A DNA stretch of 64,000 nt, taken from the NCBI RefSeq assembly GCF_003597675.1, contig NZ_CP030832.1, positions 136,148-200,147 on the forward strand. The letters run 5' to 3'. The translations under genes and the position numbers were made by a program. Each line of letters starts with the position of its first letter. Within the stretch, counting starts at the first letter, position 1. Positions 1 through 64,000 of the stretch are shown piece after piece. This DNA is from Neorhizobium sp. NCHU2750. Lineage in GTDB: Bacteria; Pseudomonadota; Alphaproteobacteria; Rhizobiales; Rhizobiaceae. The notes beneath the pieces were generated by a model that saw nothing but the letters and a program-made list of their open reading frames with translations, did not search any database and had not been told where the DNA came from.

Positions 1-62
1 AAGCCTGGATCGCTCAAGAAAGCTTAGTTGGTCAAGGGAATGCCTCGGGGCAGACCATGGTT

Positions 63-290
63 TTAGACCTCCGGAAGTTCCTTCAAAATAAGCAGCCGTC
101 CACCCGGAACGACAGTTGCGATCTTGTCCTGCTCAAGAGCATTGAGGACGGCAGTCACCTCGTCGTTAGAGAAGCCGGCAGCTTCCAAGGGTGAATGGAT
201 GTCGAGAAGGTTGATCGACATGTCCGGAGATGCCTTCAGGACGCGAAGTCGCGCAACAAGTGCGTTTTCGGTATCTGCAAATCTATCCAT
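63..290 (-). CDS. hypothetical protein, 75 aa
   Basis: A small acidic protein with no recognised family. It has helix-forming segments in the first 30 residues (RLRVLKASPDMSINLLDI). A second part (LEAAGFSNDEVTAVLNALEQ) resembles a short winged-helix-like or UBA-like helical unit, ending in a beta-like LLILKELPEV. Composition and codon use look like real coding sequence. It is followed upstream by about 120 bp without a gene. Function is unknown and no motif allows an assignment. Confidence 0.55.
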   Translation of the reverse strand: MDRFADTENALVARLRVLKASPDMSINLLDIHSPLEAAGFSNDEVTAVLNALEQDKIATVVPGGRLLILKELPEV

Positions 291-409
291 TTATCTTCCA
301 ATGTCTCGCAGTTCATCTCGCATACGTGTCTTCATGGCATGTCAGGACGCGACGTACCAATAGAGGGGGTGCATTGCCCTGACACTGCCGGATAGTCGGT
401 TCACGAGGG

Positions 410-906
410 CTATGATCTCCCGCGCGATAATAGCACCTGCGCCAGTGACACCGGGCGCCGCCCCTGCGCATCGACGCCAACGTCGAATTGCCTGGGGATC
501 GGCTTCAGTCTCCCGTGGGAGTGGCCGTGGAGATTTATCGATCCTTTCCCCATCTGGTTCCAGGTCCGGAAGGCGTAGTGACATAGGATGAGGTGGTGTC
601 CGGCCTCACGGAGTTCTGCGTAATGCTGGACGCTTGCCCAGCCATTTGAGCCGGTCGTCTCCTCCGGATCGTTATTGCCAATGATCAGGTGTTTACGCCC
701 ATTCAGTTTGGCGAGGAGGTCAGCGCTGGGTCCGGCCTTGACCGACATGAATCTCCAAGATGCCAGACGTCGTCATCCCCTCCTACGATATTGTTCCAGC
801 TGGAGATGAGCGCTGAGTCGTGCTCGGCCATGTCGGAGAATGGACGTCGGTCGATGCGCAGGACGCGCGGATCGCCGAAATGCGTGTCGCCCGTGAAGTA
901 TATCAT
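410..906 (-). pseudogene. metallophosphoesterase, frameshifted
   Basis: The N-terminal part (MIYFTGDTHFGDPRVLRIDRR) carries the GDTHFG metal-binding motif of calcineurin-like phosphoesterases and continues to DVWHLGD, the second metal motif. The frame is then lost near position 750, and the rest (MSVKAGPSADLLAKLNGRKH, then IIGNND and LHGHSHG) continues in another frame. GNND and GHSHG are the remaining metal-ligand motifs, so the protein was complete. The join reads GGAGATTCATG where GGAGATTTCATG would restore the frame, meaning one T is missing. Either this is a decayed gene or there is a one-base sequence error. It would have been a small (about 165 aa) cytoplasmic phosphoesterase of unknown substrate. 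Confidence 0.8.
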
Positions 907-912
907 AAAGGT

Positions 913-1314
913 CTACCCAAAGGCTCGAGGCGCTGCGTAACCGCAGGCGCTTGCCGCAGCCGTCAAGACCGTACCCCATAGAAGATCGACAAGGGTTAGA
1001 GCGATCGGCCACCCTTTGAGCGTCGACAGGTTCGTCATGTCATAGGTGCCGTAGGCGGCCAGACCTAAAAGTGCGCCATAGCCGACTGCCATCCAGATCG
1101 AGCCGGATTCCAAGGCAGGTCTGACAGCGAGCACGACAATCGCCGCGGCAAAGAAGAGATAAAAGACGGCGGCGACTGCAAAATTCGGAGATGGAAGCAT
1201 CATGTCGCCGAGCTGATTTCGGTAGAAATTTTTGGCGACAAGCCCGAGCCAGATGGCATCGACCAGCAAGAATGAGATGAGCGTGCCGGCGTAGGCGATA
1301 CCGAAAATCTTCAT
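913..1314 (-). CDS. DUF2177 family membrane protein
   Basis: A 133-aa protein with four predicted hydrophobic segments. It matches the DUF2177 pattern: DAIWLGLVAKNFYRNQLG near residues 19-36, then FYLFFAAAIVVLAVRPAL, then GALLGLAAYGTYDMTNLSTL and VDLLWGTVLT. The ATG at 1314 places MKIFGIAYAG at the start of the first membrane helix. A longer reading through the upstream DNA would run into the neighbouring insertion sequence and is rejected. The IS3-family element starts about 73 bp upstream, so its native promoter may be disrupted. The biochemical role of this family is not known. Confidence 0.85.
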   Translation of the reverse strand: MKIFGIAYAGTLISFLLVDAIWLGLVAKNFYRNQLGDMMLPSPNFAVAAVFYLFFAAAIVVLAVRPALESGSIWMAVGYGALLGLAAYGTYDMTNLSTLKGWPIALTLVDLLWGTVLTAAASACGYAAPRAFG

Positions 1315-1387
1315 GGAGCGGCGTCCTTTGCTGGATCTCTGTAGGGCAGGAACATCGCAGTGTTCGAACTTGTTCCGATCGAGGGCA

Positions 1388-1414
1388 TGAACCGCCCCGG
1401 CTTTTCCGGAGACC
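1388..1414. repeat. terminal inverted repeat of the IS3-family element, left
   Basis: Begins TGAACCGCCCCGG and ends GGAGACC. It matches the reverse complement of the other end at 26 of 27 positions. Confidence 0.95.
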
Positions 1415-1426
1415 GTTTGGCTTAAG

Positions 1427-2332
1427 TTATGCGGCCATGGCTGGTGCGTCCAGCATGGCGTAGTATCGCTCTTCGGCCTCGGCTGGCGGTATGTTGCCGA
1501 TGGGCTCCAGAAGGCGGCGGTTGTTGAACCAATCGACCCATTCGAGCGTGGCGAACTCCACGGCTTCGAAGTTGCGCCATGGTCCTCGCCGATGGATGAC
1601 CTCGGCCTTGTAAAGACCGTTGATCGTTTCGGCGAGAGCATTGTCGTAACTATCACCAACGCTTCCGACCGACGGCTCGATGCCTGCCTCCGCCAGCCGT
1701 TCGGAATAACGAATGGACACATATTGCGAGCCGCGGTCGGAATGATGAACCAGCCCGCCACGTTTGACGGGCCGCCGATCATGAAGCGCCTGGTCGAGGG
1801 CATCGAGCACAAAGCCCGCATGGGCCGTTCGGCTTGCCCGCCAACCGACGATACGGCGGGCGAAGGCATCAATGACGAACGCCACGTAAACGAAGCCCTG
1901 CCAGGTCGCGACATAGGTGAAATCGGATAACCACAGCATGTTCGGCGCGGGAGCGAAGAACTGTCGGTTCACCCGGTCTAGCGGACACGGGGCAGACTTG
2001 TCCGACATGGTTGTTTTGACTGGCTTGCCGCGAATGACGCCTTGAAGCCCCATCATTCTCATAAGCCGAGCGACGGTGCAGCGGGCAATATCGTAACCCT
2101 CTCGCTGCAACTGCCGCCAGACTTTGCGCACGCCATAGACCTGGAAGTTCTCGTTGAACACCCGGCGTATCTCGACTTTCATGGCAATATCATTCCGTTC
2201 GCGGGCTGACAGGCGGTCCACGTCCGTGCGTTTGGCAACGACCTCATAGTAGGTGGACGGGGCAATCGGCAGCAGCCTGCAAATCGGCTCGACCCCGAGC
2301 ACCGAGCGGTGTGCATCGATGAAGGAAATCAT
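1427..2332 (-). CDS. IS3-family transposase OrfB (DDE integrase)
   Basis: A 301-aa catalytic protein. The HTH_21 segment ([20 protein letters not shown]) is followed by an rve integrase core. The expected acidic triad is visible: [20 protein letters not shown] (first D), [12 protein letters not shown] (second D) and [20 protein letters not shown] (E). The C-terminal [20 protein letters not shown] is typical of IS3 members. It overlaps OrfA by 4 bp (ATGA) in a different frame, so the active OrfAB fusion would be made by programmed frameshifting. The element looks intact. Confidence 0.95.
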
Positions 2333-2658
2333 CGCTTCAGTGGGCGGTCGAGCTCCGCCTGGGCAAAATACGCCGAGGCTTTGCGTAAAATCTCATTCGC
2401 CTGACGAAGCTCCCGGTTCTCCCGCTCCAAAGCCTTCATCTTCTCCGCCACGTCACTCGGCAAACCTGCACGCTTGCCGCTGTCGACCTCGGCCTTCTTC
2501 ACCCATTCATTGAGCGTATGCGCCGAGCAGCCGATCTTGGCCGCTATGGAAGATACAGCCGCCCACCGGGAAGGATGTTCGGCTTCATGATCGGCCACCA
2601 TTCGAACGGCCCGGGCGCGGACTTCAGGAGAAAATTTGTTCGTCGTCTTGCTTGTCAT
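2329..2658 (-). CDS. IS3-family transposase OrfA (HTH_Tnp_1)
   Basis: A 109-aa DNA-binding subunit. It has a helix-turn-helix ([20 protein letters not shown], about residues 34-53) and a C-terminal leucine-zipper-like region ([20 protein letters not shown]). It recognises the element's terminal repeats and is joined to OrfB by frameshifting. The ATG at 2658 lies just inside the right terminal repeat. Confidence 0.93.
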
Positions 2659-2681
2659 AGACCCTACTTCTCACGAGTTGG

Positions 2682-2708
2682 GGTCTCCGGCAAAGCCGGG
2701 GCGGTTCA
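2682..2708. repeat. terminal inverted repeat of the IS3-family element, right
   Basis: Begins GGTCTCCGGC and ends CGGTTCA, one mismatch to the left end. The next base is the A of an ATG that opens the truncated transporter frame. Confidence 0.95.
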
Positions 2709-3440
2709 ATGTTCAACAGAGCGAATGTCTTGAAGGGTATGGTAGCGGGGTTCAGCCTGTATGCCGTTGTGTGGTTGAGTGCCGTGGCGCTGTCGATGAC
2801 GACTGCGACGGAAACTGCATTCTTTCCCGCATTGAATGGCTTATTCGCAGCGTTGATAGCCTGGGCATTTCTGCGAAGATCAGTCAGTCGGGTGACATGG
2901 GTAGGCGCGATTGTAGCGTCCGGGGGTGTCTTTTTTGTCATGTGGGGCGTCGAAGGGCGGCTATGGGGCAATTCGGTCGCACTTGCCAGTGCAGTGGCTT
3001 ACACTGTCTACATCTACGTTGCCGCGTGGGCTACCAAGGATGAGACGTGTGATCTCTGGCTGATTTTTGGTGTTGAGCTTCTTACAATGATTGCCTTGGG
3101 AACGATCTTTTCCGCACAAGACCTTCCCAGCCTGTCGAGGCAAAGTGAAACCATATATTGGACTGCACTCTACGTCGGCATCGTAACTACAGTCGTGCCA
3201 ACCGCTATTTCTATCTTTTTCCAAAGATATGTCAGTCCCGTGACGACCGGTTTTTTGTATTCAATCGAACCAGTGTGGAGCGCCGTTTTCGCCGGCGTAT
3301 GGCTGGGGGAAAGTCTGCATTTAAGCAGCTATGTTGGGGGAGCCTGTATTGTTGCAGGAGCGGCGATATATACGATAGACCAAGCCCGAAGACATGGATC
3401 ACGTTCTGACCCACATCCCGCAATTTCGCGAAAATCCTGA
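2709..3440 (+). pseudogene. EamA/DMT-superfamily transporter, 5' truncated by IS
   Basis: The open frame (243 aa) contains about eight hydrophobic helices and the internal duplication of EamA transporters: TETAFFPALNGLFAALIAWA in the first half, TTGFLYSIEPVWSAVFAG and WLGESLHLSSYVGGACIVAG in the second. A full EamA protein has ten helices and about 290-300 residues. Here roughly the first 50-60 residues (helices 1-2) are missing, and the frame starts exactly at the insertion sequence end. The apparent ATG at 2709 is therefore fortuitous. Substrate was probably a small metabolite or amino acid. It is probably non-functional unless expressed from the element. Confidence 0.85.
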
Positions 3441-3514
3441 TTTTGCGATGCTGCAAAAGCCAGGTGCTCAAATAGAGCAAAAGTCGGGAGTTTCGGCATT
3501 TCGGGGATACAACG

Positions 3515-3880
3515 CTAAGGGCGCTCGGCTCTGGGTGACCGAATGCTGATTGCCAACTGCGCTAGACCCGCGATAACCGCAACAGCCAGCATGACTGATC
3601 CGAGGGCAGTCGCCGTGCTCCCATCGTAGAGGTAGCTGACCAGCGCGCTGGCGATTGCAGCCACGACCATCTGCAGGAAACGAAATGCAGCCGACGTCAC
3701 GCCGGTCAATCTGCCATAGACTGAAGCGCTTCGTGAATGGTGCTTGGCGCCATCAGACCACCTCCGAAAATCGACAGGGCTGCGCAGGCAGGAAACGAGA
3801 ACTGATTGAGAAGGCCGGCCAGTGACAGAAGAAGAATTCCCAAACCACCTGGAGTGCTCCCCGTTTAACCGGACAGGTCG
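3515..3880 (-). pseudogene. Bcr/CflA-type MFS transporter, C-terminal remnant
   Basis: Only the last third of a drug-exporter-like MFS protein remains. The upstream part reads GILLLSLAGLLNQF, then FPACAALSIFGGGLMAPSTI and HEALQ. The frame then shifts by one base near 3715-3725, and the end reads YGRLTGVTSAAFRFLQMVV, then AAIASALVSYLYDGSTATAL. The N-terminal two thirds are gone at the edge of the IS630-family element. It is a decayed fragment with no expected function. Confidence 0.75.
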
Positions 3881-3965
3881 GCTAAAGCGTGTCGCGCCAA
3901 ACCAGATTCGAGATTCCGGTTTGGACTGATTTGTGATTCACTTGGCCCATGGAGGGGGAAGCGCC

Positions 3966-4358
3966 ATGGGCAAGCCGCATCCGATCGAGTTGCGTGAGCG
4001 TGTCGTTGCGTTTGTAAAAGAGGGTAATACCAAACGGGAGGCCGCGCGGCATTTCCGCGTTTCCCCTCGTTTTGTCAACAATATGATGATCCTGCACCGT
4101 TCGTCTGATTCGCTTGCCGCCGCCAGGCAGGGCCATCCGCTTGGCAGCAAACTTTCGGCCCACGAAAACTGGATCAGCGAGCGTGTGGCTCTCCAAGGCG
4201 AAGTGACCCTGGACGAGCTGTGTGTCTTACTTGCCGAGTGCGGCTTTGACGTTCACCGCGCCACGGTCGGGCGGTTTTTGCACCGGCTCGGGCTGAGCAA
4301 TAAAAAAAAGCCTCAAGGCAAGCGAGCAGCGCAGACCGGAGATCGCCAAGGCGCGTGA
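3966..4358 (+). CDS. IS630-family transposase, N-terminal frame
   Basis: 130 aa with a paired helix-turn-helix DNA-binding region. The first HTH is about residues 6-45 (ELRERVVAFVKEGNTKREAA, RHFRVSPRFVNN). The second is a winged part (EVTLDELCVLLAECGFDVHR, ATVGRFLHRLGLSNKKK). The ATG at 3966 is preferred over an upstream in-frame ATG because the protein then starts at MGKPHPIELRERV. An A8 run at 4302-4309 precedes the frame's end and is the likely slippage site to the catalytic frame. Confidence 0.9.
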   Translation: MGKPHPIELRERVVAFVKEGNTKREAARHFRVSPRFVNNMMILHRSSDSLAAARQGHPLGSKLSAHENWISERVALQGEVTLDELCVLLAECGFDVHRATVGRFLHRLGLSNKKKPQGKRAAQTGDRQGA

Positions 4359-4398
4359 TCTTTGGATCAACCGCCGAAAGCGGTTCTTCAACAAGGCA

Positions 4399-4917
4399 TT
4401 GTCACGTCTCATCTTTATCGATGAGACTTCCACGAACACACGCCTGACAAAACGCACCGGATGGTCCCGAAAGGGCAGCCGCTTTGCCGCCTATGCTCCC
4501 TTCGGCCATTGGAAAACCCAGACCTTCATTGCCGGCCTGCGATGCCATGGCCTGATCGCGCCATGGATCGTCGATGCGCCGATGAACAGCCGCATCTTCG
4601 AAACATGGATCGAAACGCAGCTCGCCCCAACACTGTCGTCAGGTGACGTTGTCATCCTCGACAATGTTGGCTTCCACAAAAGCGAGCACGCCGAGCAACT
4701 GGTCAAGGTGGAGGGCGCGTGGCTTCTCTTCCTGCCGCCCTATTCGCCAGACCTGAACCCCATCGAAATGGCGTTCTCAAAACTCAAGGCACTCCTACGA
4801 AAGCGAGCTGCACGAAGCTTCGATGCAATCGCGAATGCTCTCGGCGACATCATCAGCCTCTTCTCCGTCACCGAATGCCTAAACTTCTTCAAAGCAGCAG
4901 GATATGAGGCTGAATAA
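4399..4917 (+). CDS. IS630-family transposase, catalytic DDE frame
   Basis: 172 aa with the DDE_3 core: LIFIDETSTNTRLTKRTGWS (first D), GDVVILDNVGFHKSEHAE (second D) and LFLPPYSPDLNPIEMAFSKL (E). The frame is open upstream of this ATG to about 4311, encoding KASEQRRPEIAKARDLW. This is normal catalytic-domain sequence, so the real product is a fusion to the upstream frame by slippage on the A8 run. The internal ATG is only the first start codon in this frame. Confidence 0.9.
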   Translation: MSRLIFIDETSTNTRLTKRTGWSRKGSRFAAYAPFGHWKTQTFIAGLRCHGLIAPWIVDAPMNSRIFETWIETQLAPTLSSGDVVILDNVGFHKSEHAEQLVKVEGAWLLFLPPYSPDLNPIEMAFSKLKALLRKRAARSFDAIANALGDIISLFSVTECLNFFKAAGYEAE

Positions 4918-4988
4918 ATGAGACACGCTTTAACCGCAAGTGCTACCGACTTGCGCACGGTATCGCGAGGATACTCGACCTCGGCCGG

Positions 4989-5618
4989 CTACCGCAGGAA
5001 ACCATCCCCGTCGAACTCTTTCCAGCCAAGAAGCTTTTCGGTGCCCTCGTCGATGGTGCGATCATCCTTCTTGCCACCCTTCGTGTTCTTCGTGAGCGAG
5101 CGCTGCAGCTTCCTCTGATACGCGGCCTTCTGCCGCTTCTCCACCTTCGCCTCGGCATCGTCAACCCTCCACTCATCGACGGCACCGCGGTCGAGCAGGT
5201 CTTCCACCACCTTGGGATCGAAGACGTGGAAGGTGATCTGTCGCGCTCGTCCATTCAGCCTTACCGTCCTCGTCCCCGCGCTTGGAAGACGGCCATCTGC
5301 GAGCCAGCGATGGCGCTCACTCGTTTTGATGGCGAGGATGTCCTGGATCTCGCGTGGGATCACCGGCAAGGTCTCAGCTTCCATCATCACTCCAGAAACG
5401 ATGCCTGCCGCGGCATTGAACGCGGTTTTCTCGCTGGCCGTCATCTCAAGGGTAAGCTCGTTGCCGTCAAGGCTGATCGACTTCTTGGAAAACGTTGGAA
5501 GCCGCGCCTGAATCTCCTGCAGGATGCCCTTCGCGCGAACGGAAGACCCCAGGGTCATCGCCGTCGACAAGGTCCACGTCCTGATCAGTTCGATGTCGCT
5601 CTTCTCGGTTTTCGGCAT
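4989..5618 (-). CDS. conserved hypothetical protein, possible DNA-binding
   Basis: A 209-aa protein without a confident family. The middle region (IQDILAIKTSERHRWLADGR, LPSAGTRTVRLNG) looks like a winged-helix recognition segment. It is followed by a predicted beta-strand pair and FDPKVVEDLLDRGAVDEWRV. The C-terminal 70 residues are highly charged (RQKAAYQRKLQRSLTKNTKG). The start at 5618 (MPKTEKSDIELIRTW) was chosen because the sequence upstream is low-complexity and unlike the body, although no good ribosome site was seen. It lies divergent from the periplasmic protein gene at 5767. Confidence 0.6.
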   Translation of the reverse strand: MPKTEKSDIELIRTWTLSTAMTLGSSVRAKGILQEIQARLPTFSKKSISLDGNELTLEMTASEKTAFNAAAGIVSGVMMEAETLPVIPREIQDILAIKTSERHRWLADGRLPSAGTRTVRLNGRARQITFHVFDPKVVEDLLDRGAVDEWRVDDAEAKVEKRQKAAYQRKLQRSLTKNTKGGKKDDRTIDEGTEKLLGWKEFDGDGFLR

Positions 5619-5766
5619 GCCATTTACATGGTGCGTGATGCCGATTGGTTCAACGGGAAAATCAGCCGGCCGTAATCGCCGGCTGGCGGTCGACCTTGGA
5701 ACCAAACCTGTCCGAACGTGTTTCCCCCTCGCATTCCAAAGAGGATGCTGGAATTGGAGGAACACC

Positions 5767-6084
5767 ATGAAAAAACTAGCTTTTGTCACCGCAGCCGCTC
5801 TCCTTTCGGCATCCGCCGCATTCGCGCAGAGCGAGACCCCGAAGACGTCCCAGACCACGCCGGCTGTCTCTACCTCCGGTGAACAGAATCCCGGCGCGCC
5901 GGTCGCTGGCAAGAACAGCTTCACCGAAGCTCAGGCCAAGTCGCGCATCGAAGACGCCGGATACACGGACGTGTCGGGCCTGAAACTTGACGACCAGGGC
6001 GTCTGGCGCGCGACCGGGACCAAGGATGGCAAGGCCGGAAACGTCTCTCTGGATTTCCAGGGCAACGTGACGATGGCCAAGTAA
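5767..6084 (+). CDS. exported PepSY-like small protein
   Basis: 105 aa with a clear Sec signal peptide (MKKLAFVTAAALLSASAAFA, then QSE). The mature domain contains FTEAQAKSRIEDAGYTDVSG and LDDQGVWRATGTKDGKAG, the pattern of small periplasmic PepSY-like proteins common in rhizobia. A strong ribosome site (TTGGAGG) sits 6 bp before the ATG. It is followed 31 bp later by the glycine-rich stress protein gene on the same strand, so the two are probably co-transcribed. Exact role unknown; many relatives are annotated as stress-related. Confidence 0.8.
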   Translation: MKKLAFVTAAALLSASAAFAQSETPKTSQTTPAVSTSGEQNPGAPVAGKNSFTEAQAKSRIEDAGYTDVSGLKLDDQGVWRATGTKDGKAGNVSLDFQGNVTMAK

Positions 6085-6115
6085 TCCAAATCAACGAAAA
6101 GAAGAGGAAACAACC

Positions 6116-6727
6116 ATGCAGACCGTGACAGGACTTTACGACTCCTACGAAGACGCCCGCTCGACCGTCAAGGCATTGGAAGATGCCGGCGTCCCATCCG
6201 ATGATATAAGCATCGTCTACTACAAGGATGGCAAGGAAGAGGTCGAAGGCCAGGGCAACAACGCAGCCGAAGGTGCTGGCACGGGTGCCGGCATCGGTGC
6301 CGTAGCCGGCGGCGCGGGCGGTCTTCTGACTGGTCTCGGCATGATGGCGATCCCAGGCGTCGGCCCGGTCGTCGCGGCCGGATGGCTTGCCGCGACCGCG
6401 GCAGGTGCAGTCGCGGGTGCCGTCGTCGGTGGCGCAGCAGGGGGCATCGTCGGTGCGATGATCGAGTCCGGCGTGCCGGAGAGGGACGCCCATGTCTACG
6501 CCGAGGGCATCCGCCGCGGCGGTGCTGTCGTTGCCGCGAAGGTCGAGAGCGACAAAGTTGCGACCGCGGAAACCATTCTCAACCGCTCGCGCCGGGTCGA
6601 TCTGAACACCCGTCGTGATGCCTATGTTGCCGAAGGATGGACACGCTTTGACGACGCGGCCGATCCGTACACCGCCGATCAGATCGCTGCCGACCGTGGC
6701 CGTTATCGGACCGATCCGCGCATCTGA
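6116..6727 (+). CDS. general stress protein 17M-like / glycine-zipper protein
   Basis: A 203-aa protein. Residues 1-45 (MQTVTGLYDSYEDARSTVKA, then LEDAGVPSDDISIVYYKDG) form the YflT/17M-like ferredoxin-type domain. A long glycine/alanine-rich helical hairpin follows (GTGAGIGAVAGGAGGLLTG and TAAGAVAGAVVGGAAGGIVG, about 57-125). After it comes a second copy of the small domain (VPERDAHVYAEGIRRGGAVV). A C-terminal tail ends RYRTDPRI. The hairpin may insert into or lie on the membrane. An AGAGGAAACAACC ribosome site precedes the ATG, and a strong terminator follows. Confidence 0.85.
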   Translation: MQTVTGLYDSYEDARSTVKALEDAGVPSDDISIVYYKDGKEEVEGQGNNAAEGAGTGAGIGAVAGGAGGLLTGLGMMAIPGVGPVVAAGWLAATAAGAVAGAVVGGAAGGIVGAMIESGVPERDAHVYAEGIRRGGAVVAAKVESDKVATAETILNRSRRVDLNTRRDAYVAEGWTRFDDAADPYTADQIAADRGRYRTDPRI

Positions 6728-6755
6728 TGCCCTTGAATCAAGAATGAACTGAACG

Positions 6756-6790
6756 GCGCCGCTCCGCTCTGGAGCGGCGCTTTCATTTTG
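6756..6790 (+). terminator. Rho-independent terminator
   Basis: Stem GCGCCGCTCC/GGAGCGGCGC (10 bp, perfect) with a 5-nt loop, followed by TTTCATTTT, directly after the stress-protein gene. Confidence 0.85.
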
Positions 6791-6833
6791 GGCCGGGACG
6801 AAATCACGACCGTGCCCGTGCAGTGGAGTGGGC

Positions 6834-7298
6834 CTATGGCTCGCTGAGGCTCATGGGCCTTTCGCCACCTGCAGGAAGACAAAACATCCCTCTGACAAAG
6901 TTCAGGAATGCACCGTAAGGGCGCCCAAGCACCAGCATCATTACGGTCGCTCCCAATATACCGTACAGAAGGCCGATGCCGCTTGCACCGTTCACCGCAA
7001 TGATGGCGGCGTAGATCGGCACCTGGAAGGTCACGAGTGCAATGCTGTCCCAGAGAATGCGCGAAAACCGGCCGTCCGAGGCCCGACGCATCACCCAGTC
7101 TCGCCAGATGCCGTAGGGGCGTGCAACCGGCACCATGAGAACCGCACCCAAGAGCCGGGCATGGAGAACCTGATCCCACTGCATCCCGGCCACGAACCGT
7201 TCGTTCAGCGCGCCTGTTGTCGTGAAGAAGAGCAGCAGCGCGAGAGTGTCGGCAAGAAACTCAAGCCGCCGGTCGGCAACAGGCGATCCGCTGCTCAT
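6834..7298 (-). CDS. alaE: L-alanine exporter AlaE
   Basis: 154 aa, four membrane segments, matching AlaE in length and motifs: EFLADTLALLLFFTTTGALN, GMQWDQVLHARLLGAVLMV, PVARPYGIWRDWVMR, ALVTFQVPIYAAIIAVNGAS and LGRPYGAFLNFVRGMF. E. coli AlaE exports alanine from the cytoplasm. Here the gene is the last of a tightly packed minus-strand group and overlaps the preceding hypothetical gene by 4 bp (ATGA), implying translational coupling. Family call is firm; substrate is inferred from the family. Confidence 0.88.
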   Translation of the reverse strand: MSSGSPVADRRLEFLADTLALLLFFTTTGALNERFVAGMQWDQVLHARLLGAVLMVPVARPYGIWRDWVMRRASDGRFSRILWDSIALVTFQVPIYAAIIAVNGASGIGLLYGILGATVMMLVLGRPYGAFLNFVRGMFCLPAGGERPMSLSEP

Positions 7299-7624
7299 AT
7301 CGCACTCGCACCATTCGGGGTTCGATTTGCGGGCGGCTCGCGGTTCAGAATACGAAGAGTGCGGATCTGGCCGGCCAAGGCAAGCAGCGCCTTGGAAACG
7401 GTCTCGTCGGACATCTCGATGATGTTGCGGGCGATGTCGTCGACGACGCGTTCCAAAGCCTCGTCGAACGGAGCGAGCTTGCCCGTCTCCAATAGGAGAC
7501 CGCGCATTGCCCCGGATACCGTGACCCCGCGTTCGAGAAGACGTTGCCGCTCCTGCGTCGACACCTGCGGCAGTCGGTTTGCCGCGCGGACAAAATCAGC
7601 AACCAGGTCGGTCGTCACCGTCAT
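7295..7624 (-). CDS. conserved hypothetical helical protein, 109 aa
   Basis: Almost entirely helical (RLPQVSTQERQRLLERGVTV, DEALERVVDDIARNIIEMSD). No signal peptide or membrane segment. It overlaps both neighbours by 4 bp (ATGA at each junction), placing it firmly in the YedK-hypothetical-alaE transcription unit. No function can be assigned. Confidence 0.75.
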   Translation of the reverse strand: MTVTTDLVADFVRAANRLPQVSTQERQRLLERGVTVSGAMRGLLLETGKLAPFDEALERVVDDIARNIIEMSDETVSKALLALAGQIRTLRILNREPPANRTPNGASAI

Positions 7625-8298
7625 AGCGGATTGACCTCTGGCGCGGGTTTCCCGGCGAACCTCGATGAGTTCACATCCCTCGACACCCGATGGAATTCGA
7701 GCCGGCCATCTAGGTTCTCGTTCTCCAAGAGTTCCTTTGCTCGAGCGCCAGAGTTCTTTGGATCAAGCCACTCCTTGAAAACCGTTGGATCGAGGATGGC
7801 AGGTTGTCGATCATGCAGCTTCGACATTGGCTCTGCGGTCGGCATGGTAACGATCGTGCAGCTCGTGACATCGAGCTTCGAATTGTGCGCCCATAGCCCT
7901 GCGAAGGCGAACGGTGCCTGTCCGGGTTGGTAGATCAGCCACGGAGCCTTCTTGCCGTCGTCGTCGCTGACCGTCCATTCGTAGAAACCGTCCGCCGGTA
8001 TCAGGCACCTCTTCGACTTAAACGCATCCCGGAAGGCAGGGGAGGTGCCGATTGTCTCGATCCTGGCGTTGAACATCGCGGCCTTCGGCATCTCCTTTGC
8101 CCAATGTGGGACGAGCCACCAGCGTGCGGTCTCCGCCGCCTGCTGGCCGTTGGCGTCGTTGTGAACGATGAGAACTTCCTGTGTCGGCGAAATGTTGTAC
8201 CGGGCCTGTGTATTGCGACCACGCTCCTCGTCCCAGGGCAAATCGAACATGGTTTTGAAGGCCGGCCATTCATGTTGGAGCACGAACCTTCCGCACAT
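7621..8298 (-). CDS. yedK: SOS-response-associated peptidase / HMCES-like abasic-site protein (YedK family)
   Basis: 225 aa. The start at 8298 gives MCGRF, so removal of Met exposes the catalytic Cys2 that forms a thiazolidine crosslink with abasic sites in single-stranded DNA. A longer in-frame start would bury this residue and is rejected. Other family landmarks are NISPTQEVLIV, MFNARIETIG, CLIPADGFYEW (active-site Glu) and MSKLHDRQPAIL (active-site His). It protects ssDNA lesions during replication, and possibly during plasmid transfer (inference). First full gene of a coupled group with the hypothetical protein and alaE. Confidence 0.92.
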   Translation of the reverse strand: MCGRFVLQHEWPAFKTMFDLPWDEERGRNTQARYNISPTQEVLIVHNDANGQQAAETARWWLVPHWAKEMPKAAMFNARIETIGTSPAFRDAFKSKRCLIPADGFYEWTVSDDDGKKAPWLIYQPGQAPFAFAGLWAHNSKLDVTSCTIVTMPTAEPMSKLHDRQPAILDPTVFKEWLDPKNSGARAKELLENENLDGRLEFHRVSRDVNSSRFAGKPAPEVNPL

Positions 8299-8302
8299 GT
8301 GC

Positions 8303-8530
8303 TTACTTCCTTTCGAGGGAGGCGAGATCAATCGCGACCTGCCGATTGGCGATCATCCCTAGCATAATGTTGTCGGCCAGCTCGACCAGCGCGGCGGCGA
8401 CTTCCTCGGCCTGCCATCCAGCTTTGATCGCTGCTAGGGCGACGTCGGATACACTGTCGGCAAGCGCCTCCTGGCAGCGCAGGAACCGGTCGGGGTCGAA
8501 AGTGTGAGGTGGTGGTTGGATCGGCTTCAT
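8303..8530 (-). CDS. hypothetical protein, 75 aa
   Basis: Helical small protein (MKPIQPPPHTFDPDRFLRCQ, then EALADSVSDVALAAIKAGWQ and ALVELADNIMLGMIANRQ). Its stop lies 4 bp before the YedK start, so it probably leads that operon. The alternation of small hydrophobic residues suggests a helical bundle. Family not recognised. Confidence 0.65.
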   Translation of the reverse strand: MKPIQPPPHTFDPDRFLRCQEALADSVSDVALAAIKAGWQAEEVAAALVELADNIMLGMIANRQVAIDLASLERK

Positions 8531-8656
8531 TTCAATGAGAATGGGTTCGTGCCGGCCGCCGTCAAGGCGCCGCGATCAACGAAATGAAAGAAGAGGCCGA
8601 TCCTTGCGAGCGCGGGGGCACGATGAGCGCTCTCAGAAACTCGTGCCACACGCCTC

Positions 8657-8908
8657 TCAAGGTCTAATGAGCTTGATCAAGAACGTGAATTCCGACAGGC
8701 TGTGATGCTGGTCCGATCCAACTACCGCGACCGACCAGAACTGCCTGTCCTGACCGAAGACGTCGGAAATCTGCACGACCTCGGCATTGTCTTCCGATGA
8801 GCGTCGCGCCCAGTAGTATGACCCCGCTCGCAGGTCCTCATGGTCGATCGCAATCTGGTCTATCACGGTTACCTGTTCTGTCGGATGCCCACACGCATAT
8901 GACCTCAT
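8657..8908 (-). CDS. hypothetical protein, 83 aa
   Basis: Contains IAIDHEDLRAGSYYWARRSS and VVQISDVFGQDRQFWSVAVV, a predicted beta-rich fold similar to small domains found in rhizobial hypothetical proteins that read like a compact SH3-type barrel. No catalytic motif. It stands alone between the yedK group and pagL. Function unknown. Confidence 0.6.
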   Translation of the reverse strand: MRSYACGHPTEQVTVIDQIAIDHEDLRAGSYYWARRSSEDNAEVVQISDVFGQDRQFWSVAVVGSDQHHSLSEFTFLIKLIRP

Positions 8909-8940
8909 TGGTGCTGACGCACGTAATTGAGAGATGAACC

Positions 8941-9489
8941 CTAGAACTTGTAGCCGACTTGCAGTCCGGCGCGTGTCATACCGTTATTCGGTCCGTCGCA
9001 AAGATTGGCGTGAGACGAATGCGAAATCTGGGCGATGACATTCCAGTGCTTGTCGAAGCGGTATCCAACGCCGGCATACTCGTGAAAGAGAAGATGACAG
9101 CCTAGGTCCGGGCCATCGTCGTTGCCGCGCAGCGTTCCGTCGTGCCAGACCCCGCCGAAGCCGGCCTCGGCGAACAGCCGCTCGTTGAAGTTTACTTGCC
9201 AGGAGAGGCCACCAAAGACCTGCGTAGCCCCGGCGGAGGTCCCAATCGATGTACCGACGTTAACGCGAGGCCGGGCGAGCTCCTGCTTCCAGGTGGTCGC
9301 CTGGTCGAACCCGAACGGATCAAAGAATACCGTGACCTCGGGGAAAATTCCATCTTCATGAGAATGGCCGCTTTGGACTGACGCCGATGCGCCGAACCGC
9401 AGCTCGTCGAATAACGTTCCATTGGCGAATGCTGCTTCGGTAGAAACCGCTATCGCGGCGACCATTACGACCGCGCGAAACCTGTTCAT
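8941..9489 (-). CDS. pagL: PagL-like lipid A 3-O-deacylase (acyloxyacyl hydrolase)
   Basis: 182 aa with a signal peptide (residues 1-22, ending AAFA) and an outer-membrane beta-barrel pattern. The C-terminal catalytic block is WNVIAQISHSSHANLCDGP, with the His-x-Ser pair of PagL. It is followed by NNGMTRAGLQVGYKF, ending in the aromatic residue typical of barrel proteins. LFAEAGFGGVWHDG and CHLLFHEYAGVGYRF are further family landmarks. It would remove the 3-linked acyl chain of lipid A in the outer membrane. A GAGGAAGAG ribosome site precedes the ATG. Plasmid-borne envelope remodelling could alter host immune recognition (inference). Confidence 0.85.
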   Translation of the reverse strand: MNRFRAVVMVAAIAVSTEAAFANGTLFDELRFGASASVQSGHSHEDGIFPEVTVFFDPFGFDQATTWKQELARPRVNVGTSIGTSAGATQVFGGLSWQVNFNERLFAEAGFGGVWHDGTLRGNDDGPDLGCHLLFHEYAGVGYRFDKHWNVIAQISHSSHANLCDGPNNGMTRAGLQVGYKF

Positions 9490-9588
9490 GCTCTTCCTCT
9501 CGAAAAAACTGAACGAAACGTAAATGGAGATGGTTACGATAGAATTAACGGAGGTCGCCGTCTCCAGCAGCCTCCGAAGCAGGAGCTG

Positions 9589-9816
9589 TCAAAACGGCCC
9601 ATTTGAACCGCTCACGGTGGCGTTCGCCAGTTCTTCCAGGCTGTACCTTTTTGCGATGCGCTCTTTGAGTTGGCTGTCAATGGGAGTGCTTGTGCCGTTT
9701 GACGGCTTTTCGATGTTGATCTGACCCATACTGAACTCCGAGATGCGGCGAGAAATCTGCGCGACGAGGCCGGGTTCCAAATACGGGTCATTCCGAGGAG
9801 GAATTCGAAGCGGCAA
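9589..9816 (-). CDS. hypothetical protein, 75 aa
   Basis: Contains LVAQISRRISEFSMGQINIE and DSQLKERIAKRYSLEELANA, ending SGSNGPF. Soluble and mildly basic. It overlaps the next upstream gene's 3' end by 29 bp in another frame. Real coding is plausible but not certain, and no family is recognised. Confidence 0.45.
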   Translation of the reverse strand: MPLRIPPRNDPYLEPGLVAQISRRISEFSMGQINIEKPSNGTSTPIDSQLKERIAKRYSLEELANATVSGSNGPF

Positions 9817-9958
9817 GCCTCATCTTTCGGAGCCGGTCGCTTTTCTGCTCGCGAAGGCGCCGCTCTTCTTCCGCGGCCTCGACGGCCACCTTGTTCGTGT
9901 GTTCGAAAGCTGCCGCGCGTTCCTGCACGGTCAGGGTTCTTCTAATCCTGCTCACCAT
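9788..9958 (-). CDS. small basic coiled-coil protein, 56 aa
   Basis: Starts MVSRIRRTLTVQERAAAFEH and is strongly helical and charged through AVEAAEEERRLREQKSDRLR. The start at 9958 was chosen because AAGGA lies 8 bp upstream; a start 27 bp earlier is possible. Similar short Arg/Glu-rich proteins are frequent on rhizobial replicons. Function unknown. Confidence 0.55.
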   Translation of the reverse strand: MVSRIRRTLTVQERAAAFEHTNKVAVEAAEEERRLREQKSDRLRKMRLAASNSSSE

Positions 9959-10237
9959 GACCATCATCCTTGAGAGTTTCCTCATATGTGGGGAGATTGC
10001 GAAGCAGCTTCAACAGATTGAGAGGCAACATCCAGTGGTGTACGCGCCGTCGACGATCCTTGCTGTCCGACCACAGAACCCAAGCAGTAAGTGAACCGTC
10101 GATCCGATCCTGTTAACTAATGGCATCCGTCTCCTTACAAGCGGCGAGTAGCTTCATCAGGCCCTGATAGGAATTCAGTTTCCCACTCCTCCTCAAGAAA
10201 GGAATTCCATTAACATCTCCGCCGGGTGCCCCAGAGT

Positions 10238-10446
10238 TCATGCCGGAGATACTGCAGAGAGGCCTTCGACTAGGGTCTGCGCACGCTATAAGCAGATCAG
10301 CGGACCTTCGGCGACGGTGGCTCGAGGCTGCCTCTCTTTGAGATTGATCACCAGGTTGCTTTCCGGCGGGTTATGACAGCGAAATGGTCGTTCGGGCTGT
10401 ATATCGCTATTCGGTAGCCCTTGTAATCATGCACGATGCTGGGCAT
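10238..10446 (-). pseudogene. small conserved protein, frameshift plus nonsense
   Basis: Begins MPSIVHDYKGYRIAIYSPND and HFAVIT. The frame is lost after ACC; restoring one C continues PPESNLVINLKERQPRATVA, then EGPLICL. An in-frame TAG follows, then RAQTLVEGLSA to a stop near 10238. The body resembles short rhizobial proteins of about 65-70 residues that I have seen as hypotheticals. One deletion and one stop in 69 codons point to true decay rather than a single error. Confidence 0.65.
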
Positions 10447-10801
10447 GTCCGACTTCCTTCGCGACGGGCGACAATCCGCGACGCCCAGATCGAGCTCGAG
10501 CTACACCGAATCCTGCGAGCTGCGGAAGAGGCGACGACCGCACCATCGCCTCGTTCACCCACACCTTTTCGCCGACATCTTCGCCACGGCGGATCGCTGC
10601 CGCCGCCAGGTCACGATAGTACCCGACGTAGCGCACAAGCCTGCGAAGGGACTTCTCGGGCGGTGGCGCGGTTGCTCTCATCGCCTCGCAGGTGACTATC
10701 ACCTGGTAGACGGTCGACCCGTCCGTGATGGCGAATTGGCCGTTTTCGAAGTAGATGAAGGGTTCCGGCTGGCAGATTTCGAACTCTCTCGGGTCGTCCA
10801 T
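10427..10801 (-). CDS. hypothetical protein, possible DUF1488-like
   Basis: The first 85 residues look genuine: FEICQPEPFIYFENGQFAIT, then DGSTVYQVIVTCEAMRATAP and VRYVGYYRDLAAAAIRRGED. This is a short beta region followed by helices, loosely like DUF1488. The last 35 residues (FGVARARSGRRGLSPVAKEV) look random, so the C-terminus may also be altered. Its ATG overlaps the stop of the downstream-oriented Ku gene by 1 bp, so it sits at the 3' end of the Ku operon. Confidence 0.5.
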   Translation of the reverse strand: MDDPREFEICQPEPFIYFENGQFAITDGSTVYQVIVTCEAMRATAPPPEKSLRRLVRYVGYYRDLAAAAIRRGEDVGEKVWVNEAMVRSSPLPQLAGFGVARARSGRRGLSPVAKEVGHAQHRA

Positions 10802-11610
10802 CAGCTCGCCTTCTTCTTTCTCTGGTCCTGTTCGAGGCTCTTCCTAAGCACGTCCATGATGTTCACGACGTTGGACGGAGCGGCCTCGCCTTTCTTCGCC
10901 TTCGTCTTCCTTGCAGGCTTCAGCGACCCCTTCTTCTCGTCGATGAGCGCCAGCAGCGCATCCTGAATCGGATCGCTGACCATCGTCGGCGACCAGGTCT
11001 TCGTCTTCTGCTTGATGAGCTTCCGCAATAAGGGCAGGGCTTCGTCGTCCGCTTCGTCGTCGATGTCCTCGAAGTACTCTGCCTCGGGCCGAACCTCGTC
11101 GCCGAACCGCAGGGTCCAGAGCACGATCCCGTTGTCCCGTGGCTCGAGGACCACGGCGCGTTCGCGACGGCCGACGACCAGCTTGGAGATGCCGACGACA
11201 TCAGACGCCTTCATCGCCTCCCGGATGACGCTGAACGCCTCGTCACCGACTTTGTCGCCGGGCGCCAGGTAGTGCGGCTTCTCAAGGTAGATCCATGGGA
11301 TGCTGTCGGCCGGCACGAAGCGGGAGATGTCGATCGTCTTGACGGTGTCGAGCGCGACGGCGTCGATCTCGTCCTCGCTCAGGACCACGTATTCGTTCTC
11401 GCCGCGTGCGTATCCTTTGCCCTGCTTGTCGTCACGGACCGGCTTCCCCGTGACGGAGTCCACGTATTGGGACATGACCCGGTTGCCGGTCTTCTCGTTG
11501 ATGGTGTGGAACCTGACCTTCTCGGATTCCGAAGTGGCCGGCATCATCTCGACGGGACAAGTGACGAGCGACAATTTGAGGTAGCCTTTCCAATATGGAC
11601 GGATTGCCAT
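10801..11610 (-). CDS. ku: Ku protein, second copy (non-homologous end joining)
   Basis: 269 aa, a bacterial Ku homodimer subunit that binds DNA ends and recruits LigD. The beta-barrel core begins MAIRPYWKGYLKLSLVTCPV. Family blocks include RFHTINEKTGNRVMSQYVDS, EYVVLSEDEIDAV and SIPWIYLEKPHYLAPGDKVG. The C-terminal tail is Lys-rich (ARKTKAKKGEAAPSNVVNIM). I chose the ATG at 11610 because GAGGAG lies 6 bp upstream; a GTG at 11625 overlaps the first Ku gene's stop. It forms an operon with the first Ku copy. No LigD is in the window, so the ligase must be encoded elsewhere. Confidence 0.93.
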   Translation of the reverse strand: MAIRPYWKGYLKLSLVTCPVEMMPATSESEKVRFHTINEKTGNRVMSQYVDSVTGKPVRDDKQGKGYARGENEYVVLSEDEIDAVALDTVKTIDISRFVPADSIPWIYLEKPHYLAPGDKVGDEAFSVIREAMKASDVVGISKLVVGRRERAVVLEPRDNGIVLWTLRFGDEVRPEAEYFEDIDDEADDEALPLLRKLIKQKTKTWSPTMVSDPIQDALLALIDEKKGSLKPARKTKAKKGEAAPSNVVNIMDVLRKSLEQDQRKKKAS

Positions 11611-11621
11611 CGTCGTTCTCC

Positions 11622-12527
11622 TCACCCGGCCTTGCGCTGCGGGGCGGCCTTTGAACTGGCGGACTTCTGGCCCGCCCCGCGCGCGGCGCGCTGCCGACCC
11701 ACACCTTTGTTGGCATTGGCAGCAGTGCGGTTTGGTTTGTCGTCCGACTTCGTCGAGAGGCCGGCACTCTCTCGAAGGGCGGCAAGCAGATCGTTCGGCC
11801 GCGATACCTCGACCTTCTTCCGCTTTGGCAGGGACTTGCCATCGACCTTCGCTTTGACCAGCGCGGCCAGCGCCTGTTCGTAGCGGTCGTCGAAGGTTGC
11901 CGGATCGAACTCTCCGATCTTGGTGGAGATGATGTGCTTGGCGAGATCGAGCATCTCGTGTTCGATCTTGATCTTCGGCAGGCTCTCGAAGGCCTTCTTC
12001 GATGACCGAACCTCATAGTCGTATTGTAGCGTCGTGGCGATCAGCCCCTTGCCATGCGGCCGTATGAGCACGGTACGCATTCGCCGGAACAGGACCGTCC
12101 GTGCGATGGCAGCAACCTTGTCGCCCTTCATGCCGTCACGCAGCAGGGCGAACGCATCGCTGGAGGTCTTGTCCGGAGTGAGGTAGTAGGGTTTGTCAAA
12201 GTAGACGTCGTCGACGGTGCCGCACGGTATAAAGGCTTCGATCTCGAGCGTCTTGTTACTCTCGGGGACGGTCGCCGCGATCTCCTCAGGATCGATCAAG
12301 AGATAGCTGCCGTTCTCCAGCTCGAAGCCCTTCACCTGATCTTCCTTCGGCACCGGAGCCTCAGTCTCGGAATCTACGAAGACCCGGTTCACGCGGTTGC
12401 CGGTCGCGGTGTTGATGGTGTTGAAGGCGATCCGGTCCGACGTCGATGCCGCGGTATAAAGCGCGACGCCGCAGCTCACTTCGCCGACCTTCAGGAACCC
12501 TTTCCACTGCGCTCGATGCCCTGCCAT
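11622..12527 (-). CDS. ku: Ku protein, first copy (non-homologous end joining)
   Basis: 301 aa. Core blocks: MAGHRAQWKGFLKVGEVSCG, AFNTINTATGNRVNRVFVDS, GSYLLIDPEEIAA, DVYFDKPYYLTPDK and LDLAKHIISTKIGEFDPATF. The C-terminal 60 residues form a basic, alanine-rich tail (GVGRQRAARGAGQKSASSKA) like those that aid DNA sliding in other bacterial Ku proteins. Sinorhizobium carries similar paired, divergent Ku paralogues, and the two may heterodimerise (inference). A 27-bp dyad lies about 50 bp upstream and may be an operator. Confidence 0.93.
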   Translation of the reverse strand: MAGHRAQWKGFLKVGEVSCGVALYTAASTSDRIAFNTINTATGNRVNRVFVDSETEAPVPKEDQVKGFELENGSYLLIDPEEIAATVPESNKTLEIEAFIPCGTVDDVYFDKPYYLTPDKTSSDAFALLRDGMKGDKVAAIARTVLFRRMRTVLIRPHGKGLIATTLQYDYEVRSSKKAFESLPKIKIEHEMLDLAKHIISTKIGEFDPATFDDRYEQALAALVKAKVDGKSLPKRKKVEVSRPNDLLAALRESAGLSTKSDDKPNRTAANANKGVGRQRAARGAGQKSASSKAAPQRKAG

Positions 12528-12575
12528 ACGCTTTACTCCGAATCACCTGGATGGCGACTCAAAGGTGCGACGAGC

Positions 12576-12602
12576 TGATTCGTTCCGAGTCGAAACGAAT
12601 CA
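12576..12602. promoter_or_regulatory. 27-bp dyad upstream of the Ku operon
   Basis: Perfect 9-bp arms TGATTCGTT and AACGAATCA are separated by 9 bp, centred about 60 bp before the first Ku start codon. This is a plausible operator or promoter-overlapping binding site; the protein is unknown. Confidence 0.5.
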
Positions 12603-13241
12603 AATTTCAATAGCTTAGGAATCGGCGTTCAGAGTTTGATTCAAAGTCACACATGTCGCCCTCCGCCATCGGACGACCATTCAGCTTCTCCATCGTTCTG
12701 ATCTGACATGACGACATTCTTCGTCGCTGCATCTGCAAATCAGGAAGGATCCGCCCTTCTCAACTGGGGACCGGACGTCCCGTGACGCAGCCGTCCAATC
12801 TGTCTGACGAAGGTAATGTCTTGCGATCAGCAATGGCACTGTTAAGCGTCGACCTGACGGCTGGCTGTCAAGCCGAAATCATCCCGCCCGACCGCGAAAG
12901 CGCCGTTATGGATTCTAAAACATGCCTCTGCCGCGAGCAGCTTCGGCCAATGTCTTGCATGGGCGAGGACGGAGGCGGTTTTTGCGAGAAGTGCCTCTCC
13001 CTGCAACATAGTCGTCCGAGCGAGAGCATCAGCCGTCGAGGCTGCCGAAGCCGTTTTCCGCTACTGGCAAGCCGGTCAAATCTTGCCTGGAAAAAAGACG
13101 CCGGGAAGCGATGAGTACACTCAGTAGGGAGACCCAGCTGCGTGAACCACAAAAGCACCAACAAATTCAGAGGACACTGCACGTGAAAGTTCCATAAGGT
13201 ATCTTATGCGATTTCGCTATGTAAGGGGGCACATTCTATTT
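12603..13241. other. intergenic region without a recognisable gene
   Basis: About 640 bp between the Ku dyad and the IS30-family element. Short open stretches exist on both strands, but none has a plausible composition, ribosome site or recognisable sequence. One stretch near 13030-13115 (RYWQAGQILPGKKTPGSDEY) looks protein-like but is too short to assign and may be a remnant. Confidence 0.6.
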
Positions 13242-14329
13242 CCAAGTGCGACATGCCAATAATTTCAATGGCTTCACTTTGGAGACTTTGGCATGTCCCG
13301 ATGCTACACGCAGATCACCCTCGCCGATCGCCGACGCCTGCATCACCTGGTGGCGGCAAAGGTTCCGGTCAACGAGATGGCGCGGCAGCTTGGCCGTCAT
13401 CGCTCGACCATTTACCGCGAGATCAAACGCAACACGTTTCGGGATCGTGAACTGCCGGACTACGACGGCTACTACAGCACCGTTGCGCACGACATCTCCA
13501 GGGGCCGTCGGCGCCGGCTGAGGAAACTGCGGCGCTATCTGGCTTTGCGCACCGAGATCATCAACCAGTTGAAAGCTCGCTGGTCCCCGGAACAGATTGC
13601 CGGACGTCTGCAGTCGGACGGCCTCAGTCGTGTCCGCGTGTGCAAGGAGACAATCTACCGCTTCATCTACAGCAGGGAAGATTACGAGCTTGGTCTCCAT
13701 CAGTATCTGCCTGAGGCGCGCCTCAAACGCCGTCCAATGCGTTCCAGGAAGCCGCGCGACGGTGCGTTTCCCGCCGCCCACCGGATATCCCAAAGGCCTG
13801 ATTTCGTTGGAGATAGATCGCAGTTCGGGCATTGGGAGGGAGACTTGCTCATCTTCGAGCGCCCACTCGGCCATGCCAATGTCACCACGCTCTTGGAGCG
13901 CAAGAGCCGCTACACCGTTCTCATCAAGAATCCGAGCCGCCACTCACGCCCGATCATGGACAAGATCATCAGAACGTTTTCGCCTTTGCCGGCTTTTGCG
14001 CGTCAGAGCTTCACGTTTGATCGCGGTACGGAGTTTGCCGGGTTCAGGGCTTTGGAGGAAGGGATCGGCGCGCGTAGCTGGTTTTGCGACCCGAGTGCGC
14101 CGTGGCAGAAGGGCGCCGTGGAAAACGCAAACAAGCGCATCCGCCGCTTCATGCCCGGCACAACGGATCTGGCAGCTGTGTCACAACGCGACCTGATCCA
14201 ACTCGCACGTTATCTGAACGACCAACCCCGCAAATGCCTCGGCTACAAGACCCCAGCCGAGATGTTCCTGGCGCATTTGCAGGATGAGGCGTGATCCCCT
14301 ACCCTGCAAAACGGACATGATGCACTTGG
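13242..14329 (+). mobile_element. IS30-family insertion sequence (about 1.09 kb)
   Basis: A single intact transposase gene is flanked by imperfect inverted repeats: CCAAGTGCGACATG at 13242-13255 and the reverse complement of CATGATGCACTTGG at 14316-14329 (12 of 14 matching). No clear target duplication is visible. Confidence 0.88.
13293..14294 (+). CDS. IS30-family transposase
   Basis: 333 aa. An N-terminal helix-turn-helix (ITLADRRRLHHLVAAKVPVN, EMARQLGRHRSTIYREIKRN) is followed by RWSPEQIAGRL, a typical IS30 block. The DDE core comes next: HWEGDLLIFERPLGHANVTT (first D), FTFDRGTEFAGFRALEEGIG (second D) and APWQKGAVENANKRIRRFMP (E). The C-terminal LNDQPRKCLGYKTPAEMF is the usual IS30 signature. 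The gene appears complete and potentially active. It lies between the Ku and ATPase regions and interrupts no recognisable gene. Confidence 0.95.
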   Translation: MSRCYTQITLADRRRLHHLVAAKVPVNEMARQLGRHRSTIYREIKRNTFRDRELPDYDGYYSTVAHDISRGRRRRLRKLRRYLALRTEIINQLKARWSPEQIAGRLQSDGLSRVRVCKETIYRFIYSREDYELGLHQYLPEARLKRRPMRSRKPRDGAFPAAHRISQRPDFVGDRSQFGHWEGDLLIFERPLGHANVTTLLERKSRYTVLIKNPSRHSRPIMDKIIRTFSPLPAFARQSFTFDRGTEFAGFRALEEGIGARSWFCDPSAPWQKGAVENANKRIRRFMPGTTDLAAVSQRDLIQLARYLNDQPRKCLGYKTPAEMFLAHLQDEA

Positions 14330-14342
14330 GTTAGCTTCTCCA

Positions 14343-14603
14343 TTATTCATCCGTTGGCTCATCCGATGAGGCCGTCCGGGCTCTGCCAATACGGCTCTTC
14401 CAGCTTCCACGCCGTTCGGCGGCCTGGAGTGCCAACAGATCCAGATATCGCTCGCGCACCTCCTTGAACTCGATCTGACCTTGGACCCACTCGTCCAGCA
14501 AAGCGACGAAGGCCGGATCCTGATCGATCGGTGCGCCGCGGGCTGCTGCGCGATCGATGGCGCGCTCTGCGATTGCTTTTCGGGTCTCGGGATCAGTGGC
14601 CAT
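14343..14603 (-). CDS. small helical protein, VbhA-antitoxin-like (uncertain)
   Basis: 86 aa beginning MATDPETRKAIAERAIDRAA, with DPAFVALLDEWVQGQIEFKE and VRERYLDLLALQAAERRG. The pattern of an acidic helix followed by a Gly-containing turn and a second helix resembles VbhA-type antitoxins and other small helical plasmid proteins. No partner toxin of the Fic type is adjacent, so this is only a resemblance. The start at 14603 has GAGGT four bases upstream; an ATG 15 bp earlier is possible. Confidence 0.6.
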   Translation of the reverse strand: MATDPETRKAIAERAIDRAAARGAPIDQDPAFVALLDEWVQGQIEFKEVRERYLDLLALQAAERRGSWKSRIGRARTASSDEPTDE

Positions 14604-14773
14604 ATGGACCTCGAACATGTTTGAGCGTGGGCCGAGACATGTACCAGCCACCGAAGCGGGCCGCGACTTGAAATTCGGCCTCGTCAACAATATCTGAGGA
14701 TCACTTCCCGATGAAACGATGTCCTGCTCGCGGCAGTTGCCGCGGCGTTCGACATTGTGCCGGGATAAAGAGA

Positions 14774-14807
14774 AAGGCGCTCCCCGCTCGGGTTGAGCGC
14801 CTTTTTT
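14774..14807 (+). terminator. strong Rho-independent terminator
   Basis: Stem AAGGCGCTC/GAGCGCCTT with a 12-nt loop, followed by a T6 run on the plus strand. No plus-strand protein gene ends here, so it may terminate a small RNA that starts within the preceding 150 bp. Confidence 0.75.
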
Positions 14808-14897
14808 ATATCGATGAAGACGGCAAGACGGATGCGGTAGCTTGACCGTAGCAGCAACGCGGATGAGATCGACGTCAGAAAAACACAGCGGGAACAT

Positions 14898-15215
14898 ATG
14901 CCATTCTATCTTGTAACGCAGACATTGCTGGTCGAAGCCGAAAACGAACAGGAAGCCGGCGAGAGGGCAACTGCACGGATCCGCTCCGGAGAGAAGATCA
15001 CCGTTTCCGTCAAAGCCGACGAAGCAACCATAACGCATATCACTGTCGCCGCGACGGTTGATTCAGGGCCTGCGGTCTTGCCTGTGACTACGGAAGTCAG
15101 TGATCAGTCACTGGCCGTTGAGCCCGAAATTCTCATTGCCAGTCCAGCTGACAGGAAACATATCTTGAAGCGTATGGTAGCCGATGCACTGTCGCTGGTG
15201 AGGCCGAGAATCTAG
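14898..15215 (+). CDS. conserved hypothetical protein, 105 aa
   Basis: Starts MPFYLVTQTLLVEAENEQEA and GERATARIRSGEKITVSVKA, a beta-alpha-beta pattern. It is followed by ATITHITVAATVDSG and a C-terminal helical part (PADRKHILKRMVADALSL). Small proteins with this start occur on several rhizobial replicons (from memory, not checked). A GGGAACAT stretch precedes the ATG. Function unknown. Confidence 0.7.
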   Translation: MPFYLVTQTLLVEAENEQEAGERATARIRSGEKITVSVKADEATITHITVAATVDSGPAVLPVTTEVSDQSLAVEPEILIASPADRKHILKRMVADALSLVRPRI

Positions 15216-15221
15216 AAGGCA

Positions 15222-15606
15222 TCATTCGATGGCCCCACTCTGTTCTGATTTGTTTTTATGGGAGGTGTTGCGTCCAATCTCAGGATTGTCGTGGGCCTCG
15301 CGCTGCGACAGGTTCAGCATCGGATCGATCCGGTAGGGTGCCGCATCGATAATCTCTATCTCCAGGGCCGGGATGCTGGACTGAAGTGGACTATTTGCTG
15401 CCTCTCGTGCGCCGGATGATGGGCGTCGATTGTACAGGGATCGATACCAAGGCTTCGCACTTGTCGCAGACCGCAGCCAGGATCCCTCTGACCATACCGG
15501 TTCCGTCATCGAATGGCACATCGCGATAGGCTAAGGTCGTGGAAACGAGCGTGCCACAGTGCGGGCAGATCGCCTTGCTCGTGTCGCCGGGTTGATAAAG
15601 CTTCAT
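15222..15606 (-). pseudogene. zinc-ribbon protein, frameshifted and C-terminally truncated
   Basis: Starts MKLYQPGDTSKAICPHCGTL and continues DDGTGMVRGILAAVCDKCEA, a two-knuckle zinc ribbon (CPHC...CDKC), then IPVQSTPIIRR. The intact frame stops after 71 residues. Dropping one base near 15405 continues with AREAANSPLQSSIPALEIEI and IDAAPYRIDP, which matches the C-terminal half of this rhizobial family as I remember it. The very end (HDNPEIGRNTSHKNK) looks altered. The N-terminal ribbon could still be made; the full protein cannot. Start at 15606 chosen because GAGG lies 6 bp upstream. Confidence 0.65.
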
Positions 15607-15669
15607 GGGTTGCCTCATTCATGCACGTCGACTCTGACGCCGGTCGGACCTCGCCTTATGGATAGATGA

Positions 15670-16920
15670 TCAACTGCTCCAGAGACAGGAAAGTGGGACG
15701 GCAGCCAGCTTATCGCCAAATGGCAGGATCTTATCGCCGTCATGGAGGACCAAGCCTGCCTTGAAAGCGTTTCCGGATGCAGCGGCGACCTTTCGCAGGC
15801 CTTTGAAATCGTGGGAGGTCACGGTCGCAGCGGCCTTTACCTCAAGGCCGATCAAGTCTCCGGCTTCGTCCTCCAGGATGATATCGACCTCGTCCTGGTC
15901 CTTGTCGCGATAATGATGGACGGTCGGGCGAACCTCGCTCCAAGTCGCGAGCCTGAGGATCTCATTGGCGACGAACGTCTCCAGGAGTGCTCCGACCACG
16001 GATCTGTCTTTCGCTATGCGATCTGCCGTCAATCCCGTCAGCGCCGCGAGAAGCCCGCTATCCAGGAAGACCAGCTTTGGAGTCTTTATAAGGCGCTTCA
16101 GCGGATTGCGAAACCAGGGTTCTATGCGGTGGACGAGAAACAGGTTTTCGAAAATGCCGATATAGCGACGCGCCGTCTTGTCATCGAGACCGATCTGGCC
16201 CGCGAGCTGCGCGAAATTCAACAATTGTCCGGAATGATGTGCCAGTGCGCGAAGGAGCTGAGGCATTTGGTCGAGGCGCTCGACATCGGCAATTTCGGTT
16301 ACGTCGCGCTCCACGATTGCGCGAATATACTCCCTGGCCCAAGCAGAGCGGCGACGAGGATCGGCGCGCGCGACCATTTCCGGATACCCCCCGGTCAGGG
16401 CGCACTCTATCAGATCCGGCCCCGTCACGAGGTTTCGCGGCGCTGTGAGGTCTCCGGCGTACGCCCTGTCGAGAAAATTGCCTGTCTCCTGCCGGATTTC
16501 TGCCTGTGCTAGGGGCAAAAGCGTGACAACTTCCATCCTGCCGGCAAGGCTTTCCGAGACTGTGGGGAGTGCGAGGATATTGGCGGATCCCGTCAGAAGA
16601 AAGCGACCGGGACGTCGGTCATTGTCGACCGCGCTCTTGATTGCGCGCAGCAGTTCGGGAGCGCGCTGCACCTCGTCGAGGATTGCGGTATCGATCTGCC
16701 GGACGAACCCGACGGGGTCGGCTTTTGCGGATGCAAGCGTCGTCTCGTCGTCCAGGGTGAAATAGGGCCGATCGCCGCTTAAGAGCGAGCGCACCAGCGT
16801 AGTCTTGCCGCATTGTCGCGGCCCATTCACCAGAACCACCGGCGTGTCGCTGGTCGCCACGGCCACACGTGCGGCAGCACCTCTGGGATAGAGCTCGTTT
16901 CCTTTGTTTGCGCCGGTCAT
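15670..16920 (-). CDS. AAA-family ATPase with DUF4143 domain
   Basis: 416 aa. The Walker A is VVLVNGPRQCGKTTLVRSLL (residues 28-47), the Walker B region is DTAILDEVQRAPELL, and the sensor is GRFLLTGSANILALP. After the ATPase come a winged-helix region and DUF4143 (QLLNFAQLAGQIGLDDKTAR, RYIGIFENLFLVHRIEPW). The end carries HHYRDKDQDEVDIILED and GLEVKAAATVTS, a PD-(D/E)xK-nuclease-like arrangement. Such proteins are widespread, often mobile or defence-associated, and their substrate is unknown. The ATG at 16920 is preferred over a TTG one codon earlier. A direct-repeat array lies 34 bp upstream. Confidence 0.88.
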   Translation of the reverse strand: MTGANKGNELYPRGAAARVAVATSDTPVVLVNGPRQCGKTTLVRSLLSGDRPYFTLDDETTLASAKADPVGFVRQIDTAILDEVQRAPELLRAIKSAVDNDRRPGRFLLTGSANILALPTVSESLAGRMEVVTLLPLAQAEIRQETGNFLDRAYAGDLTAPRNLVTGPDLIECALTGGYPEMVARADPRRRSAWAREYIRAIVERDVTEIADVERLDQMPQLLRALAHHSGQLLNFAQLAGQIGLDDKTARRYIGIFENLFLVHRIEPWFRNPLKRLIKTPKLVFLDSGLLAALTGLTADRIAKDRSVVGALLETFVANEILRLATWSEVRPTVHHYRDKDQDEVDIILEDEAGDLIGLEVKAAATVTSHDFKGLRKVAAASGNAFKAGLVLHDGDKILPFGDKLAAVPLSCLWSS

Positions 16921-16953
16921 CAACTAAAGTCCCATGAAACGATCGCAATGATC

Positions 16954-17032
16954 CGTCCGATTCGGAGAATATGATCGTCTAATTCGGATTTCAAGTGCGT
17001 CCAATCCGGAATGTAACGCCGTCCAATTCGGA
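16954..17032. repeat. four direct repeats with exact 22-bp period (iteron-like)
   Basis: The cores are CGTCCGATTCGGA (16954), CGTCTAATTCGGA (16976), CGTCCAATCCGGA (16998) and CGTCCAATTCGGA (17020). Each is 13 bp with 9-bp spacers of unrelated sequence, consensus CGTCYRATYCGGA. The 22-bp period is about two helical turns, so all sites face the same side of the helix. They lie between the divergent ATPase (start 16920) and ParB-like (start 17342) genes. The rest of the gap, 17033-17341, holds no gene. Confidence 0.9.
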
Positions 17033-17341
17033 TGCACACGATGCCATGCCAAGCAATGTTCCCATCTGTGGCGAGAAGCATAAAGGAGGAAAAGAAGAAG
17101 AGAGGAGTAGATCCCTCTCGCAGATCGCCCGGCCCGCCGCCGCTTCGCTCAACCGCCCCCTACACAACCCTGCCCGTCGGTCTCGCAGGGCTGAACGCCC
17201 CGCTCACCCTGCCAGGCAGGGTCGCTCGGGCGCCGTTGCGCCGGCCCGTTCGCTCCGCGGTCCGGGAAATGTCTTCGGAAAGAACTGAAGGCAGGAAGGG
17301 GTGGCGACCGCCGCTCTAGAAACCCACAAGGAGCAAACCAC

Positions 17342-19090
17342 ATGCAGATCCTCAAAATCGATCCTCGTACGCTGAAGGGCAATCCCGACGATGCCCGCCG
17401 GTCCAAGTCCTCGCCGCAGGCCGACGCTCTGCTTCTGGCCACGGTGAAGGCCGTCGGCATCATCCAGCCACCGATCGTTTCGCCCGAGACCGATGGCGGT
17501 AATGGCCTCATCATCCAGGCCGGCCACCGCCGCGTGGCCCAGGCGATCGCAGCCGGTCACGAGGAGATCGAGGTCATCGTCTGCGAGGCCGCCAACGACA
17601 ACGGTGCCATGCGCTCGATGGTGGAGAATATCGCCCGCGAGCCGCTCAACCCGATCGACCAGTGGCGTGGCATCGAACGACTCGTGGCCCTTGGCTGGAC
17701 CGAGGAGGCAATCAGCGTGGCGCTGGCGCTTCCCGTCCGCCAGATCCGCAAGCTGAGGCTACTGGCCAATGTCCTGGGCTCGATGCTCGATCATATGGCG
17801 CTCGGCGATATGCCGAACGAGCAGCATCTGCGCACGATCGCCGCGGCGTCGCTCGATGAGCAGAGGCAAGTCTGGAAGGCGAACAAGCCAAAGAAAGCCG
17901 AGCGGGCCGACTGGTATAATATCGCTCGCGCCCTCTCCAAGACCCGCATGTTCGCCAAGGATGCAAGCTTCGGCGATGATCTCGCAAACGCCTACGGTAT
18001 CGAGTGGGTCGAGGATCTCTTCGCACCGGCCGATCAGGACAGCCGCTACACGACCAATGTCGAAGCGTTTCTTGGTGCACAGCAGGAATGGATGACAACA
18101 AATCTTCCGAAGAAAGGCGCGATCGTCGAGGTCAACAACTGGGCCCAGCCCGAGCTGCCGAAGAAGGCCGAGCGTATTTACGGTAAGCCGTCGAAGTCCG
18201 ATCATGTCGGCATGTATCTCGACCGCGACGGCAAGGTTCAGTCGGTCGCGTATCGCATGCCCGAAGAGAAGAAGACCAAGGGCGCAGCGGTCAGCGGTGG
18301 GGGCGACAACAGCGCGGTGATTGACGCTCCGAAGGTCCGGCCTGACGTCACGCAGAAGGGGCAGGACATGATCGGCGACTTCCGCACCGATGCCCTGCAT
18401 GAGGCGCTCGGTCGCGCCCCGATCGAAGACGACACGCTGATGGCGCTGCTCGTCATCGCGTTTGCGGGCCTGAATGTCCGCGTCGATTCCGGCGCGAGCG
18501 ATACCGTGATCGGAGCGGGTCGGCTCCGCCGGCATGCCGCCCGTCTGCTCTCGGATGACGGCGAACTTAGCACGGACATGGAGACGGTGCGGGTCGTGGC
18601 GCGCTCAGTCCTCATTGATGTCCTGTCGTGCCGCCGTGGCATGTCGAACAGTGGCATGATCGCGCGCATCGCTGGCGACGCGATCGGTGCCGACAAATTC
18701 CTTCCGAACATGGGATCGGAGGATTTCCTCTTGTGCCTGTCGCGCCAGGCGCTTGAGGCATCCTGCACCGAAGCATCGGTTCAGCCGCGGTCCAAGGTCT
18801 GCGAAACCCGCGCAGCGCTGGTCGAGCATTTCGCAACTCAGCACTTCGTCCATCCCGCCGGCCGCTTCGCGCCGCCGGCCGACGAGCTGCTCGACTGGAT
18901 CCGGGCAGGCGCGGCCACCGACGTCATCGGCGCGGGCTTCCAGGATGACGGCATTGGCGATGCCGGCGCCTCGGCTGAAGAGTATGAGGGGCAGCTCGAG
19001 GAGGGGGCGGATCAGGATGATCCGCACGACGCCGACGTCGAAGCCGACGATGGCCGCGACGAGTTTTTCGATCAGAGGGCGGCAGCATGA
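17342..19090 (+). CDS. ParB/RepB-like nuclease-domain protein, 582 aa
   Basis: Residues 1-80 form a ParB N-terminal domain. It opens MQILKIDPRTLKGNPDDARR. The motif region is TVKAVGIIQPPIVSP, then LIIQAGHRRVAQAIAAG, where GHRRVA corresponds to the ParB box II (GERRxxA). A KorB/HTH-like helix block follows (WTEEAISVALALPVRQIRKL, RLLANVLGSM). The large C-terminal half is unlike chromosomal ParB and ends in a very acidic tail (EEYEGQLEEGADQDDPHDAD). Such long proteins are common on rhizobial plasmids outside repABC and are not the main partition protein. It may bind the 22-bp repeats upstream (inference). It heads a plus-strand group continuing to the antirestriction gene. Confidence 0.88.
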   Translation: MQILKIDPRTLKGNPDDARRSKSSPQADALLLATVKAVGIIQPPIVSPETDGGNGLIIQAGHRRVAQAIAAGHEEIEVIVCEAANDNGAMRSMVENIAREPLNPIDQWRGIERLVALGWTEEAISVALALPVRQIRKLRLLANVLGSMLDHMALGDMPNEQHLRTIAAASLDEQRQVWKANKPKKAERADWYNIARALSKTRMFAKDASFGDDLANAYGIEWVEDLFAPADQDSRYTTNVEAFLGAQQEWMTTNLPKKGAIVEVNNWAQPELPKKAERIYGKPSKSDHVGMYLDRDGKVQSVAYRMPEEKKTKGAAVSGGGDNSAVIDAPKVRPDVTQKGQDMIGDFRTDALHEALGRAPIEDDTLMALLVIAFAGLNVRVDSGASDTVIGAGRLRRHAARLLSDDGELSTDMETVRVVARSVLIDVLSCRRGMSNSGMIARIAGDAIGADKFLPNMGSEDFLLCLSRQALEASCTEASVQPRSKVCETRAALVEHFATQHFVHPAGRFAPPADELLDWIRAGAATDVIGAGFQDDGIGDAGASAEEYEGQLEEGADQDDPHDADVEADDGRDEFFDQRAAA

Positions 19091-19110
19091 CCGCCGCCCT
19101 CTAGTCGAAC

Positions 19111-19645
19111 ATGGCAGCAACCACCCCCAATCTTTCGGGGGTGGAGTTTGCCAAAAGCCCGGACGGCCTGCCCGTCGCCCGCATCGATGATCTGGTCCTC
19201 GGCATGGTCACCTCGCCGAATGGCTTTGCCTATCTCGCGAGTGCGGTCTTTGTCCGCCGGCCGCTTGTAGAACTGACCCGTGCCGATTTCATCGGACACA
19301 ACGGCTGGGTGGCCGACGAGGACGAGTTTCGAACGCGCGTTGCCGAGACGGCTGGTCACAAACGCGATCTGGCGAAACTGAACCGCGTGCGGACGCGCAT
19401 GTCGGCGAACACGCCTTGCTGCGCGCGCCGGACGCCAGGCGATCACGTTGAAAGTCCGGAGCCGGGCGCGACGTCGGTCCGGTCCCCGTCTCTACCATCA
19501 GGAGCTTGCCGATCGCCTGGCCTTCGAACGGTGGGGCGAACTCGACACGCTCGCATCAAGGCTTGCGGTGCAAGAGCAGATCATCGACGCGCTTGAGCAT
19601 TGCGGTGACACGCCTCTATCGCCCTCGCGTGGTAGGTGGACCTGA
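19111..19645 (+). pseudogene. deletion fusion of two plasmid proteins (DUF7007-like N-terminus)
   Basis: Residues 1-95 (LSGVEFAKSPDGLPVARIDD, SAVFVRRPLVELTRADFIGH and EFRTRVAETAGHKRDLAKL) resemble the N-terminus of a longer plasmid-encoded family, DUF7007-type from memory. After RTRMSANTP the sequence changes character. From about 19420 a different frame encodes GRQAITLKVRSRARRRSGPR, LYHQELADRLAFERWGELDT and LASRLAVQEQIIDALE, which looks like the C-terminus of another protein. An internal deletion that joined two genes out of frame explains this best. The N-terminal frame itself runs to 19596. Confidence 0.55.
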
Positions 19646-20029
19646 GGCGGGGTGGACTGCGGGGAGGCTTCTGATCACCGTGCAGTCACGACATCTCCCA
19701 GGGTGGCGGGCTTGGCCATGTCGTCCCTCGTCGCCGTGCATCTGACATCGGACCCGTGCCGGACTGCCCTTCTTCTCGTTGCGGTCTGAACCGGCGGCCG
19801 GTCGTTTCAAGGCCGCTGTCGCGCCGCAGAGCGGCCGACCCAACCTCACTGCGCGAGGCCAGGCTCGCGGTCTGCTCAGGTTAAAACCTGCTGGCTCGCA
19901 AACCTGCCCTGCTGGCTTAGTCGGGTCGGACCTGTGAAGCCGCCCGTCCTTTGCCGGTTCTGGTCGTCCGCATCGAAGGGCAGACCGGCACGGGCCGGAA
20001 CCGCTTCGGCAGCCACGGAAGGAACAGAC
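19646..20029. other. intergenic region upstream of 20030 gene
   Basis: About 380 bp, GC-rich, with no convincing gene. It contains a good ribosome site (GGAAGGA) just before the next start. Otherwise I see no element. Confidence 0.55.
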
Positions 20030-20617
20030 ATGGCCAAGCCCGCCACCCCCAATCGCTCCAACGCCAGATCAATGCAATCGCGCCGCGGCACCACACTCGA
20101 AATGGTCCGCCTCTCCTGCCCCGACGCCGTCCAGGCGCTCAAAATCGCCGAAAGCTTCGGCACCGCGGTCGTTGATAGCGATGGCATCCGCAGCCTGCAT
20201 GAGCGGCTGATCGTCGAGACCGCCGACAGCCTCTCTGAAGGGCTCGGCGAGAAGGCGATGCAGATCCATCTGCAAAGGATCGTCGGAGCCTTCGTCGGAT
20301 CGGCACATGGCGCCGGACAGTTCTACTCTCGCGCCGTCAGCGAGGCGCGCGACGCAACGGCCAAGGCATCGAACGATGCCCGCGACGAGGATCTCGACGG
20401 TCCGGTCGGCTACGATAGCGCCGCCCAGCGTAAGCGGGAATTCGCGGCCGATATGAGTGTCCAGTCCCACGCGCTGCGCATGGCAGCCGAGGGCGCGGTG
20501 ACGGCCTACGAGCAGGTGGTCGGAGAGACCTGGAAGCCCTTCGATCGGCCGGTCGAGAACCCAGGCGCATCGCTCGACCGCAAGGCAGCCGAAGCTCAGA
20601 TGGCCGCCTTCGGCTGA
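20030..20617 (+). CDS. conserved plasmid hypothetical protein, 195 aa
   Basis: Starts MAKPATPNRSNARSMQSRRG with GGAAGGA 6 bp before the ATG. The body is mostly helical (CPDAVQALKIAESFGTAVVD, HERLIVETADSLSEGLGEKA, QIHLQRIVGAFVGSAHGAGQ). No membrane segment or enzyme motif. Proteins of this type accompany ParB-like and ArdC genes in the accessory region of rhizobial plasmids (known association from memory). Function unknown. A terminator follows about 45 bp after the stop. Confidence 0.75.
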   Translation: MAKPATPNRSNARSMQSRRGTTLEMVRLSCPDAVQALKIAESFGTAVVDSDGIRSLHERLIVETADSLSEGLGEKAMQIHLQRIVGAFVGSAHGAGQFYSRAVSEARDATAKASNDARDEDLDGPVGYDSAAQRKREFAADMSVQSHALRMAAEGAVTAYEQVVGETWKPFDRPVENPGASLDRKAAEAQMAAFG

Positions 20618-20660
20618 TCGGGTCCGCGGGGCGACAGCCCCGCAACCCATCTCTAAACGC

Positions 20661-20692
20661 AAAGGCCGTCACCCACTGGTGTCGGCCTTTTG
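20661..20692 (+). terminator. Rho-independent terminator
   Basis: Stem AAGGCCG/CGGCCTT extended by CACC/GGTG after one mismatch, with a short loop, followed by TTTTGTCGTC. Confidence 0.7.
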
Positions 20693-20901
20693 TCGTCTCA
20701 GCGAAGAGGGAGTGAAAGAAGGGTAGCGCCGCTTGCGGCCCGTCCGTTCAGCGGCCCTGCCGGAGCCGGGCTGTCGATGCAACGGCTATGCCGTCCTCCA
20801 CGCTGTTGCGGCCGTTCCGGTGCATCACCATCCGATCGGCCCCGGCTTTTGGCCTCCGTGACGGACCGCGAGTGGCGCGGTCCTGGAAACGGAGAAGAGA
20901 T

Positions 20902-21828
20902 ATGGGAAAGAAAGCGGAAGCAGATCGCACGGACATCTACACGCGGATTACGGATCGTATTGTCGAGGATCTCGAACGAGGGGTGCGCCCCTGGCTCAAG
21001 CCATGGAGCGCCGCCAATACAAACGGCCGTATCACACGGCCATTGCGCCATAATGGCCTGCCCTACTCCGGCATGAACGTTCTGCTCCTCTGGTCGGAGC
21101 AGCTGTCGCGTGGCTTTGCCTCGCCATCTTGGATGACATTTAAACAGGCGCTCGAGCTGGGCGCGGCTGTGCGCAAGGGCGAAACCGGCTCGACGGTCGT
21201 CTTCGCAACGCGCTTCACCAAGGCGGAAGCGGACGAGAATGGCGGCGAGATCGATCGAGAGATTCCGTTCCTGAAAGCGTACTCTGTCTTCAATGTCGAG
21301 CAAATCGACGGATTGCCGGAGAGCTACCACGCACCGGTGGCCGAGGTGATCGATCCGGTGGCACGGATCGAGAATGCCGATCGCTTCTTCAAGAATACCG
21401 GCGCCGTGATCCGGCACGGCGGCAATCAGGCCTATTACTCGCCTGTCACCGACCACATCCAGATGCCACCCTTCGAGGCGTTCCGTGATGCTGCCGGATA
21501 CGCGGCCGTCCTTGCGCATGAGTCCACCCATTGGACCGCTTCCAACGATCGCGTCGGGCGCGATCTCTCCCGCTATGCGAAGGATCGGACGGACCGCGCC
21601 CGCGAAGAGCTTATCGCCGAACTCGGCAGTTGCTTCCTTTGCGCCGATCTCGGCATCGCGCCGGAGCTGGAGCCGCGGCCGGACCATGCGTCCTACCTGC
21701 AGTCGTGGCTATCAGTGCTCGCGAATGACAAACGAGCCATCTTCCAGGCGGCGGCACATGCGCAGCGCGCGGTGGCGTTCCTGAATTCCCTGCAGCCGCA
21801 GGCGGATGAACTCAAGCAGGCGGCCTGA
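20902..21828 (+). CDS. ardC: ArdC-like antirestriction protein (zincin-like metallopeptidase)
   Basis: 308 aa. The N-terminal ssDNA-binding domain reads DIYTRITDRIVEDLERGVRP and WLKPWSAAN, then LPYSGMNVLLLWSEQ and PSWMTFKQALELGAAVRKGE. The C-terminal zincin-like domain has VLAHESTHWTASNDR (HExxH metal motif), then REELIAELGSCFLCADLGI (third-ligand Glu region). ArdC of IncW plasmids binds incoming single-stranded DNA and protects it from restriction. The start at 20902 follows GGAGAAGAGAT. Such genes are usually expressed early after plasmid entry; here it lies far from oriT, so that is not assured. Confidence 0.9.
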   Translation: MGKKAEADRTDIYTRITDRIVEDLERGVRPWLKPWSAANTNGRITRPLRHNGLPYSGMNVLLLWSEQLSRGFASPSWMTFKQALELGAAVRKGETGSTVVFATRFTKAEADENGGEIDREIPFLKAYSVFNVEQIDGLPESYHAPVAEVIDPVARIENADRFFKNTGAVIRHGGNQAYYSPVTDHIQMPPFEAFRDAAGYAAVLAHESTHWTASNDRVGRDLSRYAKDRTDRAREELIAELGSCFLCADLGIAPELEPRPDHASYLQSWLSVLANDKRAIFQAAAHAQRAVAFLNSLQPQADELKQAA

Positions 21829-21847
21829 GCAGGCGCCGGCAGTTTGA

Positions 21848-22021
21848 TCAGGTACGGTCGTCACCACCGTTGGCGGCCCGCCGATCCTTATCTTCCTGGT
21901 CCTTGAGACCTTGCGAGATGTCCGCACCCAGCCTTCCCCAGATCGACGGCTTTGCAACATCGGGCCTGGGCTTGCGGGATGGCTTTCGTTCAACGACGAA
22001 CGGTTTAGTCGGTTGGCGCAT
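21848..22021 (-). CDS. small basic hypothetical protein, 57 aa
   Basis: MRQPTKPFVVERKPSRKPRP then DVAKPSIWGRLGADISQGLK. The TKPFVVE...KPSIWG pattern recurs in short rhizobial proteins next to accessory plasmid genes (from memory). An AGGAGG lies 14 bp upstream, which is longer than usual, so the start is uncertain. It runs convergent with the antirestriction gene, whose stop is about 20 bp away. Confidence 0.5.
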   Translation of the reverse strand: MRQPTKPFVVERKPSRKPRPDVAKPSIWGRLGADISQGLKDQEDKDRRAANGGDDRT

Positions 22022-22249
22022 GCGGTTTCTGTTGTCCTCCTGACGACGAATCGTACACGACGATACCGCACAGAGTATCGGTGGCAATGGCCCTAGCCGG
22101 GTACATCGACAGGGACATTCCGAACCAAACATGTCTGACCACGGTTCAGGTTGGGGCCGGTGAGAACCGGGTTCCATGGTGACATGGTGCCATGATGGCC
22201 GACGCCAGCCATTGCCGTGTTCCTTCAATCTCTTCCTGGGGCTCCATCT

Positions 22250-22363
22250 GCGGGCTCGATTGGGCATGTCTGACCGGAAAACCGGCTTCGCCTCGATCGT
22301 CCTCCCGCAACGGCAGGTCTCGGATTTCTTACCCCGTGCGGCGAGCCGCCCTCCTCTCCCTCC
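22250..22363 (+). repeat. conserved leader, copy A (upstream of first DUF736 gene)
   Basis: About 114 bp beginning GCGGGCTCGATTGGGCATGT and containing CCTCCCGCAACGGCA. It is closely similar to 24136-24250 upstream of the second DUF736 gene. A small CCGG-AAAA-CCGG hairpin varies between copies, with some change in the stem bases. Could be an untranslated regulatory leader. Confidence 0.7.
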
Positions 22364-22491
22364 AAGAAATCCGACCCCAGCCGCCTTCCACTGCGTTTCA
22401 GCCCTTTGGGTGCGGTCCGATCGCTTCCGGTCTTGTCGACAGCCATCGAGGCCGCATTGGAGCGGCTCGAAACAGCGAAAGGAACGCAAAA

Positions 22492-22800
22492 ATGGCTACG
22501 ATCGGCACCTTCACCTCGGAAAAGAACGGCTTCACCGGCTCGATCCGCACTCTCGCCCTCAACGTCAAGGCTCGCATCACCCGCGTCGAGAACCCTTCGG
22601 AAAAAGGCCCGCAGTTCCGCGTCTATGCGGGAACGGTCGAGCTCGGCGCCGCCTGGCAGAAGACTTCTGAGCAAGGCCGCGACTACCTCTCGGTCAAGCT
22701 CGACGATCCGAGCTTCCCGGCCCCGATCTACGCGACACTCGCCGAAGTCGAAGGCGAAGATGGCCTTCAGCTCATCTGGTCCCGGCCGAATCGGGACTGA
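22492..22800 (+). CDS. DUF736 family protein, copy A
   Basis: 102 aa beginning [20 protein letters not shown], with [40 protein letters not shown] and LIWSRPNRD, which together cover the whole DUF736 domain. It is a small beta-rich protein found in large numbers on alphaproteobacterial plasmids and integrative elements. Its biochemical role is unknown, and ssDNA or RNA contact is only a guess. An AAAGGAACGCAAAA ribosome site precedes the start. Nearly identical to the copy at 24382. Confidence 0.9.
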
Positions 22801-22810
22801 TCTGGATCAC

Positions 22811-22835
22811 GAGGCTCCGCCGCCGGCGGGGCCTC
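22811..22835 (+). terminator. hairpin after DUF736 copy A
   Basis: GAGGCTCCGCC / GGCGGGGCCTC stem (one wobble) with a GCC loop. The poly-T is weak (AACCTTTCTT). The same hairpin follows the second copy. Confidence 0.65.
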
Positions 22836-22862
22836 AACCTTTCTTCAGAAAGCGGCGAGCCG

Positions 22863-23471
22863 CTATCGCGCGTCGTATCTGGCGAGCATCTTTCGCAATT
22901 GCGCATTCTGCTCCGAGAGCTTCTTCGCCAACTGTCTCCGCAATGCTGCGACCTCAGCATCGAGATCGGCCATCTCGTCCAGGACCGATTTGGGGCCTGT
23001 GGGCGTAACTGGTGCTTCACCGACGGGCTCGGTTGTCGGCTTATCTTGCTTGGCGAGTGGCCCGGTAGCCGCTGGGCGATCCGGCGCGGGCTCCGCCGAT
23101 TCCTCGCTCACCATTTGAGCCGGGGCTGCCCCGGGTTCCGCAGCTGCGGTGACGTCGCTGTCTTCAGGGGCGTCTGCGGCCGCCGCAGGTTCAGCGATGT
23201 CGACCCGCTCGGTCGGCTCATCGCCGACCGACGTCACCGATGAGATATCGGCGGCTTTAGCGCCTTCTGGACTTAGCTGCACGGCAGTCTGAGCCGTCTC
23301 CGTAGCATCTTGCTCGACCGGCTGGGGGTTAGCCTCCCGAGATTGGTCCTCAGCGGGCGGATGGTATTCGAGTGCGATGGCCTCAGGCGCGACCGCCTCG
23401 CGCTCGTTAAGTGTTTCCGTCTTTGGCTTACGCGACACCAGGTCAGCCACAAATCTCCATGGTGTTCTCAT
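22863..23471 (-). CDS. Ala/Pro/Glu-rich protein with C-terminal coiled coil
   Basis: 202 aa. The long middle is low complexity and acidic (AVAPEAIALEYHPPAEDQSR, IAEPAAAADAPEDSDVTAAA). The C-terminal 40 residues form a coiled coil (EMADLDAEVAALRRQLAKKL, SEQNAQLRKMLARYDAR). This coiled-coil end is similar to that of the SyrB-like protein encoded next to it (RKELSEKLRAENADLRKRLG), suggesting the two are related or interact. The start at 23471 has GGTGAG a few bases upstream; two earlier ATGs are in frame. Confidence 0.7.
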   Translation of the reverse strand: MRTPWRFVADLVSRKPKTETLNEREAVAPEAIALEYHPPAEDQSREANPQPVEQDATETAQTAVQLSPEGAKAADISSVTSVGDEPTERVDIAEPAAAADAPEDSDVTAAAEPGAAPAQMVSEESAEPAPDRPAATGPLAKQDKPTTEPVGEAPVTPTGPKSVLDEMADLDAEVAALRRQLAKKLSEQNAQLRKMLARYDAR

Positions 23472-23583
23472 CGCACTCACCTTCGGCATGGCGACAGTGT
23501 CCTGCCGCATTCAATCAGATTGGCCGGGCCTCGAGGGCCCGGCGATGTCATGAGATCGATCGACGTGTCGATCAGAGCGGCAC

Positions 23584-23988
23584 TCAAGCCTTGCCGAGGC
23601 GCTTGCGCAGATCGGCATTCTCAGCGCGAAGTTTCTCGGAGAGCTCCTTGCGCAACTGCTTGTTTTCTTCCTCAAGTTTGATGAGATCAGCGATATCGTC
23701 GATAACTTCGACCGAAGCAGCAGGGGCGGCAACCTTTGCGCGCGGCGTGCGGGTGACAGCCTTCTTCGGTTCAGCTACAACCTTCTCAGCCTTGACCGGA
23801 GCAGTTTTGGACCCGCGTTTTGCGCGCGCCTTCTTTGCTGGCTTTTCGGCAGATGCGGCAGCAATGTCAGCCCGTGCGTTCTCAGCAGCAGTCTTCGCAG
23901 CACGTGGCTTGCGGGTCTTCTTTTCGACCGGGGCAGCGGCCGGCGTTTCGGTCGTGGCAGTGGTTTCGGTCATCGTCTCGTCGGCCAT
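23584..23988 (-). CDS. SyrB-like regulator (Ala/Lys-rich, coiled coil)
   Basis: 134 aa beginning MADETMTETTATTETPAAAP, then a basic Lys/Ala-rich middle (KKTRKPRAAKTAAENARADI, KPAKKARAKRGSKTAPVKAE) and a C-terminal coiled coil (IADLIKLEEENKQLRKELSE). This organisation matches the SyrB-like proteins of Sinorhizobium, which modulate symbiotic polysaccharide regulation through SyrM. The basic AT-hook-like middle suggests DNA binding. A GGAGAACACTG ribosome site precedes the ATG. The gene lies between the two DUF736 copies, on the opposite strand. Confidence 0.7.
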   Translation of the reverse strand: MADETMTETTATTETPAAAPVEKKTRKPRAAKTAAENARADIAAASAEKPAKKARAKRGSKTAPVKAEKVVAEPKKAVTRTPRAKVAAPAASVEVIDDIADLIKLEEENKQLRKELSEKLRAENADLRKRLGKA

Positions 23989-24135
23989 CAGTGTTCTCCT
24001 CTGTCAGGCGCAAAAAACATGTGTTTCGCGCTTACGTGAAGTCAATCCGCAAGGATAGCCATTTCGCCGGCAAAAGACCGTCAAACAGGCGCCATCGTCG
24101 ATTTCCCGTCCGAAACTGATGCGGGCCGACCTATC

Positions 24136-24250
24136 GCGGGCTCGATGGGGCATGTCTGATCGGGAGACCGGCTGCGCTTCGATTGTCCTCCCGCAACGGC
24201 AATGTTCAGATTTCCGACCCCGAAGCCCTGCGGCCTTCTCCTCTCCCACT
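24136..24250 (+). repeat. conserved leader, copy B (upstream of second DUF736 gene)
   Basis: Begins GCGGGCTCGATGGGGCATGT and shares long stretches with 22250-22363, including CCTCCCGCAACGGCA. The copies diverge further downstream, up to the ribosome site. Confidence 0.7.
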
Positions 24251-24381
24251 AACAAATCTGTATCTTGCCGCCCTCCATTTCATTCCGTCCTGATCAGGTG
24301 CGGGCCAACGTCCCCGATCTATGCGACTGCCATCGAGGCCGCGATAGGCGCGGCTCGACCATCAGAAAAGGAAATCGAAAA

Positions 24382-24690
24382 ATGGCGACCATTGGCACCT
24401 TCACCTCTACCGAAAATGGCTTCACCGGCTCGATCCGCACTCTCGCCCTCAACGTCAAAGCCCGCATCGCCCGGGTCGAAAACCCCTCAGACAAGGGACC
24501 GCAGTTCCGCGTCTACGCTGGCAGCGTCGAACTCGGCGCGGCCTGGCAGAAGACCTCCGAGCAGGGTCGCGACTACCTCTCGGTCAAGCTCGATGATCCG
24601 AGCTTCCCGGCCCCGATCTACGCGACGCTCGCAGAAGTCGAAGGCGAAGACGGCCTTCATCTCATCTGGTCCCGCCCGAACCGAGACTGA
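24382..24690 (+). CDS. DUF736 family protein, copy B
   Basis: 102 aa, starting [20 protein letters not shown]. It differs from copy A at only a few residues (for example [31 protein letters not shown]). The leader, coding region and terminator hairpin are all duplicated, so this is a segmental duplication flanking the SyrB-like gene pair. An AAAAGGAAATCG ribosome site precedes the ATG. Confidence 0.9.
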
Positions 24691-24700
24691 TCGGGATCAC

Positions 24701-24730
24701 GAGGCTCCGCCACCGGCGGGGCCTTCTCTT
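24701..24730 (+). terminator. hairpin after DUF736 copy B
   Basis: AGGCTCCGCC/GGCGGGGCCT stem with a short loop, followed by TCTCTTCT. Confidence 0.7.
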
Positions 24731-25010
24731 CTATCTAAGAACCAAAGCCGGACCGGGCATCGAGCCCGCTCCGGATTTTCTGGTGCCATATGGAGAGGTG
24801 GGTAGCTGCTCAGAATGCACGATGGTGCCAATCGGCAATACCGGCGTCAAGGATGAGCGGTACCCCCAATCTGCTCCTGCTGCCCTTTCGGCCACCCTCC
24901 GCATATCGGCTCCCCCACTCCCCAGCTCTGCCGGTCGCTTGCGCGATCCTTGACCCCGGCATCCCCTCTGGGACCCGCCGGTCATCTTTCACAAGCGTCA
25001 GGAGACGAAG

Positions 25011-25181
25011 ATGACCTACGAACTCGAAATCCAGATCGAAGAGCTGCGGGCCGAGCTGCGTAACGCGGTCGACGGTGTAGAGCACCTTCAGATTCAGGCC
25101 GAGCTTGCAGCCGCGGAGCGGCAACATGCGGCCGAAAAGTCGGAATTCGAGGCTGTGCAGAATGCAGAGCCGCCCTATTGA
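25011..25181 (+). CDS. small coiled-coil protein, 56 aa
   Basis: Starts MTYELEIQIEELRAELRNAV and continues LQIQAELAAAERQHAAEKSE to the stop. Strongly acidic and almost fully alpha-helical with heptad-like leucines. GGAG lies 7 bp before the ATG (AGGAGACGAAGATG). Short coiled-coil proteins like this occur on rhizobial plasmids next to DUF736 genes. Too short for a family assignment. Confidence 0.65.
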   Translation: MTYELEIQIEELRAELRNAVDGVEHLQIQAELAAAERQHAAEKSEFEAVQNAEPPY

Positions 25182-25274
25182 GGGTGGCATCTCGGCCTAC
25201 AGTCTAGCGTCGCTCGAACACCGACGATATATTTCCCATTGCATAACGTTCACTCATGAAGTTAGGGCTCCGGA

Positions 25275-25730
25275 ATGACGACAAATGACGAGCGATTTAT
25301 CTCATTCGCGGAATTTAAGCGTGGCTTATCTGAAGCGCGTCAACCTTGGACCGCAGAGAGGATGGCGTACCAAAGATTCACCATGCTCTACTTGGTGCCA
25401 ACATTCTTTTTGATCGCAACGGTTACCATCGTCGTTGGTGGCATCGCGAAGTGGCCTGTCCTCGACAGCTTCGGCAAAATAATTGCTGCCGCGACGCTGA
25501 CCTATCTGATGGGCATCATGGCTTTTGTCCTTGCTCGCGTTGATCGCGGACACGGATTTGGTGTCCTGATCGGTCGGATCATATGGCCTTTGCCAATTTT
25601 CTCTGACGTGAAAAAGAAGCTCAGGGAGCAGGCAGAATTCCGGATGAACGCCGACCCGAGAGAACTCTATGACCATGAACGTGCCCGCTACGAGCGTTTC
25701 GCAAAAAAGATGGGCGCAAGACGACGTTGA
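25275..25730 (+). CDS. membrane protein of unknown function, 151 aa
   Basis: Two hydrophobic segments (FTMLYLVPTFFLIATVTIVV about 36-55; IIAAATLTYLMGIMAFVLAR about 69-88). They are flanked by a soluble N-terminus (FISFAEFKRGLSEARQPWTA) and a charged C-terminus (HERARYERFAKKMGARRR). No family recognised. It is monocistronic, with a weak ribosome site (CCGGA). Confidence 0.6.
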   Translation: MTTNDERFISFAEFKRGLSEARQPWTAERMAYQRFTMLYLVPTFFLIATVTIVVGGIAKWPVLDSFGKIIAAATLTYLMGIMAFVLARVDRGHGFGVLIGRIIWPLPIFSDVKKKLREQAEFRMNADPRELYDHERARYERFAKKMGARRR

Positions 25731-25936
25731 GTTTTCAGTGGGAATTCGCCAGCTGCACGGCGATATGGCGCGGCCTGACATGAAGGCTAAATTGACTCCA
25801 GCTCCTCTGCCGCACTCATGGCAAGGCTGGCCGGAGACCGGCGCCGCCACGACCGGGGCCATACTGCCACGATCGGCTAACAGACGGTGTCAGTGGACAC
25901 GTGGGTCGGCCTTGGACTTAACCTAGGTTTGACAAA

Positions 25937-26269
25937 TTATCTGCGCAACATCGGTTGCAGGGCAAAGGTCACGGGGCGGGGAAGTTCGATATCTGGAAGG
26001 CAAGACTGCCTCGCGGCGGATCCGCGTTTCCTCGGAGAGTACCCTCGGCGTCGCTTACGGCACGCGATGTCGAGAAACAGTGAAACTGCCTCTCTTTCGC
26101 TTTCAAAATAGTGGATCAGCTCTTGCCCTTGCGTTCCGATCCGCCCCCAGCGGCGCCGCAAGCAGATTTCTCCGAACAACGTTCGCTCAATGGCGAGGGC
26201 ATAAAACCGCGACATGTCCTTTTGCCGATCGGTGCGCTCGATATAAATCCGGTAGGGTTGCGTGATCAT
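25937..26269 (-). CDS. WGR-domain protein
   Basis: 110 aa. The WGR domain covers residues about 8-80: YRIYIERTDRQKDMSRFYAL and LRRRWGRIGTQGQELIHYFE, then EREAVSLFLDIACRKRRRGY. The W-G-R-I-G-T motif defines the family. WGR domains occur in PARPs and in many stand-alone bacterial proteins, often near DNA-ligation genes, and may bind nucleic acid ends. The tail is basic. A functional link to the tandem Ku genes 14 kb away is speculative. The start at 26269 lacks an obvious ribosome site. Confidence 0.8.
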   Translation of the reverse strand: MITQPYRIYIERTDRQKDMSRFYALAIERTLFGEICLRRRWGRIGTQGQELIHYFESEREAVSLFLDIACRKRRRGYSPRKRGSAARQSCLPDIELPRPVTFALQPMLRR

Positions 26270-26423
26270 GGCCAAGATTCGCCCGTTGTGACTCTTTAGT
26301 CCAACGAGAGTTTTGAATCAGTCGGCTGATATCGATTCATTTGCGTGATGCTTTTACGCGGTTTATCTCGGCGATGCGGCCAGCATTCCGGATTCCAACA
26401 TGTCTTGCGTCACCGGTTCGGTC

Positions 26424-27722
26424 TCAGTTGTGTCGATCTTGCTTCTCCGGATCGGTGCGGGTCGCGCGGGGACCGATTGCGACAACCAACGCACTCGCGA
26501 TCGCCATAAATGCAAAGAGCAAAAACATCGCGGGCCCCCCAAGCGATGCAAGTGTAAGGCTGCCGATGACTGGACCCAGGAAGCTTCCTCCATTGCTGAT
26601 GGCATGCACTCCAAAATAGCCGCCCTTGTCGGCATCTGATGCCAGACTGTCCACCAGCACATACTCTGCACAAACGACCAACACCTCGGCAATCGACAGC
26701 AGAAACATTGACGTTATCAAAGCCGGCGAGGCAGTCGAACTGGCAAAGCCTATCTGGCTCGCGCACAGCATGACGCAGCCGGTCAGCAATGCGGTTAGAC
26801 CGCCTGCGCGCGCTATCATCCGGCTCAGGATGGGATTTGCCAGAAGCACGACGATGCCATTAATTGAGACGAGGATTGCATAAGTTTGTTGGCCGTTTGT
26901 TGTCGTCGATACGAGGTAAGGACCCAATGTCGCCGACCAGTGGCTGAAGACCGACAGAGCGAGCATCCCGCCGCAGATGAGGCAGAACAGGCGCCTGTCC
27001 CGCAAAGGTTTCCGGAGGGCGGCGACTGTTTGATGGAACCCGGCAAGGGTCTTGGGCGTCTGATCAAGCGTCGGCATCACGACGGGGGCGAGGAAAAGAA
27101 GCAGTGCTGCGAGGATTGTGCCTGCGATGAAAAAGCCAGTGGGCGTCGCGGGTCCTGCCACGACGCTGACGATGGGACCGATCGCCCATCCCAGGTTGGA
27201 TGCGGTGTAACGCCAGGAAAAGTGGGTGAACCGTTCCCGTTCGCTCGATGCATCGCTGATGATTGCCTTCGATATCGGATTAAACAATGCGACCGAAATC
27301 GCCGCGGTCGTATAGGCGAGACCGTACGCCAGGGCTTCGCCCGCAAAGCCCATGACCGTGATGCTCAATGACAGCATCCCCAGAACAAGCGCTAGAACCG
27401 CTTTGCGTCCGATCATGTCGGACCACGCACCGGCGAAGGGAGAAACCATTGCGCCAACAAGTGGGCCTATGCCGAGAAGCAGGCCGATCCCGACCAATCC
27501 CATACTAAAATCTCGATGCAGGATGATCGCGACAAAAGTCAGGCTCATTGCCCGCGCCACGGACACGAAGAACGAGCCAGAGACGATGAAGAGGACTGCC
27601 TGCGGAATGCTCAGCAAATCGTCCAAGGATCTGCGTAAATTCCTCAATTTGGAGAACCTCTGCTGGCTGTTAGGCTCGTCGGATTGCTCCGGAATTTTCC
27701 GGGAGTGCAAAGCCCAAGGCAT
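26424..27722 (-). CDS. MFS transporter, probable exporter
   Basis: About 432 aa with 12 hydrophobic helices starting at about residue 40 (SIPQAVLFIVSGSFFVSVAR). The MFS loop motif is present between helices 2 and 3 (GAWSDMIGRKAVLALVLGML). Later landmarks include GGYFGVHAISNGGSFLGPVI. It resembles the multidrug/sugar-efflux group (MdtH/SetA-like). The start is uncertain: 27722 leaves only about 20 bp to the divergent LuxR-type gene, so the true start may be a TTG nearer the first helix. Its position back-to-back with a LuxR-type regulator suggests export of a product made by the genes beyond the regulator. Confidence 0.82.
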   Translation of the reverse strand: MPWALHSRKIPEQSDEPNSQQRFSKLRNLRRSLDDLLSIPQAVLFIVSGSFFVSVARAMSLTFVAIILHRDFSMGLVGIGLLLGIGPLVGAMVSPFAGAWSDMIGRKAVLALVLGMLSLSITVMGFAGEALAYGLAYTTAAISVALFNPISKAIISDASSERERFTHFSWRYTASNLGWAIGPIVSVVAGPATPTGFFIAGTILAALLLFLAPVVMPTLDQTPKTLAGFHQTVAALRKPLRDRRLFCLICGGMLALSVFSHWSATLGPYLVSTTTNGQQTYAILVSINGIVVLLANPILSRMIARAGGLTALLTGCVMLCASQIGFASSTASPALITSMFLLSIAEVLVVCAEYVLVDSLASDADKGGYFGVHAISNGGSFLGPVIGSLTLASLGGPAMFLLFAFMAIASALVVAIGPRATRTDPEKQDRHN

Positions 27723-27742
27723 TGAGGGAAAGGAGAATTCGC

Positions 27743-28474
27743 ATGGTAGGAGACACACGGTTGATGAGGTCCCTGGCAAGGTTGCAGCCGGTCGTCCATT
27801 CCTCCGAATTCGAGCCTGCGCTGGGCGCTGTCACCGCGATCTACGGACTCAAACACGCAACCTGTCTTATTGTGCGAACAGGTTTCGGGTCGACAATGTA
27901 TCCCTTTTTCTGCACGACATATCCTCGGTGCTGGACGGACCTTTACCTCGCACGGTCCTATTTCGCTATCGACCCGGTGGTCGATATCATCCGGTGGGCA
28001 CGTCTGGCGGTGGACTGGTCTCGTCTCCAGAGGACTGGACCGGCTGTCGATCGATTTTTTGAGGAGGCGCGCGCCAACGATGTCGGCGCCAGTGGCTTGA
28101 CGGTGCCGGTCAGGGGCCCGAACGGCGAGCGCTCGCTGTTTTCCGTCACGTCTGATCTTCTGCCGGATCCCTGGGCAGAAATCAGTGAAGGACTGGGCCA
28201 TGACCTTCAGGTTCTTTCCCACTACATGCATGAAAAAATCCTGGCCGTCGCCGACATCGAAGCTGGCGCCACGGTGCGGCGTCTTTCGGCGCGTGAAAAA
28301 CAGTGTCTCGAAGCGCTTGCATCAGGCCGGCTGCAAAAACAGATTGCGGCTACGCTTGGCTTATCGGAAAGTGCCGTCAGGCTTTATCTACGGTCTGCCA
28401 GACGCAAACTCGGCGCAACAACGAGTTATCATGCCGTTGCCAAGGCAATCCTGTTCGAACTGATTTCGATCTAA
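27743..28474 (+). CDS. LuxR-family AHL-responsive regulator (solo)
   Basis: 243 aa. The N-terminal autoinducer-binding domain keeps the invariant positions: W and Y in CWTDLYLARSYFAIDPVVDI with the DP pair, W in AVDWSRLQ, and G in NDVGASGLTVPVRGPNGERS. The C-terminal GerE-type HTH reads LSAREKQCLEALASGRLQKQ and IAATLGLSESAVRLYLRSAR. The ATG at 27743 has AAGGAG 7 bp upstream. No luxI-type gene is adjacent; the only synthase in the window is traI, 35 kb away. It probably controls the exporter and the two genes downstream. It may answer the TraI signal or a host or plant compound (inference). Confidence 0.9.
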   Translation: MVGDTRLMRSLARLQPVVHSSEFEPALGAVTAIYGLKHATCLIVRTGFGSTMYPFFCTTYPRCWTDLYLARSYFAIDPVVDIIRWARLAVDWSRLQRTGPAVDRFFEEARANDVGASGLTVPVRGPNGERSLFSVTSDLLPDPWAEISEGLGHDLQVLSHYMHEKILAVADIEAGATVRRLSAREKQCLEALASGRLQKQIAATLGLSESAVRLYLRSARRKLGATTSYHAVAKAILFELISI

Positions 28475-28666
28475 GTGACTCGCCTTCCACGCCGCCCGTC
28501 CTCTATCCACGCTGGCGTCTACTCCCGTCAATCTGGCGAAATCGGCAGGTTGTTGCCGTCGCAAAGCCCATCCACACTCTGTGCTTGCTGACCGACCGGC
28601 ACTGACAGTTCGGCACGGGATCGTCGGCTTCCACCTGCGATCAGAGAGTCTGGATGGAGATACGTC

Positions 28667-29737
28667 ATGATCGATGCCGAGCTTATAAAGCGGTGGCGCA
28701 GCGCCCCTCGCCTCAATGACTTTGCTGCCTTCTTCGAACGGACTGCCGCCGGCCAAGGTGGTGCTCCAGACCTTGGCGAGCCGCATATCGATCTCGGCCT
28801 GCTCGACTTCGATCTCGAGGCCACCGTCTTTGCCGATACGCACAAGCGGCTCTGGGGTCCCTTCGATCGTCATTATTTTGCGAGCATACCCTATCGCTTG
28901 GAAGAGGAATGCCGATTGGGGTCGGCTCTCCTTCAAAAGGCGCTTCGGACATGGGCCCAGACCGCCCGGCCGGCCAGCATCTATACGCTCGGCACGGGAA
29001 CCGGCTGCCTTGCTCGAACGCTCGCACTGCTTGGGGCCGGTCGGATTGAAGCACTGTGCTGCAGCCCGACAGCCGCCAATCAAGAAGCATTCCTCGCGAA
29101 CCGCGCCAGCGATCACGCGCATTTTTATCATGGCCCGTTCTTCGAACTCGATGAGGGTCGATACGTCATCGACCCGGCGCTTCAACGTTTTCGCGGTGGG
29201 TTCGATATCCTGTTCGAGGACACCACCTTCCAGATGTATGATCATGACCGTGTCAGACAGATCGAATTCATCTATCCTCGGATCAAGCCGGGCGGTCTAT
29301 TGATCCAGGTTCAGAAACTGGCCCATCCCGACGCTGGCGAATACCAGGCACGCGAGAGACAGAAGGACGAATTGTTCAAGTCGCGATATTTTTCGCCGAC
29401 CCTGATTTCCGAAAAGAAGGAAGAAGTACTGGGCACCATGACCAATATGCAGGTGGACAAGGCCAGCACAGTCGATGCCCTCAATTCCTTCTTCCGCTAT
29501 TCCGTCGCGACATGGAACAGTGGCAATTTCTACACCATCGTGTCGTCTAATTCCGGCATCGCGATTGTCGAATTCCTGGCTCTCCTTCTGCAACCGGCGA
29601 TCCCGCCGGCATTCTGTCGAGAGACTTTGCCCGCGGTCTGGATCGATACGGACACCGACCCGATCAGGTCGATCTTGGCGTGGCGCCGGCCGAATTCCAT
29701 GCCTGGTATCGTGGCCGATCGGTTGCTGGCATCATGA
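28667..29737 (+). CDS. SAM-dependent methyltransferase-like protein
   Basis: 356 aa. A class I methyltransferase core is visible: SIYTLGTGTGCLARTLALLG (glycine-rich SAM loop, about 104-123), then RIEALCCSPTAANQEAFLAN, GFDILFEDTTFQMYDHDRVR and IEFIYPRIKPGGLLIQVQKL. The first 100 residues are unlike common methyltransferases. The region after 230 (RYFSPTLISEKKEEVLGTMT, YSVATWNSGNFYTIVSSNSG) is also unusual. It might be a small-molecule methyltransferase or an aminobutyrate-transferring relative; the fold alone does not decide. GGAG lies 7 bp before the ATG. The next gene starts 13 bp after its stop. Confidence 0.75.
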   Translation: MIDAELIKRWRSAPRLNDFAAFFERTAAGQGGAPDLGEPHIDLGLLDFDLEATVFADTHKRLWGPFDRHYFASIPYRLEEECRLGSALLQKALRTWAQTARPASIYTLGTGTGCLARTLALLGAGRIEALCCSPTAANQEAFLANRASDHAHFYHGPFFELDEGRYVIDPALQRFRGGFDILFEDTTFQMYDHDRVRQIEFIYPRIKPGGLLIQVQKLAHPDAGEYQARERQKDELFKSRYFSPTLISEKKEEVLGTMTNMQVDKASTVDALNSFFRYSVATWNSGNFYTIVSSNSGIAIVEFLALLLQPAIPPAFCRETLPAVWIDTDTDPIRSILAWRRPNSMPGIVADRLLAS

Positions 29738-29750
29738 TGCCGATGGCAAC

Positions 29751-31157
29751 ATGATCGAGACGCGGGCAAAGTACGCAACGCCTGGACAGGTTCGTGCGGC
29801 GCTGACATCGCTGATGCCCCCGCTTGCTGACTTTTGGTCGCGATCGCTTCGGGACTATGCTGCCTTTGCGTATCAGCCGGTCCCGTTTCGTCCAGCGAGT
29901 GCTGCACGATCATTTGCGAAGGACCGGCTGCGAGATGCCGTCACCCGCGCCGCTTTGCGCGCCGGACATGGCCATCAGGAAGCCCGATCTGCCGGTCGCG
30001 AATTGTATGAGTCACCTGTGGTGCAGACAGGCCCCCATTGTCTGATGCTCTATGAGCCAGATGCCTTCTACACCCATCTTTTCAGCCTGATGGGCCTGCA
30101 GGCGTATGGTCGGAACTGGCATATCGCTTATGCCGGCTCGACGATGTCGTTCAACGAGGCGGCAAAGAAAGGACCTGGTTGGCTGCGGGTCGGTGGCGAG
30201 CCCCTCAACGTCTTCGGATTGCCGCGCAGCCGCATGGACGGTAGCAGCATCTGCTGCAGCAACGGCCCCTTGCGGTTCTCCTTGACCAATGCCGCCGGCC
30301 AGATTGCGCCAAACGCTGCTGCCGCTCGCCTCGTGGGGCAACTGCCTTCGTCCTCATTTCAAACCGCCGCCGAGGCTATCAAAACCGCGAACGGCAAGTT
30401 GTGGAATGGCGGCATGTCGTCGATCGCGAAGCTGCTGCTGCTCGATGATTTCGACCTGGCCGACCTGATTGCAGATCATCTTGACCATTCCGGATCCTGG
30501 TTGACGACCGCGGTATTCTCGGGCGGTGGCGCCGCGAGTATTGTGCAGACAATCGATGGTCTCACCTCTGGACCTTGGCGCGGGTGGATACGGCGGTCCA
30601 CCGATTTCTTCTGGTTGGTGGGCCGAGACCGCATCCAGCCGTTGCGGCTGGAAGGTGGTTTTCTTCGAAGCCCGAATTCGACGAGTTTGGCCATAGAGTT
30701 CACGCCATCGAGCATTTCCGAGGCGCTGAGGAAGCATATGCTTCTACCGAACCTGTTCATGTCGTTTCTCGTCCTGTCGATTTTGCCGGGTATCCGCGCG
30801 CTTGGAGGCTGCCGCCAAACTGTTTACCTGCCGCTGATGCGCTACCTCGTCGCCATTGCTATCGCGCGATCGGGTGATCAGTCCCTGCTGGACGATTTGT
30901 GGAACGATGACCGGCCTTCTCTCTGGGGACATCGAGTCTTGCGGCCGACCAAAGGGGATCCTTTCCTCGAAATGGAGCGGGCGGGCGCAGTCGAACACCT
31001 GCTTGCGCTATATGCTGATATGCCGCTGATTGAAGCGAGTGGCGACCTGGTCGCATTTACCGGCGATCCGATCTGGGAGGGCACGTATCGCTCGTTATTT
31101 TCCGGTCTCACGGGACCGGCGTGTTCGCAATGGGCATGGTCGGGTTTTGCGCGATGA
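29751..31157 (+). CDS. unassigned 468-aa protein in LuxR-linked locus
   Basis: I do not recognise a family with confidence. Notable blocks are VVQTGPHCLMLYEPDAFYTH (about 83-102), WHIAYAGSTMSFNEAAKKGP and GWLRVGGEPLNVFGLPRSRM. A helical region follows (GMSSIAKLLLLDDFDLADLI), then EALRKHMLLPNLFMSFLVLS. The TGPH/TGQ-like start followed by STM and GPGW faintly recalls the substrate-binding core of BshC-type amino-acid ligases, but this is weak. No signal peptide. It follows the methyltransferase-like gene by 13 bp, so the two are co-transcribed and probably act in one pathway. The ATG lacks a strong ribosome site, which fits translational coupling. Confidence 0.75.
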   Translation: MIETRAKYATPGQVRAALTSLMPPLADFWSRSLRDYAAFAYQPVPFRPASAARSFAKDRLRDAVTRAALRAGHGHQEARSAGRELYESPVVQTGPHCLMLYEPDAFYTHLFSLMGLQAYGRNWHIAYAGSTMSFNEAAKKGPGWLRVGGEPLNVFGLPRSRMDGSSICCSNGPLRFSLTNAAGQIAPNAAAARLVGQLPSSSFQTAAEAIKTANGKLWNGGMSSIAKLLLLDDFDLADLIADHLDHSGSWLTTAVFSGGGAASIVQTIDGLTSGPWRGWIRRSTDFFWLVGRDRIQPLRLEGGFLRSPNSTSLAIEFTPSSISEALRKHMLLPNLFMSFLVLSILPGIRALGGCRQTVYLPLMRYLVAIAIARSGDQSLLDDLWNDDRPSLWGHRVLRPTKGDPFLEMERAGAVEHLLALYADMPLIEASGDLVAFTGDPIWEGTYRSLFSGLTGPACSQWAWSGFAR

Positions 31158-31616
31158 AAGAAAGGGGACAATGAGAGGCTGCAGTCAGTTTTCGGAAGAT
31201 TGCGAAAGGCCAATCCCCCAGACCTGTCTGAGCGGAACGTTTTGGCCGGGGGAAGTCGGTCCCGCGTCCCGCTTTGCGGCCGCTATGCTGACGCTCCTGC
31301 GGCGTCCCTCTTTCCGTCAAAAACGTGACGAGAATTCCCGGTTTCCCGGTGCTGCCGGTCGGCGCCCGGCGCGATGCTGAAACCTCCGATGTTCTTCATT
31401 GTCTTGCTCGAATCCGGCCTGGCGCCGGTTGATCCGAGCGTGGGCGTCGAACCTTTCCTTTATCGTGCAGCTTTCATATTGGGCCAAAGTTGAAGAGCTC
31501 GGAGCCGGCTCCTGGTGACCCGCATACCCTTGCTGAAGCCAAGGCCAACTCCATCTGCGACATGGAGCGCCCAATCGTTCTAGCGGCGACTTAATCTCCT
31601 TCTTCGGCGAATAATT
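31158..31616. other. intergenic region; one doubtful short frame
   Basis: About 460 bp. A 69-codon frame at 31171-31380 has a good ribosome site (AAAGGGGACA) and starts MRGCSQFSEDCERPIPQTC, but the remainder looks like random GC-rich translation. No other gene, repeat or clear terminator is seen. GC content falls sharply beyond about 31590. Confidence 0.5.
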
Positions 31617-32138
31617 CTACGAAACTACGCCAAATCGATCATGAATTATTCCAATTTCCCTCTCGCTTAAATTGGACACCGCTACCCCGATTAAATAACC
31701 TTTTGACACAAGAAACTCAACTCTTCCGGCTTGTATCGACTTTTCGTATCCATAATGAATTCCGAAATATACTTCCAATCGTGTTTCCGTAATGGAGACA
31801 TAGATGTTTGAGCTTATGTCAATTTTGGAAATACGTCCTTTATTCGGAAATTCTATTCCTTCATCAAAGCGCAATATCGGTAGGCCATAAGCTTTTTCTT
31901 CACCGCGATTTAACGCGCTCGAAAGATGGCCGCCTGAAAGGAACGTGAAGCCGGATATGACAAGTTCATCCTGGGGCACTTGAAAATCAAAGAGGTGGGT
32001 ATTGAAATCACCGATCCTGATATGACGCGCGCCGGCTACTGGGGATGGGCGTGATCTAAACGAAACTGGCACTTGATCGTCAAATATGACTACGCACTGC
32101 TCGTCGCTAATTTCTTTGATTCTTTCGACTTTAAGCAT
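31617..32138 (-). CDS. probable immunity protein of the Rhs tip
   Basis: 173 aa encoded in noticeably AT-richer DNA than its surroundings. Beta-rich, acidic, cytoplasmic (MLKVERIKEISDEQCVVIFD, FDFQVPQDELVISGFTFLSG, SNIYVSITETRLEVYFGIHY). It starts 11 bp after the end of the Rhs-type C-terminal coding region on the same strand. That is the standard toxin-then-immunity order of polymorphic toxin loci. No named immunity family is recognised. Foreign base composition suggests recent transfer together with the toxin tip. Confidence 0.65.
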   Translation of the reverse strand: MLKVERIKEISDEQCVVIFDDQVPVSFRSRPSPVAGARHIRIGDFNTHLFDFQVPQDELVISGFTFLSGGHLSSALNRGEEKAYGLPILRFDEGIEFPNKGRISKIDISSNIYVSITETRLEVYFGIHYGYEKSIQAGRVEFLVSKGYLIGVAVSNLSEREIGIIHDRFGVVS

Positions 32139-32149
32139 CCATTGAGTCC

Positions 32150-33060
32150 TTAGTACGAAGCAGCGTGTATCAAAGCAGGAAGCTGGCCGGCTTGGCGTGC
32201 GGGCGAGAACAATAACTCCCAGCCTCCTGCATTTACCAAGCCGCCATACGGGACGCCGCCCTGTGTAGCTGAACCAACAGCAGCCCGTAGCTTTGTCAGT
32301 TCACTCTGCGTCCCGATGTTCACCAGATCGGTGGATACGCCACGGCCTAAATTTCCGAGCGCATATTCCGCCATATGCTCCGTCGCGTTCGGCGCAACCC
32401 AGATATCCGCTCCGCTGGTAGCCAAGGTGAACGAACGTGGTATAGCTGTGCCCTCATAAACACCCTGTGTAGCCGTAACCGCATCCCAGACGGTTCCCGT
32501 ACCTTCTGCGGCAACGGCAGCCGATCTTCCCAGCAGCCCGGCTGCGAATTCTGCTCCTGAACCGAGGAGAGCTCCTCCTGCACCCGATAGGGCAACTTCT
32601 CCCCAATCTGTGCAGCTTACGTTTCCACCATTCTTATACATTTGGTAAGCAAAGTCGCCTCCCGCACCAAGCGCACCTCCAATTAATGCGCCAGCGAGAC
32701 CGAATTGGCCGGTAGAATCTGCCTCGTTGATGGTGTTCCCATTGACATAGGCACAGAGATTGCCGCTCTGATCCGCTGCTTCCCCGGCAGGATCTCTGGA
32801 AAGCCACCGCCCCGCGACAGGATCATAGGCTCTGAACTGCGTCAGATAGAGACCACCGTCGCTGTTATAGATTATGCCCGCATAGCCATAATCGGTGGCC
32901 GGCGCCGTCGATTGCAATGCATTTCCGTATGGATCAAAATCATGGTCGGCGCCGAGGTGGTGCCGGCAAACGCACGACGAACAGAACCGATCTGATCACG
33001 GCCATAGTAGTATGGCCGGATGGACGTGCCGGGTCGCTCCACAGGTGGTAGAGCGCAGCG
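32150..33060 (-). pseudogene. orphan Rhs C-terminal tip with polymorphic toxin domain, frameshifted
   Basis: The open part (32150-32917, 255 aa) contains the end of the Rhs core: YGYAGIIYNSDGGLYLTQFR and AYDPVAGRWLSRDPAGEAAD, then LCAYVNGNTINEADSTGQFG. A variable C-terminal domain follows (WVAPNATEHMAEYALGNLGR, VSTDLVNIGTQSELTKLRAA). Upstream, GTSIRPYYYGRDQIGSVRRA and FAGTTSAPT lie in another frame and continue as DFDPYGNALQS when one T is restored near 32945. The rest of the Rhs protein is absent. This is a displaced Rhs cassette. The toxin family is not recognised; the C-terminal domain could still be supplied by recombination into a full Rhs gene. Confidence 0.75.
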
Positions 33061-33222
33061 CGTTCCTGAAGCTCGTTGAAATTAATGCCCACCCTTTGCA
33101 TTTGATGGTGGCAAAAAGGCTGCGAAGGGTATCCGGTCCCGCTCACCGGATCGGTGATCGCGCCGCTTCGCGGCTAGGAACGTGCACCTTAAGCGAAACG
33201 TAGCGGTCAGCCTCCTGCCCTA

Positions 33223-33498
33223 TCAGGCTTCGTCTTTTGGAGACGAATGCTTGAATCTCACCCCGACACCACCCCCATTTTCAGGGATGAATTGAATGCC
33301 AGCATTCTCAAACGCTTCCCGCAATTTGGCAACGGTATTTTGGCGAAGGTCTTCCCCGCGCTCAAACCGCTTCACTGTCTGAGTTGATACTTTAGCAACC
33401 TCTGCCAAGCGATCCGAATTCCACCCTAGAGCGGTACGCGCCATGCGACACTGGATCGGATTAATATCACCCGAAATAGGGTGATTTTGGTTGCGCAT
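33223..33498 (-). CDS. XRE-family transcriptional regulator, 91 aa
   Basis: A Cro/C1-type HTH covers residues 14-66: PIQCRMARTALGWNSDRLAE, VAKVSTQTVKRFERGEDLRQ and NTVAKLREAFENAGIQFIPE. The ending GGGVGVRFK is common in a small rhizobial XRE group that often controls nearby toxin-type or mobile genes. It is transcribed towards the Rhs remnant, about 160 bp from it, and could regulate that cassette (inference). ATG start at 33498. Confidence 0.85.
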   Translation of the reverse strand: MRNQNHPISGDINPIQCRMARTALGWNSDRLAEVAKVSTQTVKRFERGEDLRQNTVAKLREAFENAGIQFIPENGGGVGVRFKHSSPKDEA

Positions 33499-33601
33499 CG
33501 TTTAATCGTCCTGTATGTAACAAACGTTCAGGTATCGGTCGTGCCGGCGTTCGCAGCGCCGACACGACCTGACCACAATCAAGCTGTCTGGAGCTCGGAT
33601 C

Positions 33602-34174
33602 ATGGCTGATTCTGAGAATAGCAGAACTGTGCCTGCAATCACCTGCAGAAACAGTCTTAATTCAACAGAATGGTTCCTAACGGCACAGATTGCCGATCAG
33701 TCGCGGTTCCCTCGTGGTGCCGGAAATGATGCGCTTGCGCTATGGCGGGCGTGGCTGTTGGCATTTGAGCGCGTTGACCGGCTGAATGCCGCCCAGCAGC
33801 GTCTGGAGGCCGAACTGCTTGCTGCGTCCTCGCTAAATGTCTGCCCGGAAGACGTTGGGCTGCTCTCACGTGTGAGCGTCATGGCTATGGCCGATCAGCA
33901 TGTCTGCGCTTATTCGCGCGCCGAACAAGCGGCCAATGATGGGGCTGATATCGAAGACCGGACGGCAGCCGATCTTTGCGAGGCGGATGTGACGTCGATT
34001 GTTGCCGTCGTCGCGAAGCTCCACTGTGTCCTGCAGCGGGGACAGCCAGGTGTGGATTTCGACGAGTCTCCCTGGCCCGAGCTGCGCCGGATACTGCGTG
34101 ATCTTTTGAACATTTGTGGGCGGATAGGAGATTTTCGGCACGGCGACGCGGTGCTGCCAATCGACTCCGGTTGA
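33602..34174 (+). CDS. hypothetical protein, 190 aa
   Basis: Mostly helical soluble protein (ALWRAWLLAFERVDRLNAAQ, QRLEAELLAASSLNVCPEDV, DVTSIVAVVAKLHCVLQRGQ). GGAG precedes the ATG by about 9 bp. It lies divergent from the XRE gene. The 260 bp after it, up to the transporter operon, contains no recognised gene. No function can be assigned. Confidence 0.6.
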   Translation: MADSENSRTVPAITCRNSLNSTEWFLTAQIADQSRFPRGAGNDALALWRAWLLAFERVDRLNAAQQRLEAELLAASSLNVCPEDVGLLSRVSVMAMADQHVCAYSRAEQAANDGADIEDRTAADLCEADVTSIVAVVAKLHCVLQRGQPGVDFDESPWPELRRILRDLLNICGRIGDFRHGDAVLPIDSG

Positions 34175-34437
34175 TGCCTGATTGCCAGCGCGTTGTTCGC
34201 GTCTCTTAGGAGCCGCGTAGCCGGTGTGTTGCGTGTGCGTTGAGGCTTTGAACGCGATGTTTCGAAGTGCGTTTCTAGCCGGATTTGGGGAATTTGGAGG
34301 CCGAGGGAACTCGATATTTATTCTGATTTTTGACCTGCGGAGGCGGATGAACCTGCCGCGTGGGAACGGATACCTACGCGGTGAAAATGGGAGCTCGCCG
34401 CGTTGATTTTTACGACCAAGAAGAAGGGAACATTGGA

Positions 34438-36027
34438 ATGCTATTCAAGCATATTCGAACGCATGTGTTCATGCTGGCATTGGCGCTGGGTGTGGGCTGT
34501 ATGTCCGCATCTGTTGCTGGGGCTGAAGAATTGCGCATCGGCACACAGCTCAAGCTCATGACGTTGGATCCGCATTATGCCGATCTGAACGAAAACACCT
34601 CACTGCTCTCGCATATCTACGAGCGTCTGGTGAACCAGGACGAGAACCTCAACCCGCAGCCGGGACTGGCAGTCACCTGGAAAAGACTGTCTCCAAAGGT
34701 CTGGGAGTTCAAGCTGCGCCATGGCGTCAAATTCCATGACGGATCGGCTTTCACCGCGCAGGACGTCATCTATTCTGTTGAACGCGTTCGCGATTTTCTG
34801 AAACCGCCGAGCGGCGGGTTCCAGTCCTATACCAAGGCCATCACCTCGATCACCGCGCCTGATCCCATGACGGTCTTGATTGAGACCCGTGACGAGGCCC
34901 CTACCCTGCCGATCCAGATGACCGCCATTCTGATCATGCCGCACAAGGCCGGTGGCGGCTTTGCCACCACCGACGAGGTCAATACCGGGGTCCCTCCCGT
35001 CGGCACCGGACCCTACAAGTTCAGGACTTGGCAATCCGGGGAATTGCTCGCCCTCGACGCGAATGACGAATACTGGGGCGGCGCACCGGCCTGGTCGAGC
35101 GTGGTGTTTCGGGTCATCGAAAGCCCGGCCGCGCGTGTCGCAGCGCTCTCCACAGGCGACGTCGATCTCGCCGACTATATCCCTGCCCGGGATGTCGCAA
35201 ATCTGGAGGCGCACGGCATAAAAGTCGAGAGCGCAGCCGCAGCCCGTTCGAACTTCCTGCAGTTCGACATGTCACGCGATCAACTGCCCGGCGTGACTGA
35301 CGCGGCAGGTAAGCCGATGGCGAACCCGTTCAAGGATGCTCGCGTGCGCGCGGCTTTGGCCCTTGCGACCGACCGGCCGTTCCTGGCCGAAAAGATCCTT
35401 GGCGGCTACGGAACGGCGGCAAGCCAGATGTTTCCGCCCGGCATGGCCGGCACCTCCGCCAATCTTGCCGTCACACCACCGGACTATGACCGTGCCAAGG
35501 CCCTGCTTGCCGAAGCCGGATTGTCCAATGGGTTCTCGGTCGTGCTTGCCGGCCCGGCAGGGCGTTACCCAGGCGATGCCGAAACGCTGCAGTCGATTGC
35601 GCAGAACTGGGCGCGCATCGGGGTGAAGGTTCAGCCGATTGTCTCTCCGTTTTCCGTGTTCATGACCAAAAGATCGGCCGGAGAATATCCGGTCTGGTAT
35701 GGCGGCTGCTCCGGGGAAGCCGTCAGCCTTTGCCTCGATGTCGTTTTGACTTCCGCTGATGTCGAGAAGGGCACCGGTTCCCTGAACTATGGCGGCTACA
35801 GCAATCCCGTCTACGACGACATGCTCGCCAAGGCAGAAGCACTGGAGGACGGACCAGCCCGCAGTGCGGCGCTGGCACGCGCGACCGAGTTTGTGATGGC
35901 GGATCACCCAATCATCCCGCTCTATCACTTCCACCTCATTGCCGGCCACGGCAGGAAGGTCGGCTCCTACACGGTCCACCCCCGGGGATGGACTTTGGCC
36001 ATGCGGGCAGTCCCGGCGGCTAATTGA
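34438..36027 (+). CDS. ABC transporter substrate-binding protein (SBP_bac_5, peptide/opine type)
   Basis: 529 aa with a Sec signal peptide (FMLALALGVGCMSASVAGAE). The extracytoplasmic solute-binding family 5 landmarks follow: LRIGTQLKLMTLDPHYADLN, HIYERLVNQDENLNPQPGLA, KLRHGVKFHDGSAFTAQDVI and GTGPYKFRTWQSGELLALDA. It captures an oligopeptide, opine or similar conjugate in the periplasm. The start at 34438 was chosen because it opens directly into the signal peptide and has GAAGGGAA upstream. It is the first gene of a five-gene operon (binding protein, two permeases, double ATPase, CapA-like). Confidence 0.93.
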   Translation: MLFKHIRTHVFMLALALGVGCMSASVAGAEELRIGTQLKLMTLDPHYADLNENTSLLSHIYERLVNQDENLNPQPGLAVTWKRLSPKVWEFKLRHGVKFHDGSAFTAQDVIYSVERVRDFLKPPSGGFQSYTKAITSITAPDPMTVLIETRDEAPTLPIQMTAILIMPHKAGGGFATTDEVNTGVPPVGTGPYKFRTWQSGELLALDANDEYWGGAPAWSSVVFRVIESPAARVAALSTGDVDLADYIPARDVANLEAHGIKVESAAAARSNFLQFDMSRDQLPGVTDAAGKPMANPFKDARVRAALALATDRPFLAEKILGGYGTAASQMFPPGMAGTSANLAVTPPDYDRAKALLAEAGLSNGFSVVLAGPAGRYPGDAETLQSIAQNWARIGVKVQPIVSPFSVFMTKRSAGEYPVWYGGCSGEAVSLCLDVVLTSADVEKGTGSLNYGGYSNPVYDDMLAKAEALEDGPARSAALARATEFVMADHPIIPLYHFHLIAGHGRKVGSYTVHPRGWTLAMRAVPAAN

Positions 36028-36038
36028 GGAGATCCGTC

Positions 36039-37010
36039 ATGACAGCAACTATCTTCGGAAGGCTTTCACAAGCCTTCCTGCTTCTTCTCGCCATGTCGAT
36101 CATCGGGTTTGTCGGCATTCACAGCATCGGCAATCCTGTCTTCAACATCGTCAATGTCGAGACCGCCACGCCCCAGGATATTCGCGGGGCAACGATCGCG
36201 CTCGGGCTGGATCAGCCCTTGTGGCGCCAATATCTGCTGTTCCTCGGCAATGTCGTGAGCGGCAACTTCGGCACCTCCTACATCTATCATCTGCCAGCTT
36301 TCCGGCTTGTGATGAGCAAGCTTCCGGCGACATTCGAGCTTGCCGCGGTCGCCATGCTGGTCGCGGCCCCCCTGGGTATCCTGTTCGGCCTTTTGGCCGG
36401 CCGGCGCAAAGGGACGGTTTCCGATCGGGCCGTGCTCACGTCCAGCGTCTTGGCACTCAGTGTGCCGTCCTTCTGGCTGAGCATGCTGCTGATCATGTTT
36501 GGAGCCATGATGACAGGATGGTTTCCGTCCGGGGGGCGCGGGGACGTGGTGTCCGTCCTTGGCGCGGATTGGAGCGTCCTTACTCTTTCCGGCCTGCACC
36601 ATCTCGTCCTGCCGGCACTGGCGCTCGCCATCCCGAACATTGCCCTGATCGCCCGGTTGACACGATCAGGCACGATCGAGGTGGAAGCCCAGGATTTTAC
36701 GCGCTTCTGCCAGGCGAAAGGCCTTTCCCCGCGACGGATCCTGTTTCGCCATACGCTGCGCAATATCAGCGTGCCGATCGTCACCATCATCGGCATGCAG
36801 TTCGGCGGCATGCTGGCCTTTGCCGTGGTCGTCGAGTCGATCTTCAATTGGCCGGGCATCGGCAAGCTGCTGATCGATTCCATCCAACTGCTCGATCGAC
36901 CCGTGGTCATGGCCACCCTCACCTTTGTGGCAATCGCTTTCGTCGGCCTCAACGCCCTCGTCGACATTTTCTACGCCATGATTGATCCGCGAACCCGCCG
37001 ATCCGCCTGA
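36039..37010 (+). CDS. ABC transporter permease (DppB/OppB-like)
   Basis: 323 aa with about six membrane helices. The N-terminal FGRLSQAFLLLLAMSIIGFV and the GLDQPLWRQYLLFLGNVVSG segment are typical of DppB. The BPD_transp_1 EAA loop is visible as ARLTRSGTIEVEAQDFTRFC, then AKGLSPRRILFRHTLRN. GAGGAG lies 7 bp before the ATG, 11 bp after the binding-protein stop. It forms the transmembrane pore with the next gene's product. Confidence 0.93.
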   Translation: MTATIFGRLSQAFLLLLAMSIIGFVGIHSIGNPVFNIVNVETATPQDIRGATIALGLDQPLWRQYLLFLGNVVSGNFGTSYIYHLPAFRLVMSKLPATFELAAVAMLVAAPLGILFGLLAGRRKGTVSDRAVLTSSVLALSVPSFWLSMLLIMFGAMMTGWFPSGGRGDVVSVLGADWSVLTLSGLHHLVLPALALAIPNIALIARLTRSGTIEVEAQDFTRFCQAKGLSPRRILFRHTLRNISVPIVTIIGMQFGGMLAFAVVVESIFNWPGIGKLLIDSIQLLDRPVVMATLTFVAIAFVGLNALVDIFYAMIDPRTRRSA

Positions 37011-37021
37011 AAGGAGCACCG

Positions 37022-37891
37022 ATGAACACCAAAACCATCCGGGCGCTCTGGAAATGGCCCACCGCCCATCGACCGACTGCTTCGATACTCGTGCTGGCCG
37101 CGTATGTGCTGCTGGCGATCGCTGCCTCCGTCATCGCGCCGCAGGACCCTTATGATCCGTTAGAGATTTTTGCGTGGGAATCCTCCTCGCCGCCCGGCAC
37201 GGCAGGTGGCGGCGGGTACATCTACCTGCTGGGTACCGATGGTCTCGGGCGTGATATACTCAGCACCGTGTTTTACGGCCTGCGGATCAGCCTGTTCGTC
37301 GCAGCCACCAGTACCGTCCTTGCTGCCATGATCGGCATGAGCCTTGGCGTCATTGCAGCTTATCTCGGACGTTGGGCAGATGCCCTGATCATGCGCATTG
37401 TGGATCTGCAGCTCAGTCTGCCGACCATGCTGGTCGCGCTGATCGCGATCGTGACGCTGGGCCCGGGTATCGATCGCATCATCCTGGCGCTCGTCATCGT
37501 GCAATGGGCGGCTTACGCGCGGGTGACGCGCGGCGTCGCCATGGGCGAAGCGAAAAAGGCCTATCTTGATGCGGCACGGCTGTTGCGCCTGCCGCCATCG
37601 CGTATCGTCTTCCGTCACCTGTTGCCCAACAGTATTGCGCCGGCCATCACCCTCATCCCGATCGAGCTCGGCCATGCAGTGGCGCTTGAGGCCACCCTGT
37701 CGTTCCTCGGATTGGGTGTCCCGATCGACAAGCCCTCGCTCGGCTCTGCGGTGGCAAACGGCTTTCAATACCTGATGACCGGCCAGTATTGGATCAGTCT
37801 GTTCCCGGGGCTCGCACTCTTCGGTCTCATCGCCAGCATCAACTTCGTCGGCGAGGAGTTCCGTCGCCGCTATGACCCGAGGAGCCACTGA
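37022..37891 (+). CDS. ABC transporter permease (DppC/OppC-like)
   Basis: 289 aa. An N-terminal OppC domain (PTASILVLAAYVLLAIAASV) is followed by YLLGTDGLGRDILSTVFYGL, the classic DppC start. The EAA loop is ARVTRGVAMGEAKKAYLDAA, then RLLRLPPSRIVFRHLLPNSI. An AAAGGAGCACCG ribosome site sits 11 bp after the preceding gene. Ends within 2 bp of the chosen start of the ATPase gene. Confidence 0.93.
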   Translation: MNTKTIRALWKWPTAHRPTASILVLAAYVLLAIAASVIAPQDPYDPLEIFAWESSSPPGTAGGGGYIYLLGTDGLGRDILSTVFYGLRISLFVAATSTVLAAMIGMSLGVIAAYLGRWADALIMRIVDLQLSLPTMLVALIAIVTLGPGIDRIILALVIVQWAAYARVTRGVAMGEAKKAYLDAARLLRLPPSRIVFRHLLPNSIAPAITLIPIELGHAVALEATLSFLGLGVPIDKPSLGSAVANGFQYLMTGQYWISLFPGLALFGLIASINFVGEEFRRRYDPRSH

Positions 37892-37892
37892 C

Positions 37893-39542
37893 ATGGACCC
37901 GTGCCATCACAAAGCCCCGCTCCTGGCGGTCGATAACCTGACCCTGAAACATCATGGACCGTCGGGCTCGAAAACCATCCTGCGCGAGGTGAGCGTCGAG
38001 CTGCGGCGCGGCGAGATCCTCGGTCTGATCGGCGAGTCCGGTGCTGGAAAGTCGAGCCTCGGTTATACCATTCTCGGCCTGCTTGCGCCGGGCATCGAAC
38101 AAACGGCCGGATCGATCCGGCTGGAAGGCTCTCCACTTGAAGCTTTCAGTCTCAAGCAAAGAGCCGAAATTCGAGGGCGCCGGATCGCGGCGATCTTCCA
38201 GGATCATGGCGCTTCGCTTGATCCTCTCATGACGGTGGGGGCGCAGATCGCAGAAACCGTCCGCGCTGTGGGCGAGAATGTCACGAAGAGACAGGCCCGC
38301 CTACGCGCCATCGAGCTTCTGGGCCGTGTCGGCATACCCGAACCGGCAGCGCGATATGGACACCATCCGCATCAGTTCTCCGGCGGCCAGCGCCAGCGGA
38401 TCGTGATCGCCATCGCGCTTGCCGGCAACCCACAAGTGATCGTGGCTGACGAACCGACCTCGGCGCTCGATGCAACGGTTCAGAAACAGGTTCTGGCGCT
38501 GCTGCGCTCGCTGACGGCCGATACGGGCGTGTCGATCATCCTCGTCACCCACGATATGGGTGTCATCGCTGACGTCACCGACCGGGTGGTCGTCTTGCGG
38601 CACGGGCGAGTGGTCGAGCAGGGGGAAACCACCGCGATCCTTGATGCGCCGCGCGACGCCTATACCAAGTCGCTTCTGTCAGCTGTCCCATGCTTGCGGC
38701 GGACTGTGGCGGGAAGCGCTCTGTCGTCTGAGGACGTCGTTTCTCTCAAAGGAGAGCCGGTTCTGCGCGTTGACAATGTCAGCAAGAGCTTTGCCGGTTC
38801 CGGGCTGCCATGGCTTGCTGCCCGCCAGCAGAAGCGGGCGCTACACGACGTCTCGATCCTGCTTCCATCGGGATCCGTGACCGGTATCGTCGGTGAAAGC
38901 GGAAGCGGAAAATCGACGCTCGGCCGCATTGTCGCCGGTCTGGAGACCGCAAGTTCCGGTACGCTCGACCTTGAGGGGCGGCGGTTTCAGATCGAGAGGC
39001 CGGGTTGGCGCAACGGTCTCCTGGGCGAGGTCCAGATGATCTTCCAGGATCCATCGGCGTCACTCAATCCACGCATGGTGATCGCAGACACACTGCAGGA
39101 AGCGGTACATTATGGCGCCGGCGCTTCCGGAGGTCATGTTTCCGCTGTCGGATCCATGATGGATCGGATGGGCCTCGCCCGCAGCCTGCTGACGCATTTC
39201 CCGCATCAGCTATCCGGCGGCCAGAAGCAGCGCGTCTGCATCGCCCGGGCGCTGCTTGCCCGGCCTTCGATCATCGTCGCCGACGAGCCTACATCGGCGC
39301 TCGACGTGTCGGTGCAGGCGGAAATCGTCACGCTGCTTCAGCAAACCATTGCCGAGCAACATGTTTCAATGCTGTTCATCTCGCATGATCTCGCCCTGGT
39401 GCAGGCCCTTTGTCACTCGATCTATGTGTTGAAGGACGGCGTGATCGAGGATCGTGGCGATCCCGATTTTATCTTTTCCCGTTCGCAAAACCCCTACACG
39501 CGCAGCCTGATCGACGCCCGCTCCGCCCGCTTCACGCATTGA
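37893..39542 (+). CDS. fused double ABC transporter ATP-binding protein (DppD-DppF type)
   Basis: 549 aa with two complete nucleotide-binding domains. Domain 1: Walker [21 protein letters not shown], signature [20 protein letters not shown], Walker [21 protein letters not shown]. Domain 2: Walker [21 protein letters not shown], signature [20 protein letters not shown], Walker [21 protein letters not shown]. One protein therefore replaces the usual DppD and DppF pair. The start at 37893 has GAGGAG upstream within the end of the permease gene; an ATG 21 bp earlier is possible. Confidence 0.93.
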
Positions 39543-39627
39543 GAAAGGCGTGGCGCTTGTGTCGGCGCCTCGCGGCAATATCCCTTTAGAATTCGCCAGC
39601 GCTCGGCGCGGCGCCAGGAAAATCGTT

Positions 39628-40905
39628 ATGACCCAGTACTTTACCATTGCCGTCACCGGCCAGTCCCTCATCAAACACGATATTCGCACCGTCGAGACAA
39701 AGGGTTTTCTCGGTGTGCAAGACATTATCGGCCAGTCGGACTTCGCCTTCACCAACTTCGAGACCACGATCCTCGGACGTCATGGTGGCTGGCCGCTCAA
39801 AGGCTCGTTCTTCGGGGCAAGCCGGCCGGTCGTTCTCGACACATTGCGATCGATCGGTTTCGAAGGCCTGACGCTTTCCAACAATCATGCCTTCGATCTC
39901 GGTCCCTCCGGTGTTCTTTCGACGATGGAAGAAGTCGAAGCACGCGGTTTTGTTTACGCCGGCGCCGGCCGGAACCGGAAAGAAGCAAGCCTTCCCGGCT
40001 ATGGCTCGTTTGCCGGTCGGGATATCGCGTTGGTGGCGATGGACGGTGGGCCCGGGCCCGACTTCATGTACGCGGCAGATGCCGAAGTGGACCGACCGGA
40101 GCGCCCGGGTATCAATCGGCTGAAGCTGAGCAAGGTCCTTGATGTCGACGCTACAGCCTTCAAGCAGCTGAAATCCATCCGCGATCGGCTCGGCTATACC
40201 GACATGGATCTCGGCAACGACGCCCAGCCGGACGATACCCCCACTATCGATCCCGAGACCGAGATTGCCATGGCGCGGGCCCTATTCCGGCGTTCGGATC
40301 GGTTTGGCCGGAATGTCAAAATCGATGCGTCTGATCTCAAGCGCAATCTCTCGGCGATCACGGTTGCTGCGGAAAATGGTGACATGGTCATCGCCTATCT
40401 GCACCATCATCATTGGGCGTCCGACTGGTATCAGGTATCCGATTGGGTCGGCAGCGTCGCAAAACAATGCATCGACGCCGGCGCTGCCATGTTCGTCAGC
40501 CACGGCGCTCCGGTCCTGCAGCCGGTCGAGATCTATCGTGGGCGTCCGATCTTCTACAGCCTGGGAAATTTCATCTTTCATATCCGCTCGGAAGGTTCGA
40601 AGTGGACCGCCCGCGAAATCTGGGAAAGCGTCGTCGGACTTTGCTCTTTCACCCCCGATGGTAGGCTTGCGCGCATGGCCTTTTATCCGGTCGTCATTGG
40701 CGGCCATGACGCGCTGCAGACTGACGCACTCGATAAACGCCTTGCCCCCGAACTGGCGCATGGCGAAGATGCCGATCGCATCCTGTCGCGCTTCCAGAAA
40801 CAGTCCGCCTCATTCGGCACGCAGATCAGGATCTCAGGTGGCGTCGGAATTTATGAGACCGAAGCGATATTGCTGGAAGGCATGCAGGGAGAGGATGCTT
40901 CTTGA
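39628..40905 (+). CDS. CapA-family metallohydrolase (poly-gamma-glutamate synthesis-like)
   Basis: 425 aa, no signal peptide or membrane anchor. CapA/PgsA blocks: FAFTNFETTILGRHGGWPLK, FEGLTLSNNHAFDLGPSGVL (the SNNHAFD metal motif), DMVIAYLHHHHWASDWYQVS and AMFVSHGAPVLQPVEIYRGR, then FYSLGNFIFHIRS. CapA relatives without a membrane anchor are metallophosphatase-fold proteins of unclear chemistry. Placed last in the importer operon, it probably acts in the cytoplasm on the imported compound, for example cleaving a gamma-glutamyl or phosphoryl group (inference). The ATG at 39628 has AGGAA upstream; a GTG at 39550 is possible. Confidence 0.85.
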   Translation: MTQYFTIAVTGQSLIKHDIRTVETKGFLGVQDIIGQSDFAFTNFETTILGRHGGWPLKGSFFGASRPVVLDTLRSIGFEGLTLSNNHAFDLGPSGVLSTMEEVEARGFVYAGAGRNRKEASLPGYGSFAGRDIALVAMDGGPGPDFMYAADAEVDRPERPGINRLKLSKVLDVDATAFKQLKSIRDRLGYTDMDLGNDAQPDDTPTIDPETEIAMARALFRRSDRFGRNVKIDASDLKRNLSAITVAAENGDMVIAYLHHHHWASDWYQVSDWVGSVAKQCIDAGAAMFVSHGAPVLQPVEIYRGRPIFYSLGNFIFHIRSEGSKWTAREIWESVVGLCSFTPDGRLARMAFYPVVIGGHDALQTDALDKRLAPELAHGEDADRILSRFQKQSASFGTQIRISGGVGIYETEAILLEGMQGEDAS

Positions 40906-40932
40906 TCGCAAGCGCAACGCCGGAGGACGATG

Positions 40933-42180
40933 TCACAGGACGAGCGCTCGCTGCAGATCCTCATGCTCAAAGGCACTGGACATCCTGTTGATCTCCGCAG
41001 ATCTCGCACCAACGATCTTCGCGACCTCGCGCCATGTTGAGGTCGCATCCGCAACTTGTCTGATGATCTGCCGGGCCTGCGACAAGGTCAGGGCGAAGAA
41101 CTCTGCCGCCGCCTCCAGCAGGTCGAGCGAACATGTGCCTTCGTCCAGATCGATATTCGTCGTCAGCACGCGCGCCTTGATGTCGGTCGGAACCGGGTTG
41201 AGATCATAAGCCGGAGACAGTGACCATCCGGCTTTGCCAAGCCAGAGAAATCCATGGTTTCGAAGGTGATCGTCGACATTTGAGATCAGCACGTTGAACA
41301 CGACACGACGGTAGAGAGCGTGGGCATCGCTTTTGCCCTGCGCTCCATGCTCGGCCAATGCGTCGACCATTTCCGGATAGCTGCCGCGTTCGCCATCCCT
41401 CGCCCCCATCATAGCCATCGCTGACAGAAACGGAATACGGACCACTTCGCGACGGTCGAAGCGTCGGGACAACATGACCTTCTTGCCAGCGATATCGACC
41501 AACTGATGGAGGGGTGTGGTGATACCGCAGCGATCGGCCAGTCGCAGTGCGATCTCCTCCCAGGTTTCGATACTATACTCGTCCGTTTCCCTGGGAAATT
41601 TTGCGATCGAGAGATGGCCATGCTGATCGATCACCGAGGCCTTCGGTCGCGCACCGCCAAGCGATGAGCCGGGCGCGAAGATGAGCTGCAGGTCCTCGTC
41701 CGTTTCTTCGTCACGCAGGATGCGCTCGGTGATTTGCAACAGACGCCCAAGGTCGATGAGGGCGGGCACGCCGCTCTGGATCGGTGCCTGAAATTGCTCC
41801 TCACCAATCCACCGAAAGCGAAGCGCTCCCAGGCGGGTTTCGTCGGCCACTCCGAGCAGATAGTCGCTTTCCGCGAGCGTTCTCACAGCGCGAGCCTCGC
41901 GTTCAGCCATGCGACGCTCAGCCCGCTGCATGAGGCGCCGGCCCCAAGTGTCGGGCGCGGAATCTCCGATGGAACCAAATGTAGCAAGGCCGACTGGTGG
42001 GGCAAATCCCCCTCGGGTCAAAGCCAGAGCCGGCTCCAGTGAAAACCGGTCCGGATCTTCAAGCCAGCTCTGATCGTACTCGAACATGATCGTCTCGTTA
42101 CCGCGTACACGATTGCTGCGCGCCAGACCGATCGGCCGCGTGCGGCCGTCGAGGTCGAGATGGACTTCGAAATCAGCCAT
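40933..42180 (-). CDS. hipA: HipA-family serine/threonine kinase toxin
   Basis: 415 aa. The N-terminal couple_hipA domain ends in GARPKASVIDQHGHLSIAKF (nucleotide-binding loop and Lys). The kinase core has VVFNVLISNVDDHLRNHGFL (catalytic D and N) and WSLSPAYDLNPVPTD (metal-binding D). In E. coli, HipA phosphorylates glutamyl-tRNA synthetase and induces dormancy; related kinases have other tRNA-synthetase targets. It overlaps hipB by 8 bp and forms a toxin-antitoxin operon that could stabilise the plasmid. Confidence 0.93.
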   Translation of the reverse strand: MADFEVHLDLDGRTRPIGLARSNRVRGNETIMFEYDQSWLEDPDRFSLEPALALTRGGFAPPVGLATFGSIGDSAPDTWGRRLMQRAERRMAEREARAVRTLAESDYLLGVADETRLGALRFRWIGEEQFQAPIQSGVPALIDLGRLLQITERILRDEETDEDLQLIFAPGSSLGGARPKASVIDQHGHLSIAKFPRETDEYSIETWEEIALRLADRCGITTPLHQLVDIAGKKVMLSRRFDRREVVRIPFLSAMAMMGARDGERGSYPEMVDALAEHGAQGKSDAHALYRRVVFNVLISNVDDHLRNHGFLWLGKAGWSLSPAYDLNPVPTDIKARVLTTNIDLDEGTCSLDLLEAAAEFFALTLSQARQIIRQVADATSTWREVAKIVGARSAEINRMSSAFEHEDLQRALVL

Positions 42181-42508
42181 TGTCCTTTAACCTCACCGCC
42201 CGCTTTACATGGGCGTGCTTCGGCAGTTCAGCGCTCGCCAAGGACTGGCCAACCGCGTCACGACCGATATCGGCAATCTGGCTCAGCCCATCCAGCAGGC
42301 CGAGAGCTTGAAGGACACCAGCGTAGATCCCGATGCTGACATTGGTGTCGCCGGCTTCGATCTTCTGCAGGGTCGAGCGCGAGGTGAAGGCGCGCTCAGC
42401 CACAACCGCCATCGGCAGGCGTCGGCGGAGACGTGCATCCTTGATATCGGCGCCAAGCTTGCGCAGGGCGCGCCGAACAGCGGCCGGTGGGTTATGAGGT
42501 GTCGGCAT
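42173..42508 (-). CDS. hipB: HipB-like antitoxin, XRE family
   Basis: 111 aa. The HTH is in residues 17-75: LRKLGADIKDARLRRRLPMA, VVAERAFTSRSTLQKIEAGD and TNVSIGIYAGVLQALGLLDG. It represses its own operon and neutralises HipA. It precedes hipA with an 8-bp overlap, the normal antitoxin-first order. The region just upstream (42535-42640) is AT-richer and likely holds the promoter. Confidence 0.9.
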   Translation of the reverse strand: MPTPHNPPAAVRRALRKLGADIKDARLRRRLPMAVVAERAFTSRSTLQKIEAGDTNVSIGIYAGVLQALGLLDGLSQIADIGRDAVGQSLASAELPKHAHVKRAVRLKDNG

Positions 42509-42642
42509 TTGTCATCTTCGCGCTACAAATTCTGGAGATATGTAGCACGAAGATTACAATTTATCCAGCGCAGCACAATGTGCGAGTTTCCCAGCAAGAC
42601 CAATCGTGCACGGTCTGGTTCTCTAAGGAGCGACAATAACAG

Positions 42643-42669
42643 AATGGCCCTGCCAAAAGCAGGGCCATT
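42643..42669 (-). terminator. terminator of the HU gene
   Basis: Perfect 11-bp stem AATGGCCCTGC/GCAGGGCCATT with a 5-nt loop, about 40 bp after the HU stop codon on the minus strand. The T-rich tail is modest (CTGTTATTG). Confidence 0.8.
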
Positions 42670-42706
42670 GAAGTCGCGAGCGGTGGCATCGCGCAGGCCG
42701 CAAGCG

Positions 42707-42985
42707 TTACTTGTTCAGCGCGTCCTTCAGGGCCTTGGCCGGCTGGAAGCCGAGTTTTCTCGCCGCTGCGATCTTGATCGTTGCCCCGGTCGACGGATTG
42801 CGGCCCTCGCGTTCCGGCGTTTCCTTCACCTTGAACTTACCGAAGCCGGCAATGGACGTTTCGGCACCGGACGACGCCGCTGCGGTGATTGCTTCAAAGA
42901 CGGATTCGACGATCGTCTTGCCCTGAGCCTTGGTCAGACCGTGTTCGGATGCGATCTTGTCGGCGATTTCGTTGGTCGTAGTCAT
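42707..42985 (-). CDS. HU-family DNA-binding protein
   Basis: 92 aa beginning MTTTNEIADKIASEHGLTKA, a complete HU fold. Other blocks: FEAITAAASSGAETSIAGFG and KFKVKETPEREGRNPSTGAT, then IKIAAARKLGFQPAKALKDA. The EGRNPSTG DNA-intercalating arm is intact. It bends and compacts DNA as a dimer. A GAGGGAAAACCG ribosome site precedes the ATG, ruling out longer readings. A plasmid-encoded HU next to the transfer genes may help relaxosome assembly or xenogeneic control (inference). Confidence 0.93.
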   Translation of the reverse strand: MTTTNEIADKIASEHGLTKAQGKTIVESVFEAITAAASSGAETSIAGFGKFKVKETPEREGRNPSTGATIKIAAARKLGFQPAKALKDALNK

Positions 42986-43365
42986 CGGTTTTCCCTCGTT
43001 AATCCCTGAACCGTTCCCACCAGAATGCGATTCTGTCACGTTGATGACTATGCCATCCTGCGTATTTCGGCGATTATCCCCATGAAAGCTTCGCTGAACG
43101 CTATTTGGCACATCTGGGGCCTTTTGGCAGTTGTGATGTGAATGTGAGCTTCGGCAATGAGCGAGACGCTTCACTCAGCATGCCGGATCGTTCCCATATG
43201 AAATCGAGTTCGCTTTGCAGATCTTCGGCCTCGATCTCGTCACGGAGAAATTGCGCCCCAACAAGGTCGCCGTCGTCCGACAGCCCCGATCGTGCGCTGA
43301 GCAGGCCGGGAATTCAGCGCACGGCGAAAGCGTCTCGTATCGGCGGATGGATATTCGGCATCTCA
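42986..43365. other. intergenic region between HU and traG
   Basis: About 380 bp without a convincing gene. It contains the HU promoter region and the 3' flank of traG. A minus-strand frame overlapping the traG end (43175-43504) lacks a plausible composition and was not annotated. Confidence 0.6.
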
Positions 43366-45342
43366 TCATCCGCCCGTCCCATTCGTCGATTTTATACCTT
43401 CCTCGGTCATCGACATGTCTTGAGGACCAGCCCTCCTGTGAGATCTGCTTTGCTCGACGCAGGCTCTCATATTCGCGCGGCGAAACCAGATGGCGCGACC
43501 GCACCTGAGCGGGGGATTGCCGGCGGTGAAGACGATCTGCTCGTCGGTGCGCATCCGCAGTACCTCATGGGGCTGGATCAGCGGCCGCGCCGCCATCTGC
43601 TTGGAACGTGTTCGCGAGGATCCTCGTGATTGGAAACTGCGGCTGACCTGGTCGACCTCGACCGTTGTCATGCCGCAGCGCCGAGAAATGTATTCGGCGG
43701 TTTCGGGATCGTTGATGGCTGCAAAGGAGATCCAGCTGGCGCTTTCGAACCATTTGCTCGACGCGTCGCGGCCCCCATAGGTCTCCCGTAGCTGACCGAT
43801 CGACTGGTAGATCATCGTCAGTGTGATGCCGTATTTGCGCCCGGCATCGCGCGCTGTCTCGAGAACGCGCATATAGCCAAGCCTTGCCGCTTCATCGAGG
43901 AGGAAGAGCGCATGTCCGCTGATCTCTCCATTTCGATTGTAAATGGCATTCAGGAACGAACCGATAATCACACGGGCAAGACCGGAATGCGTCTCGAGCG
44001 TCTTGAGATCGATGTTTATGAACACGTCGACCTGCCCTGAGGCGATGTCGTCGGTCGAAAAGGATCTGCCCGACACCAGACCTGCATAATTCGGATAGGA
44101 CAACCAGTGGGTCTCCTTGATCGCATTGGCATAGACACCGGAGAACGTCTCCGGCGTCATGTTGACGAACGCGGCGACGTTCTCCTTCACGAAGTCCGAC
44201 AGCGAGCTGTCGTAGATTTCCTGCAGGCGCTTGCGCAGCTGTGGCTCGGGCTCTGCCAGATTAGCCCGCACCTGGCGCAGTGTCTGATCCGTCTCGTCCG
44301 TCAGACCTGACAGGCAGACATCGGCAATCATAGCGGTCACCAGCTGCAGCCCGGAGGCGCGGAAGAAGTCATCGCGAACGCCCAAGGCGCGACCACTGTC
44401 GCTGACGATCCAGGACGCGACGGCTGCAATATCCTCTTCCTTCGTGCCGCCAAATTTGCCGATCCAGTCGAGCACGTTGAAGCCTGTCTGCGGTCGGTGC
44501 GGATCAAGGATGCGGATGCGGCGGCCGGCATTCTCGCGGTGTCTCGACACCTGCGGCGCAACTTCATTAGAGGGGTCGAGGAGAACAAGCGTACCGCCCC
44601 ATTTGAGGGCGGTCGGGATCGTCACCGACGTCGTCTTGAAACCGCCTGATCCAGCAAACACGATCCCGTGCGACGAGCCGAAGGATCCGTCGAAACACAG
44701 AAGTGGGACTTTACCACCCTTGCCCCAGCTTGTCCGGTCATTGGCACTGAACGGCCGGGCCGTTGTCTCATCCTCATCAACGCGGTACCGCTCTCCGACG
44801 ACAATACCGCCGGTTTCGGGGAAGAGCTTTTCCGCATCGCCAAGTCTCATCCAATCGGCGTCTCCATGAAGAGCGCGTTTGCCGACAATCCGTTTGGGCG
44901 CTGGCCGTGCAAAAGCCCCGTTGCCTTTCATGGCAACCCTCGATGCAAAACAGCCGGTCATCAGTGCTCCTGCCGCTCCGACCATCGTGGCGGGATCAAG
45001 ATAGGAGAGGCTCGACATATTCGACGTCACGTCGGTCGAGATTGCTGCCAGACGCATCGTTTCGCGCAGGACACCGACAAGGATGACAAGAAGGCAACCA
45101 AACCCGACCCCCGATCCGACGATCCTGATGTTGATCGACCCGGCTCGCGCAAAGATTGCGATGACACCGATTGCCGCGGCAACAAGATACGGCGATGCGA
45201 TACCGACGCGCCCGAATAAAAGCTTCGTAGCCTCTGTCTCGCCGAAGCGTGCAAGCCATTGCTCTACGCCCGTCAGACCGATGAATGCCGCCATCATCAG
45301 GGTTTGAGGCACAAGGAACGCGGCGAGCCTACCCATCGTCAT
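43366..45342 (-). CDS. traG: TraG, conjugative coupling protein (VirD4 family)
   Basis: 658 aa. N-terminal membrane segments ([40 protein letters not shown] and further) anchor a cytoplasmic hexameric ATPase. The Walker A variant is [20 protein letters not shown] and the Walker B is [20 protein letters not shown], as in Ti-plasmid TraG. It brings the TraA-bound DNA strand to the Trb channel. The start overlaps the 3' end of traD by 14 bp. It is the last gene of traC-traD-traG, transcribed away from oriT. Confidence 0.96.
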
Positions 45343-45544
45343 TGCCGAAGGCCTCCGATCCGATTGCGATCAATCGCGCGCGTTCGTTTTCGTCTAGGTT
45401 GATTCGGTGGCGAAGATCGATCAATGCGCCGAGAAGAAGCGCACGTTTTTCGTATCTCAGCCCTGCTTTGACGATCAGGCCGCCAAGTGCGATCTTTTCG
45501 CGGGTATCCTTTTTGCGCGCATCTGCCGTCGCTGAACGTGCCAT
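45329..45544 (-). CDS. traD: TraD, conjugal transfer accessory protein
   Basis: 71 aa beginning [20 protein letters not shown] and continuing [20 protein letters not shown], the canonical short TraD of Ti/Sym plasmids. GGCGAGG lies 9 bp before this ATG; an ATG at 45562 is an alternative. It overlaps traG by 14 bp. It supports DNA processing with TraC and TraA, but its exact activity is unknown. Confidence 0.9.
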
Positions 45545-45548
45545 GCGA

Positions 45549-45851
45549 TCAAGCCTCGCCATTGCCGCTCGAAGCCTCGCCAGGCGGGACCGCCGAGGTC
45601 GTGTCCTCGCATTGACCTGCTCCTTTCCCCCTTCTGTCCGAAGCACTTCTCGCCGTCCCGCGCCCTGCCCGAAAGTCAGCTGAGATTTCCTCGAACCGCG
45701 ACTGCAGCACGGTCTCTTCGATATCGAGTTCGCCCAGGCCGGCCTTTAAGGCGAGGCGACCGATCCGTTCGGCTTCGCGCGTCTCCGCAGCCTTGAGCTG
45801 GTCCTGGAGCCTGGCGATCTCGTCGCGGATTTTCGAGGATGGCTTTTTCAT
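45549..45851 (-). CDS. traC: TraC, oriT-processing accessory protein
   Basis: 100 aa. Starts [20 protein letters not shown] and continues [20 protein letters not shown] and [20 protein letters not shown], the conserved TraC body. The Gly/Pro/Ser-rich tail is variable. The ATG at 45851 follows GGGAGAATGCCG. First gene of the minus-strand traCDG operon; the promoter lies in the oriT region. TraC helps relaxosome formation in the Ti system. Confidence 0.92.
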
Positions 45852-45927
45852 CCGGCATTCTCCCGTCATTGGAAAGCGGTGGCATGCGCCACAGATTTCC
45901 AGACGGACGGGTGCAAGGCACTAGGGT

Positions 45928-45939
45928 AAATTCTGCAAT
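45928..45939. promoter_or_regulatory. candidate TraR site (tra box) near oriT
   Basis: AAATTCTGCAAT. Its reverse complement shares ATTGCAGAATT with the sequence upstream of traI (63680-63691). It sits about 80 bp upstream of traC and 165 bp upstream of traA, a suitable place to drive one or both operons. Inferred from position and the shared 11-mer only. Confidence 0.4.
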
Positions 45940-45959
45940 CGCCATGGGCGATGCTTTGA

Positions 45960-46035
45960 TCAATCATCCGACCGCTCGACGAGAGCGGATCCGGAACGGC
46001 GCAATTATACGTCGCTGATGCGACGTTTTGTTTTT
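45960..46035. other. oriT: oriT, origin of conjugal transfer
   Basis: Lies between the divergent traC and traA genes, as in Ti plasmids. It contains the conserved block GGCGCAATTATACGTCGCTG (45998-46017) recognised by Q-type TraA relaxases. That block carries the inverted repeat CGTCGC-TGAT-GCGACG (46010-46025). A second small dyad, CCGCTC-GACGA-GAGCGG (45972-45988), lies just before it. The nick would fall near the inverted repeat. Exact boundaries are inferred. Confidence 0.85.
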
Positions 46036-46103
46036 GGCGCCCTGGCGGGGCCTCCGCGCTCTTCGACCCGGTGTTTTCAACTGAAAGAAGGAGCGTCGCT
46101 CTC

Positions 46104-49100
46104 GTGGCCGTCCCGCATTTCTCAGTCAGCATCGTCGCCCGCGGCCGCGGTGGGAGTGCGGTCATGTCGGCGGCATACAGGCATTGTGCCAGGATGGAAT
46201 ATGACCGTGAGGCCCGGACCATCGACTACACGCGCAAGCAAGGGCTGCTGCACGAAGAGTTTGTTATCCCCGTCGACGCGCCTGAATGGCTTCGCGCGAT
46301 GATCGCCGACCGATCCATCTCCGGCGCCTCCGAAGCGTTCTGGAACAAGGTCGAAGGCTTCGAGAAAAGGGCCGACGCGCAATTGGCCAAGGATGTCACA
46401 ATCGCACTGCCTGTCGAACTGTCGCCTGCTCAAAATATCGAGCTGGTGAGGGAGTTCGTGGCGGCACACATCACGCCAAAAGGCATGGTGGCCGACTGGG
46501 TCTTTCATGACGCGCCGGACAATCCGCACGTTCACCTGATGATGACAGTGCGACCGTTGACCGAACACGGTTTCGGCCCAAAGAAGGTTGCGATGGCGGG
46601 CCCTGACGGCAAGCCGATCCGCAATGATGCGGGCAAGATCGTCTACGATCTCTGGGCCGGCAATAGTGAGCACTTTAACCTGTTTCGTGATGGCTGGTTT
46701 GCCTGCCAGAACCGGCATCTTGCGCGCGCCGGTCTTGACATCCGCATCGATGGTCGGTCGTTCGAAAAGCAGGGGATCGAGCTGGCGCCGACTATCCATC
46801 TCGGCGTCGGCGCAAAAGCCATTGAGCGCAAAAGCGATCTCTCCGGTGACGCCGCCTCGCTTGAGAGGGTCGGGATGCAGGACGCGCGGCGTGAGCAGAA
46901 TGCGCGACGGATCACGAGTAGTCCCGATCTGGTGATCGACATGATTATGCGGGAAAGGAGCGTTTTCGACAGCCACGATGTCGCAAAAATCCTGTATCGC
47001 TATACCGCCGATGCCGTGCTGTTCCAGAACCTGATGGCGCGCATCCTGCAGAGCCCACAGATCCTGCGGCTGGACGTCGAGCGGATCGATTTCGCCACGG
47101 GGCAACGTCTCCCGGCAAAATACACGAGCCGCGCGATGATCCGGCTTGAAGCCGCAATGACCAACCGGGCGGTGTGGTTGTCGAACCGATCCTCGCATCG
47201 TGTTGAAGCTCGTGTTCTCGGCGCAACCTTTGCCCGTCATGACACGCTGTCCGACGAGCAGAAGACTGCCATCCAGCATATTGTGGCAAGCCCCCGAGTT
47301 TCCGCCGTGATCGGGCGTGCCGGTGCAGGCAAGACGACGATGATGAAGGCGGCACGAGAGGTCTGGGAGAACAGCGGATACCGCGTTGTCGGTGGTGCTC
47401 TTGCAGGCAAGGCAGCGGAAGGCCTCGCTCATGAAGCCGGCATTTCGTCACGCACCTTGTCCTCCTGGGAGTTGCGATGGAACCGACACCGTGACTTGCT
47501 CGACGACAAGACGATCTTCGTTCTTGATGAAGCCGGCATGGTGTCATCAAGACAGATGGCCTTTTTCGTGGATATGGTTGTCAGGACAGGCGCAAAGCTT
47601 GTCCTGATCGGCGATCCGGAACAATTGCAACCGATCGAGGCGGGTGCCGCTTTCCGCACCATTGCCGATCGTATCGGTTATGCCGAGCTGGACACAATCT
47701 ATCGACAGCATGATCCGTGGATGCGCGATGCGTCGATGGATCTTGCCCGTGGAGATATCGGTAAGGCGATCGAGACCTATCGGACCAACGGCAGGATCAT
47801 CGGCGCTGATCTCAAGGCGCAGGCCGTCGAGCATCTCATCGACGACTGGAGCCGTGACTACGATCTGACAAAGACATCATTGATCCTTGCCCATCTTCGC
47901 CGCGATGTTCGGCTCCTGAACATGGCCGCTCGCGAAAAGCTCGTTGAAGGCGGCATCATCAAAAACGGTTCGCCGTTTATGACAGCTGACGGCAAGCGCA
48001 TGTTTTCGGCCGGCGATCAGATCATGTTTCTGCGAAACGAAGCATCGCTGGGCGTCAAGAACGGTACGCTGGCCAAGGTCGTAGAGGCAGGACCGGGTCG
48101 CATCGTCGCGGAATTTGGTGAGGGTGTGCGGCGACATCGTATCTCGGTCGAACAGCGCTTTTACAACAGTGTAGACCATGGATACGCCGCCACCGTGCAC
48201 AAAAGCCAGGGAGCGACCGTTGACACCGTCAAGGTGCTGGCCTCGCTCTCGCTGGACCGCCACCTGACCTATGTGGCGATGACCCGCCATAGAGAAGATC
48301 TGCGGGTCTATTACGGCCGGCGATCCATCGACAAAGCCGGTGGGCTCGTCAAAGTCCTTTCCCGCCGAAACGCCAAGGAGACGACACTCGACTATGCGGG
48401 CGGGCGGCTCTACGCGCAGTCTCTCCGATTTGCGCAGGCGCGCGGGCTTCATATAGCCAATATCGCGAGAACGCTCCTACGCGACCGTTTGGAATGGACG
48501 TTACGACAACGCAGCAAATTTGCCGAACTCACTGGCCGGCTTGCCGCCCTCGGCAAGAGGTTGGGCCTGATGGAGAACGCCCCTGCCCCTCGATCAATGG
48601 AGAAGAAACCCTTGGTTTCTGCAACGACGACATTCCCGCAATCCATCGACGACGTGGTAGACAGCAAACTCAATGCTGATCCTGCTCTCGCGCAGCAATG
48701 GAACGAGGTGTCGACGCGTTTCTATTCCGTGTTTGCCAACCCGGCAGACGCGTTCAAGACTGTCGATATCGATCGCATGTTGACCGACGACGTCACGGCC
48801 AAATCCACAATCGCGCGGATTGTCTGCGAGCCCGAACGGTTCGGTGCCCTCAAGGGTAAGGCAGGTTTGCTTGCGACCCCGAGGGACAAGGCTGATCGTC
48901 AACGCGCCCTCAGCAACGTTCAGCCGCTCGCAGACAGTATTTCTGACTTCCTGCGACAGCGCGGCGATGCAGAGCGGCAATACCGGTTAGAGGAGCTCAC
49001 TGCGCGCCAGCGACATGAGCTGGAAATTCCTGCCCTTTCGACAAGCACAAACAGCGTCCTCGAGCGCGTACGCGATGCGATCGATCGCAACGACCTACCG

Positions 49101-49403
49101 GCAGGTCTGGGTTATGCGCTCGCAGACAAGCTAGCAAAGGCAGAGCTCGACGAATTTGCCAAGGCTGTCTCCCGACGTTTCGGGGACAGGACCTTTCTGG
49201 CAATTGGGGCCAGGGATGTGACCGGCGACGTCTTCCGCCAGATCAGCGCCGGCATGAGCGACACACAGCAGGCTGAGCTGCGACAAGCGTGGCCGGCGAT
49301 GCGCACCGTTCAGCAGATGGTGGCACATGTGCGAAGCGATGAAGCGTTAAAGGCATCCGAGGCGATGCGTGTAACCCAGTCAAAGGGGCTCTCGTTGAAA
49401 TGA
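46104..49403 (+). CDS. traA: TraA, relaxase-helicase
   Basis: 1099 aa. The N-terminal MobA/MobL (Q-type) relaxase reads VPHFSVSIVARGRGGSAVMS and AAYRHCARMEYDREARTIDY, then WVFHDAPDNPHVHLMMTVRP with the HxHxH-like metal site. The central SF1 helicase has VSAVIGRAGAGKTTMMKAAR (Walker A), TIFVLDEAGMVSSRQMAFFV (Walker B) and YAATVHKSQGATVDTVKVLA (motif V). It nicks oriT, stays bound to the strand and unwinds it. The GTG at 46104 is chosen because homologues begin at this point, with AAGGAG upstream. Overlaps traF by 4 bp. Confidence 0.96.
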   Translation: MAVPHFSVSIVARGRGGSAVMSAAYRHCARMEYDREARTIDYTRKQGLLHEEFVIPVDAPEWLRAMIADRSISGASEAFWNKVEGFEKRADAQLAKDVTIALPVELSPAQNIELVREFVAAHITPKGMVADWVFHDAPDNPHVHLMMTVRPLTEHGFGPKKVAMAGPDGKPIRNDAGKIVYDLWAGNSEHFNLFRDGWFACQNRHLARAGLDIRIDGRSFEKQGIELAPTIHLGVGAKAIERKSDLSGDAASLERVGMQDARREQNARRITSSPDLVIDMIMRERSVFDSHDVAKILYRYTADAVLFQNLMARILQSPQILRLDVERIDFATGQRLPAKYTSRAMIRLEAAMTNRAVWLSNRSSHRVEARVLGATFARHDTLSDEQKTAIQHIVASPRVSAVIGRAGAGKTTMMKAAREVWENSGYRVVGGALAGKAAEGLAHEAGISSRTLSSWELRWNRHRDLLDDKTIFVLDEAGMVSSRQMAFFVDMVVRTGAKLVLIGDPEQLQPIEAGAAFRTIADRIGYAELDTIYRQHDPWMRDASMDLARGDIGKAIETYRTNGRIIGADLKAQAVEHLIDDWSRDYDLTKTSLILAHLRRDVRLLNMAAREKLVEGGIIKNGSPFMTADGKRMFSAGDQIMFLRNEASLGVKNGTLAKVVEAGPGRIVAEFGEGVRRHRISVEQRFYNSVDHGYAATVHKSQGATVDTVKVLASLSLDRHLTYVAMTRHREDLRVYYGRRSIDKAGGLVKVLSRRNAKETTLDYAGGRLYAQSLRFAQARGLHIANIARTLLRDRLEWTLRQRSKFAELTGRLAALGKRLGLMENAPAPRSMEKKPLVSATTTFPQSIDDVVDSKLNADPALAQQWNEVSTRFYSVFANPADAFKTVDIDRMLTDDVTAKSTIARIVCEPERFGALKGKAGLLATPRDKADRQRALSNVQPLADSISDFLRQRGDAERQYRLEELTARQRHELEIPALSTSTNSVLERVRDAIDRNDLPAGLGYALADKLAKAELDEFAKAVSRRFGDRTFLAIGARDVTGDVFRQISAGMSDTQQAELRQAWPAMRTVQQMVAHVRSDEALKASEAMRVTQSKGLSLK

Positions 49404-49966
49404 AACAGCAACCCGCGCTCCCGAACGCCATGCGCCGAGCCCGAAAATATGTGTTCGCCTCGTTTCTCGTTGCGACGGTGATCATAGTTGTTGGAGCCGG
49501 CTCGCTGGGTTGCGGGGGATATCGTGTGAACCTGACGCCGAGCGAACCCATTGGTCTGTGGCGCATCGCATCCATGAATGCTCCGCCTCGCGTCGGCGAT
49601 ACATTGTTCGTCTGCATGCCCGACAATGCCATGATGCGGGAAGCACGGTTGCGCGGATATCTCCGCTTCGGCCTATGCGCAGGCCGTACCGCGCCGCTTA
49701 TCAAGACCGTTGCGGCGCTGACCGGCCAGTTCATCGAGGTTGGAGCCGAGGTCAGGATCGATGGGCGATTGCTTGCACACTCGCGACTATTGGCCGTCGA
49801 TGGACGGCAGCGGCCGTTAACGCCTTATGCAGGCGGCGAACTCATGGCCGGTGAAGTCTACCTGCACTCGGATTTTCCCGGTTCATTCGATTCTCGCTAT
49901 TTCGGTCCGCTGCCCATCAAAAACGTACTGGGCCTGGCCCAGGAGGTGTTAACCTATGCGCCGTGA
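49400..49966 (+). CDS. traF: TraF, pilin-maturation peptidase (S26 family)
   Basis: 188 aa with one N-terminal membrane helix (VFASFLVATVIIVVGAGSLG). The active-site Ser is in NLTPSEPIGLWRIASM and the Lys is in PLIKTVAALTGQFIEVGAEV. The C-terminal HSDFPGSFDSRYFGPLPIKN is the family signature. TraF processes and cyclises the TrbC pilin in the periplasm. Start overlaps the traA stop (ATGA); 11-bp overlap with traB. Confidence 0.93.
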   Translation: MKQQPALPNAMRRARKYVFASFLVATVIIVVGAGSLGCGGYRVNLTPSEPIGLWRIASMNAPPRVGDTLFVCMPDNAMMREARLRGYLRFGLCAGRTAPLIKTVAALTGQFIEVGAEVRIDGRLLAHSRLLAVDGRQRPLTPYAGGELMAGEVYLHSDFPGSFDSRYFGPLPIKNVLGLAQEVLTYAP

Positions 49967-51116
49967 TCGCCTCCGCCTGACGGGACTGGTGGGAATTGCC
50001 GCTCTTTGCGGATGGATGGGCTGGAATGGGGATGTGCTTCTCCTGCCTTTGTCGATCCTGTTTCCGGCCTTGTGGTCTGGGGCGCGGACACGCTGGCAGG
50101 CGGCGTTCATCTCCGCTGGCTATTTTCTGGCGGCTGCGCACGGCCTGCCGCAGGGTGTGGCAAATTTCTACTCGGCCGAGGTCTGGCCGGGCCTGCTGTT
50201 GTGGATGGCCGCTTCCTCGATCTTCATCTGCGTGCACGCATTTTGCTGGGCCAATGCGACGGTCAAGGATCGGTCACTGCGATATCTCGGCGCGTGCGCC
50301 GTGATGGCTGTACCACCGGCCGGAATACTCGGCTGGGCCAACCCGGTGACTGCGGCCGGCGTACTCTTTCCAGGATGGGGATGGGCTGGTCTGGGAGCGA
50401 CGCTGATCGGCCTGGCACTGATGGCCACAAGCTATCGTCCCTTCGTAGCAATGATCATGTGCGGGTTCTGGATCTGGTCCGCAACGCATTGGACACCGGC
50501 GATCTCACCCTCTGGATGGCAGAGCATCGATCTTCAATTTGGCGCGTCGCTTGGTCGCGAGGGAAGCCTGCAACGAGAACAAGAACTTGTGTCCATGGCA
50601 AGACGGCACTCATCAGGAACTGTTGTCATCTTCCCCGAGAGTACGCTCGGATTCTGGACGCCAACCTCACGTCACTTCTGGCAGAAATCACTCGAAGAGA
50701 CCAACGTCACCGTCATTGCCGGCGCAGCGGTCGTCGATCAGAGCGGTTACGACAATGTGCTGGTGCGGATCACGGCCATGAGTTCCAGTATCATCTACCG
50801 TGAGCGCATGCCTGTGCCAGGCGCCATGTGGCAGCCTTGGAGGCGTCTGATGGATGACGCGGGCGGCGCCCGCGCCCATCTTTTCACCAATCCTGTGGTT
50901 TCCTTAAGCTCAACCAGACTTGCGCCGCTTATCTGCTACGAACAGCTGCTCGTCTGGCCGATACTGCAATCCATGCTCCATGATCCCGATATCATAGTGG
51001 CCGTCGGAAATGGTTGGTGGACCGCCGGTACCTCAATCGTCGCCATCCAGCGCGCGACCACGCGGGCCTGGGCGCTCCTTTTCAACATACCTTTCGTACT
51101 GTCCTTCAACACCTGA
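49956..51116 (+). CDS. traB: TraB, conjugal transfer protein (nitrilase/Lnt-like)
   Basis: 386 aa. Several N-terminal membrane helices (GDVLLLPLSILFPALWSGAR; SIFICVHAFCWANATVKDRS) are followed by a carbon-nitrogen hydrolase domain. It has Glu in SSGTVVIFPESTLGFWTPTS and Cys in RLAPLICYEQLLVWPILQSM. It is related to apolipoprotein N-acyltransferase. In the Ti plasmid, traB increases transfer efficiency; the substrate is not known. It overlaps traF by 11 bp and precedes traH. Confidence 0.92.
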   Translation: MRRDRLRLTGLVGIAALCGWMGWNGDVLLLPLSILFPALWSGARTRWQAAFISAGYFLAAAHGLPQGVANFYSAEVWPGLLLWMAASSIFICVHAFCWANATVKDRSLRYLGACAVMAVPPAGILGWANPVTAAGVLFPGWGWAGLGATLIGLALMATSYRPFVAMIMCGFWIWSATHWTPAISPSGWQSIDLQFGASLGREGSLQREQELVSMARRHSSGTVVIFPESTLGFWTPTSRHFWQKSLEETNVTVIAGAAVVDQSGYDNVLVRITAMSSSIIYRERMPVPGAMWQPWRRLMDDAGGARAHLFTNPVVSLSSTRLAPLICYEQLLVWPILQSMLHDPDIIVAVGNGWWTAGTSIVAIQRATTRAWALLFNIPFVLSFNT

Positions 51117-51127
51117 TCGGAGAGACC

Positions 51128-51727
51128 ATGCTCGATGCTGCGCTGATTGCTCACTGTGCTGACCCCAGCCTGACGCCTGCCATCGTGGAGCAGTTCGTTG
51201 AGGCGGCCGGATCGGATGATCCGCTGGCTATCACTGTCAGGTGGGGTGACAAGAAAATCCTCCTCACCAAGCCGGCCACCACCGAGGAAGCGCTCGAAAT
51301 CGTCAGGCAAAACGCAGTCATGGCCACCGTTCGTGTTGGCATTACTCAACTGCCTGTCGGTTACGGTGTCGGCAAGGTCGAGCAACTCGACGGCAAGCTT
51401 CTGGACGCCTGCGACAATCTTAGAACCGGAACTGCCATGTTCGCGAAGATCGCACGCATCGTCACCCGATGGTACGGCAATCCGACTGACAAAGCTGTTC
51501 TCACCCAACTGTTCGACGATGCAGTTGTCGCCTGGAGAACTGGTGTCTTCAGGAATCAGAAGGTCTTCTCAGCGGCTGATCCTGGGGGGCAAACCTTCCT
51601 TGTCGTTGAGCCGAGCGAGAAAATCGATCCTCAGCACGACAACGCTCGCCTATCCCCGGACCATCCCAATGTCGGTGAGAATGCGGAGATAAGAGTGGAT
51701 CTGTCGCATATCGGTATCGATCCATGA
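51128..51727 (+). CDS. traH: TraH, conjugal transfer protein
   Basis: 199 aa, soluble. Conserved TraH blocks: MLDAALIAHCADPSLTPAIV, FAKIARIVTRWYGNPTDKAV and LTQLFDDAVVAWRTGVFRNQ. GGAGAG lies 5 bp before the ATG, 11 bp after the traB stop. In Ti plasmids it is the last gene of traAFBH and is not strictly required for transfer. It ends 8 bp from the convergent XRE gene. Confidence 0.9.
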   Translation: MLDAALIAHCADPSLTPAIVEQFVEAAGSDDPLAITVRWGDKKILLTKPATTEEALEIVRQNAVMATVRVGITQLPVGYGVGKVEQLDGKLLDACDNLRTGTAMFAKIARIVTRWYGNPTDKAVLTQLFDDAVVAWRTGVFRNQKVFSAADPGGQTFLVVEPSEKIDPQHDNARLSPDHPNVGENAEIRVDLSHIGIDP

Positions 51728-51735
51728 GCAGGCTC

Positions 51736-51972
51736 CTAGCCGCTCACATTGCCCTCCGGGTCAGGTTTCCATGATATGAGTTCGACAGGGTCAGCACCAA
51801 GAGCGTTGGCGATCAGGCCAAGCACAGTGAGCGTGGCACTTTTCTTCCCGCGTTCGATATCGCCGATATAGCGGGAGCTCAGGCCACAGCGATGGGCCAA
51901 TTCTTCCTGCGACATGTTCATGCCATGACGGGTACGACGCAAGTTGACCGCCATGATCCCGTTGAGATCCAT
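51736..51972 (-). CDS. XRE-family regulator next to traM
   Basis: 78 aa, single-domain repressor: GIMAVNLRRTRHGMNMSQEE, LAHRCGLSSRYIGDIERGKK and SATLTVLGLIANALGADPVE. The serine-rich recognition helix and absence of any other domain are typical of autoregulated repressors. Two perfect palindromes with GGAAC/GGTTC half-sites lie in the 100 bp upstream, which is also the traM promoter region. Not part of the standard Ti tra set as I know it, so it may add a layer to quorum control (inference). Confidence 0.88.
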   Translation of the reverse strand: MDLNGIMAVNLRRTRHGMNMSQEELAHRCGLSSRYIGDIERGKKSATLTVLGLIANALGADPVELISWKPDPEGNVSG

Positions 51973-52008
51973 AAGGGAAGCGGAACGCCAATCATAACGA
52001 TCCGACTA

Positions 52009-52022
52009 GGAACTATAGTTCC
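52009..52022. promoter_or_regulatory. palindromic operator candidate 1
   Basis: GGAACTATAGTTCC, perfect 14-bp palindrome 37 bp upstream of the XRE start codon. Confidence 0.6.
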
Positions 52023-52069
52023 GATTCGACAATCGATATGCTATGGTCGGGCGGTTCTCCAATATTTTT

Positions 52070-52080
52070 GGTTCGGAACC
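52070..52080. promoter_or_regulatory. palindromic operator candidate 2
   Basis: GGTTCGGAACC, perfect palindrome using the same GGAAC/GGTTC half-sites, 60 bp before the predicted traM start. Confidence 0.5.
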
Positions 52081-52139
52081 ATGATTGCCGCATCCGAACC
52101 TTTCATATCTTTTGCCCTCGTAGCCAGTGGGTTTGACAT

Positions 52140-52508
52140 TTGTCAGCTCGTAGCGCTACGTCAACGGAACCAATAGGCGGCGTTGACCCGCGTTTGCCGG
52201 AAGTGGAGCCTCTCTTGAACGTTACAGACAAGGCGACTCTCGAGGCGCTCGTGATCGAAAAGATCCGAGCCCACCGTCGTCAGATCGAGTCCGACCAGCT
52301 GGTCTACGACGAATGGGTTCGAGCAAGTGAAGATACTACAGTTTCCGCAATGGTGCTGCAGGCCATGCAGGACGCGTATCTCGCCCGCCAGGATAAGGCC
52401 GACCGGCTCCAGGAAGAGCTCTCAGAGCTCATCGATACCCTTGGGTATGTTCCAGCCGTTCCGGAAGACGAAAATGAGCAGGCGGTCAGCACCAACCCCT
52501 ATCCTTAA
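52140..52508 (+). CDS. traM: TraM, TraR antiactivator
   Basis: 122 aa predicted; the conserved part matches TraM: LEALVIEKIRAHRRQIESDQ, LVYDEWVRASEDTTVSAMVL, DAYLARQDKADRLQEELSEL and DTLGYVPAVP. TraM binds TraR and blocks activation until enough AHL and TraR accumulate. The family is usually about 102 aa, so the TTG at 52140 may be too early; in-frame TTG (52194) and GTG (52203) codons would give shorter proteins. Its 3' end overlaps the 3' end of the convergent traR gene by 23 bp. Confidence 0.88.
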   Translation: MSARSATSTEPIGGVDPRLPEVEPLLNVTDKATLEALVIEKIRAHRRQIESDQLVYDEWVRASEDTTVSAMVLQAMQDAYLARQDKADRLQEELSELIDTLGYVPAVPEDENEQAVSTNPYP

Positions 52509-53190
52509 GCAGGCCGACCAGTTGCGCCAGGGTTTTGGCGTCGAGTTTTTCGCGGGCGTTGTCCAGGTAATGCTGGATCGTTCTGATATTCAGGCCCGTC
52601 AGAGCTGCCATATCTGAAGACGATTTCCCTTTGATCGCCCATTTGACGCACATCTTCTCGCGCGCGGACAAGGTCTGCTTCGGCGCGATCGCCTTTCTGG
52701 CGCCGACATGTTCCAGCCGATAATGCACAGCAAGAATGACGCGCAGTCCTTCGATGGGCTTGAAGAGCGGTAGGGTCTCCTCTTTTTTCTTTCCAGAGGC
52801 AAACGTCAGCATGATGGTTGAGCAATAGCTGCCTTCAATTGCCATTGTCACACCCGAACGAATCCCGCAGCCGATGGCTTCATCACGGAATTTGCGGAGA
52901 TCAGTGCCACGCCGATCAACCCAGTCGTCCGCGCTCCATGAAAACATTTCGCGCCGGCGTTTGGCCTCCTCCACGACGGGATCGAGTTTCGCGTATTCCT
53001 TCTTGAGATATCTCTCCTGCCAACCCAGCGCATATGAGTTGATGGTCTTGACCTCGGATCCTTCGGTTTGAAGATAGGCGAAATGTTCGTAGCCCCATGA
53101 CTTGCTGAAGGTCTGTAGAACATTCTCGATCATGCTTTGGTCATCTGCGACATCGATAAGATCAATAAGTGAGCGAGCGCTTCCATTCAC
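52486..53190 (-). CDS. traR: TraR, quorum-sensing activator of conjugation
   Basis: 234 aa LuxR-type receptor. The AHL pocket is intact: INSYALGWQERYLKKEYAKL (W and Y), then DPVV and MFSWSADDWVDRR (W), and CGIRSGVTMAIEGS. The HTH is LSAREKMCVKWAIKGKSSSD then MAALTGLNIRTIQHYLDNAR. TraR binds the TraI product and activates the tra and trb operons at tra boxes. GTG start at 53190 with GAGGGG 10 bp upstream. Placed between traM and the end of trbI, as in the traI-trb-traR-traM class of rhizobial plasmids. Confidence 0.93.
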   Translation of the reverse strand: MNGSARSLIDLIDVADDQSMIENVLQTFSKSWGYEHFAYLQTEGSEVKTINSYALGWQERYLKKEYAKLDPVVEEAKRRREMFSWSADDWVDRRGTDLRKFRDEAIGCGIRSGVTMAIEGSYCSTIMLTFASGKKKEETLPLFKPIEGLRVILAVHYRLEHVGARKAIAPKQTLSAREKMCVKWAIKGKSSSDMAALTGLNIRTIQHYLDNAREKLDAKTLAQLVGLLKDRGWC

Positions 53191-53514
53191 AGCTTATTAC
53201 CCCTCGTCTTTTGGCGGCAGGGTCATCTATCGAGGGCTGCAAGGCCCGGATCAGATGCCGTAGCCATGTGAGTGCGAGGGAGGCCCAAGACTGGGATTCC
53301 TCGCCTGAACGACTTAATCAACAGCGGTCGGCCGAAATGCCCTTGGCCATGAGAATGAGAAATATGCGAGCTCTCGACTGAAACCCACCTCTTGGAAAAA
53401 TAACAGAAACATGACAGGTAATCAATTATTGGATGTGTGCGATGCACAATATCACCATCGCGTCAGTTCAATTCCACTTCTTGAGGGGTGAGCTCGAACC
53501 TGGACGAGCGACAA
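53191..53514. other. intergenic region between traR and trbI
   Basis: About 324 bp. It holds the traR promoter and the trb operon end. A near-palindrome ATGTGTGCGATGCACAAT (53433-53450) resembles the Ti tra box but has one base less between the half-sites. No gene seen. Confidence 0.5.
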
Positions 53515-54807
53515 TCAACGATAGTCGGACGGGAAAACGATATCCTGATCGACAAGGACATTGAAGCGAAAACCGGGTCTGATCACTAGCGTCGGCTGGG
53601 TGTTGAGATTTTTTGAAATGGTCTGCTCTGCCACCCGGCCAAACGTTTCCGCAAAGTTTCGTCTGGCGGCATCCGACGCCGTATCCTGCGTCGCCAAAGA
53701 GGAACTCTCTGGTAATGACATATCAATACCGGTACCGATCACGGCCACCAGCGCTGCCGAGCCGAATGTACGCCACAGGTGGCGGTCGACCTTGTCCTTG
53801 AAGCCGCCATACCCTTCAGCATCCGTGCCCGCCATGCCGCTGATCTGCAGCGTTGATCCGTTCGGAAAGATCAGATCGGTCCAGACCACCAGCACTCTCT
53901 CCTGCCCGAACGAAACTTTGGAATCGTACCGCCCGAAGAGTTTGGCCCCTTGCGGGATCAGGAGGCGGTGTCCGGTGGCGCTATCATAGACGTTCTGGCT
54001 CACTTGCGCAGTTATCCGGCCCGGAAGATCCGAATTCAGCCCGGTAATCAGCAGCGCGGGAATAACGGAGCCGCGCTTGAGTTCAAAGCGCGATGTCTGG
54101 GAAACAACTCCGTTCGGGAGATACCCGAGATCCTTGATGTCCTGATTGAAGAAATCCTCCTTGGCCGCCTGTGCATTCTGATCGGCACCCACGCCCGGCA
54201 ACCCGGCCTTCATCGCCGCAGCATAAAGATCACCGGCGCCTTTCGATCCACTTGCTGATGGCGATCCTTGCCGTTCCTGAGTATCGGAACCCTCGCGCAC
54301 ACCGCCAATATTGACGGTCAAGGGTGACTCTAGGGCGGTTGACTGAGCTTGAAGGCGCGCCATTCTTTGCCGCTGTGCTTCCCGGATGATCTGCTCGTCC
54401 TGTTCTCTTTTCAGCCGCGCTTTCCACTCCGCCTCCGGTTCCAGCCGGGCGCTTCGACGATCGGGTGTGACTCCGTTGCTTTCCTGCGGCGGCTTCGGCG
54501 CCTCTTGACGAGGCTCGATGACGGGGACTGGCTGGAACACTTCGCGCTGCTCCGGTTCGCCGATGATCCCGTCAGTGACACCACGTTTGAGTTGATCACC
54601 AAAACTCGTGGCCGGAGCATTGGAGGCTTCGCTTGGATTACCACGTCGATCGAAGGTAATCCCCCGCCAGGAAAGCCCGATGACGATTACCCCGAGCACA
54701 GTGGCAACGATGGCTATCACCACAAATACCGGCAATCTGTTTAGGCGCCGCATTGCCGGTTGTTCGGCGCCATTGCCGGCGTTTCCAAGCTGGAGAGACT
54801 GTGACAC
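53515..54807 (-). CDS. trbI: TrbI, VirB10-like channel component
   Basis: 430 aa with an N-terminal cytoplasmic part, one membrane helix (VFVVIAIVATVLGVIVIGLS) and a proline/glutamate-rich periplasmic linker. The C-terminal VirB10 domain reads PGRITAQVSQNVYDSATGHR, LLIPQGAKLFGRYDSKVSFG and RVLVVWTDLIFPNGSTLQIS. It spans inner and outer membranes of the type IV secretion system. GTG start. Last gene of the traI-trb operon, with 12 bp to trbH. Confidence 0.95.
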   Translation of the reverse strand: MSQSLQLGNAGNGAEQPAMRRLNRLPVFVVIAIVATVLGVIVIGLSWRGITFDRRGNPSEASNAPATSFGDQLKRGVTDGIIGEPEQREVFQPVPVIEPRQEAPKPPQESNGVTPDRRSARLEPEAEWKARLKREQDEQIIREAQRQRMARLQAQSTALESPLTVNIGGVREGSDTQERQGSPSASGSKGAGDLYAAAMKAGLPGVGADQNAQAAKEDFFNQDIKDLGYLPNGVVSQTSRFELKRGSVIPALLITGLNSDLPGRITAQVSQNVYDSATGHRLLIPQGAKLFGRYDSKVSFGQERVLVVWTDLIFPNGSTLQISGMAGTDAEGYGGFKDKVDRHLWRTFGSAALVAVIGTGIDMSLPESSSLATQDTASDAARRNFAETFGRVAEQTISKNLNTQPTLVIRPGFRFNVLVDQDIVFPSDYR

Positions 54808-54819
54808 AAGTTATCCTTC

Positions 54820-55254
54820 TCAGTCGGGATGCAAGATGGAGAGCGGACTTGTCGAAGAAGCGCCTCCTACCGTCACGCGGTAGGTGCGCCCCAAAGAAAT
54901 GGTCGGCGTGGTGAGGCGGGCGAGGACCTGATCCTCAAAACTGTACAGGGAGTATGAAAGGTCGAGCGGTTTCATTGAGGGGTCGCGGTCATCGGCTACC
55001 AGTTTGTAACCCCAACCTCTCAGGGCAGCTTCCAGTGCAATCGCGTATTCCGTGTCGTCCCTGCGCATCCGGATCGATGGTGTCGATTTCGTCGAGACAA
55101 TTTCAGCAAGACGGCTCGCCATGTCGCCCGCAATGACGCCGGCGGCGGCACCGCTTATCACGGGCGGATCAGAGTGGTTGGTCTTCATGTCATCTATTGT
55201 CTGGCAGCCCGAGGCGAAAGCCATGAGAAGCAGTACAGAAGACAAGCTGCGCAT
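54820..55254 (-). CDS. trbH: TrbH, putative lipoprotein of the transfer channel
   Basis: 144 aa with a lipoprotein signal (SVLLLMAFASGCQTIDDMKT; lipobox ASGC). A glycine-rich segment (ISGAAAGVIAGDMASRLAEI) follows, then a beta-rich domain (LEAALRGWGYKLVADDRDPS). The start lies 3 bp after the trbG stop. Likely at the outer membrane with TrbG. Confidence 0.9.
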   Translation of the reverse strand: MRSLSSVLLLMAFASGCQTIDDMKTNHSDPPVISGAAAGVIAGDMASRLAEIVSTKSTPSIRMRRDDTEYAIALEAALRGWGYKLVADDRDPSMKPLDLSYSLYSFEDQVLARLTTPTISLGRTYRVTVGGASSTSPLSILHPD

Positions 55255-55257
55255 AAA

Positions 55258-56067
55258 TCACCTCCCTCGCCGAATGGTGATCTTTTGCTGCCGCCAGCCG
55301 ACACCGGAGATCAAGACAGCTCGGTCGATAGCGTAATCGACTGTCATCATGTCGTTTTTCATGCGGTAATTCACGACGCGGTTCTCGCCACCGCTTACCA
55401 CGAAGAGAACAGGTGCATCCTGACCGGTGATCGATTTCGGGAATTGGATGTAGGTCTTTTCCCCATCGGAGTAGACGCGTTTGGGCCTCCATGAGGCGCT
55501 CCCGCTGAGCGAATATGAAAAGTTCAGCGTTTCTGGTGTACCTGCCGGTCCGCCGGCCTCGAGGCGCGCATTGATATCCGACAGCTTTGTTGATGTGTCC
55601 TGCGGATACTCGAACCCTACACGCGCCATGTATTGGCTCGGATGGGATTTTAGCTGGATGTGATAGGTGCGCCGGGAGGTCGTTACGACCATCGAGGTGA
55701 CCAGTCCGGCTTCTGAAGGCTTGACGATCAGGTGGATTGCCTGACCACCGCTGGTGCCTGAGGTCGCCGGTTCGATCTTCCAGCGGACCGTGTCACCGAC
55801 GAGCACATCGCGAATGATTTCACCGCCCTGAAGTTCGATATCGCAGACCTGCAATGGCGAGCAGACGACGGAGGGCTGTGTTTCTCCATAAAGGAAAATA
55901 ACTTTCCCGTCGGCCCCGGTGGTCACAATACCGGGCGAGCTGCGCCACTGGCTCGATATGCCTGTCGCTTTGGCTTCGTTGCGGTTCAAGCTCTGTCCCA
56001 AGGCGCTCTCGGCCAGCATCAAGCAGGCGAGGCCGGCGATGGCAGCGATCAATCCTTTTCCGTTCAT
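55258..56067 (-). CDS. trbG: TrbG, VirB9-like channel component
   Basis: 269 aa with a signal peptide ([20 protein letters not shown]). VirB9/CagX features: [55 protein letters not shown] and [20 protein letters not shown]. It forms the outer-membrane core with TrbH and TrbI. ATG at 56067 preferred over a TTG one codon earlier. Confidence 0.95.
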
Positions 56068-56082
56068 CAAATCCCCCTGTTT

Positions 56083-56745
56083 CTAAAGCTGTGCTGTCCA
56101 CTCGAAATCCTGGACATACAGACCGATCGGGTTGAGCCGAATGGTGGCCTCGTCCAGTGGCGCCGTAAGCGCGACTGTGGCGATGCCACGGAAGCGACGG
56201 GTGCCGGTCTCCTTGCCCTTTCGGTCGCGCTCGTATTCGGTCCAGTCGATCTGATAAGTCTGGCTTGAGAGCGCGACGATGTTGGTCGCCTCTATGGCGA
56301 CCGTCGCATTTTTAGCGCGCTCGAAGGGTGAATTGCCCCTGAACCAGGCATTGATCTTCTGGGTGGCAGGATCGGATGCGCGCAACAACGCATAGGTCCG
56401 ATCGACATATTGTTTCTGTACCACCGCATCGGGCGTGATCGAACGAAAGCTCGCAACGAAGTTTGCAAGTGTCGCGCGGACAACCCGCGCATCGGCATAT
56501 TCGATCTGCTCGGGGAAACCTGCGTTGACAGAATTTCCCAGCCTGTCCACTTCTACAATGTAGGGGACAAGCTTCACCTGCGTGCTCAGATAGATCGCAT
56601 AGGTAAAACCTATGACCGCCATGATCAGCGCGACGATGCCGACGCTCCGCCAGGCACGTGCAGCCTGCACGTAGGATCCATATCTCTCCGTCCACTCCTG
56701 CCGCGCGGCAAGATACGGATTTTCCGGGGCACACTCAGCCGCCAT
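56083..56745 (-). CDS. trbF: TrbF, VirB8-like channel component
   Basis: 220 aa with one N-terminal membrane helix ([20 protein letters not shown]). The periplasmic VirB8 domain reads [40 protein letters not shown] and [20 protein letters not shown]. It nucleates assembly of the transfer channel at the inner membrane. 15 bp upstream of trbG. Confidence 0.95.
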
Positions 56746-56765
56746 TGATATTTCCCTTCCTGTCG

Positions 56766-57944
56766 CTACTTGACTTTCATCTCAGGCGGCAAAACTTTTC
56801 CCGTTTGGCCAGTTCTTCTGCCGTCGAGCTTTGCGTTGGCGAGCCCGAGAAGCGACCCGGCGTAGGCGCCAGGCGAGCCGATCGCCTTTTCTTTGGCCGC
56901 GGAGCCTGTCGCCGACATGCCCGATCCAAACGCTGTCTCGATGCCTTTCAGAGCTGCGCCCGCAGTTGAAGAACCTGCAGCTCGGGCCGATTGTGTTGCC
57001 GCAGCGCCTGCGCGTCCCGAGTTGACGGCCAGCATGGCGGAGCCAGCGGCAAATGAGGCTACTTGACCGCCATGACGAATGGTTTCCATGCCGCCGGTGA
57101 CCGACGCGCCCTGAACGACACCCTGAATGATGGTGGGGACATACATCGCGACAACGAACACTACGACCGCAATGCCGGCGATCGCGAGTGCGGTTTGAAA
57201 CTCGTCTCCGACGTCTGTTCTATTGGCCAAACCAATGAGCACTTCCGATCCTATGCGAGAGATCATGACCAGGGCCATCAGCTTCATTCCGATTGAAAAG
57301 GCATAGACCAGATAACGGATCGCGAAATCCTTCGTGAATGAGGATCCACCCAACCCAAGCATGATCATCCCGGCAAGGAGGCCGAGATACATCTCGACCA
57401 TGACGGACACAAAGATGGCTGCAACAAGTGCAAAGGCAATGATGGTGACCACCATTGCAAAGGCTGCCGAGATCGCAAGCGCGTTATCCTCGAACAGGCC
57501 GAATTGGACCTTCTCCGACATTTTCGTCGCAACGGTCAGGCCGGCATTGAAAACGTCGGCTGGAGATGCCGTTCCTCCGCCCGCGCCGATCTGGAAGAGG
57601 CTATCAACGATCGCTTTGGCAAATGTCGGCCCCTCGGATAAGACGAAGGCGAAAAAGCCAACAAACATGATCCGCCGAACCAATTCCGCAAACCAACTGT
57701 CGAGCGATGCTGCTTGCAGCGCGAGCCATACCGCAGCTATACCGATTTCGATCCCAGCCAATATCCAGAACAGCGATCGCGCCGCATCAAGGACGGTAGT
57801 CTCCCATCCTTTCGACGCGTTCGTGATCTCGTCTTGAAGAGCAGTAAGGACTGAGCCATCCTGAGCCAAAGCAGATTGGGCAGTCAGTGCGACAATCGCG
57901 ACAAGGATTGCGGCTGCCTGAGATCTGGTGATTTCTGGTTTCAT
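56766..57944 (-). CDS. trbL: TrbL, VirB6-like polytopic membrane protein
   Basis: 392 aa. A signal-like N-terminus ([20 protein letters not shown]) precedes about five membrane helices ([60 protein letters not shown]). The C-terminus is Ala/Gly/Ser-rich. It forms the inner-membrane path for the DNA strand. Its start is 4 bp after the broken trbK. Confidence 0.95.
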
Positions 57945-57948
57945 TGTT

Positions 57949-58113
57949 TACCAATCGATTGTCATCTTTTGCCCACCGGTTGTTGGAGGCCGTTGCGGTC
58001 GTTTGGAGAAACACCCGGTGTCGCGTGTTACCAGATGGTCCGAGGCGAAAAACTAGCCCCCCGCAACCCGCGAAAATGACAGCAGACGCTGCGGCGGCAC
58101 GCTATGATCTCAC
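57949..58113 (-). pseudogene. trbK: trbK (entry exclusion), decayed
   Basis: The position is right for trbK, between trbJ and trbL. One frame gives a lipoprotein-like segment AAAASAVIFAGCGGLVF. A second frame gives SDHLVTRDTGCFSKRPQRPP, then TTGGQKMTIDW, whose end matches the usual TrbK C-terminus pattern. The two are out of phase at a T5 run (one T too many). The GTG that overlaps the trbJ stop is followed after two codons by TAG. An intact TrbK would block redundant entry of the same plasmid from other donors. Confidence 0.6.
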
Positions 58114-58913
58114 CACTCAACCCTCATTTTCTCGCCTCCAGAGGTAGGTGGTGCCGTCGCGTTAAAGAACTTCTCGCGACGCGCCTGAGCGAGGTCTCTG
58201 TCGGACTGTTCGGTCTGCAGCCAAGTGCCCATAAGGGTCATCTGTTGGGAGACCAGGCCGCGCAGCTTCTGCATCTGCGCCACCTGCTGGCTGGCGATTT
58301 GATGACCGACCTGCAACGCACGCATTTGGCCATCAGCGGATTCCGACATGCTGCGCAGCGCACTCATCGTGCTTTCCTCGCTGTCGAACTGGTCAGCGGT
58401 CAGGCTGGCTGCCTTGAGCGTGCTGGCGATGGTGTCGCGGTTCGTGTCCGACCATGTTTGATAGCTCGTCGAGAAAGTTTCCGCGCTCGGAAGGTCGGCT
58501 TTCAGATCTGCGTAGCTTTTGAAACGTTGGGCCAGCACATCGTCTGCATTGCCCATCGAAAACGAAATGCCCTGCCCTTGGTTTACGATATCGCGCAGAC
58601 GATTGAGGTCATTCTCCACCTGCCCCCAGATGTGGCTGGGGAGTTGCGCCGTGTTTTGCAGCATGTTCTGGTAGATGTTCAGCTGGTTCTGGATCTGCTC
58701 TGCAAGTTGGCTGATCTGGGTGAGCTGGTTGTCGACCTGCCGCCCGGAACTGGTCAGGAGATCGACAAGCTGCGCATTGTTGGCGAGCTGGGTCCATTCG
58801 GTCGCGGCGCCGGTCACCGCGCCAGCATAGAGTGGCAATGTCGGTATCAGCGTGATGGCCCCGGCGATGACGATAGCGGTCATACGCTTCCGCGGCTCAA
58901 CTTGAAAGCGCAT
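58110..58913 (-). CDS. trbJ: TrbJ, VirB5-like transfer protein
   Basis: 267 aa with a signal peptide (MTAIVIAGAITLIPTLPLYA). The mature protein is long and helical: EWTQLANNAQLVDLLTSSGR, ISQLAEQIQNQLNIYQNMLQ and MRALQVGHQIASQQVAQMQK. Likely a minor pilus or adhesin component. The start at 58913 lies inside the last codons of trbE (17-bp overlap), so translation is coupled. Confidence 0.94.
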   Translation of the reverse strand: MRFQVEPRKRMTAIVIAGAITLIPTLPLYAGAVTGAATEWTQLANNAQLVDLLTSSGRQVDNQLTQISQLAEQIQNQLNIYQNMLQNTAQLPSHIWGQVENDLNRLRDIVNQGQGISFSMGNADDVLAQRFKSYADLKADLPSAETFSTSYQTWSDTNRDTIASTLKAASLTADQFDSEESTMSALRSMSESADGQMRALQVGHQIASQQVAQMQKLRGLVSQQMTLMGTWLQTEQSDRDLAQARREKFFNATAPPTSGGEKMRVEW

Positions 58914-61338
58914 GTTCCACTCCCCTTGTTTCAAGCCATTTGGCCGGCCATTGATTGCCGTGTTCCAAATGCAATGCGCGAATGCGCTTGAGGTCCTCCT
59001 TTCCTGAAGCCCCAACGAAACTCAGCGCAATCGGCCCTAGCGACATGTCGAACAGGCGCCGACCTTCCGGTGTCGCAACATAGTATTCGCGCTTGGGGAT
59101 TCCGGAGGCGACGATTTCGATCTGCCTCTCGTTAAAGCCGAGCCGTTCATAGAATTCCCGGCTCCCTGGCTCTCGCGCAGTTCCGTTCGGCAAGCATATC
59201 TTTGTCGGGCAGGATTCTTTCAGGACATCGATAATGCCGGATCGCTCGGCGTCCGAGATCGACTGGGTTGCCAAAACAACGGCACAATTGGCCTTGCGTA
59301 AAACTTTCAACCACTCGCGGATTTTGTCGCGGAACACCGGATGGCCGAGCATCAGCCAGGCCTCATCGAGTACAATCAGGCTCGGAGACCCGTCCAGCCG
59401 CTTTTCTATCCGGCGAAACAGATAGGTCAGAACTGGAACGAGGCTCCGTTCGCCCAGGTTCATCAATTCCTCGATTTCGAAGCACTGCAATGAGCGCAAC
59501 GTTAGCCCGTCATCCTCGGCATCGAGCAACTGTCCCATCGGGCCATCGACCGTATAGTGATGCAGCGCCTCCTTGATTTCGCGCATTTGCACGCCGCTGA
59601 CGAAGTCTGATAATGATCGACCGGATGCCTTGGCCATCAGGCCGATCTGCCGGGAGATGGCGTTACGATGATCGGGTGTGACGACCACACCCTGCAGCGC
59701 GACCAGCATTTCGATCCATTCGCTCGCCCAGGCGCGGTCTCCTTGCGTGGACAGATCAAACAGCGGGCAGAACGCAAGCGCCCTCCCCTTCTCGTCATCA
59801 GTTCCGATCTCGTAGTGCTCGCCGCCGCAGGCCAGTGTCAGCGGCAGCAATGAATTGCCTTTGTCGAAGGCGAAGATTTGGGCAAATTCGTAGCGACTGA
59901 ATTGCGCGACGATCAGCGCCAGCAGGGTGGACTTACCTGAACCGCTCGGACCAAAGATCAGTGTGTGTCCGACATCATCAACATGCAGGTTCAATCGGAA
60001 AGGTGTCGAACCGCTGGCGACCTGCATGAGAGGTGGAGACCCCGGCGGATAAAAGGGGCATGGCGCCACCGCGCTGCCGGACCAGACAGAATTCAATGGA
60101 ATGAGGTCGGCCAGGTTGCTGGTATTGATAAGCGGCTCGCGGATGTTGGCGTACCAGTTTCCGGGAAGACTGCCGAGGAAAGCGTCGGTCGCATTCAGTG
60201 TTTCGATCCGCGCTCCGAAACCTTCTGCCTGGATCAGCCGGCGAATGGCCTCTGCCTTTTCCTGAAGGGCTGAGGCATTTTGATCGAAGAGAAGGACGAC
60301 TGGTGTGTAATATCCATACGCGATCAATTGGGATGATGCCTGGGCAATCGCATCCTCGGTTTCGGCGACCATGGTCATCGCATCCTGATCGACCGAGCGG
60401 CTTTGTGTCTGGAAAAGTTGGTCAAAGAACGGGCGGACCTTTTGCTGCCACTTCTTGCGTGTCCGCTCGAGCCTCTGCCGGGCCTCTTCAGCATCGAGAA
60501 ATATGAAGCGAGATGACCAGCGATAGGTCAGCGGCATTTGGTCGAGGCTGTTCAAAATGCCGGGCCAGCTTTCAGCCGGTAGCCCGTCAATCGCAACGAC
60601 ACCGAGAAAGCGATTTTCGATCCTGGGCGTCAATCCGTGCTCAAGTTCGGCAGTCGCCAGCCAGTCCAAATACATCGGAACTTCGGGCAATCGAACCGGG
60701 TGGCTTTCGCCCGTGATGCAAAAGCGTATGAACTGTAGAAGATCGTCGTATCGGGCGGTTTTTTCACCGCCCCGCTCGGCAACGGACCGTGTGTGCATGC
60801 GCGTAATCGAGATAGTACTGGCAAGATATTGCTCAATTTCGCGGATGCTATTTTGAAACAGGAGAAGCACCGTGTCCGCATAGGATTGGTTGCGGCTGTC
60901 ACGGTCGGAATAGAGGTATTTCCTGAAGGCCGTCTTTTTGGGCTCGAGCGGTCGATAGGTGAGAATGAGCGCATGCTTGCTTTCGAAATGCCCTTGCTCG
61001 CGGCCGAAATGGGCCCGCCGTTCCGCCTCTATCGCGCGCGTGACAGGGTCCGGGAAATGATTCCGCTCTTCAGTGGGGTAATCGATTGTCGGTATCCGGA
61101 TCGCTTCGACCTGGATTATCCAGCCGCTACCAAGCCGCGAAAGGATCGCGTTGATCTGCCGGGAAAGTTCGTTGCGCTCGCTGTCTGTCGCACTTTCACT
61201 GTCAGGCCCGGCGAAATACCAGCCGGCCATCAGACTCCCGTCTTTCAGAAGCAGGACGCCATCATCGACGAGGCCGGCATAAGGGACAAGATCCGCAAAC
61301 GATGGCCCGCTGTTTTGGAAACGCTTTAGTGCTGTCAT
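58897..61338 (-). CDS. trbE: TrbE, VirB4-like ATPase
   Basis: 813 aa. CagE/TrbE N-terminal domain (SFADLVPYAGLVDDGVLLLK), then the motor domain with Walker [21 protein letters not shown] and Walker B GSPSLIVLDEAWLMLGHPVF. LRKANCAVVLATQSISDAER also matches. It powers channel assembly and substrate transfer at the inner membrane. The ATG at 61338 is preferred over a GTG two codons earlier; 10 bp after the trbD stop. Confidence 0.96.
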   Translation of the reverse strand: MTALKRFQNSGPSFADLVPYAGLVDDGVLLLKDGSLMAGWYFAGPDSESATDSERNELSRQINAILSRLGSGWIIQVEAIRIPTIDYPTEERNHFPDPVTRAIEAERRAHFGREQGHFESKHALILTYRPLEPKKTAFRKYLYSDRDSRNQSYADTVLLLFQNSIREIEQYLASTISITRMHTRSVAERGGEKTARYDDLLQFIRFCITGESHPVRLPEVPMYLDWLATAELEHGLTPRIENRFLGVVAIDGLPAESWPGILNSLDQMPLTYRWSSRFIFLDAEEARQRLERTRKKWQQKVRPFFDQLFQTQSRSVDQDAMTMVAETEDAIAQASSQLIAYGYYTPVVLLFDQNASALQEKAEAIRRLIQAEGFGARIETLNATDAFLGSLPGNWYANIREPLINTSNLADLIPLNSVWSGSAVAPCPFYPPGSPPLMQVASGSTPFRLNLHVDDVGHTLIFGPSGSGKSTLLALIVAQFSRYEFAQIFAFDKGNSLLPLTLACGGEHYEIGTDDEKGRALAFCPLFDLSTQGDRAWASEWIEMLVALQGVVVTPDHRNAISRQIGLMAKASGRSLSDFVSGVQMREIKEALHHYTVDGPMGQLLDAEDDGLTLRSLQCFEIEELMNLGERSLVPVLTYLFRRIEKRLDGSPSLIVLDEAWLMLGHPVFRDKIREWLKVLRKANCAVVLATQSISDAERSGIIDVLKESCPTKICLPNGTAREPGSREFYERLGFNERQIEIVASGIPKREYYVATPEGRRLFDMSLGPIALSFVGASGKEDLKRIRALHLEHGNQWPAKWLETRGVEHALSS

Positions 61339-61348
61339 GGCCACATCC

Positions 61349-61648
61349 TCAGAAAGTTCGCCATGGTGACGATGTTGCCCGGTAATACGGTTTATAGGAA
61401 ATGTGGCGCAGATAGACTCTTCGCATCACAGGATCGGCCTTGGCCATCATGCGAAGTGCGCCAACAATGGCAATCCAGACGACGGCGCCGAGAACGGCCG
61501 AATATGGGGTCAGGACCACGAAGATCAGGATCACCGCGATGAGGCCCGTAAGCAGAACAAGCTCCCGGTCCGCGCCAAGCAGTAGGTTCGGGCGTGACAA
61601 CGCGCGGTGAATGCGATTTCGGGCGAGGCCGGAAAGATGATTAGGCAT
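61349..61648 (-). CDS. trbD: TrbD, VirB3-like membrane protein
   Basis: 99 aa, the standard length. It has one hydrophobic hairpin ([40 protein letters not shown]), and the tail [20 protein letters not shown] is conserved. Start overlaps the trbC stop by 8 bp. Confidence 0.94.
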
Positions 61649-62012
61649 CGCCGGCGTCCTTTGTTGCGAGGTATGAAGCGGGCGCAAGGTCTTCCGGCAC
61701 GCCGACCGATGCGCCCGTTGCTCCGAAAAGCCCGACAACGGTTGTGGCACCGAGCAGTATGCCGGCAACAAGCACGACATAAATGAGCCGCCGCGCGAAA
61801 TCATTCAGCTCGCCGCCAAAAATCAGCATCCCACCTGCAATGGCGACAGCCGCCAGCGCGATGTATCCGGCGACGGGTCCGGTAATGGATTCCTGGATCT
61901 GTTCGAGTGGCCCCTCCCAGGGCAGGCTGCCACCGGAACTTGCCAGTACTGGTGCCGCCGAGACGAGCATGGCTGCCACTGATGACGGCACGACTACCTT
62001 TCTAGGCAACAT
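61641..62012 (-). CDS. trbC: TrbC, pilin (VirB2-like)
   Basis: 123 aa. N-terminal signal ([20 protein letters not shown]), then the pilin core with two helices ([40 protein letters not shown]). It is processed by a signal peptidase and TraF to a cyclic pilin in related systems. Start at 62012 lies within the trbB 3' end (11-bp overlap). Confidence 0.94.
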
Positions 62013-62979
62013 TGCGGGCCTCCTGCTCTTCCATTGGCGCGTCACACTGGATGTCGTATTGGCCGTGCGCAAATCGTTCGACATGGATGACATCCCGAAC
62101 CCGGCGGCCCCGCGGTGTCCGTTCGATCGAGACGATGAGGTCGACGGCGTCACCAATCACGTCAGGCATCGGCTGTTGGCTTGCCTCGCCGGTCAATTGC
62201 TCGAGACGTCTCAGTGCGGATGCCGCGGTGTTGGAGTGGATCGTCGCCAGCCCGCCCGGGTGGCCGGTGTTCCAGGCTTTGAGCAATGTGAGAGCCGCGC
62301 CGTCGCGAACCTCGCCAACGATGATGCGATCCGGTCGCAGGCGCATAGTACTCTTGAGGAGCCTCGGCATGTCGATCGTATCGCTGGTGTGCAGGAGAAC
62401 TGCGTTTTCGGCGACGCATTGTATTTCCGCTGTATCCTCGAGAATAACCAGCCGGTCCAGTGGCGCATTCTTGACGATCTCATCGATCACGGTATTGGCA
62501 AGCGTCGTCTTTCCTGACCCGGTTCCACCCGAAATGATAATGTTGAGACGCGACGCAATCGCATTCCTGATCGTTCGCGCCTGGGCCAAAGACATCACGC
62601 CGGTGCGCACGTAATCATCCAATGGGATCAGTCGAGACGCCCTGCGCCGGATGGTGAATGCAGGCCGGGCCACGATGGGAGGCAATAGCCCCTCAAACCT
62701 ATGTCCGCCGATGGGGAGCTCACCAGAAATGATAGGCTGATCGGAACCGACTTCCGACCCCAATGCATGGGCAACCGTACCGATGACCACTTCGGCGGCA
62801 GCCGACGACATGTCCCCGACCGCCGCGACGCCGTGCTCAAGCCGTTCGATAAAAAGTTTGCCATCCGGGTTGAGCATGATTTCGACGACGCTCGCGTCAT
62901 CTAGTGCTGCGCAAAGTTCGTCGCCAAGGGCTTCTTGGAGTTTGCGCAGCAGTCTCGGGTGAGAGCGAAGCTGTGTCAT
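62002..62979 (-). CDS. trbB: TrbB, VirB11-like ATPase
   Basis: 325 aa. Walker [21 protein letters not shown], Asp box [20 protein letters not shown], Walker [21 protein letters not shown] and His box [21 protein letters not shown] hexameric traffic ATPase at the channel base. GAGGAAAAGGG lies just before the ATG; 12 bp after traI. Confidence 0.96.
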
Positions 62980-62991
62980 CCCTTTTCCTCC

Positions 62992-63618
62992 TCACGCTGC
63001 CTTGCTGGGTGATTTGGAAAAATCTGACTGATACCCTGACGGGCGCAGCCTGGAAAACTGGTGTTCCGTCGCCGCCAGGATCCCGGCTACGGCCGTAGTG
63101 ACACCGATTTTTCTTGGTTGTCCAAGGCGCTCCAAGTGCCAGCCGACGCGGTTGAGGATACGCTCAAAGCGAAGATCGGTTACTGTGACGATTTCTTTGT
63201 AACCATGCGCCAGCGACCATTCGATGATTCCGGCGAACATCATCAAAGTTATTTCGTGTACTGCCCCTTGGCCCCTCCCCTCATCACAACCGGTATCGAC
63301 GCAGAAACGCGAGCTTTCGATCATTTCCGGATGGGCGTTGAGAGTGCCGCCTTCAATGAGTATGGGGAAGATATCTCGGACCATCGTCGAGCCGGCAGCT
63401 GGCAAGAGGCGGGCACATGCCAGCACACGGTCCCCACCTGCTATGCACAGAATGTATGTCGGCTGAAGTTCGTCAAAGCGGTCTATCTCAAGTCCGTCTT
63501 CCACCATCACGTCCCAACCGAGGCGAGCGGAGAAAACTTTCGCTCGCAGTTTGTGATGCTCTCGTAAAAGGACCGCTTCGCGTGGGTCTTGGCGCGTTGA
63601 GATAGCGATGATTTGCAT
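62992..63618 (-). CDS. traI: TraI, acyl-homoserine-lactone synthase (LuxI family)
   Basis: 208 aa. Invariant LuxI residues are visible: R and W in HHKLRAKVFSARLGWDVMVE, D pair in GLEIDRFDELQPTYILCIAG, R in DRVLACARLLPAAGSTMVRD, and E/R in EMIESSRFCVDTG. The family product on Ti plasmids is 3-oxo-C8-HSL; the exact acyl chain here is not known. GAGGGGA ribosome site precedes the ATG. First gene of the trb operon, with a candidate TraR site about 62-73 bp upstream, giving positive feedback. Confidence 0.95.
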   Translation of the reverse strand: MQIIAISTRQDPREAVLLREHHKLRAKVFSARLGWDVMVEDGLEIDRFDELQPTYILCIAGGDRVLACARLLPAAGSTMVRDIFPILIEGGTLNAHPEMIESSRFCVDTGCDEGRGQGAVHEITLMMFAGIIEWSLAHGYKEIVTVTDLRFERILNRVGWHLERLGQPRKIGVTTAVAGILAATEHQFSRLRPSGYQSDFSKSPSKAA

Positions 63619-63679
63619 ATTGAAATCCCCTCGGCGGTTTCGTCTCAGAGAAGGTCAACACGAAGGGATCATGTCTGTG

Positions 63680-63691
63680 AATTGCAGAATT
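63680..63691. promoter_or_regulatory. candidate TraR site (tra box) upstream of traI
   Basis: AATTGCAGAATT, part of a GAATT-GCAG-AATTC dyad. Eleven bases recur in the traC/traA intergenic region at 45928-45939 (opposite strand). Confidence 0.45.
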
Positions 63692-63847
63692 CTGTATGGC
63701 TGAGTCGGGTGAGTCGCAGCGCGGTGTCATCTTTTGCCGCCGGTAGCGGACTTGCGAACAGATTTCGGAGTCAGAGTTTACCCTAGAACGAACAGAGACC
63801 GTATCACATGCATAATCTCTGCTAACCGATTGATAAAAAGGTGAAAA

Positions 63848-63861
63848 GATCTTCGAAGATC
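63848..63861. promoter_or_regulatory. 14-bp perfect palindrome near window end
   Basis: GATCTTCGAAGATC. Lies about 230 bp upstream of traI, possibly within the repA promoter region. Binding protein unknown. Confidence 0.5.
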
Positions 63862-64000
63862 ACGGTTATGTTCTCCGCAGGGTGGGCCGGCGTTAAGTTC
63901 CTGTTAACCTTAAACTCCTTGTCACATCCACGAAATCAGCGATAATAACGGTTATAGGGTGCTGATGACCCTGAAATCGTTATCTGGATGTTTTCTGACA

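Follow-up and report, generated by a model that had tools for sequence, protein, structure and literature searches.

A putative LuxR-switched gene pair encoding a methyltransferase-like protein and a BshC-fold protein in Neorhizobium sp. NCHU2750

Positions are given for the window, the 64,000-nt stretch of Neorhizobium sp. NCHU2750 that was analysed (NZ_CP030832.1, 136,148-200,147, forward strand). The four ORFs that the initial annotation had placed at 26424..31157 were all found at those places, as was the 13-bp gap between the last two (29737 to 29751). With an operator, they are:

26424..27779, minus strand: MFS exporter gene, divergent from luxR (PF07690 MFS_1, E 1.8e-34)
27722..28474, plus strand: LuxR-family regulator (Autoind_bind PF03472, E 2.5e-27; GerE HTH PF00196, E 3.2e-12)
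28530..28551: putative 22-bp palindromic, lux-box-like operator in front of the MT gene, AATCTGGCGAAATCGGCAGGTT, recognised by conservation
28667..29737, plus strand: MT, a SAM-dependent methyltransferase-like protein of 356 aa (Methyltransf_24, E 2.3e-4; remote sequence kin of CmoA)
29751..31157, plus strand: 468-aa protein with a BshC / class I synthetase-like fold by fold comparison, a proposed amide-forming ligase

The MFS and LuxR ORFs were both called from TTG codons and overlap by 58 bp. Aligned LuxR homologues begin at ATG 27743, which is therefore the likelier start, and the true start of the MFS gene is probably downstream of its called TTG. Searches with the locus ORFs returned 242, 329 and 360 homologues at E <= 0.001, and their pN/pS against the nearest named relative was 0.23-0.40; thus, these ORFs are more than chance reading frames. 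A scan of 28400-31500 for sigma-70 promoters found 0, with 1.1 expected.

Both the autoinducer-binding domain and the GerE HTH of the predicted LuxR-type regulator were matched. Moreover, the six pocket residues named in the available part of PMC4338825 (W, Y, D, P, W and G) are invariant in 10/10 aligned LuxR proteins. The suggested control of the enzyme genes by LuxR is backed by the conserved operator, which was present in 27/30 of the upstream regions scanned (22/25 among those not used as seeds), with a conservation of 1.39 bits per column compared with 0.17 and 0.26 in the flanks. Its exact sequence occurs at a single place in the 6.35 Mb genome, before the enzyme genes. A palindromic operator at target genes is expected of a LuxR receptor and, judged by its conservation, this element is a candidate for such a site. 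Two observations count against the explanation that we favour below: the operator is kept at L047 and L056-L058, where the fetched stretch holds no LuxR gene, and the scan of upstream regions found it missing at L059, L060 and L106. It was also absent from the loci scanned in the other, AraC lineage (L006, L061, L070). Locus L046 was left out of the scan and the tree owing to an interrupted MT frame.

An AHL synthase had been reported as lacking, which is correct inside 26424..31157 and incorrect for both the window and the genome. Two further quorum-sensing genes lie in the window:

52486-53190, minus strand: TraR-like LuxR (TraR model, 132 bits, below the cut-off of 250)
62992-63618, minus strand: TraI (NCBIfam TraI, 314 bits, cut-off 292)

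The genome holds three LuxI-family genes, namely this TraI on the locus contig and two others. No LuxI gene is next door to luxR; the TraI of the contig is ~34.5 kb away, beside trbB. The locus shares the LuxR family with the TraI/TraR systems of rhizobial plasmids, and TraI and the TraR-like LuxR sit on the same contig, but the locus LuxR is separate, with its own putative operator before other genes. On another contig of this genome, C4, a TraR-like LuxR and an MT are located by trb genes; there is no luxI in the ~370 bp between trbB and the contig end, and the genome search for LuxI returned none on C4. According to the accessible text of PMC10134790, pluR is located with ppyS, PluR senses photopyrones, and LuxR-solo subgroups 3, 5 and 6 are Rhizobiaceae-specific with conserved flanks. 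Here, as in the PluR/PpyS systems, a LuxR gene adjoins genes proposed for a small molecule with no LuxI beside it, whereas the enzymes differ.

The predicted SAM-type methyltransferase-like protein has a single family match, Methyltransf_24, whose 22.4 bits fall below the cut-off of 26.3. CmoA is linked to the MT by both fold and sequence and is the sole sequence-level relative found; the MT is ~100 residues longer. Arg199 of CmoA holds the carboxyl of Cx-SAM (PMC4482062, in the part available). The aligned column, its position counted by hand, is K or R in 16/16 LuxR-lineage rows (K in the window), and reads T, E, E, K, K, K, S, T, N and R in the other 10 rows of the MT alignment (six non-K/R); unlike in CmoA, Arg199 is therefore not conserved across the family. 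The best Foldseek match of the MT is CysG (E 5e-10), and its fold is that of a methyltransferase. CysG and BelI are described as carboxyl O-methyltransferases of beta-lactone inhibitor pathways (available portions of PMC11408123 and PMC11427300), which employ amide-bond synthetase and ATP-grasp enzymes (PMC11427300, same portion). However, the His-His-Asp metal motif of CysG and BelI (PMC11408123, same portion) is not among the conserved MT columns by sequence alignment. In that alignment, which is not a residue-level structural one, the motif-IV region is TTFQMY in most rows and contains no HH pair. Enzymes for a nicotianamine-synthase-type metallophore were also considered; such folds are absent among the best 50 MT fold matches listed, which does not in itself exclude them.

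For the 468-aa ORF, described initially as being of no recognised family, Pfam and NCBIfam likewise gave no match up to E 10. The faint BshC-like motif noticed in it agrees with fold comparison and disagrees with sequence comparison: the nearest solved fold is BshC (PDB 4wbd), whereas there is no significant sequence link, hhalign giving probabilities of 0.2% and 0.1% and Pfam PF10079 no match up to E 10. BshC is the cysteine-adding enzyme of bacillithiol synthesis, which adds cysteine to glucosaminyl malate. Since sequence methods fail to join the two, which counts against the explanation favoured below, a ligase activity is argued from the fold, and we propose that the 468-aa protein may be an amide-forming ligase. 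Within its family Q92, G94, P95 and H96 are invariant, as are H109, D232, D233, D235 and H394. Neither this genome nor any of 120 genomes searched across the phylum yielded a BshC; plasmids gave three BshC genes, too few for a fuller BshC alignment. Two papers were listed in the literature for BshC-like or MshC-like enzymes, and the title of neither concerns such a family.

The two enzymes had been called coupled, and at 29/35 loci the fetched stretch with MT does contain the 468-aa gene. Occurrence of these genes without each other or without LuxR had been named as grounds for rejection, and this was seen in part. MT lacks the 468-aa gene in its stretch at 6/35 loci (L059, L066-L069, L006), which speaks against our favoured explanation, and a distant 468-aa homologue occurs without MT nearby at five loci (L093-L097). 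The LuxR gene is in the stretch at 16/22 LuxR-lineage loci compared with 0/47 random ones, leaving six without. At L098, a distant 468-aa homologue adjoins an aminotransferase. Matches were found on plasmids of Rhizobium, Sinorhizobium, Agrobacterium, Ensifer and Shinella. Linkage to conjugation genes is not a general rule, being non-significant in the LuxR lineage (7/22 vs 7/47 random, p 0.097); in the AraC lineage it reaches 11/13 (p 5.5e-6), among loci that are close kin and not independent. L073-L075 do not enter these counts, the three being a fragment at a contig edge, a distant relative and a match of 20 bits. An identity of the pair with RcgA/RcgR was set aside by description only: in the available text of PMC9601222, RcgR has a predicted alpha/beta-hydrolase domain, RcgA a possible import role, and the word 'methyltransferase' occurs 0 times. 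Judged by titles and the opening lines of abstracts, none of the papers listed in a literature search, with most subscription papers outside it, describes the cassette.

The exporter accompanies the other genes at some loci only, and the four-gene unit first suggested is not supported as such. MFS is present in 5/29 LuxR-lineage tree rows, at three separate places of the tree; homologous divergent MFS genes are found at L009, L047, L049 and L050, and fragments at L051. Most MFS-less relatives carry a GNAT acetyltransferase gene. Of the 29 rows, 5 have MFS, 18 GNAT and 6 neither, and none has both (chance of zero overlap 0.004, calculated by hand and ignoring kinship). L106 carries both. Near the window locus itself the analysis turned up no GNAT gene, which counts against our favoured explanation. 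Two GNAT genes were scanned as possible disguised LuxI proteins; their above-cut-off matches were acetyltransferase families, with no Autoind_synth. Downstream of the locus, an ABC importer and a CapA-family gene occupy 34360-40905:

34360..36027, plus strand: ABC importer solute-binding protein, family 5, a probable accessory (PF00496, E 1.1e-78)
36024..37010, plus strand: ABC importer permease 1 (PF00528, E 3.2e-39)
37022..37891, plus strand: ABC importer permease 2 (PF00528, E 4.6e-28)
37872..39542, plus strand: ABC importer double ATPase (PF00005, E 2e-60; oligo_HPY, E 1.9e-7)
39550..40905, plus strand: CapA / PGA_cap family protein, a probable accessory (PF09587, E 6e-47)

A family-5 solute-binding gene is near MT in 7/22 LuxR-lineage stretches and 0/47 random ones. 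For CapA, in stretches of up to ~16 kb, the counts are 1/22 in the LuxR lineage, 5/13 in the AraC lineage and 0/47 random. The operator scan found no such site at the importer and CapA genes, which may be an independent neighbour; this too weighs against the explanation that follows.

From the first interpretation we retain LuxR control, the coupled enzymes and the BshC-like fold. We hypothesise, with a probability of roughly 0.6, that this plasmid locus encodes a pathway to a small molecule, probably derived from an amino acid, with LuxR as its dedicated switch. The intact pocket suggests that LuxR would bind an N-acyl-homoserine-lactone-like ligand, then the conserved operator at 28530-28551, and so turn on the MT-468 operon. 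By its fold, MT may resemble CysG/BelI to some degree in methylating a small acid or amine, or it may use SAM in another way. The BshC-fold enzyme would then activate an amino acid or join it to that compound, yielding an amide. The product could leave via the divergent MFS pump; in pump-less relatives, the pattern of GNAT genes suggests that GNAT perhaps protects against or finishes the product. Lastly, from their linkage, the peptide- or amino-acid-type ABC importer and the CapA-like protein might re-import or process it.

The product may instead be toxic and antibiotic-like, with pump or acetyltransferase as self-protection. This is possible, though on the doubtful side: it would suit the mutual exclusion of MFS and GNAT, the scattered MFS genes and the beta-lactone inhibitor pathways of CysG and BelI (PMC11408123, PMC11427300, portions available), but the neighbouring importer argues for re-use, L106 has both genes together and GNAT may be biosynthetic. 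It is rather unlikely that the two enzymes themselves produce what their LuxR senses, a non-LuxI quorum signal that would feed back positively via the operator and might be linked to plasmid transfer. The presence of LuxR in 16/22 stretches, the one exact operator before the enzymes (as autoinduction would predict), the precedent of pluR with ppyS and photopyrones (accessible text of PMC10134790) and the arrangement on C4 all favour this. However, three LuxI-family genes, one of them on the locus contig, could supply the ligand, the scanned AraC-lineage loci dispense with the operator and the pocket residues are all those of ordinary AHL receptors. In its fullest form, which we consider unlikely, MT and the BshC-fold protein would be a LuxI-independent pheromone synthase, and a plasmid-made, exported and re-imported methylated aminoacyl-amide, sensed by LuxR (AraC in the other lineage), would serve alongside TraI/TraR as a second signal, of density or of donor/recipient state, on rhizobial conjugative plasmids, including those of Rhizobium etli.

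A metal-scavenging or opine-like compound, exported and then re-imported, would account for the occurrence of a pump together with importer genes of family 5 or family 3 around these loci, and the importer of R. etli CIAT 652 is annotated as nopaline type. The gene make-up is also reminiscent of staphylopine loci. Nevertheless, 15/22 LuxR-lineage stretches contain no family-5 importer, no metal-responsive regulator was noticed and LuxR control would be unusual for metal scavenging, and we think this reading quite improbable. Far less probable is that MT is a CmoA-like tRNA- or cofactor-modifying enzyme and the pair unrelated to small molecules. CmoA is the only relative by sequence that was found, but the Arg199 column is T, E, S or N in 6/10 rows outside the LuxR lineage, no CmoB-like gene was noticed next to MT, and the genes are patchy, largely plasmid-borne and near pumps, importers and dedicated regulators.

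If the ligase reading of the 468-aa protein is true, it would represent a new kind of amide-making enzyme outside ribosomal, NRPS and ATP-grasp chemistry. The proposed LuxR-switched pathway can be tested at once through its conserved operator, which offers a reporter with which to seek the ligand of LuxR and a means of switching the pathway on to search for its product. Moreover, the plasmid records matched are mostly typed as conjugative (109/121 in one search, 120/143 in another), and therefore the molecule may be of importance to communities in roots and nodules. On Rhizobium etli plasmids, the genes adjoin traA to traG.

All four ORFs proposed in the initial annotation, namely a divergent MFS exporter, a LuxR regulator, a methyltransferase-like protein (MT) and a 468-aa protein, are present. 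The assignment of the 468-aa protein to no recognised family also held, as no Pfam or NCBIfam family matched it up to E 10; for MT, Pfam gave nothing beyond a sub-threshold Methyltransf_24 match. Three protein searches returned 242, 329 and 360 homologues at E <= 0.001, and the sources named among the best 120 of each are rhizobial genera, e.g. Sinorhizobium, Rhizobium, Agrobacterium, Shinella, Mesorhizobium and Phyllobacterium. With Neorhizobium sp. JUb45 as the reference, pN/pS is 0.23 for MT, 0.26 for LuxR and 0.40 for the MFS gene; the value of 0.32 for the 468-aa gene derives from a 336-aa piece only, because the JUb45 copy is split. Elsewhere in the window, the start of a 255-aa ORF (32150-32917) gives the impression, from its sequence, of resembling the final part of a repeat protein of the Rhs type; Pfam gives no match to this ORF at E 0.01.

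MT matches were found in 37/394 genomes and 18/109 genera of the window's family, and the distribution is therefore patchy. A profile of the 468-aa protein matched 14/397 genomes in an order-level sample, every one within that same family, and 2/337 in a class-level sample, these being the window's own genome and one distant match. Within the own genome the sole other match to the 468-aa protein is insignificant (E 0.135), and a second MT (42% identity) sits on contig C4 together with MFS and AraC genes. In the genus to which the window belongs, C-terminal remnants of the 468-aa gene lie close to a GNAT gene at L099 (G140:C146) and L100 (G047:C78), where the cassette appears to have decayed.

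To describe gene neighbourhoods we used 35 stretches, around 34 further MT matches and the own-genome paralogue (L006), leaving out the weak or fragmentary matches L073-L075. These split into 22 of a LuxR lineage (L039-L060) and 13 others (L061-L072, L006), the AraC lineage, which are separated in the MT tree with support of 100/100. The LuxR lineage has the order LuxR, MT, 468-aa gene and then often GNAT, or alternatively a divergent MFS gene. In the AraC lineage MFS and AraC are each divergent from MT in 12/13 stretches, and the 468-aa gene is behind MFS or elsewhere within the stretch in 8/13. Overall, the 468-aa gene occurs within the fetched stretch at 29/35 MT loci and was not found there at L059, L066-L069 and L006. 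A LuxR-bearing Shinella plasmid (L106) groups with the AraC side, although this position is unsure because its branch is very long; it carries virB genes, then LuxR, MT, MFS, a transposase, the 468-aa gene, GNAT, an HTH gene, pepT, CapA and a family-5 importer.

A palindrome search of the 390-bp regions around MT starts suggested a common 22-mer. Using a matrix built from five seed sites, and setting the acceptance limit at 6.9, the score of the window's runner-up site, a site was found in 27 of 30 upstream regions (22/25 of the non-seed regions), and none above the limit upstream at L059, L060 and L106. The window site (28530-28551) scores 27.9, and the weakest accepted sites (L049-L051) 8.4 to 14. 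Information content is 1.39 bits per column, compared with 0.17 and 0.26 in the 60-bp flanks (26 non-redundant regions), and the consensus occurs in the whole 6.35-Mb genome at one exact place and one with three mismatches. All six ligand-pocket residues of LuxR, as identified in PMC4338825, are kept in 10/10 aligned proteins. The sequence patterns of the 22-mer argue strongly for a dedicated, conserved operator as the regulatory part of the locus, and we infer that the window LuxR would bind it. At L047 and L056-L058 the box is kept, yet tblastn of the fetched stretch finds no LuxR; therefore the regulator there, if any, lies and may act elsewhere, or a recent loss may explain its absence.

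The locus is probably a small-molecule pathway. At L074 (3631-9679) a distant MT relative lies between an AMP-forming (AMP-binding) ligase gene and an acyl-CoA dehydrogenase gene, and an MFS gene adjoins this run; together with a RidA-like gene they form a compact group that looks like a small biosynthetic cluster. At L098 (8568-11491), outside the window's family and order, the gene for a 544-aa protein distantly related to the 468-aa one overlaps a PLP aminotransferase gene. Five loci (L093-L097) carry a distant 468-aa homologue without MT; a GNAT match adjoins it in the four inspected, and that at L093, the only one tested, is confirmed by Pfam. Among 29 LuxR-lineage tree rows MFS occurs in 5, at three separate places of the MT tree, and GNAT in 18, with no co-occurrence (chance 0.004, computed by hand and ignoring kinship). 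However, L106, outside this lineage, carries both and is a counter-example to their exclusion.

Neighbouring genes were compared with a background of 47 stretches of 16 kb, drawn at random from 25 of the contigs that carry the loci. Importer genes of the SBP5 type are enriched near LuxR-lineage MT (7/22 against 0/47), where CapA is not (1/22 against 0/47, not significant). Near AraC-lineage MT both SBP3 (6/13 against 1/47) and CapA (5/13 against 0/47) are enriched, with p-values that overstate the enrichment because the loci are close relatives. At 11/13 AraC-lineage loci the fetched stretch includes conjugation genes, against 7/47 random stretches; for the LuxR lineage alone the figure is 7/22 against 7/47 (p 0.097, not significant). 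The window itself holds a conjugation region at 43366-63618:

43366-45342, minus strand, coupling protein
46071-49403, relaxase
52486-53190, minus strand, TraR-like LuxR
62992-63618, minus strand, TraI
between the relaxase and 63618, TraF, TraB, TrbI, TrbF, TrbL-type, TrbE and TrbB

At L006 (G000:C4:357500-377000) the AraC-lineage MT and MFS genes adjoin a TraR-like LuxR and trbI, and the roughly 370 bp that separate trbB from the end of the contig contain no luxI. In R. etli, the plasmid-borne AraC-lineage locus is flanked on one side by traA/C/D/G and on the other by an HTH gene, CapA, a family-3 importer (annotated for nopaline in one record) and a LysR gene. In the plasmid collection, DNA matches occur in 121/72,556 records, 109 of them typed conjugative, and 468-aa homologues in 143 records, 120 of them conjugative, both being raw counts rather than enrichments. 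Lastly, a HipA-like gene (PF07804; window 40933-42180, minus strand) lies between CapA and the coupling-protein gene.
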